DNA from: Micromonospora sp. CPCC 205371
Lineage (GTDB): Bacteria; Actinomycetota; Actinomycetes; Mycobacteriales; Micromonosporaceae
Reading direction: 5' to 3'
DNA: 48,212 nucleotides
NCBI RefSeq assembly: GCF_026130045.1
Contig: NZ_JAIBNX010000031.1
Span: forward strand, 1 to 48,212
Both the position numbers and the translations under genes were made by a program. Positions 1 through 48,212 of the stretch are shown here, piece by piece (position 1 is the first letter of the stretch; every line of letters starts with the position of its first letter). A model generated the notes under the pieces. It searched no databases and was not told where the DNA came from. It worked only from the letters and a program-made list of their open reading frames with translations.

Positions 1-627
1 GTTCCAGGTGAAGATCGGCATCCGGAACATGGTCATGCCCGGCGCGCGCAGCGTCAGGATCGTGGTGATCATGTTGACGCCACCGAGGATGGTGCCCAGA
101 CCGGAGATCGCCAGGCCCACGATCCACATGTTGGCGCCGACGCCCGGCGAGTGCACCACGTCGCTCAACGGGGTGTAGGCGAACCAGCCGAAGTCGGCCG
201 CGCCGTTCGGCGTCAGGAAGCCGCCCATGGCGAGCGTGCCGCCGAAGGCGTACATCCAGTATGCGAAGGAGTTGAGCCGCGGGAACGACACGTCAGGAGC
301 GCCGATCTGCAGCGGCACGATGTAGTTCGCGAAGGCGAACACGATCGGCGTCGCGAAGAACAGCAGCATGATCGTGCCGTGCATCGTGAACAGCTGGTTG
401 TACTGCTCCGGGGAGAGGAACTGGAGCCCCGGACGAGCCAGCTCGGCGCGCATGATCAGCGCCATCAGGCCGCCGACCATGAAGAACACGAACGACGTGA
501 CCAGGTACATGAGCCCGATCTGCTTCGCGTCGGTGGTCCGAAGCAGGCGCGCGATGGCGGAGCCCTTGACCGGTTCGTGGACCGGCCATGGCCGCGTCAC
601 GATCGGCTTCGGTGCGACGGTGGTCAC
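1..627 (-). CDS. ctaD: Cytochrome c oxidase subunit I, N-terminal part (runs off the window)
   Basis: Catalytic subunit of the aa3-type terminal oxidase, which reduces O2 to water in the cytoplasmic membrane. Only the first 209 residues are visible; the gene continues beyond base 1. Seen: a first membrane helix near residues 37-60, then TMHGTIM (81-87), whose His83 matches the conserved low-spin heme a ligand, followed by [15 protein letters not shown] and further hydrophobic segments typical of heme-copper oxidases. The GTG start at 627 is preceded six bases upstream by GGAGG, a good ribosome site, so the N-terminus is well fixed. A monooxygenase gene lies 83 bases upstream on the same strand. 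The family call is safe; only the C-terminal two thirds are missing. Confidence 0.96.
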
Positions 628-710
628 GCGTGGCCTCCGAGGTGCTCGCTCTTGATCTGGTATGCCTCGACGCAGAATAGTCCTTCCTACCGACCCACCT
701 ACGACGGGGG

Positions 711-1817
711 CTAGTAGGGCTCGACCAGGCTGCGGTAGTGGTCGGCGAAGAGGCGGCCGCCACGGCGGCGGAGCAGCGGATCGCGCAGCGCGGGGGCCAT
801 GTCGCGCAGCTTGTCGCGGTCGCGGGAGCGGGCGAGCACCCATTCTGTACGCGGGCGCCGCCGCTGCTCGTAGGCGCGGAGCCCCTCGGCCACGCTGCCG
901 GCCTTGCGCAGCTCGGCGGCGAGCACCACGGCGTCTTCGAAGGCCATGGCCCCACCCTGCGCGAGCGTCGGGGAGGTCGCGTGGGCGGCGTCGCCGACCA
1001 GCACGACGGGCAGCCTGACCCAGGAGCCGATCTCCACCTCGTCGGTGAGCGCGACCTGCACCCGCTCGACGGCTTCCAGCACGGCGGGCACCGGGCCGCC
1101 GAGGCCACCGAATGCCTCGCGGAGCCGGGCCAGTGGGTCGGCGGGCGCACCCGTGCCGGGCTCTTCCGCCTGGCAGAAGAGCCGGCCGGAGCCCATCGGC
1201 ATGATCGTGAACAGGGAGCGCTTACCCATGACGGCCGTCCAACCGGGGACCTTCGGGCCTCCGGTTACCACGCTGCGGTACATCACCTGGCCGACCGGGC
1301 GGGCGCCGGCACCGAGCCCGGCAAGCGTGCGCACCGGTGAACGCCGGCCGTCGGCTCCGACCACCAGGTCGTACTCGGCGGTGGAGCCGTCACCGAACTC
1401 GACCTTGGCCGAGCCGTCGACGATCTCCAGCCCTTTCAACTCCGTCTCGTGGCGCACCTCGCCGCCGGCCCCGCTCAGCATGACCTGGTGCAGGTCGGCG
1501 CGGGGCAGCACGCGGCACTCGCCGACACCGTGCCACAGCTCGGACAGGTCGACGTCGCACAACGGCCGGCCGCGCGCGTCGAGGAATCGCTGCTGCTCGA
1601 CCACCTCGCCGTACGGCCGGACCGGCGCCTCCAGGTCGAGCTCACGTAGCGCCCGCGCGGCGTTGCCAGGCAGGTAGATGCCCGCGCTGGCCACTGTGGA
1701 CGCGGGCAGCTTGTCGATCACCTCTGGACGGAAGCCCGCCAGCCGCAGGGCACGGGCCACCGACAGTCCGGCGATGCCGGCGCCGACGACCAGAATCCGC
1801 AGGGTGGTACGGAGCAT
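711..1817 (-). CDS. FAD-dependent monooxygenase (PHBH/urate-hydroxylase-like fold)
   Basis: Flavoprotein of the group A aromatic hydroxylase fold, 368 residues. The three family fingerprints are present in order: the dinucleotide-binding VGAGIAG at residues 11-17 right after the start, GADGRRS at 154-160, and [15 protein letters not shown] at 275-289, which contacts the FAD ribityl chain. Such enzymes use NAD(P)H and O2 to hydroxylate a small, often aromatic or purine-like substrate in the cytoplasm. The overall length and the short C-terminus resemble single-component urate or salicylate-type hydroxylases, but nothing in the sequence fixes the substrate. ATG at 1817 has GGAGG nine bases upstream. 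It is followed by ctaD on the same strand, probably without functional connection. Confidence 0.88.
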
Positions 1818-1957
1818 GGCGTAAAGCCTCCGGAGGTTTCGAACCCCCGCTCAGGGGTGAGGACAACACGCGTCGAAGCCACGAGACTACTCGGAGCGAC
1901 CGGCCAAGGATAGGCCCCGTTCGCGTCGAAGATTCGTGTCCAACAGTAGCGCTGCGA

Positions 1958-3055
1958 TCACCGTTGTACGCGTGCGCCGGCTCCCTTGACGAGCGCCTCG
2001 ACCTCCTTGAGGTTTGCCATCGACGTGTCGCCGGGTGTGGTCATCGCGAGCGCGCCGTGCGCAGCGCCGTATTCCACCGCTTTCGCCAGGTCTCCAAACG
2101 TCAGCAGCCCGTAGATGAGGCCGGACGCGAAGCTGTCGCCGCCGCCAACCCGGTCCAGAATCTCCAGGTTTGGCCGATGAGTCGCCTCAGCGAACACGCC
2201 ATCGGCCCACGCGATCGCGCCCCAGTCATTGACCGTGGCGCTGCGGACGGTACGCAGCGTCGTGGCGACCACCTTGAAGTTCGAATACTCCTTGGTGACT
2301 TCCTCGATCATGCGGCGGAAGTTGGCTATTTCCAGTTCGGACAGTGACTCGTCGGTGTCGGGCACCTCGAAGCCCAGCGAGGCGGTGAAGTCCTCCTCGT
2401 TGCCGATCATCACGTCGACGTACCGGGCGAGCCGCCGGTTGACCTCCTGCGCCCGCTCCTTGCCACCGATCGCCTTCCAAAGGCTGGGGCGGTAGTTCAG
2501 GTCGTACGAGATGAGCGTGCCGTGCCGGCGCGCGGCGGACATCGCGGCCTCGATGACGTCGGGCGTGGTCTCGGACAGCGCGGCGTAGATGCCGCCCGTG
2601 TGCAGCCACCGGGCGCCCAGGGTGCCGAAAAGGTGGTCCCAGTCGACGTCGTCGGGGCGGAGTTGGCTGGCAGCGGTGTGGCCACGGTCGGACGTGCCGA
2701 CGGCACCGCGTACGCCGAAGCCGCGCTCGGTGAAGTTGAGCCCGTTCCGCACGGTGCGCCCGATGCCGTCGTACCCGACCCACTTCACGAAGGACGTGTC
2801 GACACCGCCCTGCAGGATCAGGTCTTCGAGCAGCCGCCCCACCTCGTTGTCCGCGAACGCGGTCACGACGGCGGTGCGCATCCCGAAGCAGCGCCGCAGC
2901 CCACGGGCCACGTTGTACTCGCCGCCACCCTCCCATGCCCGGAAGCTGCGCGCGGTGCGGACGCGACCCTCGCCCGGGTCGAGCCGGAGCATGACCTCGC
3001 CGAGCGACACCAGGTCGTACCGGCATTCGTCGGCCGGACGGATCGCGAGCGTCAT
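1958..3055 (-). CDS. kdgK: 2-keto-3-deoxygluconate kinase (PfkB family sugar kinase)
   Basis: Phosphorylates 2-keto-3-deoxygluconate to KDPG with ATP, feeding the Entner-Doudoroff aldolase encoded just upstream. The PfkB C-terminal signature DRVGGGDSFASGLIYG is clear, with GGGDSFASG near residues 304-312 and Asp307 as the expected catalytic base; the N-terminal VSLGEVMLRL and WEGGGEYNVARGLRR match the substrate-binding lid region of this family. I start at the ATG at 3055, which overlaps the TGA of the aldolase gene (ATGA) and has AGGGAG upstream; this gives 365 residues. A longer reading upstream would only add sequence shared with the aldolase gene. Specificity for KDG is inferred from the neighbour; another ketose would be possible. 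Confidence 0.9.
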   Translation of the reverse strand: MTLAIRPADECRYDLVSLGEVMLRLDPGEGRVRTARSFRAWEGGGEYNVARGLRRCFGMRTAVVTAFADNEVGRLLEDLILQGGVDTSFVKWVGYDGIGRTVRNGLNFTERGFGVRGAVGTSDRGHTAASQLRPDDVDWDHLFGTLGARWLHTGGIYAALSETTPDVIEAAMSAARRHGTLISYDLNYRPSLWKAIGGKERAQEVNRRLARYVDVMIGNEEDFTASLGFEVPDTDESLSELEIANFRRMIEEVTKEYSNFKVVATTLRTVRSATVNDWGAIAWADGVFAEATHRPNLEILDRVGGGDSFASGLIYGLLTFGDLAKAVEYGAAHGALAMTTPGDTSMANLKEVEALVKGAGARVQR

Positions 3056-3699
3056 AGCTCTCCCTTGGTCAGTGCGACAGCGGAAGCGGTCAGGCGAGTG
3101 ACCTCGTCCCACTTGCCGGCGGCGAGCAGGTCGGGCGCCACCATCCAGGTGCCGCCGACCGCGAAGACCGCGGGCAGTGCGAGGTAGGCGGGCAGGTTGG
3201 CGGTGTTGACGCCGCCGGTCGGGATGAACCGCACGTTCTTGAACGGCGCCGCCAGCGCTTTGATCATCTTGGCGCCACCGACCTGCTCGGCGGGGAAGAA
3301 CTTGACGATCTCCAGGCCGGCGTCGAGCGCCATCTGGATCTCGGTGGCGGTGGCCGCGCCGGGATAGACCGGTATGCCCAACTCCTGGCAGTAGTTCACC
3401 ACGCGTGGGCTGAACCCGGGGCTGACCACGAACTTCGCGCCGGACGCCACGGCCGCGTCGACCTGGGCCGGGGTCAGGACCGTGCCCGCGCCGACGAGCA
3501 GCTCAGGGTTTTCCGCCATGATCCGGATTGCCTCGGCGGCGGCGTCGGTCCGGAAGGTCACCTCGACGCTGCGCAGCCCGCCGGCGGTCAGGGCAGCGGC
3601 GTGCGGCTCGGCGTCGGCCGCGCTTTGCAGCACCACCACCGGCAGCAGACGGTTCTGGCCGATTGCCTGTTCAGTATCGTGAACGCTGGTCACGTACAT
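3052..3699 (-). CDS. eda: KDPG/KHG aldolase (Eda)
   Basis: Class I aldolase that cleaves 2-keto-3-deoxy-6-phosphogluconate to pyruvate and glyceraldehyde 3-phosphate. The Schiff-base lysine is visible in IVKFFPAE (Lys133 when numbered from the ATG at 3699, the same number as in E. coli Eda), with the VEVTFRT strand and its catalytic Glu46, and the GAGTVL and PTGGV phosphate loops. The start is uncertain: ATG 3699 and GTG 3693 are both in the divergent region and neither has a clear ribosome site; 3699 gives 215 residues, close to the family length. The stop overlaps the kdgK start, so the two are co-translated. An IclR regulator diverges within about 20 bases, and a palindrome covers both start regions. 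Confidence 0.92.
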   Translation of the reverse strand: MYVTSVHDTEQAIGQNRLLPVVVLQSAADAEPHAAALTAGGLRSVEVTFRTDAAAEAIRIMAENPELLVGAGTVLTPAQVDAAVASGAKFVVSPGFSPRVVNYCQELGIPVYPGAATATEIQMALDAGLEIVKFFPAEQVGGAKMIKALAAPFKNVRFIPTGGVNTANLPAYLALPAVFAVGGTWMVAPDLLAAGKWDEVTRLTASAVALTKGEL

Positions 3700-3703
3700 G
3701 ACC
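3688..3703. promoter_or_regulatory. Palindromic operator candidate between eda and the IclR gene
   Basis: GGTCAC-GTAC-ATGACC: arms GGTCA/TGACC are perfectly inverted around six central bases. It lies exactly in the divergent start region of eda and the IclR-family gene, where IclR proteins typically bind a 12-16 bp palindrome to repress both themselves and the adjacent catabolic operon. It covers the upstream ATG at 3698, which argues that the IclR protein starts downstream at 3716. Binding is inferred. Confidence 0.5.
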
Positions 3704-3715
3704 ATAATGGAAGGC

Positions 3716-4468
3716 ATGACCGCCGTCCAACCCCCCGTGAAGTCGGCCGACCGGACCCTGGAAGTACTCGAAGCCCTCGCGGCGTCGCGCGAGCGCCGCT
3801 CGTTGGTCGAACTCTCCCGGGCGCTCGACATCCCCAAGAGCAGCCTGCACGGCATCCTGCGCACGATGGCCCGCCGCCACTGGGTCGAGGTCGATCCCAC
3901 CGGCACCCGCTTCGGCCTCGGCGTCCGCGCGCTGGAGGTCGGCGCCGCGTACCTCGACGCGGACGACGCGGTCGGCCTCGTGTCGTCCGTGCTCGACGAC
4001 CTGTCCCGGCAGTTCGGCGAGGCGGTGCACCTGGGCCGGCTCGATGGCCCGAACGTGGTCTACCTCGCCAAGCGGGAGTCGGCGCACCGCCTGCGGCTCT
4101 ACAGCGCGATCGGGCGGCGCCTGCCCGCACACGCGACCGCGCTGGGCAAAGCGCTGTTGGCGCATAGCCCGGAAGCCGTGGCCGCGATGAGCCTTCCGCG
4201 ATTGACCGCGAACACCATCACCGATCCGGATGCTCTCGTAGCCGAGCTCGAAAAGACGAGGGAGCGGGGATACGCCGTCGACCGGGAGGAGAACACCGAG
4301 GGCATCGTGTGCTTCGCGATGGCGGTGCCGCTCGCCGATCCGCCCACCGACGCGATCAGCCTGTCCGTGCCGGCGCCTCGCCTGGCGCCGGACAGCGAGG
4401 AGCGGATCACCGCCGCCCTCGGCCGCGCGATGACCCAGATCCGCGCCGCGCGCAGCATGTTTTCATAA
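3716..4468 (+). CDS. IclR-family transcriptional regulator of the KDG/KDPG operon
   Basis: DNA-binding regulator, 250 residues from the ATG at 3716. Residues about 10-75 form the winged helix-turn-helix (ELSRALDIPKSSLHGILRTM) and about 80-245 the IclR effector domain (RFGLGVRALEVG, YLAKRESAHRLRLYSAIGRR, LGKALLAHSPEA, RERGYAVDREENTEGIVCFA). In-frame ATGs also occur at 3698 and 3707. I prefer 3716 because CATAAT at 3703-3708 would serve as a -10 box for a leaderless message beginning near 3716, and because the palindrome at 3688-3703 would otherwise lie in the coding sequence. Divergent orientation to eda-kdgK makes it a KdgR-like regulator; the effector is probably KDG or KDPG (inferred). Confidence 0.9.
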   Translation: MTAVQPPVKSADRTLEVLEALAASRERRSLVELSRALDIPKSSLHGILRTMARRHWVEVDPTGTRFGLGVRALEVGAAYLDADDAVGLVSSVLDDLSRQFGEAVHLGRLDGPNVVYLAKRESAHRLRLYSAIGRRLPAHATALGKALLAHSPEAVAAMSLPRLTANTITDPDALVAELEKTRERGYAVDREENTEGIVCFAMAVPLADPPTDAISLSVPAPRLAPDSEERITAALGRAMTQIRAARSMFS

Positions 4469-4490
4469 GCGTAAATATGTCATAGCCTCA

Positions 4491-4504
4491 TGGGAGCGCT
4501 CCCG
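4491..4504. promoter_or_regulatory. CebR/CelR-type LacI-family operator upstream of the cellulase
   Basis: TGGGAGCGCTCCCG. It matches 13 of 14 positions of the palindrome TGGGAGCGCTCCCA known as the operator of the cellobiose-responsive repressors CebR (Streptomyces) and CelR (Thermobifida). It sits 28 bases before the start codon of a GH12 cellulase, the expected place and target. The repressor gene is not in the window. Confidence 0.85.
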
Positions 4505-4532
4505 TCGTACCCACCACGCCATAAGGAGCACC

Positions 4533-5666
4533 ATGAGACGCTCGATCCGCGCGATCGCGGCGGCCGGCCTCTTCCTCGCGGGCACGGTCGCCGTCGTCGT
4601 GGCCGCCGGCCCGGCACAGGCCGACGTGCGCATCTGTGAGCAGTACGGCTCCACCACGATCCAGGGCCGCTACGTGGTCCAGAACAACCGCTGGGGCTCC
4701 AGCGCCGAGCAGTGCATCAACGTCACCGACAACGGCTTCTCCATCGTGAGCCAGCAGGGCAGCGCCGCCACCAACGGCGCCCCGCTGTCGTACCCGTCGG
4801 TCTTCTTGGGCTGCCACTACACCAACTGCTCGCCCGGCACCAACCTGCCGCTCCAGGTCAGCCAGATCGGCAGCGCCACCAGCAGCATCAACTACACGTA
4901 CGCGGGCGGCACCTTCAACGCCTCGTACGACATCTGGCTCGACCCGACGCCGCGGCGCGACGGGGTCAACCAGCAGGAAATCATGATCTGGTTCAACCGG
5001 CAGGGCCCGATCCAGCCGATCGGCTCCGTCGTCGGCAACGCCACCGTCGGCGGCCGCACGTGGGAGGTCTGGCGCGGCAGCAACGGCGCCAACAACGTGA
5101 TCTCCTACGTGGCGCCGTCCGCGATCAGCAGCTGGAGCTTCAGCGTGCTGGACTTCATCAACGACACCCGCAACCGCGGTCTGATTACGAACTCCTGGTA
5201 CCTGACCAGCATCCAGGCCGGCTTCGAACCGTGGAACGGCGGCGTCGGGCTCGGGGTCAACTCGTTCTCCGCGGCTGTCAACCAGGGCACCCCGCCGACG
5301 ACACCGGGCACCAGCCCACCGCCGGCCACCACGCCGCCACCGAGCGGCTCGGGAGCCTGCCGGGTCGCGTACACCGCGAACTCGTGGAACAACGGTTTCA
5401 CCGGCAGTGTCACGGTCACCAACACCGGCTCCAGCACCATCAACGGCTGGACGCTCGGCTTCACCTTCCCCAGTGGACAGCAGATCACCAACGCCTGGAA
5501 CGCGACCGTCTCGCAGAGCGGCTCGTCGGTGACCGCCCGCAACGCGGGTTACAACGGCACTCTCGCACCCGGCGCGAACACGTCGTTCGGCTTCCAGGGC
5601 ACGCACGGCGGCACCAACCAGGCCCCGACCGGCTGGACCTTGAACGGCGCGGCCTGCACCACATGA
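4533..5666 (+). CDS. Secreted endo-1,4-beta-glucanase, GH12 with C-terminal CBM2
   Basis: Extracellular retaining endoglucanase. Residues 1-30 are a Sec signal peptide with cleavage after AQA. The GH12 domain spans about 31-250: QQEIMIWF holds the expected nucleophile Glu149 and QAGFEPW the acid/base Glu232. A Pro/Thr linker (about 251-274) leads to a family 2 cellulose-binding module (275-376) with the family disulfide Cys276-Cys375 and tryptophans (W285, W322, W368) at positions typical of the flat binding face. AAGGAG lies six bases before the ATG. The gene stands alone behind a CebR/CelR-like operator, so induction by cellobiose is likely. Length and domain order match CelB-type actinobacterial cellulases. 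Confidence 0.96.
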   Translation: MRRSIRAIAAAGLFLAGTVAVVVAAGPAQADVRICEQYGSTTIQGRYVVQNNRWGSSAEQCINVTDNGFSIVSQQGSAATNGAPLSYPSVFLGCHYTNCSPGTNLPLQVSQIGSATSSINYTYAGGTFNASYDIWLDPTPRRDGVNQQEIMIWFNRQGPIQPIGSVVGNATVGGRTWEVWRGSNGANNVISYVAPSAISSWSFSVLDFINDTRNRGLITNSWYLTSIQAGFEPWNGGVGLGVNSFSAAVNQGTPPTTPGTSPPPATTPPPSGSGACRVAYTANSWNNGFTGSVTVTNTGSSTINGWTLGFTFPSGQQITNAWNATVSQSGSSVTARNAGYNGTLAPGANTSFGFQGTHGGTNQAPTGWTLNGAACTT

Positions 5667-5687
5667 TCACGAGGTAGAGAGCACGGA

Positions 5688-5704
5688 GGCTGGGTAACCC
5701 AGCC
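5688..5704 (+). terminator. Perfect 7-bp hairpin between cellulase and GT2 gene
   Basis: GGCTGGG-TAA-CCCAGCC. It follows the cellulase stop by 22 bases and ends three bases before the GTG of the next gene. There is no T-tract, so it is either a weak terminator or a translational element: its left arm includes the last two bases of GGAGG (5685-5689), the only plausible ribosome site for the downstream gene. Confidence 0.45.
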
Positions 5705-5707
5705 GCC

Positions 5708-6544
5708 GTGTCCGTGACTGTCGTAGTGGCCACCCGCAACCGGCGCGACCAGGTGCTGATCACGCTGCCCAAACACCAGGCACCGATCATCCTCGTCGAC
5801 AACGCGTCGACCGACGGGACCCCGGAGGCGGTCGAGGCGACATTGCCGCACGTCCGGGTCGTCCGGCTGGCTGACAACGCCGGCGCCGCGGCACGCAACA
5901 TCGGCGTGCGGCTGGCCAGTACACCATTTGTCGCCTTCGCGGACGACGACTCCTACTGGCTCGGTGACGCCCTTGGCGCGGCCGGCCGCATCCTCGCCGG
6001 CCATCCCGCGACCGGGCTGGTCACCGCCCGGATTCTGGTTGGGCCGCAGGCCCAGCTCGACCCGGTCTCGGAGCACATGGCCCGCGCGCCGCTCGGCGCA
6101 CCGCCGGCCCTGCCGGGCCCGGCGGTGCTGGGCTTCCTCGCATGCGCCGCCGCGGTCCGGCGGGAGGCGTTCCTCGCCGTTGGTGGTTTCCAGCCGAGAT
6201 TGCTCATGTACGGGGAGGAGGCGCTCCTCGCGATGGATCTGGCGGCTGCCGGCTGGGGTCTGGCGTACGTGCCCTCGCTGACGGTGCGGCACCTGCCAGC
6301 GCCCGACGGCCGCGACCCGCGCGGCCCCCGTCGGCTGGAGACCCGTAACGCGCTGCTCACCACCTGGCTGCGCAGGCCTGCCGGGCGCGCGGTGCGGGCG
6401 GTGTCCCGGGCGTTGTCCACACGGGACGGCCGGGCAGGGCTCCGGTACGCGCTGGCGGACCTGCCCTGGGCGCTTCGCCACCGCCGGCCCGTACCTCCGA
6501 CGGTGGAAGCCGCGCTGCGGGTTCTGGAAACGTCCGCACAATAG
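5708..6544 (+). CDS. Glycosyltransferase family 2
   Basis: Cytoplasmic or membrane-associated GT-A fold transferase of 278 residues. It starts with the typical VTVVVATRNRRDQ strand, followed by VDNASTDGT (30-37), which binds the nucleotide sugar, and FADDDSYW (77-84), whose DDD is the metal-binding DXD motif; LMYGEEALLAMDLAAAGW fits the acceptor-side ED motif. No membrane helix is visible. The acceptor cannot be told; rhamnosyl- or mannosyltransferase-like members look similar. GTG at 5708 is chosen; GTG 5714 is also possible. The only SD-like GGAGG is 18 bases upstream and partly locked in a hairpin. It ends four bases before the next start, so it is co-transcribed with the LigD-like gene. 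Confidence 0.86.
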   Translation: MSVTVVVATRNRRDQVLITLPKHQAPIILVDNASTDGTPEAVEATLPHVRVVRLADNAGAAARNIGVRLASTPFVAFADDDSYWLGDALGAAGRILAGHPATGLVTARILVGPQAQLDPVSEHMARAPLGAPPALPGPAVLGFLACAAAVRREAFLAVGGFQPRLLMYGEEALLAMDLAAAGWGLAYVPSLTVRHLPAPDGRDPRGPRRLETRNALLTTWLRRPAGRAVRAVSRALSTRDGRAGLRYALADLPWALRHRRPVPPTVEAALRVLETSAQ

Positions 6545-6548
6545 GGGT

Positions 6549-7613
6549 ATGGCCGACCGCCTCGACGAGTACCGGCGCAAGAGGGACGCGCGCCGCACCC
6601 CCGAGCCGGTGCCCTCGAAGACACCAACGGCCGGCGACGACCGCGTGTTCGTGATCCAGCAGCACCACGCCCGACGGCTGCACTGGGACCTGCGGCTGGA
6701 GCGCGACGGGGTCCTGGTCTCGTGGGCGGTGCCGCGCGGAATCCCGCGCGATCCGGCCCGCAACAACCTCGCCGTACAGACCGAGGACCACCCGATGGAG
6801 TACGCCGACTTCCACGGCGAGATCCCGGCTGGCGAGTACGGCGGCGGCCGGATGACCATCTTCGACCGGGGCACCTACGTCACGGAGAAATGGCGTGACG
6901 GCGAAGTGATCGTCGTGCTGGACGGTGAAAGGGTGTCCGGCCGGTACGTGTTGTTTCGCACAGACGGCAAGAACTGGATGATCCATCGGATGGACCCGCC
7001 CGAGCCCGGGTGGAGCCCGATGCCAGACGCCGTACGGCCGATGCGGCCGGCGCCGGCCGCACGGTTGCCCGCCGACGACGAGGCGTGGGGGTACGAGCTG
7101 GAGTGGCCGGGCGTGCGGGCGGTCGGATACGTCTCCGGTGGCCGGCTCCGGCTGCTGTCCGGCGACGACACCGACGTCACCGAGTCGTACCCGGAGCTGC
7201 GCGAGCTGGCCGAGACGCTGGCCCCCACGGAGTGCGTCCTCGACGGCATGGTCGTGGCGTTCGACGGCAACGGCCGGGTCAGCGCGGAGGCCCTGCACCG
7301 GCGGTCCCGCGTCACCGACGCCACCGCGGCCCGGCGGCTGGTCGCCCGCACACCGGTGCAGTACCTGCTCTTCGACATCCTCTGGCTGGAGGGCCGGTCG
7401 ACGGTGGATCTGCCGTACACCGAGCGCCGCGAGCTGCTGGCGGCCCTGGACCTGGCCGGCCGGTACTGGCAGACGCCGCCCCACTTCGAGGGAGGCGGCG
7501 ACGCTGTCCGGCAGGCGAGCCGGGAGCAGGGCCTCGGCGGTGTGGTGGCGAAGCGCCTGGATTCGCCGTACCTGCCCGGCAAGCGATCCCGCACCTGGCT
7601 CAGGCTTCGTTAG
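6549..7613 (+). CDS. LigD-like protein: 3'-phosphoesterase domain plus degenerate ATP-dependent ligase domain
   Basis: 354 residues. Residues about 25-150 form the LigD 3'-phosphoesterase domain, which trims 3'-phosphates and ribonucleotides at DNA ends; its catalytic set is present: His39, His45 and Asp47 in HHARRLHWDLR, and His81 and Tyr85 in TEDHPMEY. Residues about 175-354 align with a ligase adenylylation domain, but every key residue is changed: motif I reads ELEWPG instead of xxKWDG (Glu185 for Lys), motif III LDGM (Met234 for Glu), motif IV LGGVVAKR (Gly330 for Glu), and motif V WLRLR (Arg for both Lys). The OB-fold domain is absent. It therefore probably cannot ligate but may bind DNA. 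No Ku gene is nearby. The 3' end overlaps the convergent gene by 14 bases. Confidence 0.88.
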   Translation: MADRLDEYRRKRDARRTPEPVPSKTPTAGDDRVFVIQQHHARRLHWDLRLERDGVLVSWAVPRGIPRDPARNNLAVQTEDHPMEYADFHGEIPAGEYGGGRMTIFDRGTYVTEKWRDGEVIVVLDGERVSGRYVLFRTDGKNWMIHRMDPPEPGWSPMPDAVRPMRPAPAARLPADDEAWGYELEWPGVRAVGYVSGGRLRLLSGDDTDVTESYPELRELAETLAPTECVLDGMVVAFDGNGRVSAEALHRRSRVTDATAARRLVARTPVQYLLFDILWLEGRSTVDLPYTERRELLAALDLAGRYWQTPPHFEGGGDAVRQASREQGLGGVVAKRLDSPYLPGKRSRTWLRLR

Positions 7614-8472
7614 GCGTTGGTCCGGACAACCACTGCGCCATCGCGGCCATGTCGCGCGAGCCCATGCCCACTTCGAGCGCGGCCAGCACCGCCGCGCGGT
7701 TGGCGGCCGCCTGGGGCATCACCGCGCCCACCCGCTCCGCGAGCTGCCCTATCAGGCCCAGGTCTTTGGCCACCAGGTCGAGGCTGAAGGCCACAGGCGT
7801 CTCGTCGGGGCGCTCGAAGGCGGCCCGCTTGTACGCCAGGAACGGCGAGGCGATCGCGCTGTTGACCAGCACCTCGTATGTGGTCTCGCGCGGCACCTCG
7901 GCCCGCTCGGCGAGCACCAGCGCCTCGGCGACCGCCTGGTTGATGGCGAGCAGCACCGTGTTGACCGCGAGCTTGACCACGGCGCCGGAGCCGAGCGGCC
8001 CGACGTGGAAGACCTGCGCGGCGAGCGCGTCGAGCACGGGACGCACCTGGTCGAGTGCGTCTGCCGGCCCGCCCACGAGAAACGTCAGCTTGCCCTGCTC
8101 GACCAGCGGCACGCTGCCCGACACCGGCCCGTCGAGCAGCGCGGCGCCGTGCTCGCCGACCAGGGCGGCCACCCGGTGCACGGTCTCCGGGTCGAGCGTG
8201 CTGGTCTCCACCACGACGCTGCCGCCACGGAGCCCCGCGGCGATGCCGTCGGGCCCGCTGTAGGCGTGCAGCACCGCCGCGTCGTCGGCCAGCGACACGA
8301 GTACCGCGTCGGCCCACGCGGCCGCCTCGCGGGCGGTGTCGGCGACCGCACCGCCTATCGCTTCGGCCTTGGCGCGGGTGCGGTTGTAGACCACCACGTC
8401 ATTGCCGGCCCGCTGGAGCCGGGCCGCCATGGCCCCGCCCATCCGGCCGGCCCCGACGATCGCCACCTTCAT
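7600..8472 (-). CDS. NAD(P)-dependent beta-hydroxyacid dehydrogenase (HIBADH/tartronate semialdehyde reductase-like)
   Basis: Interconverts a beta-hydroxyacid and its semialdehyde. 290 residues from the ATG at 8472, which overlaps the TGA of the SDR gene (ATGA). Seen: Rossmann motif VAIVGAGRMGG (3-13), substrate-binding DGPVSGS (114-120), the catalytic Lys167 in VVKLAVN with Asn171, and the C-terminal KDLGLIGQLAE helix. This is the complete signature of the 3-hydroxyisobutyrate dehydrogenase family. An in-frame GTT-linked ATG at 8484 would add four residues. It is the last gene of the minus-strand catabolic operon, suggesting that a C3-C4 semialdehyde or hydroxyacid arises in the pathway. The exact substrate is not readable from sequence. 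Confidence 0.88.
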   Translation of the reverse strand: MKVAIVGAGRMGGAMAARLQRAGNDVVVYNRTRAKAEAIGGAVADTAREAAAWADAVLVSLADDAAVLHAYSGPDGIAAGLRGGSVVVETSTLDPETVHRVAALVGEHGAALLDGPVSGSVPLVEQGKLTFLVGGPADALDQVRPVLDALAAQVFHVGPLGSGAVVKLAVNTVLLAINQAVAEALVLAERAEVPRETTYEVLVNSAIASPFLAYKRAAFERPDETPVAFSLDLVAKDLGLIGQLAERVGAVMPQAAANRAAVLAALEVGMGSRDMAAMAQWLSGPTPNEA

Positions 8473-9146
8473 TTCAGCAACCATCCCCCGTCGACGGGCA
8501 GGTTGACGCCGTTCACCGACGAGTTACGCAGCAGGAAGACCACCGCGTCGCGTACGTCGGCCATCGTGGGAAGCCGGCCGGTGGGGGTACGGGACACGAC
8601 GGCGTCGAGCGGCTTTCCGGTCCAGTACGGGCTGTCGCCGACGATGCCGGGGTGGATGCCGTTGACCCGGATCGGAGCCAGCTCGCAGGCGAGCGTGTGC
8701 ACCAGCCCGGTCACGCCACCGTTTACTGTGGACACCGTCGTGGACCCTGGGTAGGGGCGTTGCAGCGCCTGCCCGCCGAAAAGCACGATCGAGCTGTCGG
8801 CGTGCATCTTCGGCAGCAGCACGTGCACCACCTCGGTGTACCCGACCAGTTTGAGCGTCACGAGCCGCATCGCCCGGTCGATCGCGTAGTCGGCCGCGGT
8901 GTTGTGGTCGCGGTCGATCGCCGCGAGCACCAGGTGGTCGACGCGTTCGACGCTCGCGAGCGCGGCGGCGATGCCTTCTGGCTCCGCGAGTTCGAGGGCG
9001 GCGGCGCGGGCACCGATCTCTTTGGCTATTTCGTCGGCGCCGCCGGCATCCCGGCCGGTCAGCACCACGTCGTCGCCGGCGCCTGCGAAGTAGCGCGCCA
9101 CCTCCAGCCCGATGCCAGAGGTGCCGCCGACAACCACCACAGTCAT
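8469..9146 (-). CDS. Atypical short-chain dehydrogenase lacking the Ser-Tyr-Lys triad
   Basis: 225 residues with a clear SDR Rossmann fold: VVVVGGTSGIG (3-13) binds the cofactor, LVLAAIDRDHN stands where NNAG is usual, and IRVNGIHPGIV (159-169) and the C-terminal VNLPVDGGWLLK are canonical. Alignment by eye at GVTGLVHTLACELAPIRVN places Val138 at the catalytic Tyr and Asn142 at the catalytic Lys; the usual Ser region reads LFGGQ. All three catalytic residues thus appear replaced, so the protein may use different chemistry, or act as a binding or isomerase-type subunit. Start ATG overlaps the bicupin stop (ATGA). It lies in the middle of the catabolic operon. Confidence 0.8.
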   Translation of the reverse strand: MTVVVVGGTSGIGLEVARYFAGAGDDVVLTGRDAGGADEIAKEIGARAAALELAEPEGIAAALASVERVDHLVLAAIDRDHNTAADYAIDRAMRLVTLKLVGYTEVVHVLLPKMHADSSIVLFGGQALQRPYPGSTTVSTVNGGVTGLVHTLACELAPIRVNGIHPGIVGDSPYWTGKPLDAVVSRTPTGRLPTMADVRDAVVFLLRNSSVNGVNLPVDGGWLLK

Positions 9147-10030
9147 GGGGCCTCCCGGTCCACAGTCTCCCGCAGGTACGTCCAGTCGCGGGCGAAACGG
9201 TAGGAATGGCGCGACGGCGGCTGCGGTGCCTGAGTCTCCAGCCAGCGCACCGGCCCGTCGCCCGCGTTGGTGAACGAGTGCACGCAGCCGACACCGGCGA
9301 ACGCCACGTCACCCGGCTCCAGCCGGTAGGTGGTGCCGTCGAACGTGGCGTCCGTCGCGCCTTCGAGGATCAGGTACGTCTCTTCGAACGGGTGGTCGTG
9401 CGGCCCGGCGACGCCGTCCGGCTCGTACTGCACCATGAACATCGTGGACAGTTCGGCACCGAGGTCGCTGTCGACCATCATCTTCACAGTGATGCCGCTG
9501 TAGACGAGCAGCGCGGTGCGCATGCTGGCCGACACGGCGAGCAGGTCCTGGCTCTGCTTGCCCGGCTCCATGTGTGCCGGCGAGATGTGCCCGAAGGAGC
9601 GGTTGCGCGGATCGCGGGGGTCGATGGGGCGCACCGGGCCGTGACGCAACGGCGGCACCACGATCGTGTCGTCTCCATTGCGCTTGCGCGGCTGCGGGGC
9701 CTGCATCTGCGCCCACCGGGCGGGCTCCGAGCCGGCGTTGCGCCACCCGTGCGGCACGCCGGTCGCCACGACCCCGTAGTCGCCGTCGCCGAGCAGGTAC
9801 GCGCCGTCCGGGGTGTCGAGCACCGCCGAGCCGGACAGCATGTAGACGCTCTCCTCGAACCAGTTGACGTGGGTGGGCACCGAGCCACCCGGTGCCAGGG
9901 TGCAGATCCCGAACCCGGTGTGCACCGCCCCTGGCACCGTCTCGTCCACGATGGACCATCGCGTGTACCCGGTGCCCAACTCGACGAGGACCTCCTCGGA
10001 AGCCCGGCGTACCACGTGCCTAGAGGTCAC
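9143..10030 (-). CDS. Bicupin protein, ureidoglycine aminohydrolase-like
   Basis: Two cupin beta-barrels in 295 residues. The C-terminal one has a full metal site: His211, His213, Glu217 in GPHDHPFEETY and His251 in GCVHSF. The N-terminal one keeps His54, Glu59/60 (THVNWFEES) and His94 but has Asn where the second His belongs, so it may be structural. This layout, with metal in the second cupin, is that of (S)-ureidoglycine aminohydrolase (AllE/UGlyAH), and the linking HMEPGKQSQDL region also recalls it; a gentisate-dioxygenase-like bicupin is the alternative. GTG at 10030 has AGGAGG four bases upstream. Neighbours (amidohydrolase, creatinase-like hydrolase) suggest a nitrogen-containing substrate. 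Confidence 0.75.
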   Translation of the reverse strand: MTSRHVVRRASEEVLVELGTGYTRWSIVDETVPGAVHTGFGICTLAPGGSVPTHVNWFEESVYMLSGSAVLDTPDGAYLLGDGDYGVVATGVPHGWRNAGSEPARWAQMQAPQPRKRNGDDTIVVPPLRHGPVRPIDPRDPRNRSFGHISPAHMEPGKQSQDLLAVSASMRTALLVYSGITVKMMVDSDLGAELSTMFMVQYEPDGVAGPHDHPFEETYLILEGATDATFDGTTYRLEPGDVAFAGVGCVHSFTNAGDGPVRWLETQAPQPPSRHSYRFARDWTYLRETVDREAP

Positions 10031-10080
10031 TGTGCCTCCTGGTTCGCTCGGTCGGGCGGCGCTAAAGGCGACTCCCTCGC

Positions 10081-11433
10081 TCACGCCGCCTGCTTCCGGG
10101 CGGCGACGGCGGCGAGCAGGTGGTCGCGGGAGTTCTCGACGAGGCCGCGCGCCCGGTCGACGTCTGCCAGCAGCTTGCCGTCGCGCTTGCGGAACTGGCC
10201 GGCCACGAGCACCGCCTCCACGTTGGACACGTCGGCGCAGAGCGTCACCGCGGTGACCGCGTCGTGCACGGGCGTCACGTTGATGCCGCGGGTGTCGATG
10301 AGCACGATGTCGGCCTGCTTGCCCGGCGTCAGCGATCCGATCCGGTCTTCCAGCCCGACGACGTGCGCCCCGTTGAGCGTGGCCATCTCCAGCATCTGTG
10401 CGGCCGTGAGCAGTCCTTCGGCGGGCTCGTTGCGCTCCCAGAAGCTGGCCAGCGCCCGGACCCGCTCGACGCCGAACGCGCTGCGCATCTGCGTGAACAT
10501 GTCGCCCGGCACGGTGGTCACCACGTCGATCGACAGGCTGGGGCGCAGGCCGTACTCCATCGACTTGACGACCGGCGGCCAGCCGTGTCCCATCTGGACC
10601 TCGACCTGCGGCGCGATGGAGATGGTGCCGCCGCTGTCGGCGACGAGTCGCCACTCCTCGTCGCTGAAGTAGCAGCAGTGGATGTACGTCGTGTCGGATC
10701 CGAGCATGTTCATCGCGTCGAGCATCTTGATCATGCCGAATCGGCCGGCCAACCGTCCCATGCCGACGTGCACGGTGATCGGCAGCCCCAACTCGCGGGC
10801 CATCTCCCACTCGGCTCTCACCACGTCGTCGACGCAGAAGCCGGGACCGCGGGTGGCCACCGCCATCGTGAGCAGCCCGTCCGAGGATGAGAAGTACGTG
10901 TCGCGCACCCGCCGCACGTCGTCCTTCGGAATCGCTATCTTGCTTTCGAACCAGTAGTCGGCGAGCGCGAGGTTGGCGCTGCCGTACGCGTACTGCGCCC
11001 GGATGCCGGCTTCCTGCAGCCCGCGTACCCCCGCGTCGGGGTGCTCTGGCGTGTTGTTGATGTGCGACCAGTCGACGAGGGTGGTGATGCCGGCGTTCAG
11101 GCATTCGAGAGAGCCGGCGAGGTTGCTCGCGTACACGTCTTCCGGCCGGTACACGGGTGCGAACGTGTCGAGCACCTCCACGAAGTAGTCGTCCAGCGTG
11201 GCGTTGGGTGCGCAGCCGCGGATCGCGGCCTCCCACGTGTGCCGGTGGGTGTCGACGAAGCCCGGAATCACGATCCGGCCCGAAACGTCGACGACCTCGG
11301 CGTCGGCGTCGATGTGCCGGTCGACGGCGGCGATGCGCTCGCCCTCGATGAGGATGTCGCCCTCGGGGATCTCGCCGAGGGCCGGGTCCATGGTGAGTAT
11401 GTGGCCGCCACGAAGAAGAATTCGGTCAGGCAT
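10081..11433 (-). CDS. TRZ/ATZ-family metal-dependent amidohydrolase (deaminase-like)
   Basis: 450-residue member of the amidohydrolase superfamily, cytosine deaminase/TrzA/AtzA branch, which hydrolyses amino, chloro or similar groups from nitrogenous rings or related compounds. Metal ligands seen in order: His63 and His65 in FVDTHRHTWEAA, His222 in ITVHVGMG, His252 in YIHCCYFSDEEW and Asp303 in SLSIDVVTTVPG. The N-terminal beta-sandwich (LLRGGHILTMD, DILIEGERIAAV) and the C-terminal LTPGKQADIVLID are typical. ATG at 11433 has GGAGG six bases upstream; the E1 beta stop is 12 bases before. The substrate is unknown; a role in opening or deaminating a heterocycle or guanidine-type compound is inferred from the family and from the creatinase-like gene in the same operon. 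Confidence 0.87.
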   Translation of the reverse strand: MPDRILLRGGHILTMDPALGEIPEGDILIEGERIAAVDRHIDADAEVVDVSGRIVIPGFVDTHRHTWEAAIRGCAPNATLDDYFVEVLDTFAPVYRPEDVYASNLAGSLECLNAGITTLVDWSHINNTPEHPDAGVRGLQEAGIRAQYAYGSANLALADYWFESKIAIPKDDVRRVRDTYFSSSDGLLTMAVATRGPGFCVDDVVRAEWEMARELGLPITVHVGMGRLAGRFGMIKMLDAMNMLGSDTTYIHCCYFSDEEWRLVADSGGTISIAPQVEVQMGHGWPPVVKSMEYGLRPSLSIDVVTTVPGDMFTQMRSAFGVERVRALASFWERNEPAEGLLTAAQMLEMATLNGAHVVGLEDRIGSLTPGKQADIVLIDTRGINVTPVHDAVTAVTLCADVSNVEAVLVAGQFRKRDGKLLADVDRARGLVENSRDHLLAAVAARKQAA

Positions 11434-11445
11434 CGTTGCCTCCTA

Positions 11446-12426
11446 CTAGTAAGCGGAAAGCCGGCGTACCGCCTCGGTGACCTTGTCGACGGTCGGAATC
11501 ACCTCGGCCTCGAGCGCGTCGGCGAACGGCAGCGGCACGCACGCCCCGGCGACGCGCTTGATCGGGGCGTCCAGCATTTCGAAGCCTTCATCGGCGACGA
11601 CGGAGACGACGGTGCCGCCCCAGCCGCCCTGATACGGGTTCTCCTCTACCACCAGAAGGTGCGAGGTGCGCTCCACAGAGGACAGGACGGTGCGCATGTC
11701 GAGAGGCACCAGGCAGCGCAGGTCGATCACCTCGACCGAGATGCCGTCGCCTTGGAGCTGTTCGGCGGCCTTCAACGCCACTGACACGGTCGAGGCCAGC
11801 GCCACGACGGTGATGTCGGTGCCCTCGCGCGCCACCGCGGCCTTGCCCAGCTCGACGAGGTGGCCGTCGGGCGGGCGCTGGCCGGAGCTGGCGAGCAGCG
11901 CCTTGTGCTCGAAGAACACCACCGGGTCGTCGCTGCGGATGGCCGATGCCATCAGGCCGATCACGTCAGCGGGTGTCGACGGTGCGGCGATCTTCAGTCC
12001 GGGTACCGTCAGTGCCCAGTTCTCCACCGCCTGCGAGTGCTGCGCGCCGAAACCCAACCCGCCGCCGTTGGCCGTGCGGATGACGAGCGGCACCGTGACC
12101 TGCCCACCGGTCATGTACCGCGCCTTTGGTATCTCGTTGGCCAGGTAGTCCCAGCAGCAGGCGAGGAAGTCGCTGAACATGATCTCGGCGACGGGCCGCA
12201 TCCCGGTCATGGCGGCGCCCATCGCGGCGCCCACGATGGCCTGCTCGGAGATCGGCGTGTCCCAGACCCGCTGCGGCCCGAACTCGGCGAACAGCCCCAC
12301 GGTCGTCTTGAAGACACCTTCGGCCGCGCCGATGTCCTCGCCGAGACAGACCACTGTGGAGTCGCGCCGCATCTCTCGGGCGATGCCCTCGGCGACCGCC
12401 TCGCGATAGGTGATCACGTCCGCCAC
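11446..12426 (-). CDS. 2-oxoacid dehydrogenase E1 component, beta subunit
   Basis: 326 residues. Transketolase-like pyrimidine-binding domain followed by the C-terminal transketolase domain, as in the beta chains of pyruvate, acetoin and branched-chain 2-oxoacid dehydrogenases. Seen: VITYREAVAEGIAREMRRD, LGEDIGAAEGVFKTT, DTPISEQAIVGAAMGAAM with the conserved Glu, and VVFFEHK. GTG at 12426 is preferred over GTG 12417 because GGGAG lies six bases upstream; it overlaps the E1 alpha stop, so both chains are co-translated as expected for an alpha2beta2 enzyme. No lipoyl acyltransferase (E2) or lipoamide dehydrogenase (E3) gene is in the window, so E1 either borrows them or works alone as a thiamine-diphosphate decarboxylase-type enzyme. 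Confidence 0.9.
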   Translation of the reverse strand: MADVITYREAVAEGIAREMRRDSTVVCLGEDIGAAEGVFKTTVGLFAEFGPQRVWDTPISEQAIVGAAMGAAMTGMRPVAEIMFSDFLACCWDYLANEIPKARYMTGGQVTVPLVIRTANGGGLGFGAQHSQAVENWALTVPGLKIAAPSTPADVIGLMASAIRSDDPVVFFEHKALLASSGQRPPDGHLVELGKAAVAREGTDITVVALASTVSVALKAAEQLQGDGISVEVIDLRCLVPLDMRTVLSSVERTSHLLVVEENPYQGGWGGTVVSVVADEGFEMLDAPIKRVAGACVPLPFADALEAEVIPTVDKVTEAVRRLSAY

Positions 12427-13391
12427 GTCGCGCTCCCGTCCGCCCACACGTCGGTGAAGGCCAGCTCCCGGTCGGGCTCCGGCGCGTTCTTCGCGGCGGT
12501 GACGGCCGCCTCCACGACCTGCGCCGCGCGCCGGTCGCGCTCCGAGATGGTTTCCGGCGGTACGCCGGCAGCCTCCAGCCGCGCCCTGGCCACATCGAGC
12601 GGGTCGTGTTTGAGCCACCGCTCGACCTCTTCCGCCGGGCGGTACTTGGCCGGGTCGGACCGGCTGTGTCCAAAGTGGCGGTACGTCTGCGCCTCGATCA
12701 GGGTCGGCCCATCGCCCTTGCGTGCCCGCTCGGCCGCGCGCGACACCGCCTCGTGCACCACGGTCACATCGTTGCCGTCGATCACCTCGCCGGGAATGTT
12801 GTAGCCGCCCGCACGGTCGGCCGCAGGGTTGGGCACCGCTGTCACGTCGGCGATCGGCGTGTACTCCATGTAGAGGTTGTTTTCGCAGACGAAAAGCGCC
12901 GGCAGTTGCCACACGGCTGCCAGGTTGAGCGCCTCGTGAAACGCGCCGATGTTGGTGGCGCCGTCACCGAAGAAGGCGACCGCCACCTGGCCGGACCCGC
13001 GCAGCTTCGCCGACCACGCCGCACCCGCGGCCATCGGCAGGTGCGCGCCGACGATCGCGTACGAGCCGAGCATGCCGGTGGACGCCTTGGTCAGGTGCAT
13101 CGAGCCACCCTTTGCCTGGCACAGGCCGGTGGCCTTGCTCATCAGCTCGGCGAGGCACTCTTCGGGAGTCGCCCCGCGTGCCATCGCGTGGTGGTGCCCG
13201 CGGTACGTGGCGAAGACGTAGTCGTCGGGACGAAGGGCGGCACTGGCACCCACGGCGATCGCTTCGTGGCCGGCCGCCAGGTGCGTGGTGCCCTTGACGA
13301 AACCCGACATGAAGAGGTCGTGCGCCGCCTTCTCCGTGCGCCGGATCAGCGCCATCTCCTCGTACGCGTCGAGCAGCTCCTCAGGAGTCAT
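12414..13391 (-). CDS. 2-oxoacid dehydrogenase E1 component, alpha subunit (thiamine diphosphate-binding)
   Basis: 325-residue E1 alpha chain. The thiamine diphosphate motif begins FFGDGATNIGAFHEALN (GDG at 142-144) and ends with the paired asparagines in VCENNLYMEYTP (171-172). YRGHHHAMARG (63-73) and QAKGGSMHL (92-100) match the active-site loops of the acetoin/pyruvate/branched-chain group; the short length and the GGSMHL sequence fit acetoin-dehydrogenase-like or pyruvate-type E1 alpha. The start overlaps the end of the M24 gene by 11 bases and the stop overlaps the E1 beta start, so the three genes are translationally coupled. The substrate is presumably the 2-oxoacid released by the upstream hydrolytic steps (inference). 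Confidence 0.92.
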   Translation of the reverse strand: MTPEELLDAYEEMALIRRTEKAAHDLFMSGFVKGTTHLAAGHEAIAVGASAALRPDDYVFATYRGHHHAMARGATPEECLAELMSKATGLCQAKGGSMHLTKASTGMLGSYAIVGAHLPMAAGAAWSAKLRGSGQVAVAFFGDGATNIGAFHEALNLAAVWQLPALFVCENNLYMEYTPIADVTAVPNPAADRAGGYNIPGEVIDGNDVTVVHEAVSRAAERARKGDGPTLIEAQTYRHFGHSRSDPAKYRPAEEVERWLKHDPLDVARARLEAAGVPPETISERDRRAAQVVEAAVTAAKNAPEPDRELAFTDVWADGSATWRT

Positions 13392-14700
13392 TGGCTGCTC
13401 CGTTCGGGGTGTTCAGGTGCGACTGCGCATGGCGCACCGTCTTCAGTGGACCGCCGGCGGCGAAGTATCGGCGCCCGGCGATCAGCAGCTCCTCGGCCGG
13501 GAACTTGGTGATCAGCTCACAGCCGTCGGCGGTCACCACGACCTCCTCCTCGATCCGCGCCGCGGAGTACCCGTCGCCGGCTGGCCAGTACGTCTCCAGG
13601 GCGAAGACCATGCCCTCTTCGAGCACCTCCGGATGGTCCAGCGACACCAGCCGGCTGAACACCGGCTTCTCCCAGATGGACAGCCCGACACCGTGCCCGT
13701 ACTGGAGGGCGAACGCCGCCATCTCGTCGGGGAAGCCGAACTCCTCGGCGCGCGGCCACACCGACACGATGTCGGCCGTCGTGGCGCCCGGCTTCACCAG
13801 CGCGATGGCCCGGTCCATGTACTCCCGGCAGCGCACGTACGCGTCGCGCATCTGGGGCGAGGCGCTGCCCACCGCGAAGCACCGGTAGTAGCAGGTGCGG
13901 TAGCCGAGGTGGCTGTGGAGGATGTCGAAGAACGCCGGGTCGCCCGGGCGCAGCAGCCGGTCGCTGTAGACGTGCGGGTGGGGCGCGCAGCGCTCGCCGG
14001 AGATGGCGTTGACGCCTTCGACGTACTCGCTGCCGAGGTCGTAGAGCACCTTGCTGACGAGACCGACGCACTCGTTCTCGCGGACTCCCGGGCGCAGGAA
14101 CTCGTACAGCTCCTCGTATGCGGCGTCGACCATCGCGCACGCCTGCGCGAGCAGGCTGATCTCGTCGCGGGTCTTGATGCGCCGGGCTTCCAGGAAGACC
14201 TGCTGTCCATCCACGACGGTCAGACCCTCGGCTTGGAGCGCCGCGAGAATCGGCATCTCGACGAGGTCGACGCCCACGGGGGCATCGGCGAGCCCGTGCT
14301 CGCGCAGGACGGTGGCGACCTTCGTGGCCACGTCGGCTGCGATCCCGGCATCGGGGTGGAAGGCGCCGCGAAGCGTGGAGATGCCGGCGCGGGCCCGGCT
14401 GGTGCCGTCGAGCCACGGGTTGTAGAGCTGATGGTGCCGCGCGGCCGAGCCGAAGTCCCAGATGACCGGCTCGCCGCCGCGCGGCAGCACCGCGAACCGG
14501 ATCAGCTTGTCCATCGCCCACGTGCCGATGTGGGTCGACGTCATGTACCGGATGTTGGCGAAGTCGAAGGTCAGCAGCGCGCCCAGCTCGGACGCTTCCA
14601 GATGAGTCTTCAGGCGGGCCAGGCGCTCGGTGCGCAACCGGTCCAGATCGACGCGCTCTTCCCAGTCGACGGCGTTGGTCCCGAACGTACGAATTGCCAT
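13381..14700 (-). CDS. M24-family (creatinase/Xaa-Pro dipeptidase-like) hydrolase with incomplete dimetal site
   Basis: 439 residues with the two-domain layout of creatinase and proline dipeptidases: N-terminal substrate domain about 20-165, C-terminal pita-bread domain about 175-430. Metal-ligand positions: Asp259 is present (AFFDILHSHLGYR), but the second Asp, eleven residues on, is Cys270 in GYRTCYYRCF; His336 (QYGHGVG), Glu369 (ALETYW) and Glu385 (RIEEEVVVT) are present. Loss of the second Asp recalls creatinase, which acts without metal. The protein is thus more likely a C-N (or C-S) bond hydrolase or lyase on a small molecule than a peptidase. ATG at 14700 has AGGAGG six bases upstream. 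First gene of the seven-gene operon. Confidence 0.84.
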   Translation of the reverse strand: MAIRTFGTNAVDWEERVDLDRLRTERLARLKTHLEASELGALLTFDFANIRYMTSTHIGTWAMDKLIRFAVLPRGGEPVIWDFGSAARHHQLYNPWLDGTSRARAGISTLRGAFHPDAGIAADVATKVATVLREHGLADAPVGVDLVEMPILAALQAEGLTVVDGQQVFLEARRIKTRDEISLLAQACAMVDAAYEELYEFLRPGVRENECVGLVSKVLYDLGSEYVEGVNAISGERCAPHPHVYSDRLLRPGDPAFFDILHSHLGYRTCYYRCFAVGSASPQMRDAYVRCREYMDRAIALVKPGATTADIVSVWPRAEEFGFPDEMAAFALQYGHGVGLSIWEKPVFSRLVSLDHPEVLEEGMVFALETYWPAGDGYSAARIEEEVVVTADGCELITKFPAEELLIAGRRYFAAGGPLKTVRHAQSHLNTPNGAANDS

Positions 14701-14733
14701 CGCGACCTCCTGTGACGGAGGACACCAGTCAAC

Positions 14734-14756
14734 GACACGTTACGGACGCGTGTCAA
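14734..14756 (-). promoter_or_regulatory. Operon promoter with inverted-repeat operator
   Basis: GACACG (14734-14739) and CGTGTC (14749-14754) are perfect inverted arms separated by nine bases. The right arm merges with a consensus -35 box on the minus strand (TTGACA, 14756-14751) and overlaps the stop codon of the XRE-cupin regulator. It lies 34 bases upstream of the M24 start. The -10 is not clear. Likely a target of the regulator encoded immediately upstream. Confidence 0.45.
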
Positions 14757-15373
14757 GCGTCACTTAACGGGGGATCTTGCTGGACAAACCAGACACCAAC
14801 GGCGGGCACGACGCCGTCGTTCCGGTACCGGTGCGGCGTGCTCGACGGGAACGACACCGCGTCACCCGGACCCAGCTGGTGCTCCTCGAAGCCCAGCGTC
14901 AGCGTCAGCTCACCTTCGACCAGGTACCCGTACTCCACACCGGCGTGCCGCATCAGCGCGGTGCCGCTCGACGACGTGCCGCCCGGCGCGTACGTAACGA
15001 GCAGGAAGTCGACGTGCGTGCCCGGCAGGTGACCGAGCCGCTCCCACGTCACCCCTGAGTCGAGCTGCAGGATCTCTCGGGTCGCCGGCCGCACGATCGG
15101 CCCGATCCGGTGCAGCACCGTCTGGGCGAGAGCGGCCGTCGTGGACCGCGTCGGCGCCTCGTCCGCCGCGTCGAAGACGTCCTCCACGGAGATGCCCAGC
15201 GCCCTGGTGATCGAGTACAGCGTGCTCACCGACGGGCGGCTCTTGCCGGTCTCGATCTGGGAGATCAGGCTGGCCGAGACACCCACCGCGCGGGCCAGCC
15301 CGCGCAGGCTCATCCCGCCGCGCAGCCGCGCCTCGCGGATGCGCTCGCCGACCGGTGGCAGAGCTGACGACAC
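14753..15373 (-). CDS. XRE-family regulator with C-terminal cupin sensor domain
   Basis: 206 residues. The helix-turn-helix is at the N-terminus (IREARLRGGMSLRGLARAVGVSASLISQIETGKSRPSVSTLYSI is the span 11-54, with SLISQIETGKSRPS as the recognition region) and a ligand-binding cupin barrel at the C-terminus (GVEYGYLVEGELTLTLG, LGPGDAVSFPSSTPHRYRN). Such proteins commonly sense the substrate or an intermediate of the adjacent pathway (PuuR-like group). GTG at 15373 is chosen because TACGAT (15385-15380) six bases before it would give a leaderless mRNA. The gene lies directly upstream of the seven-gene operon on the same strand, and its stop lies inside the inverted repeat of the operon promoter. 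Confidence 0.9.
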   Translation of the reverse strand: MSSALPPVGERIREARLRGGMSLRGLARAVGVSASLISQIETGKSRPSVSTLYSITRALGISVEDVFDAADEAPTRSTTAALAQTVLHRIGPIVRPATREILQLDSGVTWERLGHLPGTHVDFLLVTYAPGGTSSSGTALMRHAGVEYGYLVEGELTLTLGFEEHQLGPGDAVSFPSSTPHRYRNDGVVPAVGVWFVQQDPPLSDA

Positions 15374-15379
15374 GCCCGC

Positions 15380-15385
15380 ATCGTA
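15380..15385 (-). promoter_or_regulatory. -10 box of the XRE-cupin regulator (leaderless start)
   Basis: TACGAT on the minus strand, six bases before the GTG at 15373. Just upstream is GTGTTCACTGACAC (15399-15386), a near-palindrome with GTGT/ACAC ends that shares the TGACAC half-site with the operator at 14734-14754, so autoregulation is plausible. No strong -35 is seen. Confidence 0.35.
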
Positions 15386-15416
15386 CAGTGTCAGTGAACA
15401 CGGCATCATATGTGTC

Positions 15417-16073
15417 GTGGCCTATCCCCCGCCTTCCACGCCGTTCCCACCGCCCGCCGCACCTCCGAAGAACCGCAATGGCCTTCTGATCGGCTTGCTC
15501 GTGGCCGGCGCGGTAGCGGTGGTCATGCTCACCGCCTGCGGTGTCGGCGGCTTCCTGCTCTACCGGGCGTACAGCGACTCCGACGAAGCCGCCAGCGGCT
15601 CCAGCTCGGGCGCCGAGATCGAGGGGCTGATCGACTACCGCGCGACGAACCCCGGTGCCCTCTCCCAGAACCACATCACCAGCCCGGTCGCGTACCCGAT
15701 GACGCCTCCCGCCGGCGGCCCGCACTTCGGCGACTGGCAGAACTGCGTCGGCGACGTGTACACCGCACCCATCGTGGACGGGAACGCCGTACACAGCCTC
15801 GAACACGGCGCGGTGTGGATCACGTACAAGCCCGGCCTCGCGGCCTCCGATGTGGAGAGTCTCGCCGCGAAGGTGCGCGGGCAGGCGTACATGATGATGA
15901 GCCCGTACCCCGGCCAGACCGCGCCGATCTCGTTGCAGGCGTGGGGTTACCAGCTCAGCGTCGACAGCGCCGGCGACGACCGGATCGACGAGTTCATCCG
16001 GCAGTTCCGGCAGACCGCCACCATGGAGCCCGGCGCCACATGCGCGGCCGGCATCACGAGCACCACGGGGTGA
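15417..16073 (+). CDS. DUF3105 family single-pass membrane protein
   Basis: 218 residues. A short Pro-rich cytoplasmic N-terminus is followed by one membrane helix (about 20-46: GLLIGLLVAGAVAVVMLTACGVGGFLLY) and an extracytoplasmic DUF3105 domain with the family signature PPAGGPHFGDWQNCVGDVYTAP (split here as PPAGGPHFGDW and NCVGDVYTAP) and HSLEHGAVWITY, and a C-terminal GATCAAG cysteine that may pair with the first. Function of the family is unknown. The GTG at 15417 has no obvious ribosome site; a leaderless start or a start a few codons off is possible. Divergent from the XRE-cupin regulator by 43 bases. Confidence 0.85.
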   Translation: MAYPPPSTPFPPPAAPPKNRNGLLIGLLVAGAVAVVMLTACGVGGFLLYRAYSDSDEAASGSSSGAEIEGLIDYRATNPGALSQNHITSPVAYPMTPPAGGPHFGDWQNCVGDVYTAPIVDGNAVHSLEHGAVWITYKPGLAASDVESLAAKVRGQAYMMMSPYPGQTAPISLQAWGYQLSVDSAGDDRIDEFIRQFRQTATMEPGATCAAGITSTTG

Positions 16074-16094
16074 TTCGCGGATAGCGTTGGGCCC

Positions 16095-16874
16095 ATGGCT
16101 TTGATCCTTATCACGGGGGCTTCGGACGGATTGGGGCGTGCGCTCGCCACGGCGCTCGCCGACCAAGGCCACCACCTCATCGTCCACGGACGAGACGCGG
16201 CGCGCCTCGCCGACGTCGCCGCGCTGACCGGCGCCACGCCTATCCGGGCCGACCTGTCGTCGCTGGCCGAGGTGCGCCGGCTGGCCGAGGCCGTCCCGGA
16301 AGGGCTCGACGTGCTGGTCAACAACGCGGGCGTGGGCTTCGGCGCACCCGGTGCCGGCCGCGAACTCTCCGCCGACGGCTACGAGCTACGGCTCGCCGTG
16401 AACTATCTGGCGCCGTACCTGCTGACCAAGCTGGTGCTGCCCCGCATGGCGCGCGAGACGCCGGCCCGGATCGTCAACGTGGCGTCCGTCGGCCAGCGGC
16501 CGCTCGACCTGGCCGACCCGATGATGGAACGCGGCTACGACGGCGTCGAGGCATACCGCCGGTCAAAGCTTGCCCTGATCGCACACACCTTCGACCTGGC
16601 GGAGGAACTGGCCGGCACCCTGGTCACGGCGAACTGCCTGCATCCCGCCTCGCTGATGCCGACCACGATGGTGCGTGAGGCCGGCTGGGGCGAGATCGAC
16701 ACGCTGGAGAAGGGCCTGCGGGCCACGCTCAGGCTGGTCGTGGACCCGCAGCTGACCGGCGTCACCGGGCGGTACTTCGACGGCGAGCGCGAGGCGCGGG
16801 CGCTCGACCAGGCGTACGACCCGGAGTTCCGCAAGCAACTGCGCGAACTCACCGAATCTCTGATAGGCAGGTAG
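16095..16874 (+). CDS. Short-chain dehydrogenase/reductase (classical, complete triad)
   Basis: 259 residues. Complete classical SDR: cofactor loop TGASDGLG (7-14), NNAG (76-79), Ser131 in NVASVG, and YRRSK with Tyr154 and Lys158. The long loop between Ser and Tyr (RPLDLADPMMERGYDGVEA) and the C-terminal half resemble retinol-dehydrogenase/WW-oxidoreductase-like bacterial SDRs that act on lipophilic alcohols or ketones with NADP(H). Two bases separate its stop from the next start, so it is co-transcribed with the VOC protein. Substrate unknown. Confidence 0.9.
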   Translation: MALILITGASDGLGRALATALADQGHHLIVHGRDAARLADVAALTGATPIRADLSSLAEVRRLAEAVPEGLDVLVNNAGVGFGAPGAGRELSADGYELRLAVNYLAPYLLTKLVLPRMARETPARIVNVASVGQRPLDLADPMMERGYDGVEAYRRSKLALIAHTFDLAEELAGTLVTANCLHPASLMPTTMVREAGWGEIDTLEKGLRATLRLVVDPQLTGVTGRYFDGEREARALDQAYDPEFRKQLRELTESLIGR

Positions 16875-16876
16875 CT

Positions 16877-17251
16877 ATGCCTAGCTTCACGCTGGCCGGC
16901 GTCGTGCTCGGCGCTCCGAAGGCCCGCGACCTCGCCGACTTTTACCACCGGCTGCTCGGCTGGCAGTTCGGCGACGACGATGACGACTGGTCGACGCTGA
17001 TCCCACCGGATGGCGGACCGAAGCTGTCGTTCCAGACCGAGGTCCACCATGTGCCACCGGTGTGGCCGGCCGGCCCAGGTGACCAGCAGATGATGGTGCA
17101 CCTCGACATCCGCGTCGACGACCTGGAGACGGCGGGCGCCCACGCGGTGGCCTGTGGGGCGGTGCTGGCGAAGTTCCAGCCGCAGGAAGACGTCCGGGTG
17201 TACCTCGACCCGGCCGGCCACCCGTTCTGCCTGTTCCTCCCGGGCGCCTAG
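16877..17251 (+). CDS. VOC-superfamily (glyoxalase/dioxygenase fold) protein
   Basis: 124 residues, one VOC domain made of two beta-alpha-beta-beta-beta units: FTLAGVVLGAPKARDLADFYHRLLGW opens the first (GVVLGAPKARDLADFYHRLL) and MMVHLDIRVDDLE the second, ending in the typical YLDPAGHPFCLFLPG. Candidate metal ligands at the family positions are His100 region residues (VHLDI) and the terminal D-P-A-G-H-P, but I cannot assign a complete metal site. Many such actinobacterial proteins bind drugs or act as lyases; nothing specific is visible. Its TAG and the stop of the convergent cupin gene share the bases CTAG. Confidence 0.84.
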   Translation: MPSFTLAGVVLGAPKARDLADFYHRLLGWQFGDDDDDWSTLIPPDGGPKLSFQTEVHHVPPVWPAGPGDQQMMVHLDIRVDDLETAGAHAVACGAVLAKFQPQEDVRVYLDPAGHPFCLFLPGA

Positions 17252-17640
17252 CTGGAGGGCGGCTCGTCCTTGCCTGCCTCCTCCAGCTCGTCGGCCTCCT
17301 CCTTGGTGCGGTGCACCGCCTCGGGAGCATGCTCGGGAGGTCCGTAGACGGTGTAGAGGACCAGCGGGTTCGGCCCGGTGTTGACGAAGTTGTGCTTGGT
17401 GCCGGCGGGCACGGCCACCAGGTCGCCCTGCGCCACCTTCCGGGTCCTACCGGCCACACGGGCCTCCCCGACGCCGCTGACGAACGTCAGGATCTGGTCG
17501 ACATCGTCGTGGACCTCCTCGCCGATCTCGCCGCCGGCCGGGATCGTCATGATCACAAGCTGGGAGTGCTTGCCAGTCCACAGCACGCGGCGGAAGTCCG
17601 GGTTCTCTTCAGCGACGGTCGCGATCGTGAAGTGCTCCAT
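17248..17640 (-). CDS. Small single-domain cupin protein
   Basis: 130 residues from ATG 17640 (a GTG at 17664 would add eight). One cupin barrel: WTGKHSQLVIMTIPAGGEIGEEVHDDVDQ carries the first motif (EIGEEVHDDVDQ, with Glu, His and Gln/Glu ligand candidates), and GDLVAVPAGTKHNFVNTG the second with its His. This pattern is that of the widespread YxaG/RemF-like small cupins that bind Mn or Fe; catalytic role unknown. The C-terminal 20 residues are Glu/Lys rich and probably disordered. Its short divergent spacer to the K+ channel gene holds both promoters. Confidence 0.85.
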   Translation of the reverse strand: MEHFTIATVAEENPDFRRVLWTGKHSQLVIMTIPAGGEIGEEVHDDVDQILTFVSGVGEARVAGRTRKVAQGDLVAVPAGTKHNFVNTGPNPLVLYTVYGPPEHAPEAVHRTKEEADELEEAGKDEPPSS

Positions 17641-17718
17641 GCGCCCGGTGTTACCCAGCTCCACCGCTGGTCATGCCTCGCCCACTATGGTGTAGAGCGT
17701 GCCGGCAGGAGGACCGCT

Positions 17719-18738
17719 GTGATTCACCTACCCACCGCGACACGGGGGCCACTGCGGGCACTCGCGGTGCGCCTGTTCGCCGCCATCAGCCTGATCCTCT
17801 TCATCGTGTTCGTGGTCTATCTCGACCGCGACGGATACCGTGATGGCGACGACACGAGCGGTTTGACCCTGCTCGACTGCTTCTACTACACGGTCGTGTC
17901 GCTGTCGACCACTGGCTACGGCGACATCACGCCGATCACGCCCCAGGCGCGGCTGGTAAACGTCCTCGTGGTCACGCCGGCACGAGTACTGTTTCTGATC
18001 ATCCTGGTCGGCACCACACTGGAGGTGCTGACCGAGCAGTACCGGACCAACGCACGTCTCGCGCGGTGGAGAAGGCATTTGAAGGACCACGTCATCGTCT
18101 GCGGGTACGGGACGAAAGGGCGCAGCGCGGTGGGCGCGCTGCGAGAAAGCGGCTTCGACGTCAGGCGCATCGTCGTGGTCGAGTCGGACCGCGCGTCGGT
18201 GCGGCGTGCCGCCGCCGACGGCCTCGTCGCCATCGAGGGGTCGGCAACCCAGTCGACCGTACTGATGGACGCGCACATCAAGGACGCCAAGGCGGTCATC
18301 GTCGCGACCGACACCGACGAAGCTTCGGTACTGGTCACGCTTACCGCCCGGCAGCTCACGGCCGGCAAGGTGCGCATCATCGCCGCGGCACGCGAGGCGG
18401 AAAACGCACCGCTGCTCAAGCAGAGCGGCGCTCACCAGGTGATCGTCTCGTCGGCGACGGCCGGGCGCCTGCTGGGCCTGTCCACGTCGGCGCCGCCCCT
18501 GATCGACGTCGTCGAAGACCTGCTGACCCCGGGCGCGGGCATGGCGCTCGCGCTGCGCTCGGCGGCCCGCGACGAGGTGGGGCGCTCGCCGCGCGAGGTG
18601 ACCGAGCCGGTCATCGCGCTGGTGCGGCTGGGCCGGATCATCTCCTTGGCCAAGCCCGAGAGCGCCAAGATCGAGACCGGTGACCTGCTCGTGTACGTCC
18701 GCGACGACCGCCCGAGCCCGGTGACCGCCTCAGCCTGA
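17719..18738 (+). CDS. Two-TM potassium channel with cytosolic RCK (TrkA-N/TrkA-C) domain
   Basis: 339 residues. TM1 about 13-35, pore helix and selectivity filter FYYTVVSLSTTGYGDITP with TTGYGD at 64-69, TM2 about 78-103, then a regulator-of-K-conductance domain from about 122: VIVCGYGTKGRSAVGALRE is the nucleotide-binding strand-helix (GYGTKG 129-134), VVVESD the acidic end of strand two, and a TrkA-C domain closes the protein. This is the MthK/GsuK-type arrangement: a homotetrameric K+ channel gated by nucleotide or Ca2+ through RCK rings. AGGAGG six bases before the GTG fixes the start. The 3' end overlaps the convergent VWA gene by nine bases. Confidence 0.95.
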   Translation: MIHLPTATRGPLRALAVRLFAAISLILFIVFVVYLDRDGYRDGDDTSGLTLLDCFYYTVVSLSTTGYGDITPITPQARLVNVLVVTPARVLFLIILVGTTLEVLTEQYRTNARLARWRRHLKDHVIVCGYGTKGRSAVGALRESGFDVRRIVVVESDRASVRRAAADGLVAIEGSATQSTVLMDAHIKDAKAVIVATDTDEASVLVTLTARQLTAGKVRIIAAAREAENAPLLKQSGAHQVIVSSATAGRLLGLSTSAPPLIDVVEDLLTPGAGMALALRSAARDEVGRSPREVTEPVIALVRLGRIISLAKPESAKIETGDLLVYVRDDRPSPVTASA

Positions 18739-20688
18739 CGTGCGGCGGCCACGGCGGGCGCGGATGTAGTCCGCGACCACGTACCGGCCAAGGTCTTCCG
18801 CGTCGGGTGTAAACACGCGACCGCCCGAGCGCCGGGCCACCGCGTCGACGAAGCGGCGCAGCGCCTCGTCTTCTCCGAGCATGAAGAGGTTGAGCGTGGC
18901 GCCGTACCGGGTGAGTTGGTCGACCTCGGTGATCGTCGCCTCGACCGTCTCGCGCAGGGGCGGCCAGTAGAAGACCGCCTCGCCGTCGGCTTCGAGGTGG
19001 GCGGTCGGCTCTCCGTCGGTCACCACCAGCACCACCGGCTCGGAGCCGGAATGCTTGCGCAGGTGCCGGCCGGCCAGCTTCAGCGCGTGATGCAGGTTGG
19101 TGCCCTGCACGTAGTCGGGCTCGACGGCGGCCAGCTCGGTCGGCGTCAGCGGCATCGCGTACCGGCCAAAGCCCACGATCTGCAGCGCGTCCTGCGGAAA
19201 CTTCGTGGCGACCAGGTGCGACAGCGCGAGCGCGGTCTGCTTCATAGGCCCCCAGCGCCCGTCGGCCACCATCGAGAACGACAGGTCGACGCAGAGCGCG
19301 ACCGCCGCCGAGGCCCGCCGCTCGGTCTCGACCACCTCGAAGTCGTCGACGGTCAGCTCGACCGGCACCGCCTCACCACGGCGGCGTACCGCGTTGCCGA
19401 CCGTACGCACCACGTCGATCGGCTGCTCGTCGCCGTACGCCCATGCCCGCGACGCGCCGGTGATCTCGCCCGCCGCTCCTGCGTCGCGCAGGTCGTGCTC
19501 GCCGCGCCGGCGGCCCGACAGGTCGGCGAACACCGTACGCAGAGCCGTGGCACCGAGCCGGCGAAGCGCCTTGGGGCTCAGGGTCAGCCCGTCGGCGCCC
19601 CGGGTCACCCACCCCTGCCGGCGCAGCTCCCGCTCAAGTTCCTGGAGCCGGCGTACGTCGCCCGCCGCGTCGCGGCCCAGGATGCGCTCGACCGACTCCA
19701 CGTCGACGTCGTCGAGGGTGGCGCCCGGATGCTCCTGGCCTAGCTGGTCGAGCAGGTCGTCGAGGTCACCGATCTCCGCGAGGGCGCCCGCCGCCTCGCC
19801 GTACCCGAGCCCCTCCCGGCCCCGGACCTGAGCCCGCCGGTCCCAGGCCAGGTCGGGACGGAGCGTGCGGAGGTTCGCCGTCAGGCGGTCCATCTCGCCG
19901 GCGAGGCCGGCGTTGCCGAGCGCCTGGGCCATGAGCCGCGACAGCTCCTCCTGCTGCTGCGGCGAGAGGGAACGCATCAGCCGCTCGCCGGCCGCCGCCC
20001 GCCTGGCGAGCGCGTCGATCAGCTCGTCTACGGTGGCTGGTTTTTCCGGGAAGTAGTCGCCGTGGCGCCGCATGAACTCGGCGAACGTGTCTGTGGTGTC
20101 CTCGCCCCGGGCGTGCCGGTCGAGCAGGTCGTTGAGATCGCGGAGCATCTCGGCCATCCGCTGCTGGGCGGCCGGGTCGCTGAGCCCTTCGCGGAGGCCG
20201 GCGAAGCGCTGCTCCAGTACCTCGTCGCGCAGCCCGTCGAGGATCTGCTGGTAGAGGCCGCGGGCCTCGTCGCTGGCCCACTCGTAGTCGGACAGCTCCT
20301 CGACCGCTCGCGCGGTCGACCGGGGCAGGTTGTCGAGGCGCGCCCGGGCGAAGCGGGCGTCGTCGCCCGGACGGCGGGACAGCTCGTCGCGCTCGGCGGC
20401 GAGCGCCTGGTCGAGCAGCGCCTGGGAGCGGGTGACCGCACCGTCGAGGTTGCCCCGACGCATCGCCTCTCGGCGCAGTCGCCGGGCGCGGGCGGCCAGC
20501 TCGTCGAGGCCGCGACCGCCGTCGGGGCCCCGCCGGAGCAGGTTACGCAGCGCGTCGCGCAGGCTGCCGCCACCGAGCACCTCGGAACCGACCCGGTCGA
20601 CGGCGGCGCGCACGTCGTACGGCGGCGCGAGCGGATCGGGCCCGCCACGCCACGCGCCGTACCGGTACCGGTTCATGCGGTTGTTCAT
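18730..20688 (-). CDS. VWA-domain protein, partner of the upstream MoxR-type ATPase
   Basis: 652 residues. Residues 1-450 are charged and mainly helical, with Arg/Asp-rich segments and no membrane helix. The C-terminal von Willebrand A domain (about 455-645) has a complete MIDAS: DLSFS at 468-472, the Thr in YVQGTNLHHAL and the Asp in VLVVTDGEPT. Its start overlaps the ATPase stop (ATGA). MoxR/ChlI-type AAA ATPases with VWA partners act as chaperones in metal insertion or complex activation; this soluble two-gene form is conserved in actinobacteria but its client is unknown to me. Ends nine bases inside the convergent channel gene. Confidence 0.9.
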   Translation of the reverse strand: MNNRMNRYRYGAWRGGPDPLAPPYDVRAAVDRVGSEVLGGGSLRDALRNLLRRGPDGGRGLDELAARARRLRREAMRRGNLDGAVTRSQALLDQALAAERDELSRRPGDDARFARARLDNLPRSTARAVEELSDYEWASDEARGLYQQILDGLRDEVLEQRFAGLREGLSDPAAQQRMAEMLRDLNDLLDRHARGEDTTDTFAEFMRRHGDYFPEKPATVDELIDALARRAAAGERLMRSLSPQQQEELSRLMAQALGNAGLAGEMDRLTANLRTLRPDLAWDRRAQVRGREGLGYGEAAGALAEIGDLDDLLDQLGQEHPGATLDDVDVESVERILGRDAAGDVRRLQELERELRRQGWVTRGADGLTLSPKALRRLGATALRTVFADLSGRRRGEHDLRDAGAAGEITGASRAWAYGDEQPIDVVRTVGNAVRRRGEAVPVELTVDDFEVVETERRASAAVALCVDLSFSMVADGRWGPMKQTALALSHLVATKFPQDALQIVGFGRYAMPLTPTELAAVEPDYVQGTNLHHALKLAGRHLRKHSGSEPVVLVVTDGEPTAHLEADGEAVFYWPPLRETVEATITEVDQLTRYGATLNLFMLGEDEALRRFVDAVARRSGGRVFTPDAEDLGRYVVADYIRARRGRRTSG

Positions 20689-22088
20689 TCCCGGCTGCCG
20701 TAGAGGGTGCGGCCTTCGTCGGTCAGCGCCTTGGAGAGCCGGCGGGTCAGGTGCAGCCCTTCCAGCACGAACTCCACCCCGGCCGCCGCCTGCCCCGCGT
20801 TGGGCGCGTCGTCGAAGCCCAGGCGCTCCAGCACCTTGGCGAGGCCCGGCACGGTGCCCACCTGGCGCAGCAGGTCTGCCGCTCCGACCAGGTCGCCGGT
20901 CTCGATGATCGCGCCGTCGGCGACCAGATCGGTGAAGCCCGACAGGTCGAGCCCGCCGAGCCGGCCGCGGAACGTCTCCGCGCTGGCCGTACGAAGGAGA
21001 TGAGACAGAACCTCGATCTCGCGTCCCTCTTCACCGCTCTCGAACTCGACCTTGCCGCGCAGCGTGCTCACCACGGACGCCGCGTCACCCACGCGCGCCA
21101 CCGGTTCGCGCTCACCGAGCAGGCCAGCGCGGCGCAGCGCCGAGGCGGCCACGGTCTCGGCGGCGGCGATCGCGAACCGCGCGGACACTCCGGAGCGCGC
21201 GTCGACCGAGGGCGAGTCTCGAACCGCGCGGGCGAACCGTGCCACCACCTCCAGGACGTGCTCGGGCACCTCGGCGACGAGATGCGCCTCCTGGCGGATC
21301 AGGCTCAGCTCCAGATCGAGCTCGAGCGGGTAGTGGGTGCGGACCTCGGCGCCGAACCGGTCCTTGAGCGGCGTGATGATCCGGCCGCGGTTGGTGTAGT
21401 CCTCGGGGTTGGCGCTCGCCACGAGCAGCAGGTCTAGGGGCAGCCGGAGCTGGTATCCGCGCACCTGGATGTCGCGCTCCTCCAGCACGTTGAGCAGCGA
21501 CACCTGGATGCGCTCGGCCAGGTCGGGCAGCTCGTTGACGGCGAAGATGCCGCGATTGGTGCGCGGTACGAGTCCGAAGTGGATGGTCTCCGGGTCGCCG
21601 AGGGTGCGGCCCTGTGCCACCCGGATCGGGTCGACGTCACCGATCAGGTCGCCCACGCTGGTGTCGGGCGTGGCCAGCTTCTCGCCGTATCGCATCGAGC
21701 GGTGCAACCAGACCACCGGCAGGTCGTCGCCGAGCTCCTCGGCCAGCCGCCGGGACACCGGGGTGATCGGGTGGTACGGGTGCTCGTTGAGCTCGGAGCC
21801 GGCGATCACCGGCGTCCACTCGTCGAGCAACTCGACCAGCGAGCGGATGACCCGGGTCTTGCCCTGCCCGCGCTCGCCGAGCAGTACCAGGTCGTGGCCG
21901 GCGAGCAGGGCCCGCTCGACCTCGGGCAGCACGGTGCCGTCGTACCCGACGATGCCGGGGAACCGTGGCGTGCCGTCGCGCATTCGGGCCAGGAGGTTCG
22001 CGCGCAGCTCCTGCTTCACCGTGCGGTGCTCGTGGCCGCTCGCGCGCAGCTCACCCAGCGTCTTGACCGTCTCGTGCAATAAGGTCAC
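20685..22088 (-). CDS. MoxR/magnesium-chelatase-like AAA+ ATPase
   Basis: 467 residues. Walker A GERGQGKT at 71-78; the Walker B region reads GIFAVNELPDLAERIQ (NELPD at 185-189), the form used by Mg-chelatase ChlI/BchI and MoxR proteins; the sensor region LLLVASANPEDYTNRGRIITPLKDRFG carries the N-P and the arginine finger stretch. The VNELPDL and the inserted GSELNEHPYHPITP are typical of the sigma-54-interaction-like subfamily often annotated as ChlI component. Probably forms a hexamer that remodels a client together with the VWA protein whose gene overlaps by four bases. Divergent from a STAND regulator. Confidence 0.92.
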   Translation of the reverse strand: MTLLHETVKTLGELRASGHEHRTVKQELRANLLARMRDGTPRFPGIVGYDGTVLPEVERALLAGHDLVLLGERGQGKTRVIRSLVELLDEWTPVIAGSELNEHPYHPITPVSRRLAEELGDDLPVVWLHRSMRYGEKLATPDTSVGDLIGDVDPIRVAQGRTLGDPETIHFGLVPRTNRGIFAVNELPDLAERIQVSLLNVLEERDIQVRGYQLRLPLDLLLVASANPEDYTNRGRIITPLKDRFGAEVRTHYPLELDLELSLIRQEAHLVAEVPEHVLEVVARFARAVRDSPSVDARSGVSARFAIAAAETVAASALRRAGLLGEREPVARVGDAASVVSTLRGKVEFESGEEGREIEVLSHLLRTASAETFRGRLGGLDLSGFTDLVADGAIIETGDLVGAADLLRQVGTVPGLAKVLERLGFDDAPNAGQAAAGVEFVLEGLHLTRRLSKALTDEGRTLYGSRE

Positions 22089-22132
22089 CCGGCCAACGCT
22101 AGCTCGCTGGTGTTACAAGGCTGGTCGGCGCC

Positions 22133-22153
22133 GCCGGACAAGCCTTTGTCGGC
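22133..22153. promoter_or_regulatory. Inverted repeat in the divergent ATPase/STAND promoter region
   Basis: GACAA-GCCT-TTGTC (22137-22150) is perfect, and the flanking GCC/GGC extends it with one bulged base. It is followed by CATACGAT (TACGAT 22156-22161), a good -10 candidate for the plus-strand gene. Operator or RNA hairpin; no binding protein can be named. Confidence 0.3.
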
Positions 22154-22214
22154 CATACGATGCTTCAAGCGAAACTCCATCAACGCATCTCTATCCTTTG
22201 GCGGGGGTTGGGCG

Positions 22215-24548
22215 ATGGGTGGAGCGTTGACCGAGATCGAGACGCGTGAGGACCTGGCGCGCGCATTGCGGCACCTGCGTCGCCGCGAGGCGCACGAGCG
22301 GTGCCTTCCCGAGCTGACCTATCGGGAGCTCGCGGCGAAGACCGGCTGGTCGGTCGGCGTGATCGGTGGGTACTTCTCAGGCAAGGTGCTCCCGTCGACG
22401 AACCGGTTCGACACGCTGGTGCGGCTGCTCGGCGCCACGCCTGCCGAGCAGGGCGCGCTGGCCACCGCGCGCGACCGGGTGGCCGACCGCGACCGGGTGG
22501 CGGCGGACGAGCCGCCCTCAGCCACCTCGCCGTTGGCGCCGCGCCAACTGCCGGCCGACGTGTACGGCTTCACGGGCCGCGCCGGCCAGTTGGCCGAGTT
22601 GGACAAGCTGCTGGACGGACCCGGCGCCGTCGTCGCCGTCGTGTCGGGCACGGCGGGCGTTGGCAAGACCGCTTTGGCCGTGCACTGGGCGCACCGGGTG
22701 GCCGACCGGTTTCCCGACGGCCAGCTCTACGTCAACCTGCGCGGATTCGACCCGGGAGGCGCGCCGCTCGACCCCTCGGCCGCCGTCCGCGGGTTCCTCA
22801 TCGCGCTGGGCGCATCGGCCGGGCAGATACCGGCTGATCTTGACGAGCAGACCGCGCAGTACCGGAGCCTCCTGGCCACAAGGCGGGTGCTCGTGCTGCT
22901 CGACAACGCGCACGACGCGGCCCAGGTCCGGCCGCTCCTGCCCGGCTCGCCCGGCTGCGTCGTGGTGGCCACGAGCCGCAACCGGCTGGCCGGCCTGGTG
23001 GTGACCGACGGCGCCCGGCCGGTACCGCTGGATCTGATGCCGGCCGACGAAGCGCGCGAGCTGATCGCGCGGCGGCTGTCCGCCGACCGCGTGGCCGCCG
23101 AGCCGGCAGCGCTGGCGGAGATCGTCGCGCGTTGCAGCGGGCTGCCGCTGGCGCTGGCCATCGCCGCGGCCAGGGCGGCAACCGACAGCGACCTGCCGCT
23201 CGCGCGCCTGGCCGCCGAGCTCGAAGGCGCCGGCGACCGCCTCGACGCGCTCGACGTCGGAGACGCCGCCTCAGACGTGCGCACGGTGTTCTCGTGGTCG
23301 TACCGGATGCTGCCTGACCGCACCGCGCGGCTCTTCCGCCTCCTCGGCCTGCATCCGGGGCCCGACCTCGGCGTCGCAGCGGCGGCAAGCCTGGCCGGGC
23401 TGCGCCCGGCCGCCGCCCGCGCGGCGCTCGTCGAGCTGGCCCGCGCACATCTGATCACCGAGACAGCGTCGGGCCGGTTCGCCTTCCACGACCTGCTTCG
23501 CGTGTACGCCGCCGAGCTGGCCAGCGCCGACGACGGCACGAGCGCTCTTTCGCGTCTTCTGGATCACTACGCACGCACCGCCTATACCGCCGCGACGCTG
23601 ATCGACCCGCAGCGCGAGGAGGCGCCGCCGTCATCGCCGGCACCGGGTGTGGCGCTCGACGACCTCGCCGGGCGCACCGAGGCCCTGGCCTGGTTCGCGG
23701 CCGAGCATCAGGTCCTGGTCGCGGCGGTCTCGCTGGCCGCGGAGCGGGGCTTCCCGGAGCACGCCTGCCAGCTCGCGTGGCGGCTCGGCGGGTTCCAGCA
23801 GCTCAACGCGCACATGCCGGAGTGGTTGGGCATGGTGCGGACCGGGCTGGCGGCGGCCCAGCGCCTGCGCGATCGCCTCTGGCTGGCGCGGATGCACCGC
23901 CAGCTCATCGGCGCCTACGCGTGGTCCGGCCGGTGGGAGGAGAGCGAGCGGCACGCCGGGTTGGCCATCGCCCTGTACCGCGAGCTGGGCGACAAGGCCG
24001 GACAAGCCCGCTGCCACCGGAGCTTTTGCCTGGCCCTGGAGCGCCAGGGCCGGCACCGGGACGCGCTGGAGCACGCCCGCCAGAGCCGGGACCTGCTCGA
24101 AGGCACCGCCGACCGGGCCGGACTGGCGTACGCCTTCAACTCCGTCGGCTGGTACAGCGCGTTGGTCGGCGACTTCGAGGCGGCTCTCGACAACTGCTCA
24201 CAGGCGGTGCCACTGCTCCAGGAGAGCGGCGACCCGGTCGGCGAGGCCACCACCTGGGACAGTCTGGGGTACGCGCATCACCACCTGGGCCGGTACGAGG
24301 AGGCGGTGGCGTGCTACGAGCGAGCGCTGTCGACGTTCCGCGAGTACGGCGACCGGTACTACGAGGCCGACACTCTCGATCACCTCGGCGACACCTACCA
24401 CGCGATGGGCGACCACCGCGCGGCCCAGACCGCCTGGCGGGACGCACTGATGATCTTCAAAGACCTGCACCGATCCGAAGCGGAAGCGGTCTCCGCTAAG
24501 CTCACGACCGATCGGAGGACCCCCGGCCAGCCGGCTGGGCAGCGATGA
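22215..24548 (+). CDS. XRE-type STAND regulator: HTH, NB-ARC ATPase, C-terminal TPRs
   Basis: 777 residues from ATG 22215 (an upstream ATG at 22110 is in frame but lacks coding character). N-terminal helix-turn-helix about 10-90 (LTYRELAAKTGWSVGVIGGYFSG), NB-ARC domain from about 115 with P-loop GTAGVGKT (145-152), VLVLLDNAHD (Walker B), VVATSRNRL and GLPLALAIAAAR, then helical and tetratricopeptide repeats to the end (LGYAHHHLGRYEEAVACYERAL, LGDTYHAMGDHRAAQTAWRDAL are two clear TPR units). This is the AfsR-like regulator class without the SARP BTAD domain. Its ligand and targets are unknown. A hairpin with a short T-run follows the stop. Confidence 0.9.
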   Translation: MGGALTEIETREDLARALRHLRRREAHERCLPELTYRELAAKTGWSVGVIGGYFSGKVLPSTNRFDTLVRLLGATPAEQGALATARDRVADRDRVAADEPPSATSPLAPRQLPADVYGFTGRAGQLAELDKLLDGPGAVVAVVSGTAGVGKTALAVHWAHRVADRFPDGQLYVNLRGFDPGGAPLDPSAAVRGFLIALGASAGQIPADLDEQTAQYRSLLATRRVLVLLDNAHDAAQVRPLLPGSPGCVVVATSRNRLAGLVVTDGARPVPLDLMPADEARELIARRLSADRVAAEPAALAEIVARCSGLPLALAIAAARAATDSDLPLARLAAELEGAGDRLDALDVGDAASDVRTVFSWSYRMLPDRTARLFRLLGLHPGPDLGVAAAASLAGLRPAAARAALVELARAHLITETASGRFAFHDLLRVYAAELASADDGTSALSRLLDHYARTAYTAATLIDPQREEAPPSSPAPGVALDDLAGRTEALAWFAAEHQVLVAAVSLAAERGFPEHACQLAWRLGGFQQLNAHMPEWLGMVRTGLAAAQRLRDRLWLARMHRQLIGAYAWSGRWEESERHAGLAIALYRELGDKAGQARCHRSFCLALERQGRHRDALEHARQSRDLLEGTADRAGLAYAFNSVGWYSALVGDFEAALDNCSQAVPLLQESGDPVGEATTWDSLGYAHHHLGRYEEAVACYERALSTFREYGDRYYEADTLDHLGDTYHAMGDHRAAQTAWRDALMIFKDLHRSEAEAVSAKLTTDRRTPGQPAGQR

Positions 24549-24551
24549 AAT

Positions 24552-24586
24552 GGCGGCGCGGGTGTAACGCGTCATCCGCCGGTTTT
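24552..24586 (+). terminator. Probable terminator after the STAND gene
   Basis: GGCGG-CGCG (24552-24560) pairs with CGCG (24568-24571) and, after a four-base bulge, CCGCC (24576-24580), closing a GGTGTAA loop; GGTTTT follows. The structure begins three bases after the stop codon. Confidence 0.45.
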
Positions 24587-24629
24587 GCGCAACTGACCGG
24601 ACACTCAACTTCGCCAAGTACCCCTACGT

Positions 24630-24653
24630 ATTACGCGCATTACGACATTTACG
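24630..24653. repeat. Three direct repeats of (A/T)TTACG spaced nine bases apart
   Basis: ATTACG at 24630, ATTACG at 24639 and TTTACG at 24648; a fourth TACG lies at 24625. The near-turn spacing on one strand in an AT-rich stretch resembles a response-regulator or sigma-factor binding array ahead of the conservon genes. Confidence 0.4.
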
Positions 24654-24716
24654 GATGAGTCGCGCAAAGAGGTCGCCACTCGTGGCCAGCAGGAACGATC
24701 CGATCACGCCGGGTAT

Positions 24717-24730
24717 TGAGAGCGCTCCCA
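24717..24730. promoter_or_regulatory. Second CebR/CelR-like palindrome, upstream of the conservon sensor gene
   Basis: TGAGAGCGCTCCCA, 13 of 14 matches to TGGGAGCGCTCCCA and like the site before the cellulase. It lies 142 bases before the sensor start. Confidence 0.55.
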
Positions 24731-24872
24731 AACGCGAAGGGTCCATCACTGGCTGTTTCGCCATCCGCTACGCCGCCTTAGGTTCTCGACGATGGCGTCG
24801 CGACCCCGAGGGTCGCGTTGAGCTTGTTGGGGGCCCGCCATCAATCCCGTCGTTGCCGCCGGAGGGTGGACC

Positions 24873-25949
24873 ATGACCTCTCCCACTTCTAGTGGGCCCG
24901 TGCGGGCACAGCTCCTGCGCTCACTGCTCGCTCTCGCCGTACTCGTGCCGGTAGGAGTGCTCTTCGGGCAGTTGTGGCAGGAGCAGTCCGACCGGCTGTC
25001 ATTCGCCGCCAAAGAGCGCGACGGCATCGAGTACCTCACCACTCTGAGCCAGGTGACCACCGCGCTGACGGACGCGCAGTCCGACGCCATCGCCGGCGGC
25101 GAGGTCGGCCAGACCGCCCTGGCACGCGCGGTGGACGCGGCGAGCGCCGTGGACGCGCGACTCGGCGACGACCTGCGCACACACGACCGCTGGTCCGGAC
25201 TACGGGCGAAGATCGAAGCGCTTCCCACGGCCGCCAGCGCGGACAAGGAGGACCTGTACACGGCGTACGGCGAGGCAAGCGACCTGCTGCTCGCCCTGTA
25301 CGGCAAGGTCCGCGAGAACTCGCAGCTCATCCGGGACCCCGAGGGCGACACGTACTTCCTCCAGGACGGCGCCGCCGAAGAGCTTCCCGAATCGGTGGTC
25401 GCCGCGGGCCGGTTCGCCGACCTCGTGGTGCTCGCTGCCAGCCGGCCGGCCGCCGAGCGCGCCCAGGCGATCGCCGAGCTGACCGCCGCCCGGCAGGGCG
25501 TGCTCGACCCCGCAAGCGACCTCGCGGACGGCCTCCAGTCCGCCGTGGACAGCACGGACAGCCGGACCATGGGTGGCAACCTGCTGAGCCGCCTCGACCG
25601 CTTCCGGCGCGGCATGGACGTACTCGCCAACTCGGCCGGCTCGCTGACCGGACGGGCCAACCTCCCCCGCGCCGACCAGCTGACCGCCGCGCGGGCGGAG
25701 GTGCAGACGGCCGCGACGGAGCTGTCCAACGCCATCCTCGCGGAGCTCGACCTGCTGATCGGAGACCGGATCTCCGGCCTGAGGACCGAACGCTGGCTGG
25801 CCATCGGCACCTTGGCGGTGGTCGTGCTCCTGGCGGCTTCACCGATGGCGATCGCGCTCGCGGATGGGCGGAAGCGACGCCGCAAACCGTTCAGCGGCGT
25901 GCCGAACTCCGTGCCTTCCGAGTGGGAGCGTGCCGGTGCTGCTCGGTAG
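24873..25949 (+). CDS. Two-TM extracytoplasmic sensor protein preceding the conservon
   Basis: 358 residues. Short cytoplasmic N-terminus, TM1 about 14-33 (SLLALAVLVPVGVLFGQLW), a long helical extracytoplasmic domain about 35-300 built like a four-helix-bundle or chemoreceptor-type sensor (LTTLSQVTTALTDAQSDAIAGG and the DPEGDTYFLQDGA segment), TM2 about 304-326, then a basic tail ending in RKRRRKP. There is no HAMP or kinase domain. GGAGG precedes the ATG. Its last 14 bases overlap the start of the sensor kinase gene, implying tight co-translation; it probably forms a complex with CvnA (inference). I do not recognise it as a standard conservon member. Confidence 0.8.
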   Translation: MTSPTSSGPVRAQLLRSLLALAVLVPVGVLFGQLWQEQSDRLSFAAKERDGIEYLTTLSQVTTALTDAQSDAIAGGEVGQTALARAVDAASAVDARLGDDLRTHDRWSGLRAKIEALPTAASADKEDLYTAYGEASDLLLALYGKVRENSQLIRDPEGDTYFLQDGAAEELPESVVAAGRFADLVVLAASRPAAERAQAIAELTAARQGVLDPASDLADGLQSAVDSTDSRTMGGNLLSRLDRFRRGMDVLANSAGSLTGRANLPRADQLTAARAEVQTAATELSNAILAELDLLIGDRISGLRTERWLAIGTLAVVVLLAASPMAIALADGRKRRRKPFSGVPNSVPSEWERAGAAR

Positions 25950-28785
25950 GCTACGCATCCGCGGCAAGCTCGCCGTACTCGTCACGATCCCGCTCCTGCT
26001 CGTCGCGGCGCTGACCGTCCCGCTGGTCTTCAACCGGGTCGGACTCGCCACCCGCGCCGCCGAGACCGCCCACGCGGTCAGCCTCGGCAGCGACGTCGGT
26101 GCCCTCGTCGGCGACCTGCAGCAGGAACGACTCCTATCGGTCGGCTACCTGCTCGGCGTCGTCGACCAGAGCGCCCTGGTGCTACAGACCACCACGGTGC
26201 ACGACCGGATCGCCGACGTGCTCGCTGACCATGCCGACCACGAAGATCTCGATGGCACGCTCTCTTCGGCGATCGACTTCGTCGGCGACCTCGATCCCGT
26301 GCGTGCCTCCGTGCTGGCCGGCACCGCTCGGCCGACCGAGGTGGTGACCGGGTTCAGCAAGGTCACGACCCGGCTCATCAACGCGCTCCGGCTGATCGAC
26401 AGCGTCGACGTGGAGACCGCCGAAGGCCGGCAGGTGGTCGCACTTGACGCGGTGCTGCGCATGAACGACCTGATCAGCGCCGGTGCCACATACATGATCA
26501 TCATGGTGGGTGAGCGCGGCAACCCCGGCGCGCTCATGGCGTACACCGCTACCCTCGCCGCGCTGCAGGCCACCGTGTCCCGCTTCGAGGGATACGCCAC
26601 GCCGGACCAGAGCGCCCTGTACGGCCTCGTGCAGCAGGCGCTCGGCCAGCGTGTCGGTGAGGTCTTCGCCGCGGGTACCGTGGCCGACCCCGCCAAGGCG
26701 CTGGCGCGATTCAACCTGGCGACGCTCTTCCCGTCGCTGGAGTCGTTCATCTCGCTGGGCCGGTTCGTCGAACGAAAGATCGTCACCGACGTCACCAACC
26801 TGGTCAACGACCAGGAGCAGGCGGTCCTCGCGACCGCGTACGGCGCCATCTCGCTCGCGATCCTGGTATTCATCGCGGTCGTGCTGATGAGCGTCGCGGT
26901 GGCGCGCGCCGTGGCCCGACCGCTGAGCCAGTTGACCGTATCGGCCGACCGCGTGGCCACCGTCGCCGAGACCGAACTGCGACGGGTCGCCGACGAGGAC
27001 GCCCACGACGACGACGAACCGGTGCATCTCGAACCGGTCGAGGTGCACTCCAACGACGAGATCGGCGAGCTGGCGCGCGCGTTCGACCGGGTACAGATCA
27101 CCGCCGCCCGCCTCGTCGAACGGCAGGTCTCCAGCCGCCGGAACGTGGCGCAGATGTTCGGGCACGTCGGCCGCCGTACCCAGAACCTGGTCGGCCGCCA
27201 ACTCGCCCTCATCGACCGCCTGGAGCAGCAGGAGACCGACCCGCAGCGGCTCCAGCAGCTGTACCGGCTCGACCACGTGTCCAGCCGCCTCCGGCGAAAC
27301 GCGGGCAGCCTCGTGGTGCTCTCCGGCACAGTCGAGCCACTCGGTGGAGCCGGTGGCGGAGCCGACGAGTTCACCAGCCCGCTGCCTCTCGGCGACGTGG
27401 TCCGGCTCGCACTCGGTGAGATCGAGGAGTTCACCCGGGTCGACGTGCAGGTACCGGACGGGCCGGCCATCACACCCGCGGTCACCGCCGACCTCATCCT
27501 GCTGCTCGCCGAGGTGATGGAGAACGCCACCGTGTTCTCGCCGCCGCACACCCGGGTCACCGTCACCGCCGTCGCCGCCGGCCAGGGCCTGCGGCTCCAG
27601 GTTGTCGACCACGGCCTCGGCCTGACGCCGGAACGGATGGCGGAGGAGAACGACCGGTTGGCTCACCGCGAGCGGCTCGACCTGGCCCCGACCGAGGTGC
27701 TCGGCCTCTTCGTGGTCGGCCGGCTGGCACGCAAGCACGGGCTCGGCGTTGCGCTCACCAACACCCCGGGCGGTGGTGTGACGGTCACCGTCGACATCCG
27801 GCCCGAACTGATCGTGCACCACGCCGCGCCGGCGATGGTGCCGCCCGCCCCGCCGAAGCCACCACAGCCGGCGCGGGGGCTGGCACCGGTGCGGCAGCTG
27901 CACGCGCCGGCTCCGCCCGCCGAGTTGCAGCCCGCGCCCGTGGCCACACCCATAGGCGCACCCGCGGGGCCCCCGCTCGACCGCGCCGTGGCCCGGGCGA
28001 TCGTGGCGACCGCCAACGAGCAGGACCCGGCGTTCAACGTGGTCGCGCTCAACCGCGCGACCCGCACCATCGGCTCGGGGCGTTCCTGGAACGCATTCGC
28101 GCCGTCCCGTACCCCGGCGTCGGTCCCCCCGCCGACGCCGGCTCTACCGCCGGCACCACCACCCGCGGCCCCTCCGGTCGTGCCCGCGGCTCCACCCGCC
28201 GCGGTTCCCCTGGCGCCCGTGCCGGGAGCGGCTCCACCACCACCGCCGGTGCCCGTGGTGCCAGGCCCCATCCCGCCAGCGCCCGTGCCTGGCGGGCCGG
28301 CGACGGCACCGGTATCGCCCGGCGCCGTAGGCACCGCGCCCGTCGTCCCGGCCGCGGCTCGCCTCGCGTCCCTGACGCCGTCATCCCTACCCGCTGGGCT
28401 GCGCCAGCGGGTGCCCGGCGCGCAACTGCCGGAAGGCGTGTCGGTCGCGCCACCAGCGGCGGCACCGCTGGCGCCGTCGGGCGAGGCCGCCGCGTCGGCA
28501 CGCGCGCTGGTCGAAGAGTTCGAGGCAGGGGTACGCCGAGCGCAGGCGGCCAATGTGGACACGACGGAGAAACCGGCCGTCATCCAGCAGCCAGAGCCCG
28601 GTCCACGCCCCTCCTTGACCCGCCGAGTACCGGGTGCGACGCTCCCCACGTCGTTGCCACCGAGCCGACCCGCGCAAGCACTACCCGATCAGTGGTCACC
28701 CGATCCTGAAGCGGCCAGAGACCTGATCGAGGAGTTCGAGTCGGGCGTCGCGCGCGCCCTCCAGGAAGGACCACAGCACCCATGA
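25936..28785 (+). CDS. cvnA: Conservon sensor histidine-kinase-like protein CvnA
   Basis: 949 residues from GTG 25936, which has GGGAG seven bases upstream. TM1 about 12-30, an extracytoplasmic nitrate/nitrite-sensor-type helical domain (VGDLQQERLLSVGYLLG), TM2 about 300-322, HAMP, and an atypical kinase core: LYRLDHVSSRLRRNAGSL replaces the H-box region, LLLLAEVMENATVFSPP is the N-box, and VVDHGLGLTPERM and HGLGVALTNTPGGGVTVTV are G-boxes. About 350 residues of Pro/Ala-rich tail follow, with two copies of RVPGAxLP plus (L)EEFE(A/S)GVxRA. In Streptomyces, CvnA assembles with CvnB-D at the membrane in a complex likened to G-protein receptors. Overlaps the preceding and following genes. Confidence 0.92.
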   Translation: MLLGRLRIRGKLAVLVTIPLLLVAALTVPLVFNRVGLATRAAETAHAVSLGSDVGALVGDLQQERLLSVGYLLGVVDQSALVLQTTTVHDRIADVLADHADHEDLDGTLSSAIDFVGDLDPVRASVLAGTARPTEVVTGFSKVTTRLINALRLIDSVDVETAEGRQVVALDAVLRMNDLISAGATYMIIMVGERGNPGALMAYTATLAALQATVSRFEGYATPDQSALYGLVQQALGQRVGEVFAAGTVADPAKALARFNLATLFPSLESFISLGRFVERKIVTDVTNLVNDQEQAVLATAYGAISLAILVFIAVVLMSVAVARAVARPLSQLTVSADRVATVAETELRRVADEDAHDDDEPVHLEPVEVHSNDEIGELARAFDRVQITAARLVERQVSSRRNVAQMFGHVGRRTQNLVGRQLALIDRLEQQETDPQRLQQLYRLDHVSSRLRRNAGSLVVLSGTVEPLGGAGGGADEFTSPLPLGDVVRLALGEIEEFTRVDVQVPDGPAITPAVTADLILLLAEVMENATVFSPPHTRVTVTAVAAGQGLRLQVVDHGLGLTPERMAEENDRLAHRERLDLAPTEVLGLFVVGRLARKHGLGVALTNTPGGGVTVTVDIRPELIVHHAAPAMVPPAPPKPPQPARGLAPVRQLHAPAPPAELQPAPVATPIGAPAGPPLDRAVARAIVATANEQDPAFNVVALNRATRTIGSGRSWNAFAPSRTPASVPPPTPALPPAPPPAAPPVVPAAPPAAVPLAPVPGAAPPPPPVPVVPGPIPPAPVPGGPATAPVSPGAVGTAPVVPAAARLASLTPSSLPAGLRQRVPGAQLPEGVSVAPPAAAPLAPSGEAAASARALVEEFEAGVRRAQAANVDTTEKPAVIQQPEPGPRPSLTRRVPGATLPTSLPPSRPAQALPDQWSPDPEAARDLIEEFESGVARALQEGPQHP

Positions 28786-29213
28786 GCAGCTCTCTCCAGC
28801 TCAGCCCCGAGGCACAGACCTTCAACTGGCTCCTGGACTCGTTCACGTCCAGCACGGCCGGCGTACGCGAGGCGATCGCGGTCTCGTCCGACGGCCTGCT
28901 GATGGCCAAGTCGAACATCGCCGACCGGGCGAACGCCGAACGGCTCGCAGCTGTGGTCTCCGGCATGACCAGCCTCGCCGGTGGTGCGGCCACCTGGTAC
29001 TCGCTGGGCGGACTCAACCGGGTGGTGATCGACATGACCGGTGGCTACCTGCTGGTGACCTCGATTAGCGCGGGTTCGGTGCTCGGCGTGATCGCCGACC
29101 GCACCGCCAGCCTCGGCACCGTCGCGTACGAGATGACCCTGTTCGCCAGCCGGGCCGGCGGCGCGCTCACTCCCCGCCTGATCGCCGAGCTGAAGAACGC
29201 CGCTCAGTCGTGA
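28782..29213 (+). CDS. cvnB: Conservon roadblock/LC7-domain protein CvnB
   Basis: 143 residues, a single roadblock/LC7 domain: NWLLDSFTSSTAGVREAIAVSSDGLLMAKS opens it (TAGVREAIAVSSDGLLMA), and RVVIDMTGGYLLVTSISAGSVLGVIAD closes the sheet (GGYLLVTSISAGSVLGV). Roadblock proteins such as MglB act as GAPs or scaffolds for small Ras-like GTPases; here the partner is the GTPase two genes downstream. Start overlaps cvnA stop (ATGA) and stop overlaps cvnC start (GTGA). Confidence 0.95.
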   Translation: MSSSLQLSPEAQTFNWLLDSFTSSTAGVREAIAVSSDGLLMAKSNIADRANAERLAAVVSGMTSLAGGAATWYSLGGLNRVVIDMTGGYLLVTSISAGSVLGVIADRTASLGTVAYEMTLFASRAGGALTPRLIAELKNAAQS

Positions 29214-29650
29214 GACCGTCGTCGCCCGAGGACGGGCCGGCACCGGCCCGCATCCGCCCGTACCTGAGCCAGTCCGGGTTGGGACCGGCGGCCGAGGCGG
29301 CGCCCAGCGGGCTGCGGCCGTTCGTGCTCACTTCGGGCCGGGTCGACGGTGTCGACCCGAACATCGGCCTGGAGACCCAGGTCACCGCGCGGCCGGACGG
29401 TGCGGCCCGGGGCGGGATCGCCGTGTCGAACCTCGCACCCGAACTGCGTACGATCCTCGCGCTGTGCGCCGAGCCGGTCTCGGTCGCGGAGATCTCCGCC
29501 CGTGCACGCCTCCACCTCGGCGTGACCCGCATCCTGGTCGGCGACCTGCGCGCCGCCGGCTACCTCGACGTACACGCGCGGGACGCCGCGCGCCCATACG
29601 ACCCCGAAACCATCATGCGAGTGATCCGTGGACTACGTGCCATCTCCTGA
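29210..29650 (+). CDS. cvnC: Conservon DUF742 protein CvnC
   Basis: 146 residues of the DUF742 family: RIRPYLSQSG, RPFVLTSGRV, the VSNLAPELRTILALCAEPVSVAEISA helix pair (LAPELRTILALCAEPVSVAE) and LHLGVTRILVGDLRAAGYLDVH, which looks like a winged helix used for protein contact rather than DNA. GTG overlaps the cvnB TGA. Its last 23 bases overlap the GTPase gene. Role in the complex: known in Streptomyces to bind the other Cvn proteins; mechanism not established. Confidence 0.94.
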   Translation: MRPSSPEDGPAPARIRPYLSQSGLGPAAEAAPSGLRPFVLTSGRVDGVDPNIGLETQVTARPDGAARGGIAVSNLAPELRTILALCAEPVSVAEISARARLHLGVTRILVGDLRAAGYLDVHARDAARPYDPETIMRVIRGLRAIS

Positions 29651-30230
29651 GCCGGCGGCGCCGGCCGGTTCCGTGCCCATCCCGGTGAAGATCGTGGTCG
29701 CCGGCGGCTTCGGCGTGGGCAAGACCACCACCGTTGGTTCCATCAGCGAGATCTCGCCGCTGACCACCGAGGCCGAGATGACCTCGGCCGGCGTCGGCAT
29801 CGACGACCCGGGACCGGCCACCGGCAAGACCACGACGACCGTCGCCATGGATTTCGGCTGCGTCACCATCGACCGCAGCCTGAAGCTGTACCTGTTCGGC
29901 ACGCCCGGCCAGTCGCGGTTCGGCTTCATGTGGGACGACCTCGCGCACGGCGCGCTGGGCGCGCTGGTCGTCGTCGACAGCGGTCGCCTCGACGACTGCT
30001 ACCCGGCCGTGGACTACTTCGAGCGGCTCAAGCTGCCGTTCGTGGTGGCCGTCAACGCGTTCGACGGGCGCCTCGCGCACGATCTGGACGCGGTACGGTG
30101 GGCGCTGGCCATCGATGAGAGGATTCCGATCGTCGCGTTCGACGCCCGAAACAAGCTCTCCGTCCGCGATGCTCTGCTCGTCCTACTCGATCGCGCGCTG
30201 GCTGACGCCGTCCGCAGCCAACACGTCTAG
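29628..30230 (+). CDS. cvnD: Conservon small GTPase CvnD
   Basis: 200 residues, MglA/Ras-like GTPase. G1 GGFGVGKTT (26-34), G3 FGTPGQSRFGF (TPGQ at 92-95, with TPGQ in place of DxxG, usual for the family), G4 VNAFD (142-146). The family insert EMTSAGVGIDD and ATGKTTTTVAMDFGC is present. Acts as the switch of the membrane-associated conservon complex; CvnB is the presumed regulator. GTG at 29628 lies inside cvnC. Confidence 0.95.
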   Translation: MDYVPSPEPAAPAGSVPIPVKIVVAGGFGVGKTTTVGSISEISPLTTEAEMTSAGVGIDDPGPATGKTTTTVAMDFGCVTIDRSLKLYLFGTPGQSRFGFMWDDLAHGALGALVVVDSGRLDDCYPAVDYFERLKLPFVVAVNAFDGRLAHDLDAVRWALAIDERIPIVAFDARNKLSVRDALLVLLDRALADAVRSQHV

Positions 30231-30242
30231 GAGGTTGCCGGG

Positions 30243-30692
30243 GTGCGAGGTGGACTCGACGACGCGCTGGAGCGGCTGGCCCGGCGTGATCAGCTGCGCA
30301 AGCGCGTCGCGCCGTCCGACGGCTCCTCCGCCAGCAACGGCTCGTCCGGCGGGATCGGCTCGTCGGGCGGCATCGGCGAGGTGGTCGAGGCGGTGCGGCG
30401 GATCGTCGAGCGCCATCCTGAGCTTTCGGTGACCGTGTACGGCGAAGAGGGCGAGGTCAGCGCCGAGATCCGGATCGCGCGCCGGGAAGGCGTCGTGGAG
30501 GCGACCGTGGTGGCCGCCGAGGGCCCGATCTCCGCGACGGCATCGGTGCCGGCGCCGCCGCCCGCGCTGCCCGGCCCGCCGGCATGGCCGCTCGCGACCG
30601 ACAGCACCCCCGGCTCGGCCGGTGCGGCGGCACGCCTGGCCGAGCTGATCCGGCAGGACCCATCCCTGCTCGCCGGCCCCGAAGATCGCTGA
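30243..30692 (+). CDS. Small protein of unknown function attached to the conservon
   Basis: 149 residues, not recognised. An N-terminal charged helix (GLDDALERLARRDQLRKRV), a low-complexity stretch with SSGGIG twice in tandem, a central alpha/beta segment of about 55 residues (VVEAVRRIVERHPELSVTV, then alternating strands EGEVSAEIRIARREGVVEATVV), a Pro/Ala linker, and a final helix LAELIRQDPSLL. AGGAGG eight bases before the GTG and only 12 bases after cvnD place it in the operon. It could be a fifth subunit or an adaptor; no membrane segment or signal peptide is visible. Confidence 0.82.
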   Translation: MRGGLDDALERLARRDQLRKRVAPSDGSSASNGSSGGIGSSGGIGEVVEAVRRIVERHPELSVTVYGEEGEVSAEIRIARREGVVEATVVAAEGPISATASVPAPPPALPGPPAWPLATDSTPGSAGAAARLAELIRQDPSLLAGPEDR

Positions 30693-30714
30693 CGACATGC
30701 CCTAGCCTGTAGCG

Positions 30715-32628
30715 GTGCCGATGATCTCGCGCTGGGTGGCGGTCCTTCTCGCGTCGATGATCGGTGCCGCCCTGGTCGCGGCGCCCGCCCGAGCAGACTC
30801 GCCCATGCGCCTCGACGGGCAGATCACCGACGAGGTGGGTGCGCTCGATGGCCGCGAGCCGGAGGTCACCGCCGCGCTCGACCGGCTGCGCGACGCGAGT
30901 GGGCTCCAGCTCTTCGTCGTCTACGTGAGGTCCTTCGACGGTACGCCGGCGCAGGAGTGGGCCGACGAGACCGCGACCCGCAGCGACCTCGGCCGGCGCG
31001 ACGCGCTCCTCGCCGTCGCCACCCGTGACCGGGCCTACGCGTACGCGTTCGACGCCGCCTACCCCCTGACGGACGCGCAGCTCGACGAGGTGGCCGCCGC
31101 CGCCATCGAGCCGGCGCTGCGCGAAAACGACTGGGCCGGCGCGGCGATCGGCGCCGCCGACGGGTACCGCGCGGTGCTCGCCGGCCAGCCGGTACCCGCG
31201 CCGGCGATCACGCCGGGCGACCCCGATCCCGGTGACGGCGGTGGCAGCTCCGTTCTGGGCACGGTGGTGTGCCTCGGCATCACCGCTGTAGTCGTCGCGC
31301 TCGTCGTGTGGCTGGTGATCCGCTCGCGCCGGCGCCGCCCGCAGGCCACCCCGGCTGGCCCGCCGCCCATAAGCACAGCCGAGCTCACCACACGCGCCAA
31401 CGCGCTGCTCGTCGAGCTCGACAACGACCTGCGCGCCAGCGAGCAGGAACTGTCGCTCGCCACCGGCCGGTACGGCGCCGAGGCGACCGCCTCGTTCACC
31501 GCGGCGCTGGAAAGCGCGCGTCAGGACGTGGCCGAGGCGTTCCGGCTGCGGCTCACGCTCGACGAGACGCCCGGGCCCGACGAGCCTGCCCGGCGCGCGG
31601 CGCTCGAAGAGATCATCCGCCGGTGCGAGGCCGCCGACCAGCGGCTGGACGCGGAGTCGGAGGCGTTCGACGAGCTGCGCGGCCTGGAGTCTCGGATCGA
31701 GCCGGAGCGCCAGGAACTGTCGGAGCGCCGCGCCGCTGCGGAGGCGAAGCTGCCGGCGACGGGCGCGACCATCGAGGCGCTGCGGGCCAGATACACCGGG
31801 CCGCTGGTGGCGGGCCTGCTGGGAAACGCGGACCAGGCGCGCGAGCGGCTCGACTTCGCCGCGGCCACGCTTTCGGACGTCCAGCCCGCCGACCCACCCC
31901 GTGCGGCGCTCACCTTGCGGGCCGCCGAAGAGGCGGTCGCCCAGGCGGAGACGCTGATCGACACCGTCGTGCGTGCACAGTCCGATCTGGACACTGCCCG
32001 TGCCGGGATCGACGCGCTGCTGGCAGAGGTGGAGTCGGAACTCGCCGCCGCCCCACCGGATGCCGCTGCGGTCATTGCCGCTCAGCAGGCCGTGGCGTCG
32101 ACCCGTGCGGCACTCGCCCAGCCCACCATGGATCCGCTGTCGGCGGTACAGGCGCTGGAAGAGGCCGACACGGCGCTGGACCGCGCGCTCGCGGAGCAGC
32201 GCGACGCCGCCGAACGGGCCGCGCGGGCCCGCACCATGCTCGGCCACGCCCTGCCGGCGGCGCGCGCCGAGGTGTCGGCTGCCGGAAGCTTCATCGCGAC
32301 CCGGCGCGGCGCGGTGGCCAGCAGGGCGCGGGCCTCGCTCGGCGAAGCACAGCGGCTTCTCGCCCGCGCGGAAGCGCTCGCCACCACCGATCCGGCGACG
32401 GCCGTGGCCGACGCCCAGCGCGCTCAGCAACTCGCCGCCGAAGCCGGCAGGGCTGCACAGTCCGATGTGCACAGTTGGTCGTCGGGAAGCACCAGTGACC
32501 TGCTGACCGGCATCCTGCTGGGCGGCATCATGTCCGGCGGGGGCCGCCGGTCGGGTGGCGGCTTCCGGGGTGGCGGATTCGGTGGCAGCGGCAGCCGCGC
32601 GCGGCGTACCGGTGGCGGCCGCTTCTGA
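30715..32628 (+). CDS. TPM-domain membrane protein with long coiled-coil cytoplasmic part
   Basis: 637 residues. Signal-like helix 1-27 (ending APARA), TPM (Psb32/MOLO1 phosphatase-like) domain about 33-155 with LQLFVVYVRSFDG and RDALLAVATRDRAYAYAF, a Gly/Pro linker, a membrane helix about 180-203, basic stop-transfer RSRRRR, then about 390 residues of Ala/Glu/Arg-rich helices likely forming coiled coils, and a C-terminal Gly/Ser/Arg tail (SGGGRRSGGGFRGGGFGG) as in many TPM proteins. Topology: TPM domain outside, coiled coil inside. GTG 30715 or ATG 30721. Follows the conservon gene by 22 bases on the same strand; a functional link is not shown. Confidence 0.88.
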   Translation: MPMISRWVAVLLASMIGAALVAAPARADSPMRLDGQITDEVGALDGREPEVTAALDRLRDASGLQLFVVYVRSFDGTPAQEWADETATRSDLGRRDALLAVATRDRAYAYAFDAAYPLTDAQLDEVAAAAIEPALRENDWAGAAIGAADGYRAVLAGQPVPAPAITPGDPDPGDGGGSSVLGTVVCLGITAVVVALVVWLVIRSRRRRPQATPAGPPPISTAELTTRANALLVELDNDLRASEQELSLATGRYGAEATASFTAALESARQDVAEAFRLRLTLDETPGPDEPARRAALEEIIRRCEAADQRLDAESEAFDELRGLESRIEPERQELSERRAAAEAKLPATGATIEALRARYTGPLVAGLLGNADQARERLDFAAATLSDVQPADPPRAALTLRAAEEAVAQAETLIDTVVRAQSDLDTARAGIDALLAEVESELAAAPPDAAAVIAAQQAVASTRAALAQPTMDPLSAVQALEEADTALDRALAEQRDAAERAARARTMLGHALPAARAEVSAAGSFIATRRGAVASRARASLGEAQRLLARAEALATTDPATAVADAQRAQQLAAEAGRAAQSDVHSWSSGSTSDLLTGILLGGIMSGGGRRSGGGFRGGGFGGSGSRARRTGGGRF

Positions 32629-32655
32629 AGGTCATCCGGCCATTCGAATATTGAG

Positions 32656-32661
32656 TACGAT
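32656..32661 (+). promoter_or_regulatory. -10 box of the P450 gene (likely leaderless transcript)
   Basis: TACGAT, eight bases before the ATG at 32670; no ribosome-binding site lies between. The spacing fits a transcript beginning at or next to the start codon, common in actinobacteria. The -35 is weak. Confidence 0.4.
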
Positions 32662-32669
32662 GGGTGTCC

Positions 32670-33872
32670 ATGACTGATACTCAGCGTGTCGTGCACGCCT
32701 ACCCGTTCAGTCCACCCGACCGGTTCAAGCTCGATCCGTTCTACGCTGAGCTGCGCCGGCGCGAGCCACTCACCCGCGTGCGGATGCCGTACGGCGAAGA
32801 GGCTTGGCTCGCCACCCGCTACGCCGACGTGCGCACGGTGCTCGGCGACGCGCGGTTCAGCCGGGCCGCGAGCGCAGACCGCGACGAGCCCCGCATCTCC
32901 CCGCGCAAGCTCGAAGCCGGCCTCCTGCTGATGGATCCGCCCGAGCACACCCGGCTGCGCCGCCTCGTGGCTAAGGCATTCACCGCGCGCCGTGTCGAGC
33001 AGCTCCGCCCGCGCACCCATGAGGTCGCCAACGAGCTCGTCGACCGCATGATCACCGCCGGCCCGCCCGCCGACCTCGTGGAGCGTTTCGCCACACCGCT
33101 GCCCATCACGGTCATCTGCGAGCTGCTCGGCGTGCCCGTCGAAGACCAGGACCGGTTCCACGTCTGGTCCGAGGCGGTCGTCTCCACCACCTCGCTGTCC
33201 GTCGAGCAGATCGCCGGATACATCCAAAACCTCTTCGCGTACATGCGAGGCCTCATCGCGGAACGGCGCCGCGAACCCACCGAAGACCTCATCAGCGCGC
33301 TGGTGCGAGCTCGCGACGAAGATGACTCCCGGCTCACCGAAGACGAGCTGGTGCGGCTCCTCACCGGTCTGCTCGCGGCGGGGCACGAAACCACCGTCAC
33401 GCAGATTCCCAACTTCACGTACGTCCTGCTCACCAACCCCGACAAGCTCGCCGAGCTGCGCGCCGACCCCGATCTGGTGCCCGCCGCCGTCGAAGAGCTG
33501 ATGCGATACGTGCCGCTCGGTGTGGCGTCGTCGTTCGCCCGGTACGCCACCGAAGACGTCGAGCTGGGCGGCGTGCTGGTGCGCGCGGGCGAGCCGGTCA
33601 TCGGGTCGCTGTCGTCGGCCAACCGCGACGAAGAGGTGTTCCCCGACCCGGACTCGCTCGACTTTAGACGGTCGACCAACCCCCACATCGGCTTCGGCCA
33701 CGGCGCCCACCACTGCATCGGCGCGCAACTCGCGCGCATGGAGCTACAGGTGGCCATCGACGTGCTGGTGCGGCGCTTCCCCCAGTTGCGATTCGCCGTC
33801 CCCGAAAAGGAGTTGGAGTGGAAGAGCGGCATGCTCGTACGCGGCCTGAAGCGGATGCCGGTGGCGTGGTAA
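32670..33872 (+). CDS. Cytochrome P450 (bacterial CYP105/107-like)
   Basis: 400 residues. Heme loop FGHGAHHCIGAQLAR with the cysteine ligand near 349; I-helix LLAAGHETT (AGHETT about 237-242) for O2 activation; K-helix ExxR in EELMR; MDPPEHTRLRR in the B'-C region. All marks of a soluble class I bacterial P450 that needs a ferredoxin, supplied by the overlapping next gene. A GTG two codons upstream is also possible. Some Streptomyces conservons include a P450 gene; here it is about 2.4 kb downstream of cvnD, so association is possible but not proven. Substrate unknown. Confidence 0.95.
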   Translation: MTDTQRVVHAYPFSPPDRFKLDPFYAELRRREPLTRVRMPYGEEAWLATRYADVRTVLGDARFSRAASADRDEPRISPRKLEAGLLLMDPPEHTRLRRLVAKAFTARRVEQLRPRTHEVANELVDRMITAGPPADLVERFATPLPITVICELLGVPVEDQDRFHVWSEAVVSTTSLSVEQIAGYIQNLFAYMRGLIAERRREPTEDLISALVRARDEDDSRLTEDELVRLLTGLLAAGHETTVTQIPNFTYVLLTNPDKLAELRADPDLVPAAVEELMRYVPLGVASSFARYATEDVELGGVLVRAGEPVIGSLSSANRDEEVFPDPDSLDFRRSTNPHIGFGHGAHHCIGAQLARMELQVAIDVLVRRFPQLRFAVPEKELEWKSGMLVRGLKRMPVAW

Positions 33873-34093
33873 GCGACCATTGGCGGATCTCCGTCGACGG
33901 CGACACCTGCATCGGCGCGGGTATCTGCGCCGGCACCGCACCGGCGGCGTTCCGGCTCGTAAACGGCGTATCCACGCCGATACACGAAACCGTCGACGCC
34001 GACGACGCGGTGCGAGCGGCCGCTGAATCCTGCCCGGTCGAGGCGATCACGGTGCGAGACAGGAAAGGCGCCGTGATCGCCCCCGAGCCGTAG
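33866..34093 (+). CDS. [3Fe-4S] ferredoxin, P450 redox partner
   Basis: 75 residues from GTG 33866, overlapping the P450 stop by seven bases. Cysteines 15, 21 and 56 in DTCIGAGICAGTAP and ESCPVEAI form the CX5C...CP pattern of single [3Fe-4S] ferredoxins of actinobacterial P450 systems; the fourth ligand position is Ala/Gly, which explains the 3Fe cluster. Translational coupling to the P450 argues for electron delivery to it. No ferredoxin reductase is in the window. Confidence 0.93.
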   Translation: MVSDHWRISVDGDTCIGAGICAGTAPAAFRLVNGVSTPIHETVDADDAVRAAAESCPVEAITVRDRKGAVIAPEP

Positions 34094-34152
34094 GTCCCTT
34101 CCGAGTGAGTGGTTGCCATTCGCAGCAACCGCACATTTCAGGTAGGCGAGAG

Positions 34153-34179
34153 TTGCAAGGGTCCACGCCTTGCTACCTT
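34153..34179 (+). promoter_or_regulatory. Promoter with inverted repeat ahead of the HIT-methyltransferase cassette
   Basis: TTGCAA (34153-34158) and TACCTT (34174-34179) could be -35 and -10 with a 15-base spacer. Inside lies a perfect inverted repeat GCAAGG-GTCCACG-CCTTGC (34155-34173), placed to block the promoter when bound. TSS would be about 35 bases before the ATG at 34223. Confidence 0.45.
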
Positions 34180-34222
34180 GACCTCAGATGCGGTCAACGA
34201 CTATCCATCGGAGAGACGAGCC

Positions 34223-34921
34223 ATGCCTTCGGTGCTCCCCGGTGTTTCCACGCACGACTGTCTCTTCTGTCGTGTACATGATCTGCCCACACCGCGACTG
34301 GCCTGGCACGACCGTCCCTTGATCCGAAACGACGGCGTTGGTGTCGTGATCCCAGCAATCGGCGCCCTGGTGCCGGGCTATGTCCTCGTGTCGCCCGCGC
34401 TGCACAAGAGTTCCGTCCAAGAGTTGCCAGGTCACGTCGCGGAGCGGTTCATCGCATTCTTGATCGCTGTCATTGACGAGGTTGAGGCGATCTTCGGCCC
34501 TTCAACAGTCTTCGAGCATGGGTCGTGTCGATCGGAGGAGCGTCGCAGGTCAGCCTGCATCACCCATTGCCACATACACATCGTCCCTGGGACCTTCTCG
34601 TTTGACAGCCTAGGGCTCCCAGTACGCGCCTACCGGGAGATGTCAGACCTCCTGTCGGCGCCAACTGAGGAGAGAACCGATGGCTACCTGATGTATCGGG
34701 AGCCCGGTGGGCCGGTCTGCTATGCACCGGATGCCGGCGTCTCCCAGTACTTTCGACGCCAAATCGCACGGACCCTCGGTTGCGAAGAAGAGTGGGATTA
34801 CGCGCTCTTTCCGCATTGGCCCAATGTCCACGCGACACAGGCGGGCCTGTCGCGCTCGACACTAACTACGACCAACTCCTATCAGATAGCAGGCGTACCA
34901 AATGCGGCTGACCTCCACTAA
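34223..34921 (+). CDS. HIT-superfamily nucleotide hydrolase/transferase-like protein
   Basis: 232 residues from ATG 34223, GGAGAG eight bases upstream. CLFC at 13-16 gives a zinc knuckle as in Fhit/Hint/GalT relatives, VVIPAIGALVPGYVLVSP (41-58) is the HIT core strand pair, and ITHCHIHIVPG carries the histidine triad His115-x-His117-x-His119. FEHG (97-100) is also typical. HIT proteins bind nucleotides and cleave phosphoanhydride or phosphoramide bonds, or transfer nucleotidyl groups. The C-terminal 100 residues are family-specific and unrecognised. GC is lower than in flanking genes. It overlaps the methyltransferase gene by 20 bases, the first of a three-gene plus-strand cassette. Confidence 0.85.
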   Translation: MPSVLPGVSTHDCLFCRVHDLPTPRLAWHDRPLIRNDGVGVVIPAIGALVPGYVLVSPALHKSSVQELPGHVAERFIAFLIAVIDEVEAIFGPSTVFEHGSCRSEERRRSACITHCHIHIVPGTFSFDSLGLPVRAYREMSDLLSAPTEERTDGYLMYREPGGPVCYAPDAGVSQYFRRQIARTLGCEEEWDYALFPHWPNVHATQAGLSRSTLTTTNSYQIAGVPNAADLH

Positions 34922-35582
34922 GACTCCCGACCAGCTTGGCTTCTGGAACGAGTGGCATCGCGCTCGTGGCGCCACCGGCCAGGACCTCGTGCATCTGGAG
35001 TCCCGGAGTACCTTTTTGCGCGGACTCGAACCACTGGGAAAACGCCTGACGGTACTTGATCTCGGATGTGGCGAGGGGCACGACGTCGTCGCCCTGACCA
35101 GCGCGGGCCACCGAGTGTGCGGTATTGATTTCTCGCCGGTGGCCATCGCAAAAGCACAGCGAAGCATTCCATGGAGGCGGCGATTCTGGCCAGTGCGACC
35201 CCTACTACGCGTGGCCGATATCGCGCAACGACTTCCATTTACCGACGAGAAGTTCGATGGCGTTTTCTCGCATCTTGCACTTCACTATTTTCAGGATCAG
35301 GTGACGCGTTCCGTCTTCCAGGAGATCGCCCGAGTGACACGCCCCGGAGGCATACTGGTCTTCACCGTCAAATCGACGGCCGATCCATACTTCCGAGTAG
35401 GCGATCAACTCGACGACCGTGTGTTCTGCCGAAAAGGACATGTTCGGCATTTCTTTACGGCCGAATACATCGAGACTCTACTCGACGGTTGGAAGATCGA
35501 CGACATCCAGCCGCGCGAGGGCCACTACGCAAGCCCCGAGAAGAGCGCCTTTCTGATAGCTAGGGCCCACCGACCGGGCTGA
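34902..35582 (+). CDS. Class I SAM-dependent methyltransferase
   Basis: 226 residues. Motif I VLDLGCGEGHDV (51-62), motif II ICGID-like VCGIDFSPVAIAKAQ, post-motif II RVADIAQRLPFTDEKFDGVFSHLALHY (DIAQRLPFTDEKFDGVFS is the Methyltransf_11 signature) and motif III VTRPGGILVFTVKS. Small-molecule O-, N- or C-methyltransferases of this type are common; the substrate is unknown. Its start lies inside the HIT gene, so both are co-translated. Codon use and about 53-60% GC in several lines differ from the roughly 70% of the neighbourhood, which suggests horizontal acquisition of the cassette. Confidence 0.9.
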   Translation: MRLTSTKTPDQLGFWNEWHRARGATGQDLVHLESRSTFLRGLEPLGKRLTVLDLGCGEGHDVVALTSAGHRVCGIDFSPVAIAKAQRSIPWRRRFWPVRPLLRVADIAQRLPFTDEKFDGVFSHLALHYFQDQVTRSVFQEIARVTRPGGILVFTVKSTADPYFRVGDQLDDRVFCRKGHVRHFFTAEYIETLLDGWKIDDIQPREGHYASPEKSAFLIARAHRPG

Positions 35583-35607
35583 TCGTAGGCAACGACGGGG
35601 AGGACCG

Positions 35608-36912
35608 TTGGAGCGGATCGATCTCAAGAACGTCGACGACTGCGTGGATCGTGCTCTCAACCTGCTCCGCCGCACCTACCGAAGCACCAGCCAGGATGTA
35701 GGTGGTTGGTACCACAACCTCGACAGCGCGGCACCGGGGCCCTCCGCAACGAGCGTGGGAATGGCCAGCTTTCTACTCCATGGCCGTCCTTTTGACCAGA
35801 TCAATCACTGTCTCGCGTTTCTTCGAGAGCGCCAGATCCAATCCGCTGACTCGCTGATCGACGGCGGATGGGCTGTCAACACGAGCTTCGGGCAGCCAGT
35901 CTCTGAAGCCACCGCCTTGGTCGCGCGGCTGCTCTCGGTAACCCATACCTCCTTGACGCCCGTTGGTCCGGACGCTGGCCGGGCGTACAGGTGGCTCATC
36001 AACAACCAGAACGACGATGGGGGTTGGGGATCTTTCAAGGGTCAGGAGTCGCGCGTCTGGTTGACCGCCATGGTCATCCGGGCGCTGGCCGAGCTCGATC
36101 CTTATTGCCTGGCTCTGCGCCGCGGAACCGAGTGGTTGACCAAGCATCGAGACCCTGAGTCGCGAGCATGGGGTGAACGGCCCTCGCAGCCGCCTACCGT
36201 CACTCACACGGCGTACGTAGTGACCGCACTCGTCGATAGCCGGCTCGGGCTGCGCGAGCAGGCGACGGCGGAGGCGATCACCGCTGGTTTCGACTGGCTG
36301 CACGCCAATCTCGATCCGAGGGCCCTCCACGACGACCGGGCTCGGACGGAGAGTTACAACGTCACCAAGGAGACTTCCGACGGCGTGATACTCACCTGGC
36401 AGACTACCGTTTGGCATCACGCCCTTCCCTTCGCGCTCGGCGCACTCGTTCGCCAGCCACAGGGACGCGACATCGAGCGGATCTGCCGCGCGGTACAGAC
36501 GGTGGTCGACACGCAGTTGCCGGACGGCCGGTGGCCGAGCGCGGACAGTGCCGCCGCCCTTTCGGTATGGACAATATGGCCGTTTCTCGAGGCGCTATCG
36601 GATGTCAGGTCTCGACTCTGGAGCGACGCTGGCTACTCAGTGCTCGCGCTCACCGACGATGCCTTGGTGCTGCGCCAGGCAGGTCAGCGGCGGTCCCTCG
36701 GCTGGCTGTTCTGGCGAGTGTTCCGCGCGGGATCGCAGCGCTGGCTTGCCAAGCGATGGGCCACCGCGATCCTACTCCTCATGATCGTCATCGGTGGACT
36801 GCTGGTTCTTCTGGACCGGCTGGGTTGGCAGGAGTTCGCTCTCGGCCTCCTCTTCCCAGTCGCATTGGTCGTTGTTCAGGTGGCCATGTCCCGAAGCTTC
36901 CCGGGTGAGTGA
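35608..36912 (+). CDS. Terpenoid-cyclase/prenyltransferase-like alpha-toroid protein with two C-terminal membrane helices
   Basis: 434 residues from TTG 35608, with GGGGAGG four bases upstream. At least four QW-type repeats: SQDVGGW (28-34), SLIDGGW (82-88), NQNDDGGWGSF (133-143) and QLPDGRW (303-309), spaced as in squalene/hopene cyclases and prenyltransferase beta subunits. I see neither the DXDD acid of class II cyclases nor a DDXXD or zinc site, so catalysis is doubtful; the toroid may bind a lipid or peptide. Two hydrophobic helices (386-402, 409-426) anchor the C-terminus in the membrane with the toroid in the cytoplasm. Starts 25 bases after the methyltransferase. Its 3' end overlaps the convergent NDT-like gene by 37 bases. 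Confidence 0.83.
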   Translation: MERIDLKNVDDCVDRALNLLRRTYRSTSQDVGGWYHNLDSAAPGPSATSVGMASFLLHGRPFDQINHCLAFLRERQIQSADSLIDGGWAVNTSFGQPVSEATALVARLLSVTHTSLTPVGPDAGRAYRWLINNQNDDGGWGSFKGQESRVWLTAMVIRALAELDPYCLALRRGTEWLTKHRDPESRAWGERPSQPPTVTHTAYVVTALVDSRLGLREQATAEAITAGFDWLHANLDPRALHDDRARTESYNVTKETSDGVILTWQTTVWHHALPFALGALVRQPQGRDIERICRAVQTVVDTQLPDGRWPSADSAAALSVWTIWPFLEALSDVRSRLWSDAGYSVLALTDDALVLRQAGQRRSLGWLFWRVFRAGSQRWLAKRWATAILLLMIVIGGLLVLLDRLGWQEFALGLLFPVALVVVQVAMSRSFPGE

Positions 36913-37364
36913 GCGACGACAGCAGTGAGGACGTCGAGGGCCTCCACACGTTCGCGAACCACGGCGGTCGCGTGATAGCGCAGCCAAACTCGTCGTTCCA
37001 ACCCAGTATCACCGACCCAGACCACGGCCGGAATTCGCCACGTGTGGGCGTATGTCAGCTCGCAGACACAACCGACGTAGATCCTGTTGGCAAGCGACAT
37101 GTCGATCAGCAACGCGTCCGAGCGGCGAAGGATGTTCAAATCGGCCCGCACCAAGTGCGCGACGTTGGCGTCAAAGTCGTCGTCGGGCGGCAAGGCCGCG
37201 GCAGCGACCGGATCGACCATGTCCAGCCCACGTATGGCTAGGGCGGCTGCCATCTCCTGGCCTCCGGCAACGACGACGCTTCGATCGAGGTCGTCCACTG
37301 CTCTTGCGAAATAGATGATGGGTCGCGGGCGGTTCGACGCATGAAGAGGCGGTTGGACGATCAC
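36876..37364 (-). CDS. Nucleoside 2-deoxyribosyltransferase-like enzyme
   Basis: 162 residues. RPIIYFARAVDD (14-25) is the first strand and loop of the family, RADLNILRRSDALLIDMS (73-90) the middle strand with conserved Asp, and YVGCVCELTYAHTWRIPAVVW (split: YVGCVCELTYA, RIPAVVWVG) contains Glu102 at the position of the catalytic nucleophile in nucleoside deoxyribosyltransferases and related nucleotide N-glycosidases. Likely cleaves the N-glycosidic bond of a (deoxy)nucleoside or nucleotide, or transfers the base. GTG 37364 overlaps the TGA of a small upstream gene (GTGA), which fixes the start. It faces the HIT-methyltransferase-toroid genes and overlaps the last by 37 bases. Confidence 0.8.
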   Translation of the reverse strand: MIVQPPLHASNRPRPIIYFARAVDDLDRSVVVAGGQEMAAALAIRGLDMVDPVAAAALPPDDDFDANVAHLVRADLNILRRSDALLIDMSLANRIYVGCVCELTYAHTWRIPAVVWVGDTGLERRVWLRYHATAVVRERVEALDVLTAVVAHSPGKLRDMAT

Positions 37365-37534
37365 AACGACGGGCCTCCGGCATCATGATCGCCAGAACGC
37401 GGCATCGGAACGCAGGCCCGCGCCGGCCGGATGGGCACGACCCCACGTCGCCACAACTCCATCGCTAGCTGCGGGCCGAATCTCTCGATCGCCCAGGCCG
37501 ATGGTCCGGCAACGGTGTCGACACTCACCGACAT
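37361..37534 (-). CDS. Small protein (57 aa) translationally coupled to the NDT-like gene
   Basis: Frame from ATG 37534 (GTG 37537 or 37540 also possible) to TGA 37361-37363, which overlaps the GTG of the next gene. The product begins MSVSVDTVAGPSAWAIERF and continues GPQLAMELWRRGVVPIRPA; composition and G/C at third positions look coding, while the competing frame shifted by one does not. One amphipathic helix (AWAIERFGPQLAMELWRRG) is predicted by eye, then a Pro/Gly tail. Function unknown; coupling suggests a partner or leader of the NDT-like enzyme. Its start abuts the stop of the secreted-protein gene. Confidence 0.55.
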   Translation of the reverse strand: MSVSVDTVAGPSAWAIERFGPQLAMELWRRGVVPIRPARACVPMPRSGDHDAGGPSL

Positions 37535-37539
37535 CACCA

Positions 37540-38244
37540 CTATCCGCAGTCGAGTCGTAGCGGAGCGTCATTCATCATGGCAGAACTGCGGCCTTTGGAG
37601 AAGTTCGGGCCTCCCGGCACGAGTGGAGGCCCGGAGCCCGATGTCTCTCCGGGGCGCGCCTTGGGGGCCCCGCGCATCGTGAACTTGCCGGGCTCGCGCA
37701 CCTGCTCGAACGCGGCGTTGTTGAGCAGCACGCAGCTGCCGGAGGGCCCGGTCACCTCGACGACGACCGAGCGGTTGTTGTCCACATTGGTCACCCGCAG
37801 GCGCGTGCCGGCCGGGAACTGGTTGCTGGACGCGGCCGGCGCGCCCGCCTCACCGGAAAGGGTGACACTGGACCCGTTGCAGACCCGCTCGCCGTTGCCG
37901 GCTGGGGCCGCAGGGGTCGTCTCCGGTGCTTGCGGCTGCGCCGGGGCCGGTGCCGCTGGGTTGTCGGCGGCCACGTTGGCGGTACAGCCTGCGGTCGCTC
38001 GGCGTTGTTGGATGAGGTCGACGACGGCCTGGCGGTTGGCGATTCTCGCGGCAGACAGAGCGTCCGGGTTGCGCTGCTGGTCGGCGATGAAGTTGAGGTT
38101 GTTGCGCAGCGCGGTATCCAGCCCGGCGCACGACTCGCCCGCTTGGCCCATGCCGGTGCCGACCGCCAGCGCTCCACCCAGTACGACGGCCGACCCGGCG
38201 AGCAGGGCGATCCGGCGTCGACTCCAAGCAACCCGTCGCATCAT
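37540..38244 (-). CDS. Secreted protein with RlpA/double-psi-barrel-like domain and unusual C-terminal tail
   Basis: 234 residues from ATG 38244 (AAAGG about ten bases upstream). Residues 1-35 form a twin-basic-start signal sequence (RRVAWSRRRIALLAGSAVVLGG). A helical segment with two cysteines (SCAGLDTALRNNLNFIADQQ to TAGCT), a Pro/Ala linker, and a beta domain (VCNGSSVTLSGEAGAPAAS, FPAGTRLRVTNVDNNRSVVV, SGSCVLLNNAAFEQVREPGKF) resembling the double-psi barrel of RlpA-like proteins. After REPGKF the last 46 residues are Gly/Pro/Arg-rich, contain a 9-bp DNA hairpin and look unlike the barrel's usual ending, suggesting the natural 3' end was replaced. Confidence 0.72.
   Translation of the reverse strand: MMRRVAWSRRRIALLAGSAVVLGGALAVGTGMGQAGESCAGLDTALRNNLNFIADQQRNPDALSAARIANRQAVVDLIQQRRATAGCTANVAADNPAAPAPAQPQAPETTPAAPAGNGERVCNGSSVTLSGEAGAPAASSNQFPAGTRLRVTNVDNNRSVVVEVTGPSGSCVLLNNAAFEQVREPGKFTMRGAPKARPGETSGSGPPLVPGGPNFSKGRSSAMMNDAPLRLDCG
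37606..37633. repeat. 9-bp inverted repeat in the 3' end of the secreted-protein gene
   Basis: CGGGCCTCC (37606-37614) and GGAGGCCCG (37625-37633) around ten bases. The left arm plus GGCA recurs as CGGGCCTCCGGCA at 37370-37382, just before the NDT-like start. Could be a terminator swallowed by the reading frame or a recombination scar. Confidence 0.5.
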
Positions 38245-38301
38245 CGTTAACAAACCTTTCTGTCGATGTGCGTGGTGGTACGGGTCACCCGTCCGAGCAG
38301 T

Positions 38302-39093
38302 TCAACGGGAGCGTTTCCACTCTCTCCCGGCCACGACCGTGGCGTTCAGGTCCTGGTCACTGGCGACCTCCGGCGCGAGCCCGGCACGCGCGAACGCCTC
38401 AAAAGCGTGCGGCGCCTGGCCTTCGCTGGTCTCGACGAGCAGGTGGCCGCCCGGGGCCAGCCACTGCCCGGCGGCCGTGGCCACCCGCCGCAACACGTCC
38501 AGTCCGTCAGGGCCGCCGTCCAGCGCCACCCGCGGCTCGTGTACCCGGGCCTCGGGCGGCAGCAGCGCCACCGCCTCGGTCGGCACGTAGGGCACGTTGG
38601 CGACCAGGATGTCGACCCGACCGCGCAGGTCGGCGGGGAGCGGCGCGAAGAGGTCACCTTCGTATACGCGGCCGCCCACCGGGGCGAGGTTGCGGCGCGC
38701 GCACCGCACCGCGGCCGGCTCGACGTCCACGGCGTACAACTCGATGCCACCGCCGCGAGCGGCGGCTACGGCGGCGCCCAGCGCGCCAGAGCCGCAGCAC
38801 ATGTCGACCACGACCGCCGGAGACGGACACCGGGCGATCGCCTGAGCGGCGAGAAACTCGGTGCGTCGACGCGGCACGAATACCCCAGGTTCGAGGGCTA
38901 TCCGAAGGCCGTGGAACTCCACCCAGCCGAGTACGTGTTCGAGCGGCTGGCCAGCGACCCTCCGCTCGACCATGACTGCGAGATCGGCCGGAGTGGTGGC
39001 CGTGGAAATGAGCAGGTGTGCCTCGTCTTCTGCGAAGACACAGCCGGCGGCGCGGAGCTGCGCGACGATGGCGGATTGGTGCGAAGCTGACAA
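38302..39093 (-). CDS. PrmC/HemK-like protein glutamine N5-methyltransferase (NVPY variant)
   Basis: 263 residues. SAM motif VVVDMCCGSGALGAAVA (DMCCGSGALG 97-106) and the catalytic tetrapeptide region DILVANVPYVPTEA: the usual NPPY of glutamine/adenine methyltransferases reads NVPY (166-169). HEPRVALDGGPDGLDVLRR (185-203) is the conserved release-factor-methyltransferase block. The N-terminal helical domain is present though short (GQPLEHVLGWVEFHGLRI). TTG 39093 has GGAAGG six bases upstream. It likely methylates the GGQ glutamine of a release factor or another protein; the genuine prmC usually sits beside prfA, which is not here, so this is probably the second actinobacterial paralogue. Confidence 0.85.
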   Translation of the reverse strand: MSASHQSAIVAQLRAAGCVFAEDEAHLLISTATTPADLAVMVERRVAGQPLEHVLGWVEFHGLRIALEPGVFVPRRRTEFLAAQAIARCPSPAVVVDMCCGSGALGAAVAAARGGGIELYAVDVEPAAVRCARRNLAPVGGRVYEGDLFAPLPADLRGRVDILVANVPYVPTEAVALLPPEARVHEPRVALDGGPDGLDVLRRVATAAGQWLAPGGHLLVETSEGQAPHAFEAFARAGLAPEVASDQDLNATVVAGREWKRSR

Positions 39094-39157
39094 GGAAAGC
39101 CTTCCGGAGCGCCTATGGGCACTCCCGGCGTCACCTCGCTGCGAAGGACCGCCCGAT

Positions 39158-39203
39158 GGTGAGGTGGGAGCACCCGGCCTGTGCTGGCGAAATGGGTCTC
39201 ACC
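39158..39203 (-). other. Nested stem-loops between the membrane-protein gene and the PrmC-like gene
   Basis: Outer arms GGTGAG (39158-39163) and CTCACC (39198-39203), inner arms AGCAC (39169-39173) and GTGCT (39181-39185). It lies in the 156-base gap on the minus strand, 65 bases before the TTG start. It may be a terminator without a T-run or a leader structure; it matches no riboswitch I know. Confidence 0.3.
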
Positions 39204-39249
39204 TCCTCGACGCTGGCGGGGTCGCGCCCCATTCTGCCACGCGCCCGTG

Positions 39250-39840
39250 TCAGCGGTGGTTGCTCGGCCATGGATCCGGCAGGTGGCCCGTCTCCCAGCG
39301 GGGATCTGGCCCGCCGGCGTACTGGGGCTGCTGGTCGAGTAGCCCTTCGGCGCCCAGTGGACGGTTTTCCGGCAACGCGAGCGAAGCGGGCTCGGGCGTC
39401 GCATCCTCGTCACGCACCGGCCAGCGCCGCCACCGGCTGACGCTGACGATCGCCACGAGCAGCAGGGCACCCAGCACCATCGCCATACCGGTGCGCAGTG
39501 GCGTGGTCGGGTCCGCGTCGCGGCCAGCGACAGAAACGTTGTTTGGCAACAGGTCCATGACCTTGTCGGGTTGGACCAACAGCGCGAGATAGCTGGCCGA
39601 GTAGAAGAGGCCAGTCACCGTGGCGCCGAGCGGGGAGAACCGGAGGGTGGCGAGCAGGCCGAGCAGCAGCCCTGCGGCGGCGAGGCACGCCACGGGCCGC
39701 ACGAAGTCACCGGTGTCGAAGGAGCCGGCACTGTCCTCGTTGACGAACGCCTGGATCGACCTGTCCTGCCCGTACGCCAGCAGCAGCCACGTGAGCGGCG
39801 CGATGACAGCGGCGGCGATCAGGGTCCAGAAATGTCGCAT
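39250..39840 (-). CDS. Conserved polytopic membrane protein of unknown function
   Basis: 196 residues with four hydrophobic segments: about 5-23, 47-67, 72-92 and 115-135 (TGMAMVLGALLLVAIVSVS), then a basic RWRRW and a 55-residue Pro/Asp-rich cytoplasmic tail. The first loop (GQDRSIQAFVNEDSAGSFDTGD) is extracytoplasmic. No family motif recognised. It follows the Ser/Thr kinase gene by 15 bases on the same strand; the tail, with Ser/Thr and Pro, could be a kinase target (speculation). Confidence 0.8.
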   Translation of the reverse strand: MRHFWTLIAAAVIAPLTWLLLAYGQDRSIQAFVNEDSAGSFDTGDFVRPVACLAAAGLLLGLLATLRFSPLGATVTGLFYSASYLALLVQPDKVMDLLPNNVSVAGRDADPTTPLRTGMAMVLGALLLVAIVSVSRWRRWPVRDEDATPEPASLALPENRPLGAEGLLDQQPQYAGGPDPRWETGHLPDPWPSNHR

Positions 39841-39855
39841 GAGTCCTCGTTCTCC

Positions 39856-41289
39856 CTAGGTGATCGCGGCAATGATCGAGTCAACGATATTCAATGCGTT
39901 AAATCCGGTACGGCTCACCTTGCCGTCCCGCAGCAGTTCGCCGAGGCGGGCGTCGACCTCGTGGAGCCTCTCCACTGCCTTGCTGTCCCGCCCGCCCTTG
40001 AGCCAGTCGGACGCCCGGTCGACCTGCCGGAGCAAATCCCGGCCGGCCACCGGATCCAGCTCGCCCTTGTCGATCTGCCGCTCGATGAGGCTCGCCAATG
40101 CGGCGACCCGCTCCATCGGCGTGGCCGCGGGCGCGCGACCGGCTGGCGCCGACGGCGTGGCCTTCGGACTGGCCGCCGGAGTGGGCGGCACGTCCGACGG
40201 TTCCAGGCGCGCCTGCGCGGTCACGGTGGCCGGACCGGGGACCGGAGCGGCAGCCGGTGTCCCGCTCGGCTCCTCGCCCGCCACGACCACCGCTACGGTC
40301 ACCACCGTCGCCAGGATCGCGGCGGCGGAGACCATGGCTATCCAATACTGTCGCAGCGACATCGCCGCGCTCGACATCCACACCGGCAGCGCGACCCGCA
40401 TCCGATGCCGGCCGATCGGGCGGGGCGGCGTCCGAGGAAGCACGACTGTGGCCGCATCCGCCCCTGGCATCGCGCGGATCGCGGCGAGCGCGTCGCGTAC
40501 CTCCGTGGCGGTGGCCGGCCGATCCCCCTGGCTCTTGGCCAGCAACCGCCCGATCAGGTGATCGAGCTCGGCTGGCACGTCGCTGCGCAGCGCCCGTACC
40601 GGGACCGGTGCCCGCTCAAGGTGCTGGTGGAGCACCGCCATGGCGGTCTCGCCGAGAAACGGCGGCCGGCCGGTCAGCATCGCGTGCAGGACGCAGCCGA
40701 GGGCGTACAGATCCGTGCGGGCGTCCACCGGCTCACCGGTCGCCTGCTCCGGCGCCATGTACTCGCAGGTGCCGACCGTCTCACTGTGGCTGGTCAAGGC
40801 GCTGCCGTCCCGCACCTGTAGCCGGGCGATGCCGAAGTCGCACACCTTCACGACACCCGCGCCGTCGACGAGCAGGTTTCCCGGCTTGATGTCGCGGTGA
40901 ATGACACCGGCGGCGTGCGCGGCCGCGAGCGCGTCGCTGACCTGTTCGGCGATCGCCACCGCTCGCTCCACCGGCAGCTGGCCATGAACGGTCAGCAGGT
41001 CGGCGACCGTAGGCCCGTCGACCAGTTCCATGGCGAGAAAACCACCATCGTCGTCGACGCCGGCAGCGTGGCTAGCCACGATGTTCGGATGATCCAGATG
41101 GGCGACCGTTTGCGCCTCGCGCCGCAGGCGCTCGACCACCACCGGTCGCGCCGCCTGTTCAGGGTCCAGCACCTTGACGGCCACCCGGTCACCGGTGTCC
41201 AGATCGACCCCGCGCCACACGGTGGCCGTCCCACCGCGGCCGAGCCGCTTTTCCAGCCGGTACCGTTCACCGACGATGCGGTCCGCCAC
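39856..41289 (-). CDS. Transmembrane Ser/Thr protein kinase (PknB-type)
   Basis: 477 residues from GTG 41289. Kinase domain 10-270: glycine loop LGRGGTATV, Lys39 in VAVKVLD, VIHRDIKPGNLL (HRD 131-133), DFGIA (151-155), GTCEYMAPEQ (APE 179-181), DLYALGCVL. A membrane helix about 318-341 (IAMVSAAAILATVVTVAVVVAG) follows a basic juxtamembrane stretch; the outside part is a Pro/Thr linker and a helical domain of about 75 residues (IERQIDKGELDPVAGRDLLRQ) with no PASTA repeats. All catalytic residues are intact. Activation-loop threonines TSHSETVGT are present. It is followed closely by a small membrane-protein gene; upstream is a terminator that isolates it from the tRNA. Confidence 0.95.
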   Translation of the reverse strand: MADRIVGERYRLEKRLGRGGTATVWRGVDLDTGDRVAVKVLDPEQAARPVVVERLRREAQTVAHLDHPNIVASHAAGVDDDGGFLAMELVDGPTVADLLTVHGQLPVERAVAIAEQVSDALAAAHAAGVIHRDIKPGNLLVDGAGVVKVCDFGIARLQVRDGSALTSHSETVGTCEYMAPEQATGEPVDARTDLYALGCVLHAMLTGRPPFLGETAMAVLHQHLERAPVPVRALRSDVPAELDHLIGRLLAKSQGDRPATATEVRDALAAIRAMPGADAATVVLPRTPPRPIGRHRMRVALPVWMSSAAMSLRQYWIAMVSAAAILATVVTVAVVVAGEEPSGTPAAAPVPGPATVTAQARLEPSDVPPTPAASPKATPSAPAGRAPAATPMERVAALASLIERQIDKGELDPVAGRDLLRQVDRASDWLKGGRDSKAVERLHEVDARLGELLRDGKVSRTGFNALNIVDSIIAAIT

Positions 41290-41370
41290 GTGTACTAGAT
41301 CCTTCCCTGGCCCGGTCCCACGCTGAAAGGGCGCGCGGCCGCACACGGGCGTTACGCCCATGCCGGATCA

Positions 41371-41405
41371 AGAAAAAAATGGCAGCTCAACGATGTGAGC
41401 TGCCA
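41371..41405 (-). terminator. Rho-independent terminator of tRNA-Ala
   Basis: Perfect 10-bp stem TGGCAGCTCA/TGAGCTGCCA (41380-41389 and 41396-41405) with a six-base loop, followed on the minus strand by seven Ts (41379-41373). It begins 12 bases after the tRNA 3' end. Confidence 0.95.
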
Positions 41406-41416
41406 GGTGACTTCGG

Positions 41417-41489
41417 TGGAGCCGAGGGGACTCGAACCCCTGACCCCCACACTGCCAGTGTGGTGCGCTACCAGCTGCGCCACGGCCCC
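41417..41489 (-). tRNA. tRNA-Ala (anticodon GGC)
   Basis: 73 bases. Acceptor GGGGCCG/CGGCTCC with discriminator A, D-stem GCGC/GCGC around AGCTGGTA, anticodon stem CCACA/TGTGG around CTGGCAG with anticodon GGC, variable loop GGGTC, T-arm AGGGG-TTCGAGT-CCCCT. CCA is not encoded. It has its own promoter and terminator and no integrase nearby. Confidence 0.97.
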
Positions 41490-41521
41490 AAAGCGTCCCC
41501 GGTCTCCCGGGCACCCGCGCA

Positions 41522-41550
41522 ATAGTACACATCCGGCGGTCGCCGGTCAC
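41522..41550 (-). promoter_or_regulatory. Promoter of tRNA-Ala
   Basis: Minus strand -35 GTGACC (41550-41545), 17-base spacer, -10 TACTAT (41527-41522), 33 bases before the tRNA 5' end. Good match to the housekeeping sigma consensus; it overlaps the gap after the YqgE stop. Confidence 0.7.
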
Positions 41551-41559
41551 ATCTGAGGG

Positions 41560-42114
41560 TCAGTTGAGCGCCACGTCGGGTGGGAAGTGCGCCACCGCCG
41601 CCAAGATTCCGCCCTGCCGGCGCAGCACCATGGACCAGAGGTCTTCCGGCCGCTCGACGAAGGCGTCTCCCGGCAGGGCGTCGAAGACGAACCACGAGCC
41701 GGTGGAGATCTCGTCTTCCAGTTGCCCGGCGGACCAGCCCGAGTAGCCGGCGAACACCCGGATGCCGACCAGGCTGCCCTGGAGCGTCTCGGGGTCGACG
41801 GAGAGGTCGACCGTGCCGACCGAACCGGACACTGGGTGGAACCCGCGCACCTTGCGGGCCTCGGGGCGCATCCGGGCCAGGCAGATCGCCGACTCGGGCT
41901 GCACCGGGCCGCCCTCGAAGAGCACAGCCGGCTCGCGGGCCATCGTGCCCCAGTTGCCGAGCACCTCGGAGACCGGCACCTCGGTCGCCCGGTTGAGGAC
42001 CACGCCGAGTGCGCCGCCCGCTTCGTGAGCCACGAGCAGGACGACGGTGCGATCGAAGTTTGGATCTTTCAGGGCGGGGGTCGCGACCAGTATCTGCCCG
42101 GTCATCGACTCCAT
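41560..42114 (-). CDS. YqgE/AlgH family protein
   Basis: 184 residues from ATG 42114; an in-frame ATG at 42150 would add 12. Family marks: GQILVATPALKDPNFDRTVVLL, GGALGVVLNRATEVPVSEVL, VLFEGGPVQPES, RVFAGYSGWSAGQLEDEI and GSWFVFDA (these blocks appear in the family order across the whole length). Structures of the family are known, the function is not settled; it is a widespread core protein. GGGGGG seven bases before 42114 supports the shorter start. Its promoter region diverges from the MTA phosphorylase gene. Confidence 0.93.
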   Translation of the reverse strand: MESMTGQILVATPALKDPNFDRTVVLLVAHEAGGALGVVLNRATEVPVSEVLGNWGTMAREPAVLFEGGPVQPESAICLARMRPEARKVRGFHPVSGSVGTVDLSVDPETLQGSLVGIRVFAGYSGWSAGQLEDEISTGSWFVFDALPGDAFVERPEDLWSMVLRRQGGILAAVAHFPPDVALN

Positions 42115-42271
42115 CGACCGCCCCCCGATCCGCTGCCCCTCTCCGTACATGGCGCCCCGCTACCCGTGCGCGCCTAGTGTCGGGTGCTGATTACCCTCTG
42201 GGCCGGTGCGGTCGGTGCCGGCCATGCGCGCAGTGAACGCCATGCACGCACGATAGCCTGCGGCAAGGGCC

Positions 42272-43093
42272 ATGGTTAAGGTCTCAATCGTGAGCCCTCA
42301 CGCAGAGTTTGCCGTCATCGGCGGGTCCGGCCTTTACGCCTTACTGGACGGCGCCACCGAGCACGTGGTCGAGACGCCTTACGGCGCACCGTCCGGTGCG
42401 ATCACGATCGCCGAGGTGGGCGGCCGATCGGTGGCGTTCCTGCCGCGCCATGGGAGAGACCATCGGCATCCACCGCACCTGATCCCGTACCGGGCCAACC
42501 TGTGGGCGCTGCGCTCGCTCGGTGTACGGCAGATTCTGGCGCCATGTGCGGTCGGTGGGTTGCGGCCCGACCTGGGTCCGGGCAGCTTCGTCGTACCGGA
42601 CCAGCTCATCGACCGCACCAGCGGCCGGGTGCAGACGTACTACGACCGGGGCGCGGTCCACGTCTCGTTCGCCGACCCGTACTGTCCCGTGGGCCGCTCG
42701 ACGGTGCTCGCCACGGCCAGTGGGCACGGCGTCGATGCGGAGAGCCGCGGCACGATGGTGGTCATCGAAGGCCCGCGCTTCTCCACTCGGGCGGAGTCCC
42801 GCTGGTATGCCAGCATGGGCGGAACTGTCGTCAATATGACTGGCCACCCGGAGGCGGTGCTCGCCCGCGAGCTCGCGCTCTGTTACACGGCGATCGCATT
42901 GGTGACCGACCTGGATGCCGGAGTCGAGGGTGGTCACAGCGTCACGCAGGACGAGGTCTTCCGGGTCTTCGGGGAAAACACGGAGCGCCTCCGCGCGGTA
43001 CTCCTCGACACGCTGGCGGCGCTCCCGCAAGAGCGCGATTGCCCGTGCCCGTCGGTGTTGGACGGCATCAAGCTGCCGATCGAGCTGCCTTAG
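42272..43093 (+). CDS. mtnP: S-methyl-5'-thioadenosine (or purine nucleoside) phosphorylase
   Basis: 273 residues of the trimeric PNP/MTAP family: FAVIGGSGLYALLDG (phosphate loop GGSG), VAFLPRHGRDHRHPPHLIPYRANLWAL (FLPRHGRDHRHPPH is the family hallmark), VVPDQLIDRT, VVIEGPRFSTRAESRWY and GGTVVNMTGHPEAVLARE, with NMTGHPE in place of the NMT-x-xPE purine/MTA-binding loop. Cleaves 5'-methylthioadenosine with phosphate to adenine and methylthioribose 1-phosphate, in polyamine and methionine salvage; a hypoxanthine/guanosine specificity cannot be excluded. ATG 42272 has AAGGG close upstream; GTG 42290 is an alternative. The stop overlaps the convergent gene by four bases. Confidence 0.93.
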   Translation: MVKVSIVSPHAEFAVIGGSGLYALLDGATEHVVETPYGAPSGAITIAEVGGRSVAFLPRHGRDHRHPPHLIPYRANLWALRSLGVRQILAPCAVGGLRPDLGPGSFVVPDQLIDRTSGRVQTYYDRGAVHVSFADPYCPVGRSTVLATASGHGVDAESRGTMVVIEGPRFSTRAESRWYASMGGTVVNMTGHPEAVLARELALCYTAIALVTDLDAGVEGGHSVTQDEVFRVFGENTERLRAVLLDTLAALPQERDCPCPSVLDGIKLPIELP

Positions 43094-43557
43094 GTTTCGC
43101 CGCCGATGTCGGTCGCGTAGGCCTCGTACACCAGGTCGGCGCCGCGCTGCCGGTGCCGCGTGAGATCGCGCAGCAGGTCGCTCGCCCAGGCACGCAGGTC
43201 GTCGACCGTGGTCTCCAGGGCGTCGACCCGCCGTTGAAGGGCGCCGAGCGCGGCGGCCACCGCCGCGTGCTCATGCACGAGCACCCGCACCGCGCGCGCC
43301 AGCCGCGGCGCGTGGTCGAGCAGTTCGGCGTACAGGCCGTCGGCGCCCTCGGTCACGACGATGTGCTCGGCGAACGCGCCACGCAGGGCGTGCAGCCGGC
43401 TGCTCACGCGTGGCCGCCACCCCGGGTCGCCCGCCGGCGCGGCGAGCGCCTGCTCGAAGCCGTGGATGCACTCCAGGAGGGTGGCGCGGTGCCGCCGTGC
43501 GATCGCCAGCGACGTGGCGTCGACCGCGGCCGGGTGCTGAGTAGGTCCTGCCACCAC
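43090..43557 (-). CDS. Hemerythrin-like HHE-domain protein
   Basis: 155 residues from GTG 43557, GGGAGG six bases upstream. Four helices with histidines at hemerythrin-like places: ARRHRATLLECIHGF (first helix), LRGAFAEHIVVTEG (second), VLVHEHAAVAAAL (third), and LTRHRQRGADLVYEAYATDIGG (fourth; RHRQRGADLVYEAY). The ending is characteristic of actinobacterial hemerythrin-domain proteins. Likely binds a di-iron centre and O2, NO or metal; role unknown. A longer in-frame extension to 43710 overlaps a strong hairpin and is not coding-like. Confidence 0.82.
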   Translation of the reverse strand: MVAGPTQHPAAVDATSLAIARRHRATLLECIHGFEQALAAPAGDPGWRPRVSSRLHALRGAFAEHIVVTEGADGLYAELLDHAPRLARAVRVLVHEHAAVAAALGALQRRVDALETTVDDLRAWASDLLRDLTRHRQRGADLVYEAYATDIGGET

Positions 43558-43708
43558 GTCGCACCTCCCGCCACGAGCTATTAGCCGATGGTCGCGGCTG
43601 GGAGCGCGGAGTGTCCAGACTTCGCGCGAGGGTTGTGGCCGGTGGGGCGGATGAGGCGATGGCGGCCCCTTACACGCTGCCCGCGATGATGCCGATGACC
43701 TCGACGAC

Positions 43709-43743
43709 AAGGGCGGTGCGACCTGTGTGGTCGCACCGCCCTT
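43709..43743 (-). terminator. 15-bp perfect hairpin, tmRNA terminator
   Basis: AAGGGCGGTGCGACC (43709-43723), loop TGTGT, GGTCGCACCGCCCTT (43729-43743). It begins five bases after the tmRNA 3' end. No long T-run follows on the minus strand, as is usual for high-GC actinobacterial terminators. Confidence 0.8.
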
Positions 43744-43747
43744 TGAC

Positions 43748-44123
43748 TGGTGGAGGTGCCGGGAATCGAACCCGGGTCCTTCGGCGCCTTGACAGGGCTT
43801 CTCCGAGCGCAGCTCGCTGTGCCTCTACTCGGCCCCACCGATCACGCGAGCGAGTCGGTGTGACGGGCCCAGTCGCTGATTAATCTCGCCGCACAAGCCC
43901 CGCGACCGGGCTCGATTGGCCAGCCTTCTAGCTGATGCCGGTTAACTGGGTCGAAGGCGCTCCCAGACCGACAGACTCGCTACTCGCCTCAGGCGGCGAG
44001 AGCGAAGTCAGCGCGATTGTTCTTGGCGCTTATTGGTTTCCGACGACCGATTCTCGAGACGACGTCGGCTTCCTCGGCTCGCTTCCCCTGTCGTAACGGA
44101 CGAAGTCGAAACCAGTCACCCCC
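43748..44123 (-). ncRNA. ssrA: tmRNA (transfer-messenger RNA)
   Basis: 376 bases including the encoded CCA. The 5' end GGGGGTG-ACTGGTTTCGAC pairs with the 3' end CACCTCC-ACCA to form the acceptor; the T-arm GACCCGGG-TTCGATT-CCCGG (43-base 3' part) is standard. The tag reading frame at 44027-43989 encodes AKNNRADFALAA and stop TGA, matching actinobacterial tags ending in ALAA. It rescues stalled ribosomes together with SmpB, encoded 2.2 kb upstream on the same strand. A 15-bp hairpin follows. Confidence 0.97.
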
Positions 44124-44183
44124 CTGCTTGTCACTACCAAGCTGATCTACTGCCACCAAGCTTAACGCCCCGCGCCACCGGAT

Positions 44184-45227
44184 TCATCCCGCCGCCACGC
44201 CACAGGGCTCGCTGCCGACCTGGCAGCTGTCGGGCCCCTTCTCGCCGAGGCGCGCGTCGCCCGCCACCTCGAACTCGAAGGCCAGCGAAGCGCCTGCCCG
44301 CACGTCCGATCCGGTGAATGTCACCGTCGTGCCCTGCTGCTTGAAGGAGGCACCGGTGGCGTCCGTCACAGTGGCGCCCTCCCGGAGAGTGATCGTCACC
44401 TTCCAGCCCTGCGCGATGGCGTCGCCGGTGTTCGTCAAGGTGATCTCGCCGCGGTAGCCGAGGATGCGGGTGGACACGGTCTCGTACTGGGCGCCCAGAT
44501 CCGCCGCTGGCGCCGGGCCGGTGGTGCTCGACTCGGCGCGGCCGGTCGGTGACGGGGGCGCTGCCGGCGACGGGGTGGCTGCCGCCTCCGCGCGGCCGGC
44601 GCCAGCGCTGGCCGGGGCGGTGGGAGCGGCGCTGGATGACTCCTCGGCGGCGGGCGTGGTGGACGCGATCGGGTCGTCCTTGCCGGGCCGGACGAGCATG
44701 ATCAGAGTGGCGCCGCTGGCCACGGCGAGCACGGCGAGAACGGCCACGAGGGTCCGCCGGCCACGCCGTCGGGGTGGCGCCACGGTCGGCGCGAAGATTG
44801 TGGGCTCGTTGACGGCGCCCGAGGCGGGCTCTGCGTCGGGGTCCGGGTCAGCCGCGAGGTCGACCTCGCCGAAGGCCAGCCAGTCGAGCGCGGCCGGCAG
44901 CCGCTCGCCCAGGATCGACTCCCAGGTATCCCGCAGAGCCTCGCGGTGCTCGTCGTCCCACTCGCCGTACACGCAGGTCTGCCGCAGCAGCAACTGGCTG
45001 CCGTTGGACGTCTCCGAAAGCTCCCACGTCAGCCGTGTGTGCAGGTCTTCGTTCCCCCAGAGCATGGCGACCCGGCGCGGCTCGTCGACCCCGGTCACCT
45101 CCAGCTCCGACACCGGGTCGAATCCGGGCAGGTCAAGCCACTGGGCCAGCAGCCGGTCTTCGGTCAACGCCCGCCACACGCGCTCGGGCGGATGCTCAAG
45201 GTCGGCATCTAACCGGATTTCACTCAC
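44184..45227 (-). CDS. SRPBCC (AHSA1/START-like) domain - TM - CBM2-like protein, paralogue 1
   Basis: 347 residues. Residues 1-122 are an SRPBCC domain of the activator-of-Hsp90/polyketide-cyclase type (IRLDADLEHPPERVWRALTEDRLLAQW is its opening, with HPPERVWRALTE; LTWELSETSNGSQLLLRQT; LPAALDWLA at the end). A basic RRRGRR and a membrane helix at 160-178 follow, then a Pro/Thr/Ser linker (180-243) and a beta-domain (244-326: YETVSTRILGYRGEITLTNTGDAIAQGWKV is split as LGYRGEITLTNTG and AQGWKVTITL) that follows the cellulose-binding family 2 pattern, with a terminal Cys335-Cys342 pair. Topology must be N-in, C-out. Close in order and sequence to the next gene. Function unknown. Confidence 0.85.
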   Translation of the reverse strand: MSEIRLDADLEHPPERVWRALTEDRLLAQWLDLPGFDPVSELEVTGVDEPRRVAMLWGNEDLHTRLTWELSETSNGSQLLLRQTCVYGEWDDEHREALRDTWESILGERLPAALDWLAFGEVDLAADPDPDAEPASGAVNEPTIFAPTVAPPRRRGRRTLVAVLAVLAVASGATLIMLVRPGKDDPIASTTPAAEESSSAAPTAPASAGAGRAEAAATPSPAAPPSPTGRAESSTTGPAPAADLGAQYETVSTRILGYRGEITLTNTGDAIAQGWKVTITLREGATVTDATGASFKQQGTTVTFTGSDVRAGASLAFEFEVAGDARLGEKGPDSCQVGSEPCGVAAG

Positions 45228-45237
45228 TCGGGTGACC

Positions 45238-46293
45238 TTACAGACCCGCGCAAGTACTGCCGTCTATCTCACAACTGGCCGGCTCTTTGGGGCCTAGAAG
45301 GCTAAGAGTCACGTCGAAGACGATCCGCTCGGAGGAGCCCGCCGGCAGCGCCGGACCGCTGAAGGTCACGGTGTCGCCATCGCGCTTCGGCGCCGGCCCC
45401 TCGACCCCGCTGACCAGATCGAGGCCCTGCACGACCAGCGTGACCGTCCACGGCGCCGACGAGCTTTCGCCGCTGTTGGCGACGTCGACGCTTCCCCGGT
45501 ATCCGAGCAGCGTCGTCGAGACGGTGGCGTAGCTGGCCCCCAGGGCGGCGGGCGCGGGCGGGGTCGTGCCGGGCGCGGCCGTCGTCGGGGCGCCGCTCGC
45601 CGAGCGGGACGGGGACGGGCCCGTCGTCGGCGTCCGGCGCGGCGGCGCCGCAGGGCCGGGCGGCGGCCGGGTGCCCGCGGGTGGCGCCGCCGGCAAGGCC
45701 GCCCCCGGGGTCCTCGGGCCCGACGCTTGCTCGCTCGTGCGCGCGGGCAGGTTGGCCACCACGACGGCCACGGTCGCCACCAGCAGCGCGGCGGCGAGCA
45801 CCACGAGCACCTGCCGCCGCCGGTCCGGCGGCTCCGGAGCGTCGGTCACGCTCGGAGGCGGCGGCACCGCGACGTCTGCGCCCGTTGCCAGGCCATCGAG
45901 TACCGCGGCCAGCCGCACCCCGAAGAGCCGGCGGTACGTGGCGATGAGCTGCCGTCGCCGGGCAGTGCCCCGGATGCCGAGGAACCCGGAGTGCGTTATC
46001 AGCAGCCGGGAGCCAACCGGTGTCTCCGACAGCTCCCAGGTAACCCGCGAATGCATCTGCTCGCCGCGCCAGCGCATGGACAGCCGGCGTTCCTCGGTCA
46101 CCTCGATCAGCTCGCCCCGCACGGTGCCGTCGAAGCCGGGCAGTGTCTCCGGCAGCAGCTCGAATGTGGACCCCGCGTGCGGCTCCAGGTCGGTCAGCAT
46201 GAACCACCGGGAGAGCAGCTTGCGGTCGGTCAGCGCCCGCCACACCAGTTCGGGCCGGTGCTGGTACTGGACGCTGATCCGGATCTCCGTCAC
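45238..46293 (-). CDS. SRPBCC (AHSA1/START-like) domain - TM - CBM2-like protein, paralogue 2
   Basis: 351 residues from GTG 46293. Same layout as the downstream gene: SRPBCC domain 1-137 (VQYQHRPELVWRALTDRKLL, RVTWELSETPVGSRLLI, LAAVLDGLATG), RRR and membrane helix 161-180, a 70-residue Pro/Thr/Ala linker, and a CBM2-like beta-domain 251-332 (LLGYRGSVDVANSGESSSAPWTVTLVV, given here in two parts: LLGYRGSVDVANSG and APWTVTLVVQG) with terminal Cys341-Cys348. The two proteins align throughout, so they arose by tandem duplication. It lies 19 bases after smpB and 10 before its paralogue, all on one strand and followed by ssrA. The SRPBCC fold binds hydrophobic ligands; a role as a trans-membrane sensor is an inference. 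Confidence 0.85.
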   Translation of the reverse strand: MTEIRISVQYQHRPELVWRALTDRKLLSRWFMLTDLEPHAGSTFELLPETLPGFDGTVRGELIEVTEERRLSMRWRGEQMHSRVTWELSETPVGSRLLITHSGFLGIRGTARRRQLIATYRRLFGVRLAAVLDGLATGADVAVPPPPSVTDAPEPPDRRRQVLVVLAAALLVATVAVVVANLPARTSEQASGPRTPGAALPAAPPAGTRPPPGPAAPPRRTPTTGPSPSRSASGAPTTAAPGTTPPAPAALGASYATVSTTLLGYRGSVDVANSGESSSAPWTVTLVVQGLDLVSGVEGPAPKRDGDTVTFSGPALPAGSSERIVFDVTLSLLGPKEPASCEIDGSTCAGL

Positions 46294-46312
46294 CGCGGCG
46301 CCCCGAGGGCTG

Positions 46313-46789
46313 TCACTCCATCCCCTTGCCGCGGCGCCCCATCGCCCGGGTGATCTCGCGGTCCGCATCGCGCTTCGCGAGATCCTGCCGCTTGTCGTAC
46401 GCCTTCTTGCCCTTCGCGAGCCCGATCTCGACCTTCGCCCACCCGTCGGAGAAGTACACCGACAGCGGCACGAGGGTGTGGCCGGTCTCGCGCAGCTTGC
46501 CGATGAGGCGGTCGATCTCGTGCCGGCTGAGCAGGAGCTTGCGGGTGCGTCGGGGCTCGTGGTTGGTCCACGTGCCCTGGGTGTACTCCGGGATGTGCAT
46601 CCCGTAGAGGTACAGCTCGCCGGCCTTCTCCTGAGCGAACGCGTCGACAAGGGACGCCCGGCCCGCCCGCAGCGACTTGACCTCGGTGCCGGTCAGCGCC
46701 ATGCCCGCCTCGTAGGTGTCGAGGATGGTGTAGTCGTGGCGCGCTTTGCGGTTTGACGCGACGACTTTGCGACCCTTTTCTCTCGGCAC
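46313..46789 (-). CDS. smpB: SsrA-binding protein SmpB
   Basis: 158 residues. Full-length Smp[21 protein letters not shown] (first strand, with the conserved YEAG), [33 protein letters not shown], the [13 protein letters not shown] block and the basic C-terminal tail ([22 protein letters not shown] in two parts: [12 protein letters not shown] and LAKRDADRE) that enters the mRNA channel. Binds tmRNA and delivers it to stalled ribosomes. GTG start at 46789. In actinobacteria smpB normally follows ftsE-ftsX and an M23 protein, as the next gene upstream indicates. Confidence 0.98.
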
Positions 46790-46806
46790 CGCGCAAGCCT
46801 AGCGTG

Positions 46807-48057
46807 TCAGCACAGGCAACCCGGGAGCCAGTTCAGCGGTTGCGTCGGGCGGCCGGAAAGGCGCACCTCGAAGTGGAGGTGGTACCCGGTCGAGGCACCG
46901 GTCGTGCCCACCCGGCCGATGACCTGCCCGCGCCGCACGCGCTGCCCCGCCGATACGAGAATCCGGGACTGGTGCGCGTAGCAGGTGCTCAGACCGCTCC
47001 CGCGGTAGCTGCCGTGGCTGACGCAGGTGTAGTTGCCGTACCCGCCGTTCCAGCCGGCGCGGATCACCCGCCCGTCGGCGGCGGCGTAGATGGGTTGGCC
47101 GCCGCCGGCGGCGATGTTGGCTCCGGGATGCAGCTGCCACACGTGGAAGTACGGGGTGGAGGGCCTGGCGAAGTCGCCGGGGGTCCCGCCTCGCACCGGC
47201 ATCAGGAACATCGCGCCGGGCCGCACCACCGGGCTGCCACCGCCCGGCCGGGTCACCTTCTGCCGGTCTTCCCAGGCGCGCAGTTCCCGCTCGATCCGGG
47301 CCGCTTCCGCCTTGGCCTCCTCGTACTTCGCGAGGCTCGCGTCGCGCTCCTGCTCGGCGATCTCCAGTGCCTCGGTGCGCTCGGTGGCCAGCATCGCGAC
47401 ATAGGCGACCGCGGCCTCCGCCTCGGCCTGTGCCGCCCGCGCCTCGGCGAGCGCTCCTTCGGCCGCGAGCCGCGCCGCCTCGGCCTCGCGCTGGGCCAGC
47501 ACGGCGTCGTTCTGCGCCTGTTTGGCGACTCTCCGAGCCTGCGTGAACCCGTCGAGCGCCACCTTTTCGGCGCCGAGGATGCGCTCGAAGTACCCGTACC
47601 GCTCGGCGGCCTCGATGGGAGTGCGCGCGTTGATCAGCAGGTTGAGGGTGACGATGCTGCTGCCCTTGTACGCCGACGACACGAAATCGCCGACCCGCCG
47701 GCGCCTCTCCTCGACGCGCTTCTGAGATTCGGTGTACCGCTGTTCGGCGCCTACGACGGCTGCGGCGGCCGCTGCGGCCCGGCGCCGTGCGGTGTTGGCG
47801 GCGACCTCGGCGGCGGCGACCAGACCTCGGGACTCGGCCACCCGGTCCTGCGCGCCGGGCAGAGCGGCGTTCGCCGCCGCGAGCCGCTTCGCGGCTGACT
47901 GCGCCCGGGCCGTGGCACCCTCCAGGATCGCAGCGGCCGTGGCCACCTCGGCGTCGATGCGTTTCTTGTCGTCACGCGGGTCACCCTGGGCCGGAGCCGC
48001 GGGCAGCATCATCAGCAGTACGGCGAAGGCCGCAAACCAGGCACGATGGGGTCTCAC
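46807..48057 (-). CDS. Secreted coiled-coil M23/LytM-family protein with a changed zinc ligand (EnvC-like)
   Basis: 416 residues from GTG 48057, where GGGGAG sits six bases upstream (TTG 48063 is less likely). Signal peptide about 1-24 (AAPAQG), coiled coil about 28-270 (Ala/Glu/Arg rich), LytM domain about 290-405. The usual HxxxD reads HPGAN (His310, Asn314 for Asp); YAHQS and HLHFEV (His393, His395) are intact. Cysteines in NYTCVSH, STCYAH and the terminal GCLC may form disulfides. The domain order, and the place next to smpB where ftsEX normally lie, fit an FtsEX-dependent cell-wall hydrolase or, given the Asn, a hydrolase activator like EnvC. Confidence 0.88.
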   Translation of the reverse strand: MRPHRAWFAAFAVLLMMLPAAPAQGDPRDDKKRIDAEVATAAAILEGATARAQSAAKRLAAANAALPGAQDRVAESRGLVAAAEVAANTARRRAAAAAAAVVGAEQRYTESQKRVEERRRRVGDFVSSAYKGSSIVTLNLLINARTPIEAAERYGYFERILGAEKVALDGFTQARRVAKQAQNDAVLAQREAEAARLAAEGALAEARAAQAEAEAAVAYVAMLATERTEALEIAEQERDASLAKYEEAKAEAARIERELRAWEDRQKVTRPGGGSPVVRPGAMFLMPVRGGTPGDFARPSTPYFHVWQLHPGANIAAGGGQPIYAAADGRVIRAGWNGGYGNYTCVSHGSYRGSGLSTCYAHQSRILVSAGQRVRRGQVIGRVGTTGASTGYHLHFEVRLSGRPTQPLNWLPGCLC

Positions 48058-48133
48058 GGGCAACTCCCCTCATTCGCGCCTTTTACCGTACCCCTGTCAC
48101 ACTAGCCTCAACCACCTAAAACGGAACGCGGCA

Positions 48134-48212
48134 TCCCCCCCCCTCCGTGGGGGGGCGGGGTGCGCGCGCCGCCCGGGGGGGGGTCCAAACCCCACGCAGA
48201 GAGGGGGCGCGG
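48134..48212. other. Homopolymer-rich, probably unreliable contig end
   Basis: The last about 80 bases consist of long C and G runs broken by GCGCGC and short odd segments, unlike any other stretch here. No gene, promoter or structure can be supported in it; sequencing or assembly error is the simplest reading. Confidence 0.7.

Follow-up and report, generated by a model that had tools for sequence, protein, structure and literature searches.

Within a 48,212-nucleotide stretch of Micromonospora sp. CPCC 205371 (the window), we identified a conserved four-gene cassette at 34223-37364, in which the genes for a HIT-family hydrolase, a methyltransferase (MTase) and a membrane-anchored toroid (TOR) run in one direction and converge on the gene for an NDT/DNPH1-like N-glycosidase (NDT) (Table 1). 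We propose, with a probability of about 0.5, that the cassette was acquired horizontally and belongs to a HIT-toroid system, not described so far, that processes nucleotides, apparently modified ones, with a membrane anchor, and whose NDT type is an accessory form that perhaps acts in conflict with viruses.

Table 1 The cassette and its boundaries in the window
Feature	Coordinates	Strand	Length (aa)	Details
Left boundary, ferredoxin gene	33866..34093	+		Pfam Fer4_13
HIT-family hydrolase	34223..34921	+	232	CxxC near N-terminus, EHG motif, HCHIH histidine triad, C-terminal extension
Class I SAM-dependent methyltransferase (MTase)	34902..35582	+	226	Pfam Methyltransf_11, 7e-22; overlaps HIT gene by 20 nt (34902-34921)
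Membrane-anchored (alpha/alpha)6 toroid (TOR)	35608..36912	+	434	Hydrophobic segments from residues 384 and 410
NDT/DNPH1-like N-glycosidase (NDT)	36876..37364	-	162	Converges on TOR, 37-nt tail-to-tail overlap (36876-36912)
Small ORF	37361..37534	-	57	Overlaps NDT start by 4 nt; probably no part of the system
Right boundary, SCO2207-family protein gene	37540..38244	-		NCBIfam NF058669, 8e-76

The tail-to-tail overlap of TOR and NDT recurs in all four other cassettes with gene ends called (30 nt in L017, 12 nt in L033, 15 nt in L034 and 44 nt in L035). ATG 34223, where the alignment of relatives begins, is the most likely start of the HIT gene, in place of GTG 34109. An earlier note on this DNA had described five genes in two converging, overlapping groups; four genes and both overlaps stand, and the fifth, a small coupled protein, probably falls away. 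A five-gene system was rejected because tblastn matched this ORF, among 110 loci, in the window's own DNA only, and its codon-position GC (0.67/0.62/0.72) is not clearly coding. The promoter attributed to the block was not recovered either, with 0 sites against 0.7 expected in a sigma-70 scan of a kind that actinobacterial promoters may escape. Of 131 family genomes, 61 have a match to the SCO2207-family protein of the right boundary, counting weak matches.

The low GC first noticed in this block is confirmed by windowed GC and codon usage. The lowest-GC 3.2-kb tile of the window begins at 34101 (62.0%; all tiles, mean 70.1%, sd 2.4), and the four-gene block has 62.2% GC vs 71.3% in its flanks. 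GC3 of the four genes is 0.655-0.756, whereas the other 40 called genes average 0.884 (sd 0.052), which puts the four at z -2.5 to -4.4; a single gene among the 40 is lower still (0.615). The window's own flanks serve as the reference for GC and codons. The same gene order occurs at other loci in scattered soil bacteria, among them Paractinoplanes, Dactylosporangium and further actinobacteria, and order and orientation are identical in the full cassettes found, with most pairs sharing just 41-60% identity. Pairwise identities of the four proteins covary (r 0.67-0.91, 15 non-independent pairs), and cassette GC lies under flank GC in 9/9 copies, by 1.2 to 13.9 points. A genome of the same genus that lacks the cassette at this site (G985, L185) has a ferredoxin homologue 79 bp from the right-hand flank gene, and another genome (G036) carries a truncated copy. 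Toroid matches were found in 6/131 family genomes (one weak) and in 0/5 other genomes of the genus, in searches that scored a subset of each genome's candidates (4 to 21 of the first-look ones), so absences are uncertain; the scan of named genomes was based on two peptide patterns. The block was apparently acquired horizontally. The earlier view of a single acquired system, mostly of nucleotide-type enzymes and including a membrane protein, is supported by the conserved order, low GC and cassette-free site, and loses the small ORF; such a system may make, sense or destroy a nucleotide-derived molecule, as the note supposed. A phage or plasmid origin of the toroid was rejected, with no TOR relative confirmed in viral contigs and none on plasmids; no NDT relative was confirmed in viral contigs, and phage records gave three weak partial NDT matches.

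Some copies lie among or near defence genes, a possible defence-island association. This is clear in G1041, where the cassette (56.1% GC, flanks 70.0%) is flanked by a candidate defence ATPase (PDC-S27) with a DrmMI/Eco57I-type methylase, and by an AAA protein with McrC (McrBC). It is suggestive in G987, where the cassette adjoins genes for HSP70, AAA (IetA-like match), radical SAM, DUF2997 and DUF1257 proteins, and near Streptomyces cassette L037, with a type I methyltransferase gene about 1.2 kb past it. The PADLOC scan of neighbours covered 20 chosen genes outside the window and D. sucinum, 3 of them from other-type toroid loci; none of those taken from G045, P. rishiriensis, P. bogorensis and G1055 had a match. 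The window HIT, toroid and NDT proteins matched no PADLOC model up to E 0.1, and the MTase matched only methyltransferase-containing models (best mad2, 71 bits).

The core of the system is the HIT protein and the toroid. A HIT gene adjoins 41/42 full-length toroids (start-to-start under 1.4 kb), the exception being cut by a contig end, a count in which part of the matches arise by construction, 13 of the 14 proteins in the HIT profile coming from the 42 loci, although each match is a real neighbouring gene, and which amounts to about five arrangements, 32/42 loci being one fixed Actinomadura-type locus. By comparison, HIT stands beside 0/36 distant toroids used as controls (within 5 kb). The co-occurrence anticipated in the earlier note thus holds for the toroid, whose homologues are not mostly apart; the single unit of four enzymes and toroid contracts to HIT and TOR, with NDT and MTase outside the core. 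MTase matches occur in 9/42 toroid loci and, within 5 kb, at 2/36 control loci, and in four relatives HIT is fused to MTase. The one archaeal member of the 42 (L074), a single long-branched case whose HIT is absent from the profile set, has HIT at 9290-9994, TOR at 9995-11296 and then DUF1599 (E 8e-49), the ‘Nucleotide modification associated domain 1’.

The linkage is one-sided: a toroid lies near 4/15 order-level HIT matches (tblastn), and HIT relatives also occur without one. Three diverged class-level toroids (L030-L032) had no HIT neighbour by BLAST with the window proteins, a search that also missed the HIT of L029; the profile detected that HIT in L041, a contig equal to L029 in length. 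A phylum-level search with the 14-row profile found HIT matches in 35/396 genomes, at most about 53 bits besides the window's own, and these were set aside as general HIT proteins. As further toroid candidates, a 408-aa membrane protein of L019 and the N-terminal part of an AAA protein of L114 had hhalign probabilities of 36.5% and 2.2%.

The partners beside HIT-toroid pairs vary (NDT, adenosine deaminase, Nudix with PfkB, and DUF1599, with MTase also common), and most are predicted to act on nucleotides. Weaker HIT relatives on plasmids stand with ThyX, PRA-PH and DHFR (L114), with a dCTP-deaminase-like protein (L111), and with thymidylate kinase, a PRPP-synthetase-like protein and PfkB (L112). 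The Actinomadura-type locus has normal or high GC3, Nudix and PfkB as partners and a fixed chromosomal setting near aroE and alaS, which suits metabolism or house-cleaning. It also approaches a case that the earlier note had set against its own proposal, orthologous cassettes at one locus with normal GC, but its partners differ from those of the window. Such loci invite the explanation that the pair works with its partners to remove non-canonical or damaged (deoxy)nucleotides from the pool, like DNPH1, Nudix and MazG, with the toroid docking enzymes at the membrane, and the Nudix, DUF1599, PRA-PH, dCTP-deaminase-like, adenosine deaminase and DNPH1-like NDT proteins resemble that repertoire. 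However, clearance has no need for an MTase or a membrane toroid, and the NDT type is mobile, truncated in one genome and beside restriction genes in G1041; we consider this explanation unlikely.

The predicted HIT protein carries the HxHxH triad of its superfamily within a HIT domain (H115, H117 and H119), its profile matches FHIT (E 6e-9), and C16, H61, E98, H99, G100, H115, H117, H119, Q175, R178 and W191 are invariant in 14 rows. The best PDB profile match of the MTase is D-glucose O-methyltransferase. NDT falls below the curated cut-off of Pfam Nuc_deoxyrib_tr (22.3 vs 28.8 bits) and matches the DNPH1-type PDB profile weakly (E 0.08). Its predicted NDT fold with catalytic Asp and Glu places it in the NDT/DNPH1 superfamily, and it keeps the family's catalytic residues. 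DNPH1 Y24 and D80 correspond in the alignment to Y18 and D75 of the window NDT, and E102 was located through the family motif. Catalytic roles of DNPH1 Y24, D80 and E104 are given in PMC10603095. Counted from the glutamate, the phosphate-binding serine of DNPH1 and MilB is replaced by Tyr96, so the substrate may differ from a simple 5'-monophosphate. A deoxyribonucleotide substrate is hinted at by Tyr18, the position of a Phe in ribo-specific MilB.

TOR is predicted to be an alpha/alpha toroid of the squalene-hopene cyclase type with a C-terminal hydrophobic anchor. Its fold is nearest squalene-hopene cyclase and drimenyl diphosphate synthase and is also that of sugar epimerases and AprG, so the fold does not specify isoprenoids. 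H36, E100, D137, R149, H200 and E248 of TOR are conserved and are predicted to lie along its pocket. Class II terpene cyclases use DxDD as their general-acid motif. This motif is missing from 10/11 toroids, and the lone case (L029, residue 255) is unmatched in the other toroids; with no DxDD shared among the 11, an ordinary terpene cyclase was rejected.

The same resemblance raises a second alternative, in which the genes form a mini biosynthetic cluster whose product is nucleoside- or terpenoid-nucleoside-like, with tuberculosinyl adenosine as a comparison. The toroid would then be a true cyclase or transferase, and its companion enzymes would tailor the nucleoside. A Rhizobium HIT relative lies within a run of kinase, Glycos_transf_3, dioxygenase and MTase genes, and the mildiomycin biosynthesis enzyme MilB (PMC4081090) shares the NDT fold with the window protein. 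Against this stand the absent shared DxDD, a fold that leaves isoprenoids unspecified and four genes that include no prenyltransferase, transporter or regulator, and we regard a biosynthetic cluster as quite improbable. That independent accessory genes share a mobile block by chance, with no common pathway, would fit components that differ between lineages and HIT relatives that lack a toroid, but is very hard to credit given HIT beside 41/42 toroids vs 0/36 controls, an order kept at about 50% identity and HIT-MTase fusion at four loci.

Under the proposed HIT-toroid system, the HIT, MTase and NDT enzymes would act one after another on a single small molecule derived from a nucleotide. NDT would split the base from the sugar-phosphate of a nucleoside 5'-phosphate, the MTase would modify the substrate or product of that step, and the HIT enzyme would hydrolyse a nucleotide ester or phosphoramidate as a maturing or switching-off step; the anchored toroid may then bind or convert the product at the membrane. 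Less certainly, the NDT type could be an accessory, antiphage-like conflict module, given that its distribution is patchy, that it is mobile, and that one genome has a truncated copy and another has it in a restriction island. We tentatively raise a broader possibility, that an ancient core of HIT and membrane toroid, present in an archaeon and actinobacteria, underlies a new class of prokaryotic nucleotide-signal systems, in which plug-ins (NDT, MTase, adenosine deaminase, Nudix, PfkB and DUF1599) choose the modified nucleotide made or destroyed and the toroid serves at the membrane as receptor or effector.

These data define an undescribed gene pair, HIT and membrane toroid, and suggest that nucleotide-processing cassettes have recruited a toroid of the squalene-cyclase type that lacks the cyclase acid motif. 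If the conflict reading is true, the cassette would bring to bacterial immunity a nucleotide chemistry and a type of membrane receptor that are both new; if false, it would point to a so far unknown nucleotide-metabolism step that is retained across Actinomadura.

The initial impression that no described system has this combination agrees with PADLOC, Pfam and NCBIfam, where none appeared, and with the open-licence literature, where, among the matches listed, no title or abstract opening describes it. The SCO2321 family (NCBIfam NF053823), named as a membrane protein, matches TOR weakly (33.5 bits vs a cut-off of 300). Unlike squalene-hopene cyclase, drimenyl diphosphate synthase and other class II terpene cyclases, TOR has no shared DxDD and is a single, HIT-linked toroid with hydrophobic C-terminal segments. 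The nucleoside 5'-monophosphate N-glycosidases DNPH1/RCL and MilB/BlsM have the fold, aligned Tyr and Asp and motif Glu in common with NDT, whereas the cassette differs in its weak sequence match, the loss (by counting) of the phosphate-loop serine and the lack of a ThyA-like partner among the four genes. Burroughs and colleagues reportedly described in 2015 nucleotide-centred conflict systems with TIR, SLOG and NDT-like DRHyd enzymes, DRHyd being this NDT superfamily. As here, those systems combine an NDT-superfamily enzyme with other enzymes in variable actinobacterial cassettes, but the four-gene cassette has no STAND, MoxR or vWA component and its core is HIT and toroid. They are cited in PMC7159879, whose main text does not contain toroid, squalene or HIT as whole words. 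The main text of the DefensePredictor study (PMC13092281) does not mention HIT domain, histidine triad, squalene, prenyltransferase or deoxyribosyltransferase. The defence genes that it predicts to modify nucleotides (MazG, nucleotide kinase, dUTPase and NMAD) form an enzyme repertoire similar to the one described here, and DUF1599/NMAD1 follows the archaeal HIT-toroid pair.

The four-gene cassette lies between a ferredoxin gene ending at 34093 and a convergent SCO2207-family gene ending at 37540. Of all 3.2-kb stretches of the window it has the lowest GC, in agreement with the low-GC block described in an earlier note, and its genes have low GC3, with one of the 40 other called genes lower still. 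That note had counted five genes; four stand, and the fifth ORF is probably not a component, its only match among 110 loci being to the window's own DNA. Bordering the cassette is what we take to be a conservon-like run of sensor kinase, roadblock, DUF742-like, GTPase, P450 and ferredoxin genes (all but the ferredoxin named by eye). The window also holds an ordinary tmRNA gene (tag AKNNRADFALAA).

Features of the window and of other loci (L numbers, in their own coordinates)
Feature	Position	Strand
Window, conservon-like run (presumed)	24900-34093	
Window, HIT hydrolase	34223-34921	+
Window, methyltransferase (MTase)	34902-35582	+
Window, toroid	35608-36912	+
Window, NDT-like	36876-37364	-
Window, fifth ORF	37361-37534	-
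Window, tmRNA	43748-44123	
L019, HIT locus	6646-10249	
L021, HIT block	3094-7315	
L022, HIT block	3332-7665	
L030, toroid locus	6954-9697	
L031, toroid locus	7768-10538	
L074, archaeal pair	9290-12156	
L112, plasmid run	1173-9329	
L114, plasmid row	2238-7524	

HIT plus toroid is the core of the system. A genome scan for toroids yielded 78 loci, the first 42 of which (L033-L074) encode full-length toroids, and HIT adjoins 41 of these 42, the exception (L051) being cut at a contig end. At the remaining 36 loci, HIT was found within 5 kb at none and an MTase match at two. Because the HIT profile took 13 of its 14 rows from the same 42 loci, its matches are partly by construction; the archaeal HIT, outside those rows, matched at E 3e-31. 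Accessory genes vary among the 42: MTase and NDT (3 loci), TOR-HIT-MTase in Streptomyces (2), the Actinomadura type (32, with Nudix in 31, PfkB in 30 and HIT in 31), toroid with adenosine deaminase and HIT fused to MTase (4), and archaeal HIT-toroid (1). The linkage runs one way, with a toroid beside 4 of 15 HIT-matching genomes among 249 searched at order level (tblastn). Five of 394 class-level genomes had a toroid match: the window's, a Spirillospora-like one (L029) and three weaker ones (L030-L032). BLAST with the window's proteins, which is less sensitive than the profile, detected no HIT in the last three. In L030 and L031, the gene next to that of a 595-aa toroid-containing protein begins with a CxxxCxxC stretch that by eye resembles radical SAM. 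L019 (genome G215) encodes Nudix, a small kinase, HIT, a 408-aa protein and a convergent MTase; the 408-aa protein has a hydrophobic stretch at its C-terminus and is possibly a diverged toroid (hhalign 36.5%).

The sole archaeal case found is Ca. Methanoperedens sp. BLZ2, where HIT and toroid genes directly abut and the next gene encodes a DUF1599 protein matched over two stretches, on a contig with archaeal-looking neighbours (by eye). Its row has a very long branch in the toroid tree (17 rows), where the NDT (91/90, not starred), Nudix (100/100) and adenosine-deaminase (100/99) types each form one group.

Toroid matches occurred in 6 of 131 genomes of the window's family, one of them weak, and in none of five others of its genus. 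In G985, of that genus, 79 bp separate ferredoxin from the SCO2207-family gene, with no cassette between; in G1039 and G1009 the SCO2207-family gene adjoins the same upstream run, and P450, ferredoxin and cassette are absent there. The conservon-like run is kept in G985 and, minus P450 and ferredoxin, in the other two. The order HIT, MTase, toroid and convergent NDT recurs in G045 (L017), Paractinoplanes rishiriensis (L033), P. bogorensis (L034), Dactylosporangium sucinum (L035; same genes in G1043, L186) and G1041 (L187), in G1055 (L188) with the toroid split over two frames, and in G987 (L189), where the MTase and toroid matches are incomplete; HIT and toroid pieces remain in G036 (L018) at the locus of G045. 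All nine copies have lower GC than their own flanks, by 1.2 to 13.9 points. Six intact cassettes share pairwise identities of 41-78%, which co-vary among the four proteins (r 0.67-0.91, 15 non-independent pairs).

On one side of the G1041 copy are a DrmMI/Eco57I methylase and a DUF234 ATPase, the latter a defence candidate (PDC-S27), and on the other an AAA protein and McrC; G987 has HSP70, AAA (IetA-like match), radical SAM, DUF2997 and DUF1257 genes nearby. A type I methyltransferase gene lies near the Streptomyces cassette L037, and neighbours of L036 and L070 gave only weak CARF and Csa3 matches. PADLOC returned no matches among scanned neighbours in G045, P. rishiriensis, P. bogorensis and G1055. 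Being mobile, patchy, truncated in one genome and once in a restriction island, the NDT type is predicted to have a conflict role, the reading we favour. House-cleaning is its chief rival, as the Actinomadura version is fixed and high in GC3, near aroE and alaS (named by eye).

Five plasmid records carry weaker HIT relatives, which serve only to illustrate a nucleotide theme. The Parabacteroides distasonis row (L114), comprising a 539-aa ThyX, a 670-aa AAA-domain protein, HIT, PRA-PH pyrophosphohydrolase and DHFR, looks like a thymidylate-related system. The relative on a Streptomyces plasmid (L111) accompanies a dCTP-deaminase-like protein and cysteine desulfurase (L113 has a similar gene table), and that on a Caulobacter plasmid (L115) pyrophosphohydrolase- and MTase-annotated proteins. 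Ten genes of Rhizobium leguminosarum pRL1 (L112), a possible nucleoside-like metabolite cluster, encode thymidylate kinase, PRPP-synthetase-like, SDR and RidA-like (both assigned by eye), PfkB, class-V aminotransferase, HIT, Glycos_transf_3, MTase and PhyH dioxygenase proteins. In the window's order, L021 and L022 share a compact block of cytidylate kinase (identified in L021), HIT-like, MTase, a 255-aa protein with no Pfam match, an AIRS-domain enzyme (domain found in L022) and a further HIT.

Because the pair is constant while its partner enzymes change and are mainly nucleotide-acting, gene content suggests that HIT and toroid act on a nucleotide-derived compound, whose identity the accessory enzymes would set. 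No family specific to the system was found in PADLOC, Pfam or NCBIfam, nor a literature description among the matches listed, and the probability that the core pair of HIT and toroid forms a new class is appreciable. Since two papers (PMC7159879, PMC13092281) already predict DRHyd and nucleotide-modifying domains in conflict or defence systems, we regard it as a new variety of a known kind of system.
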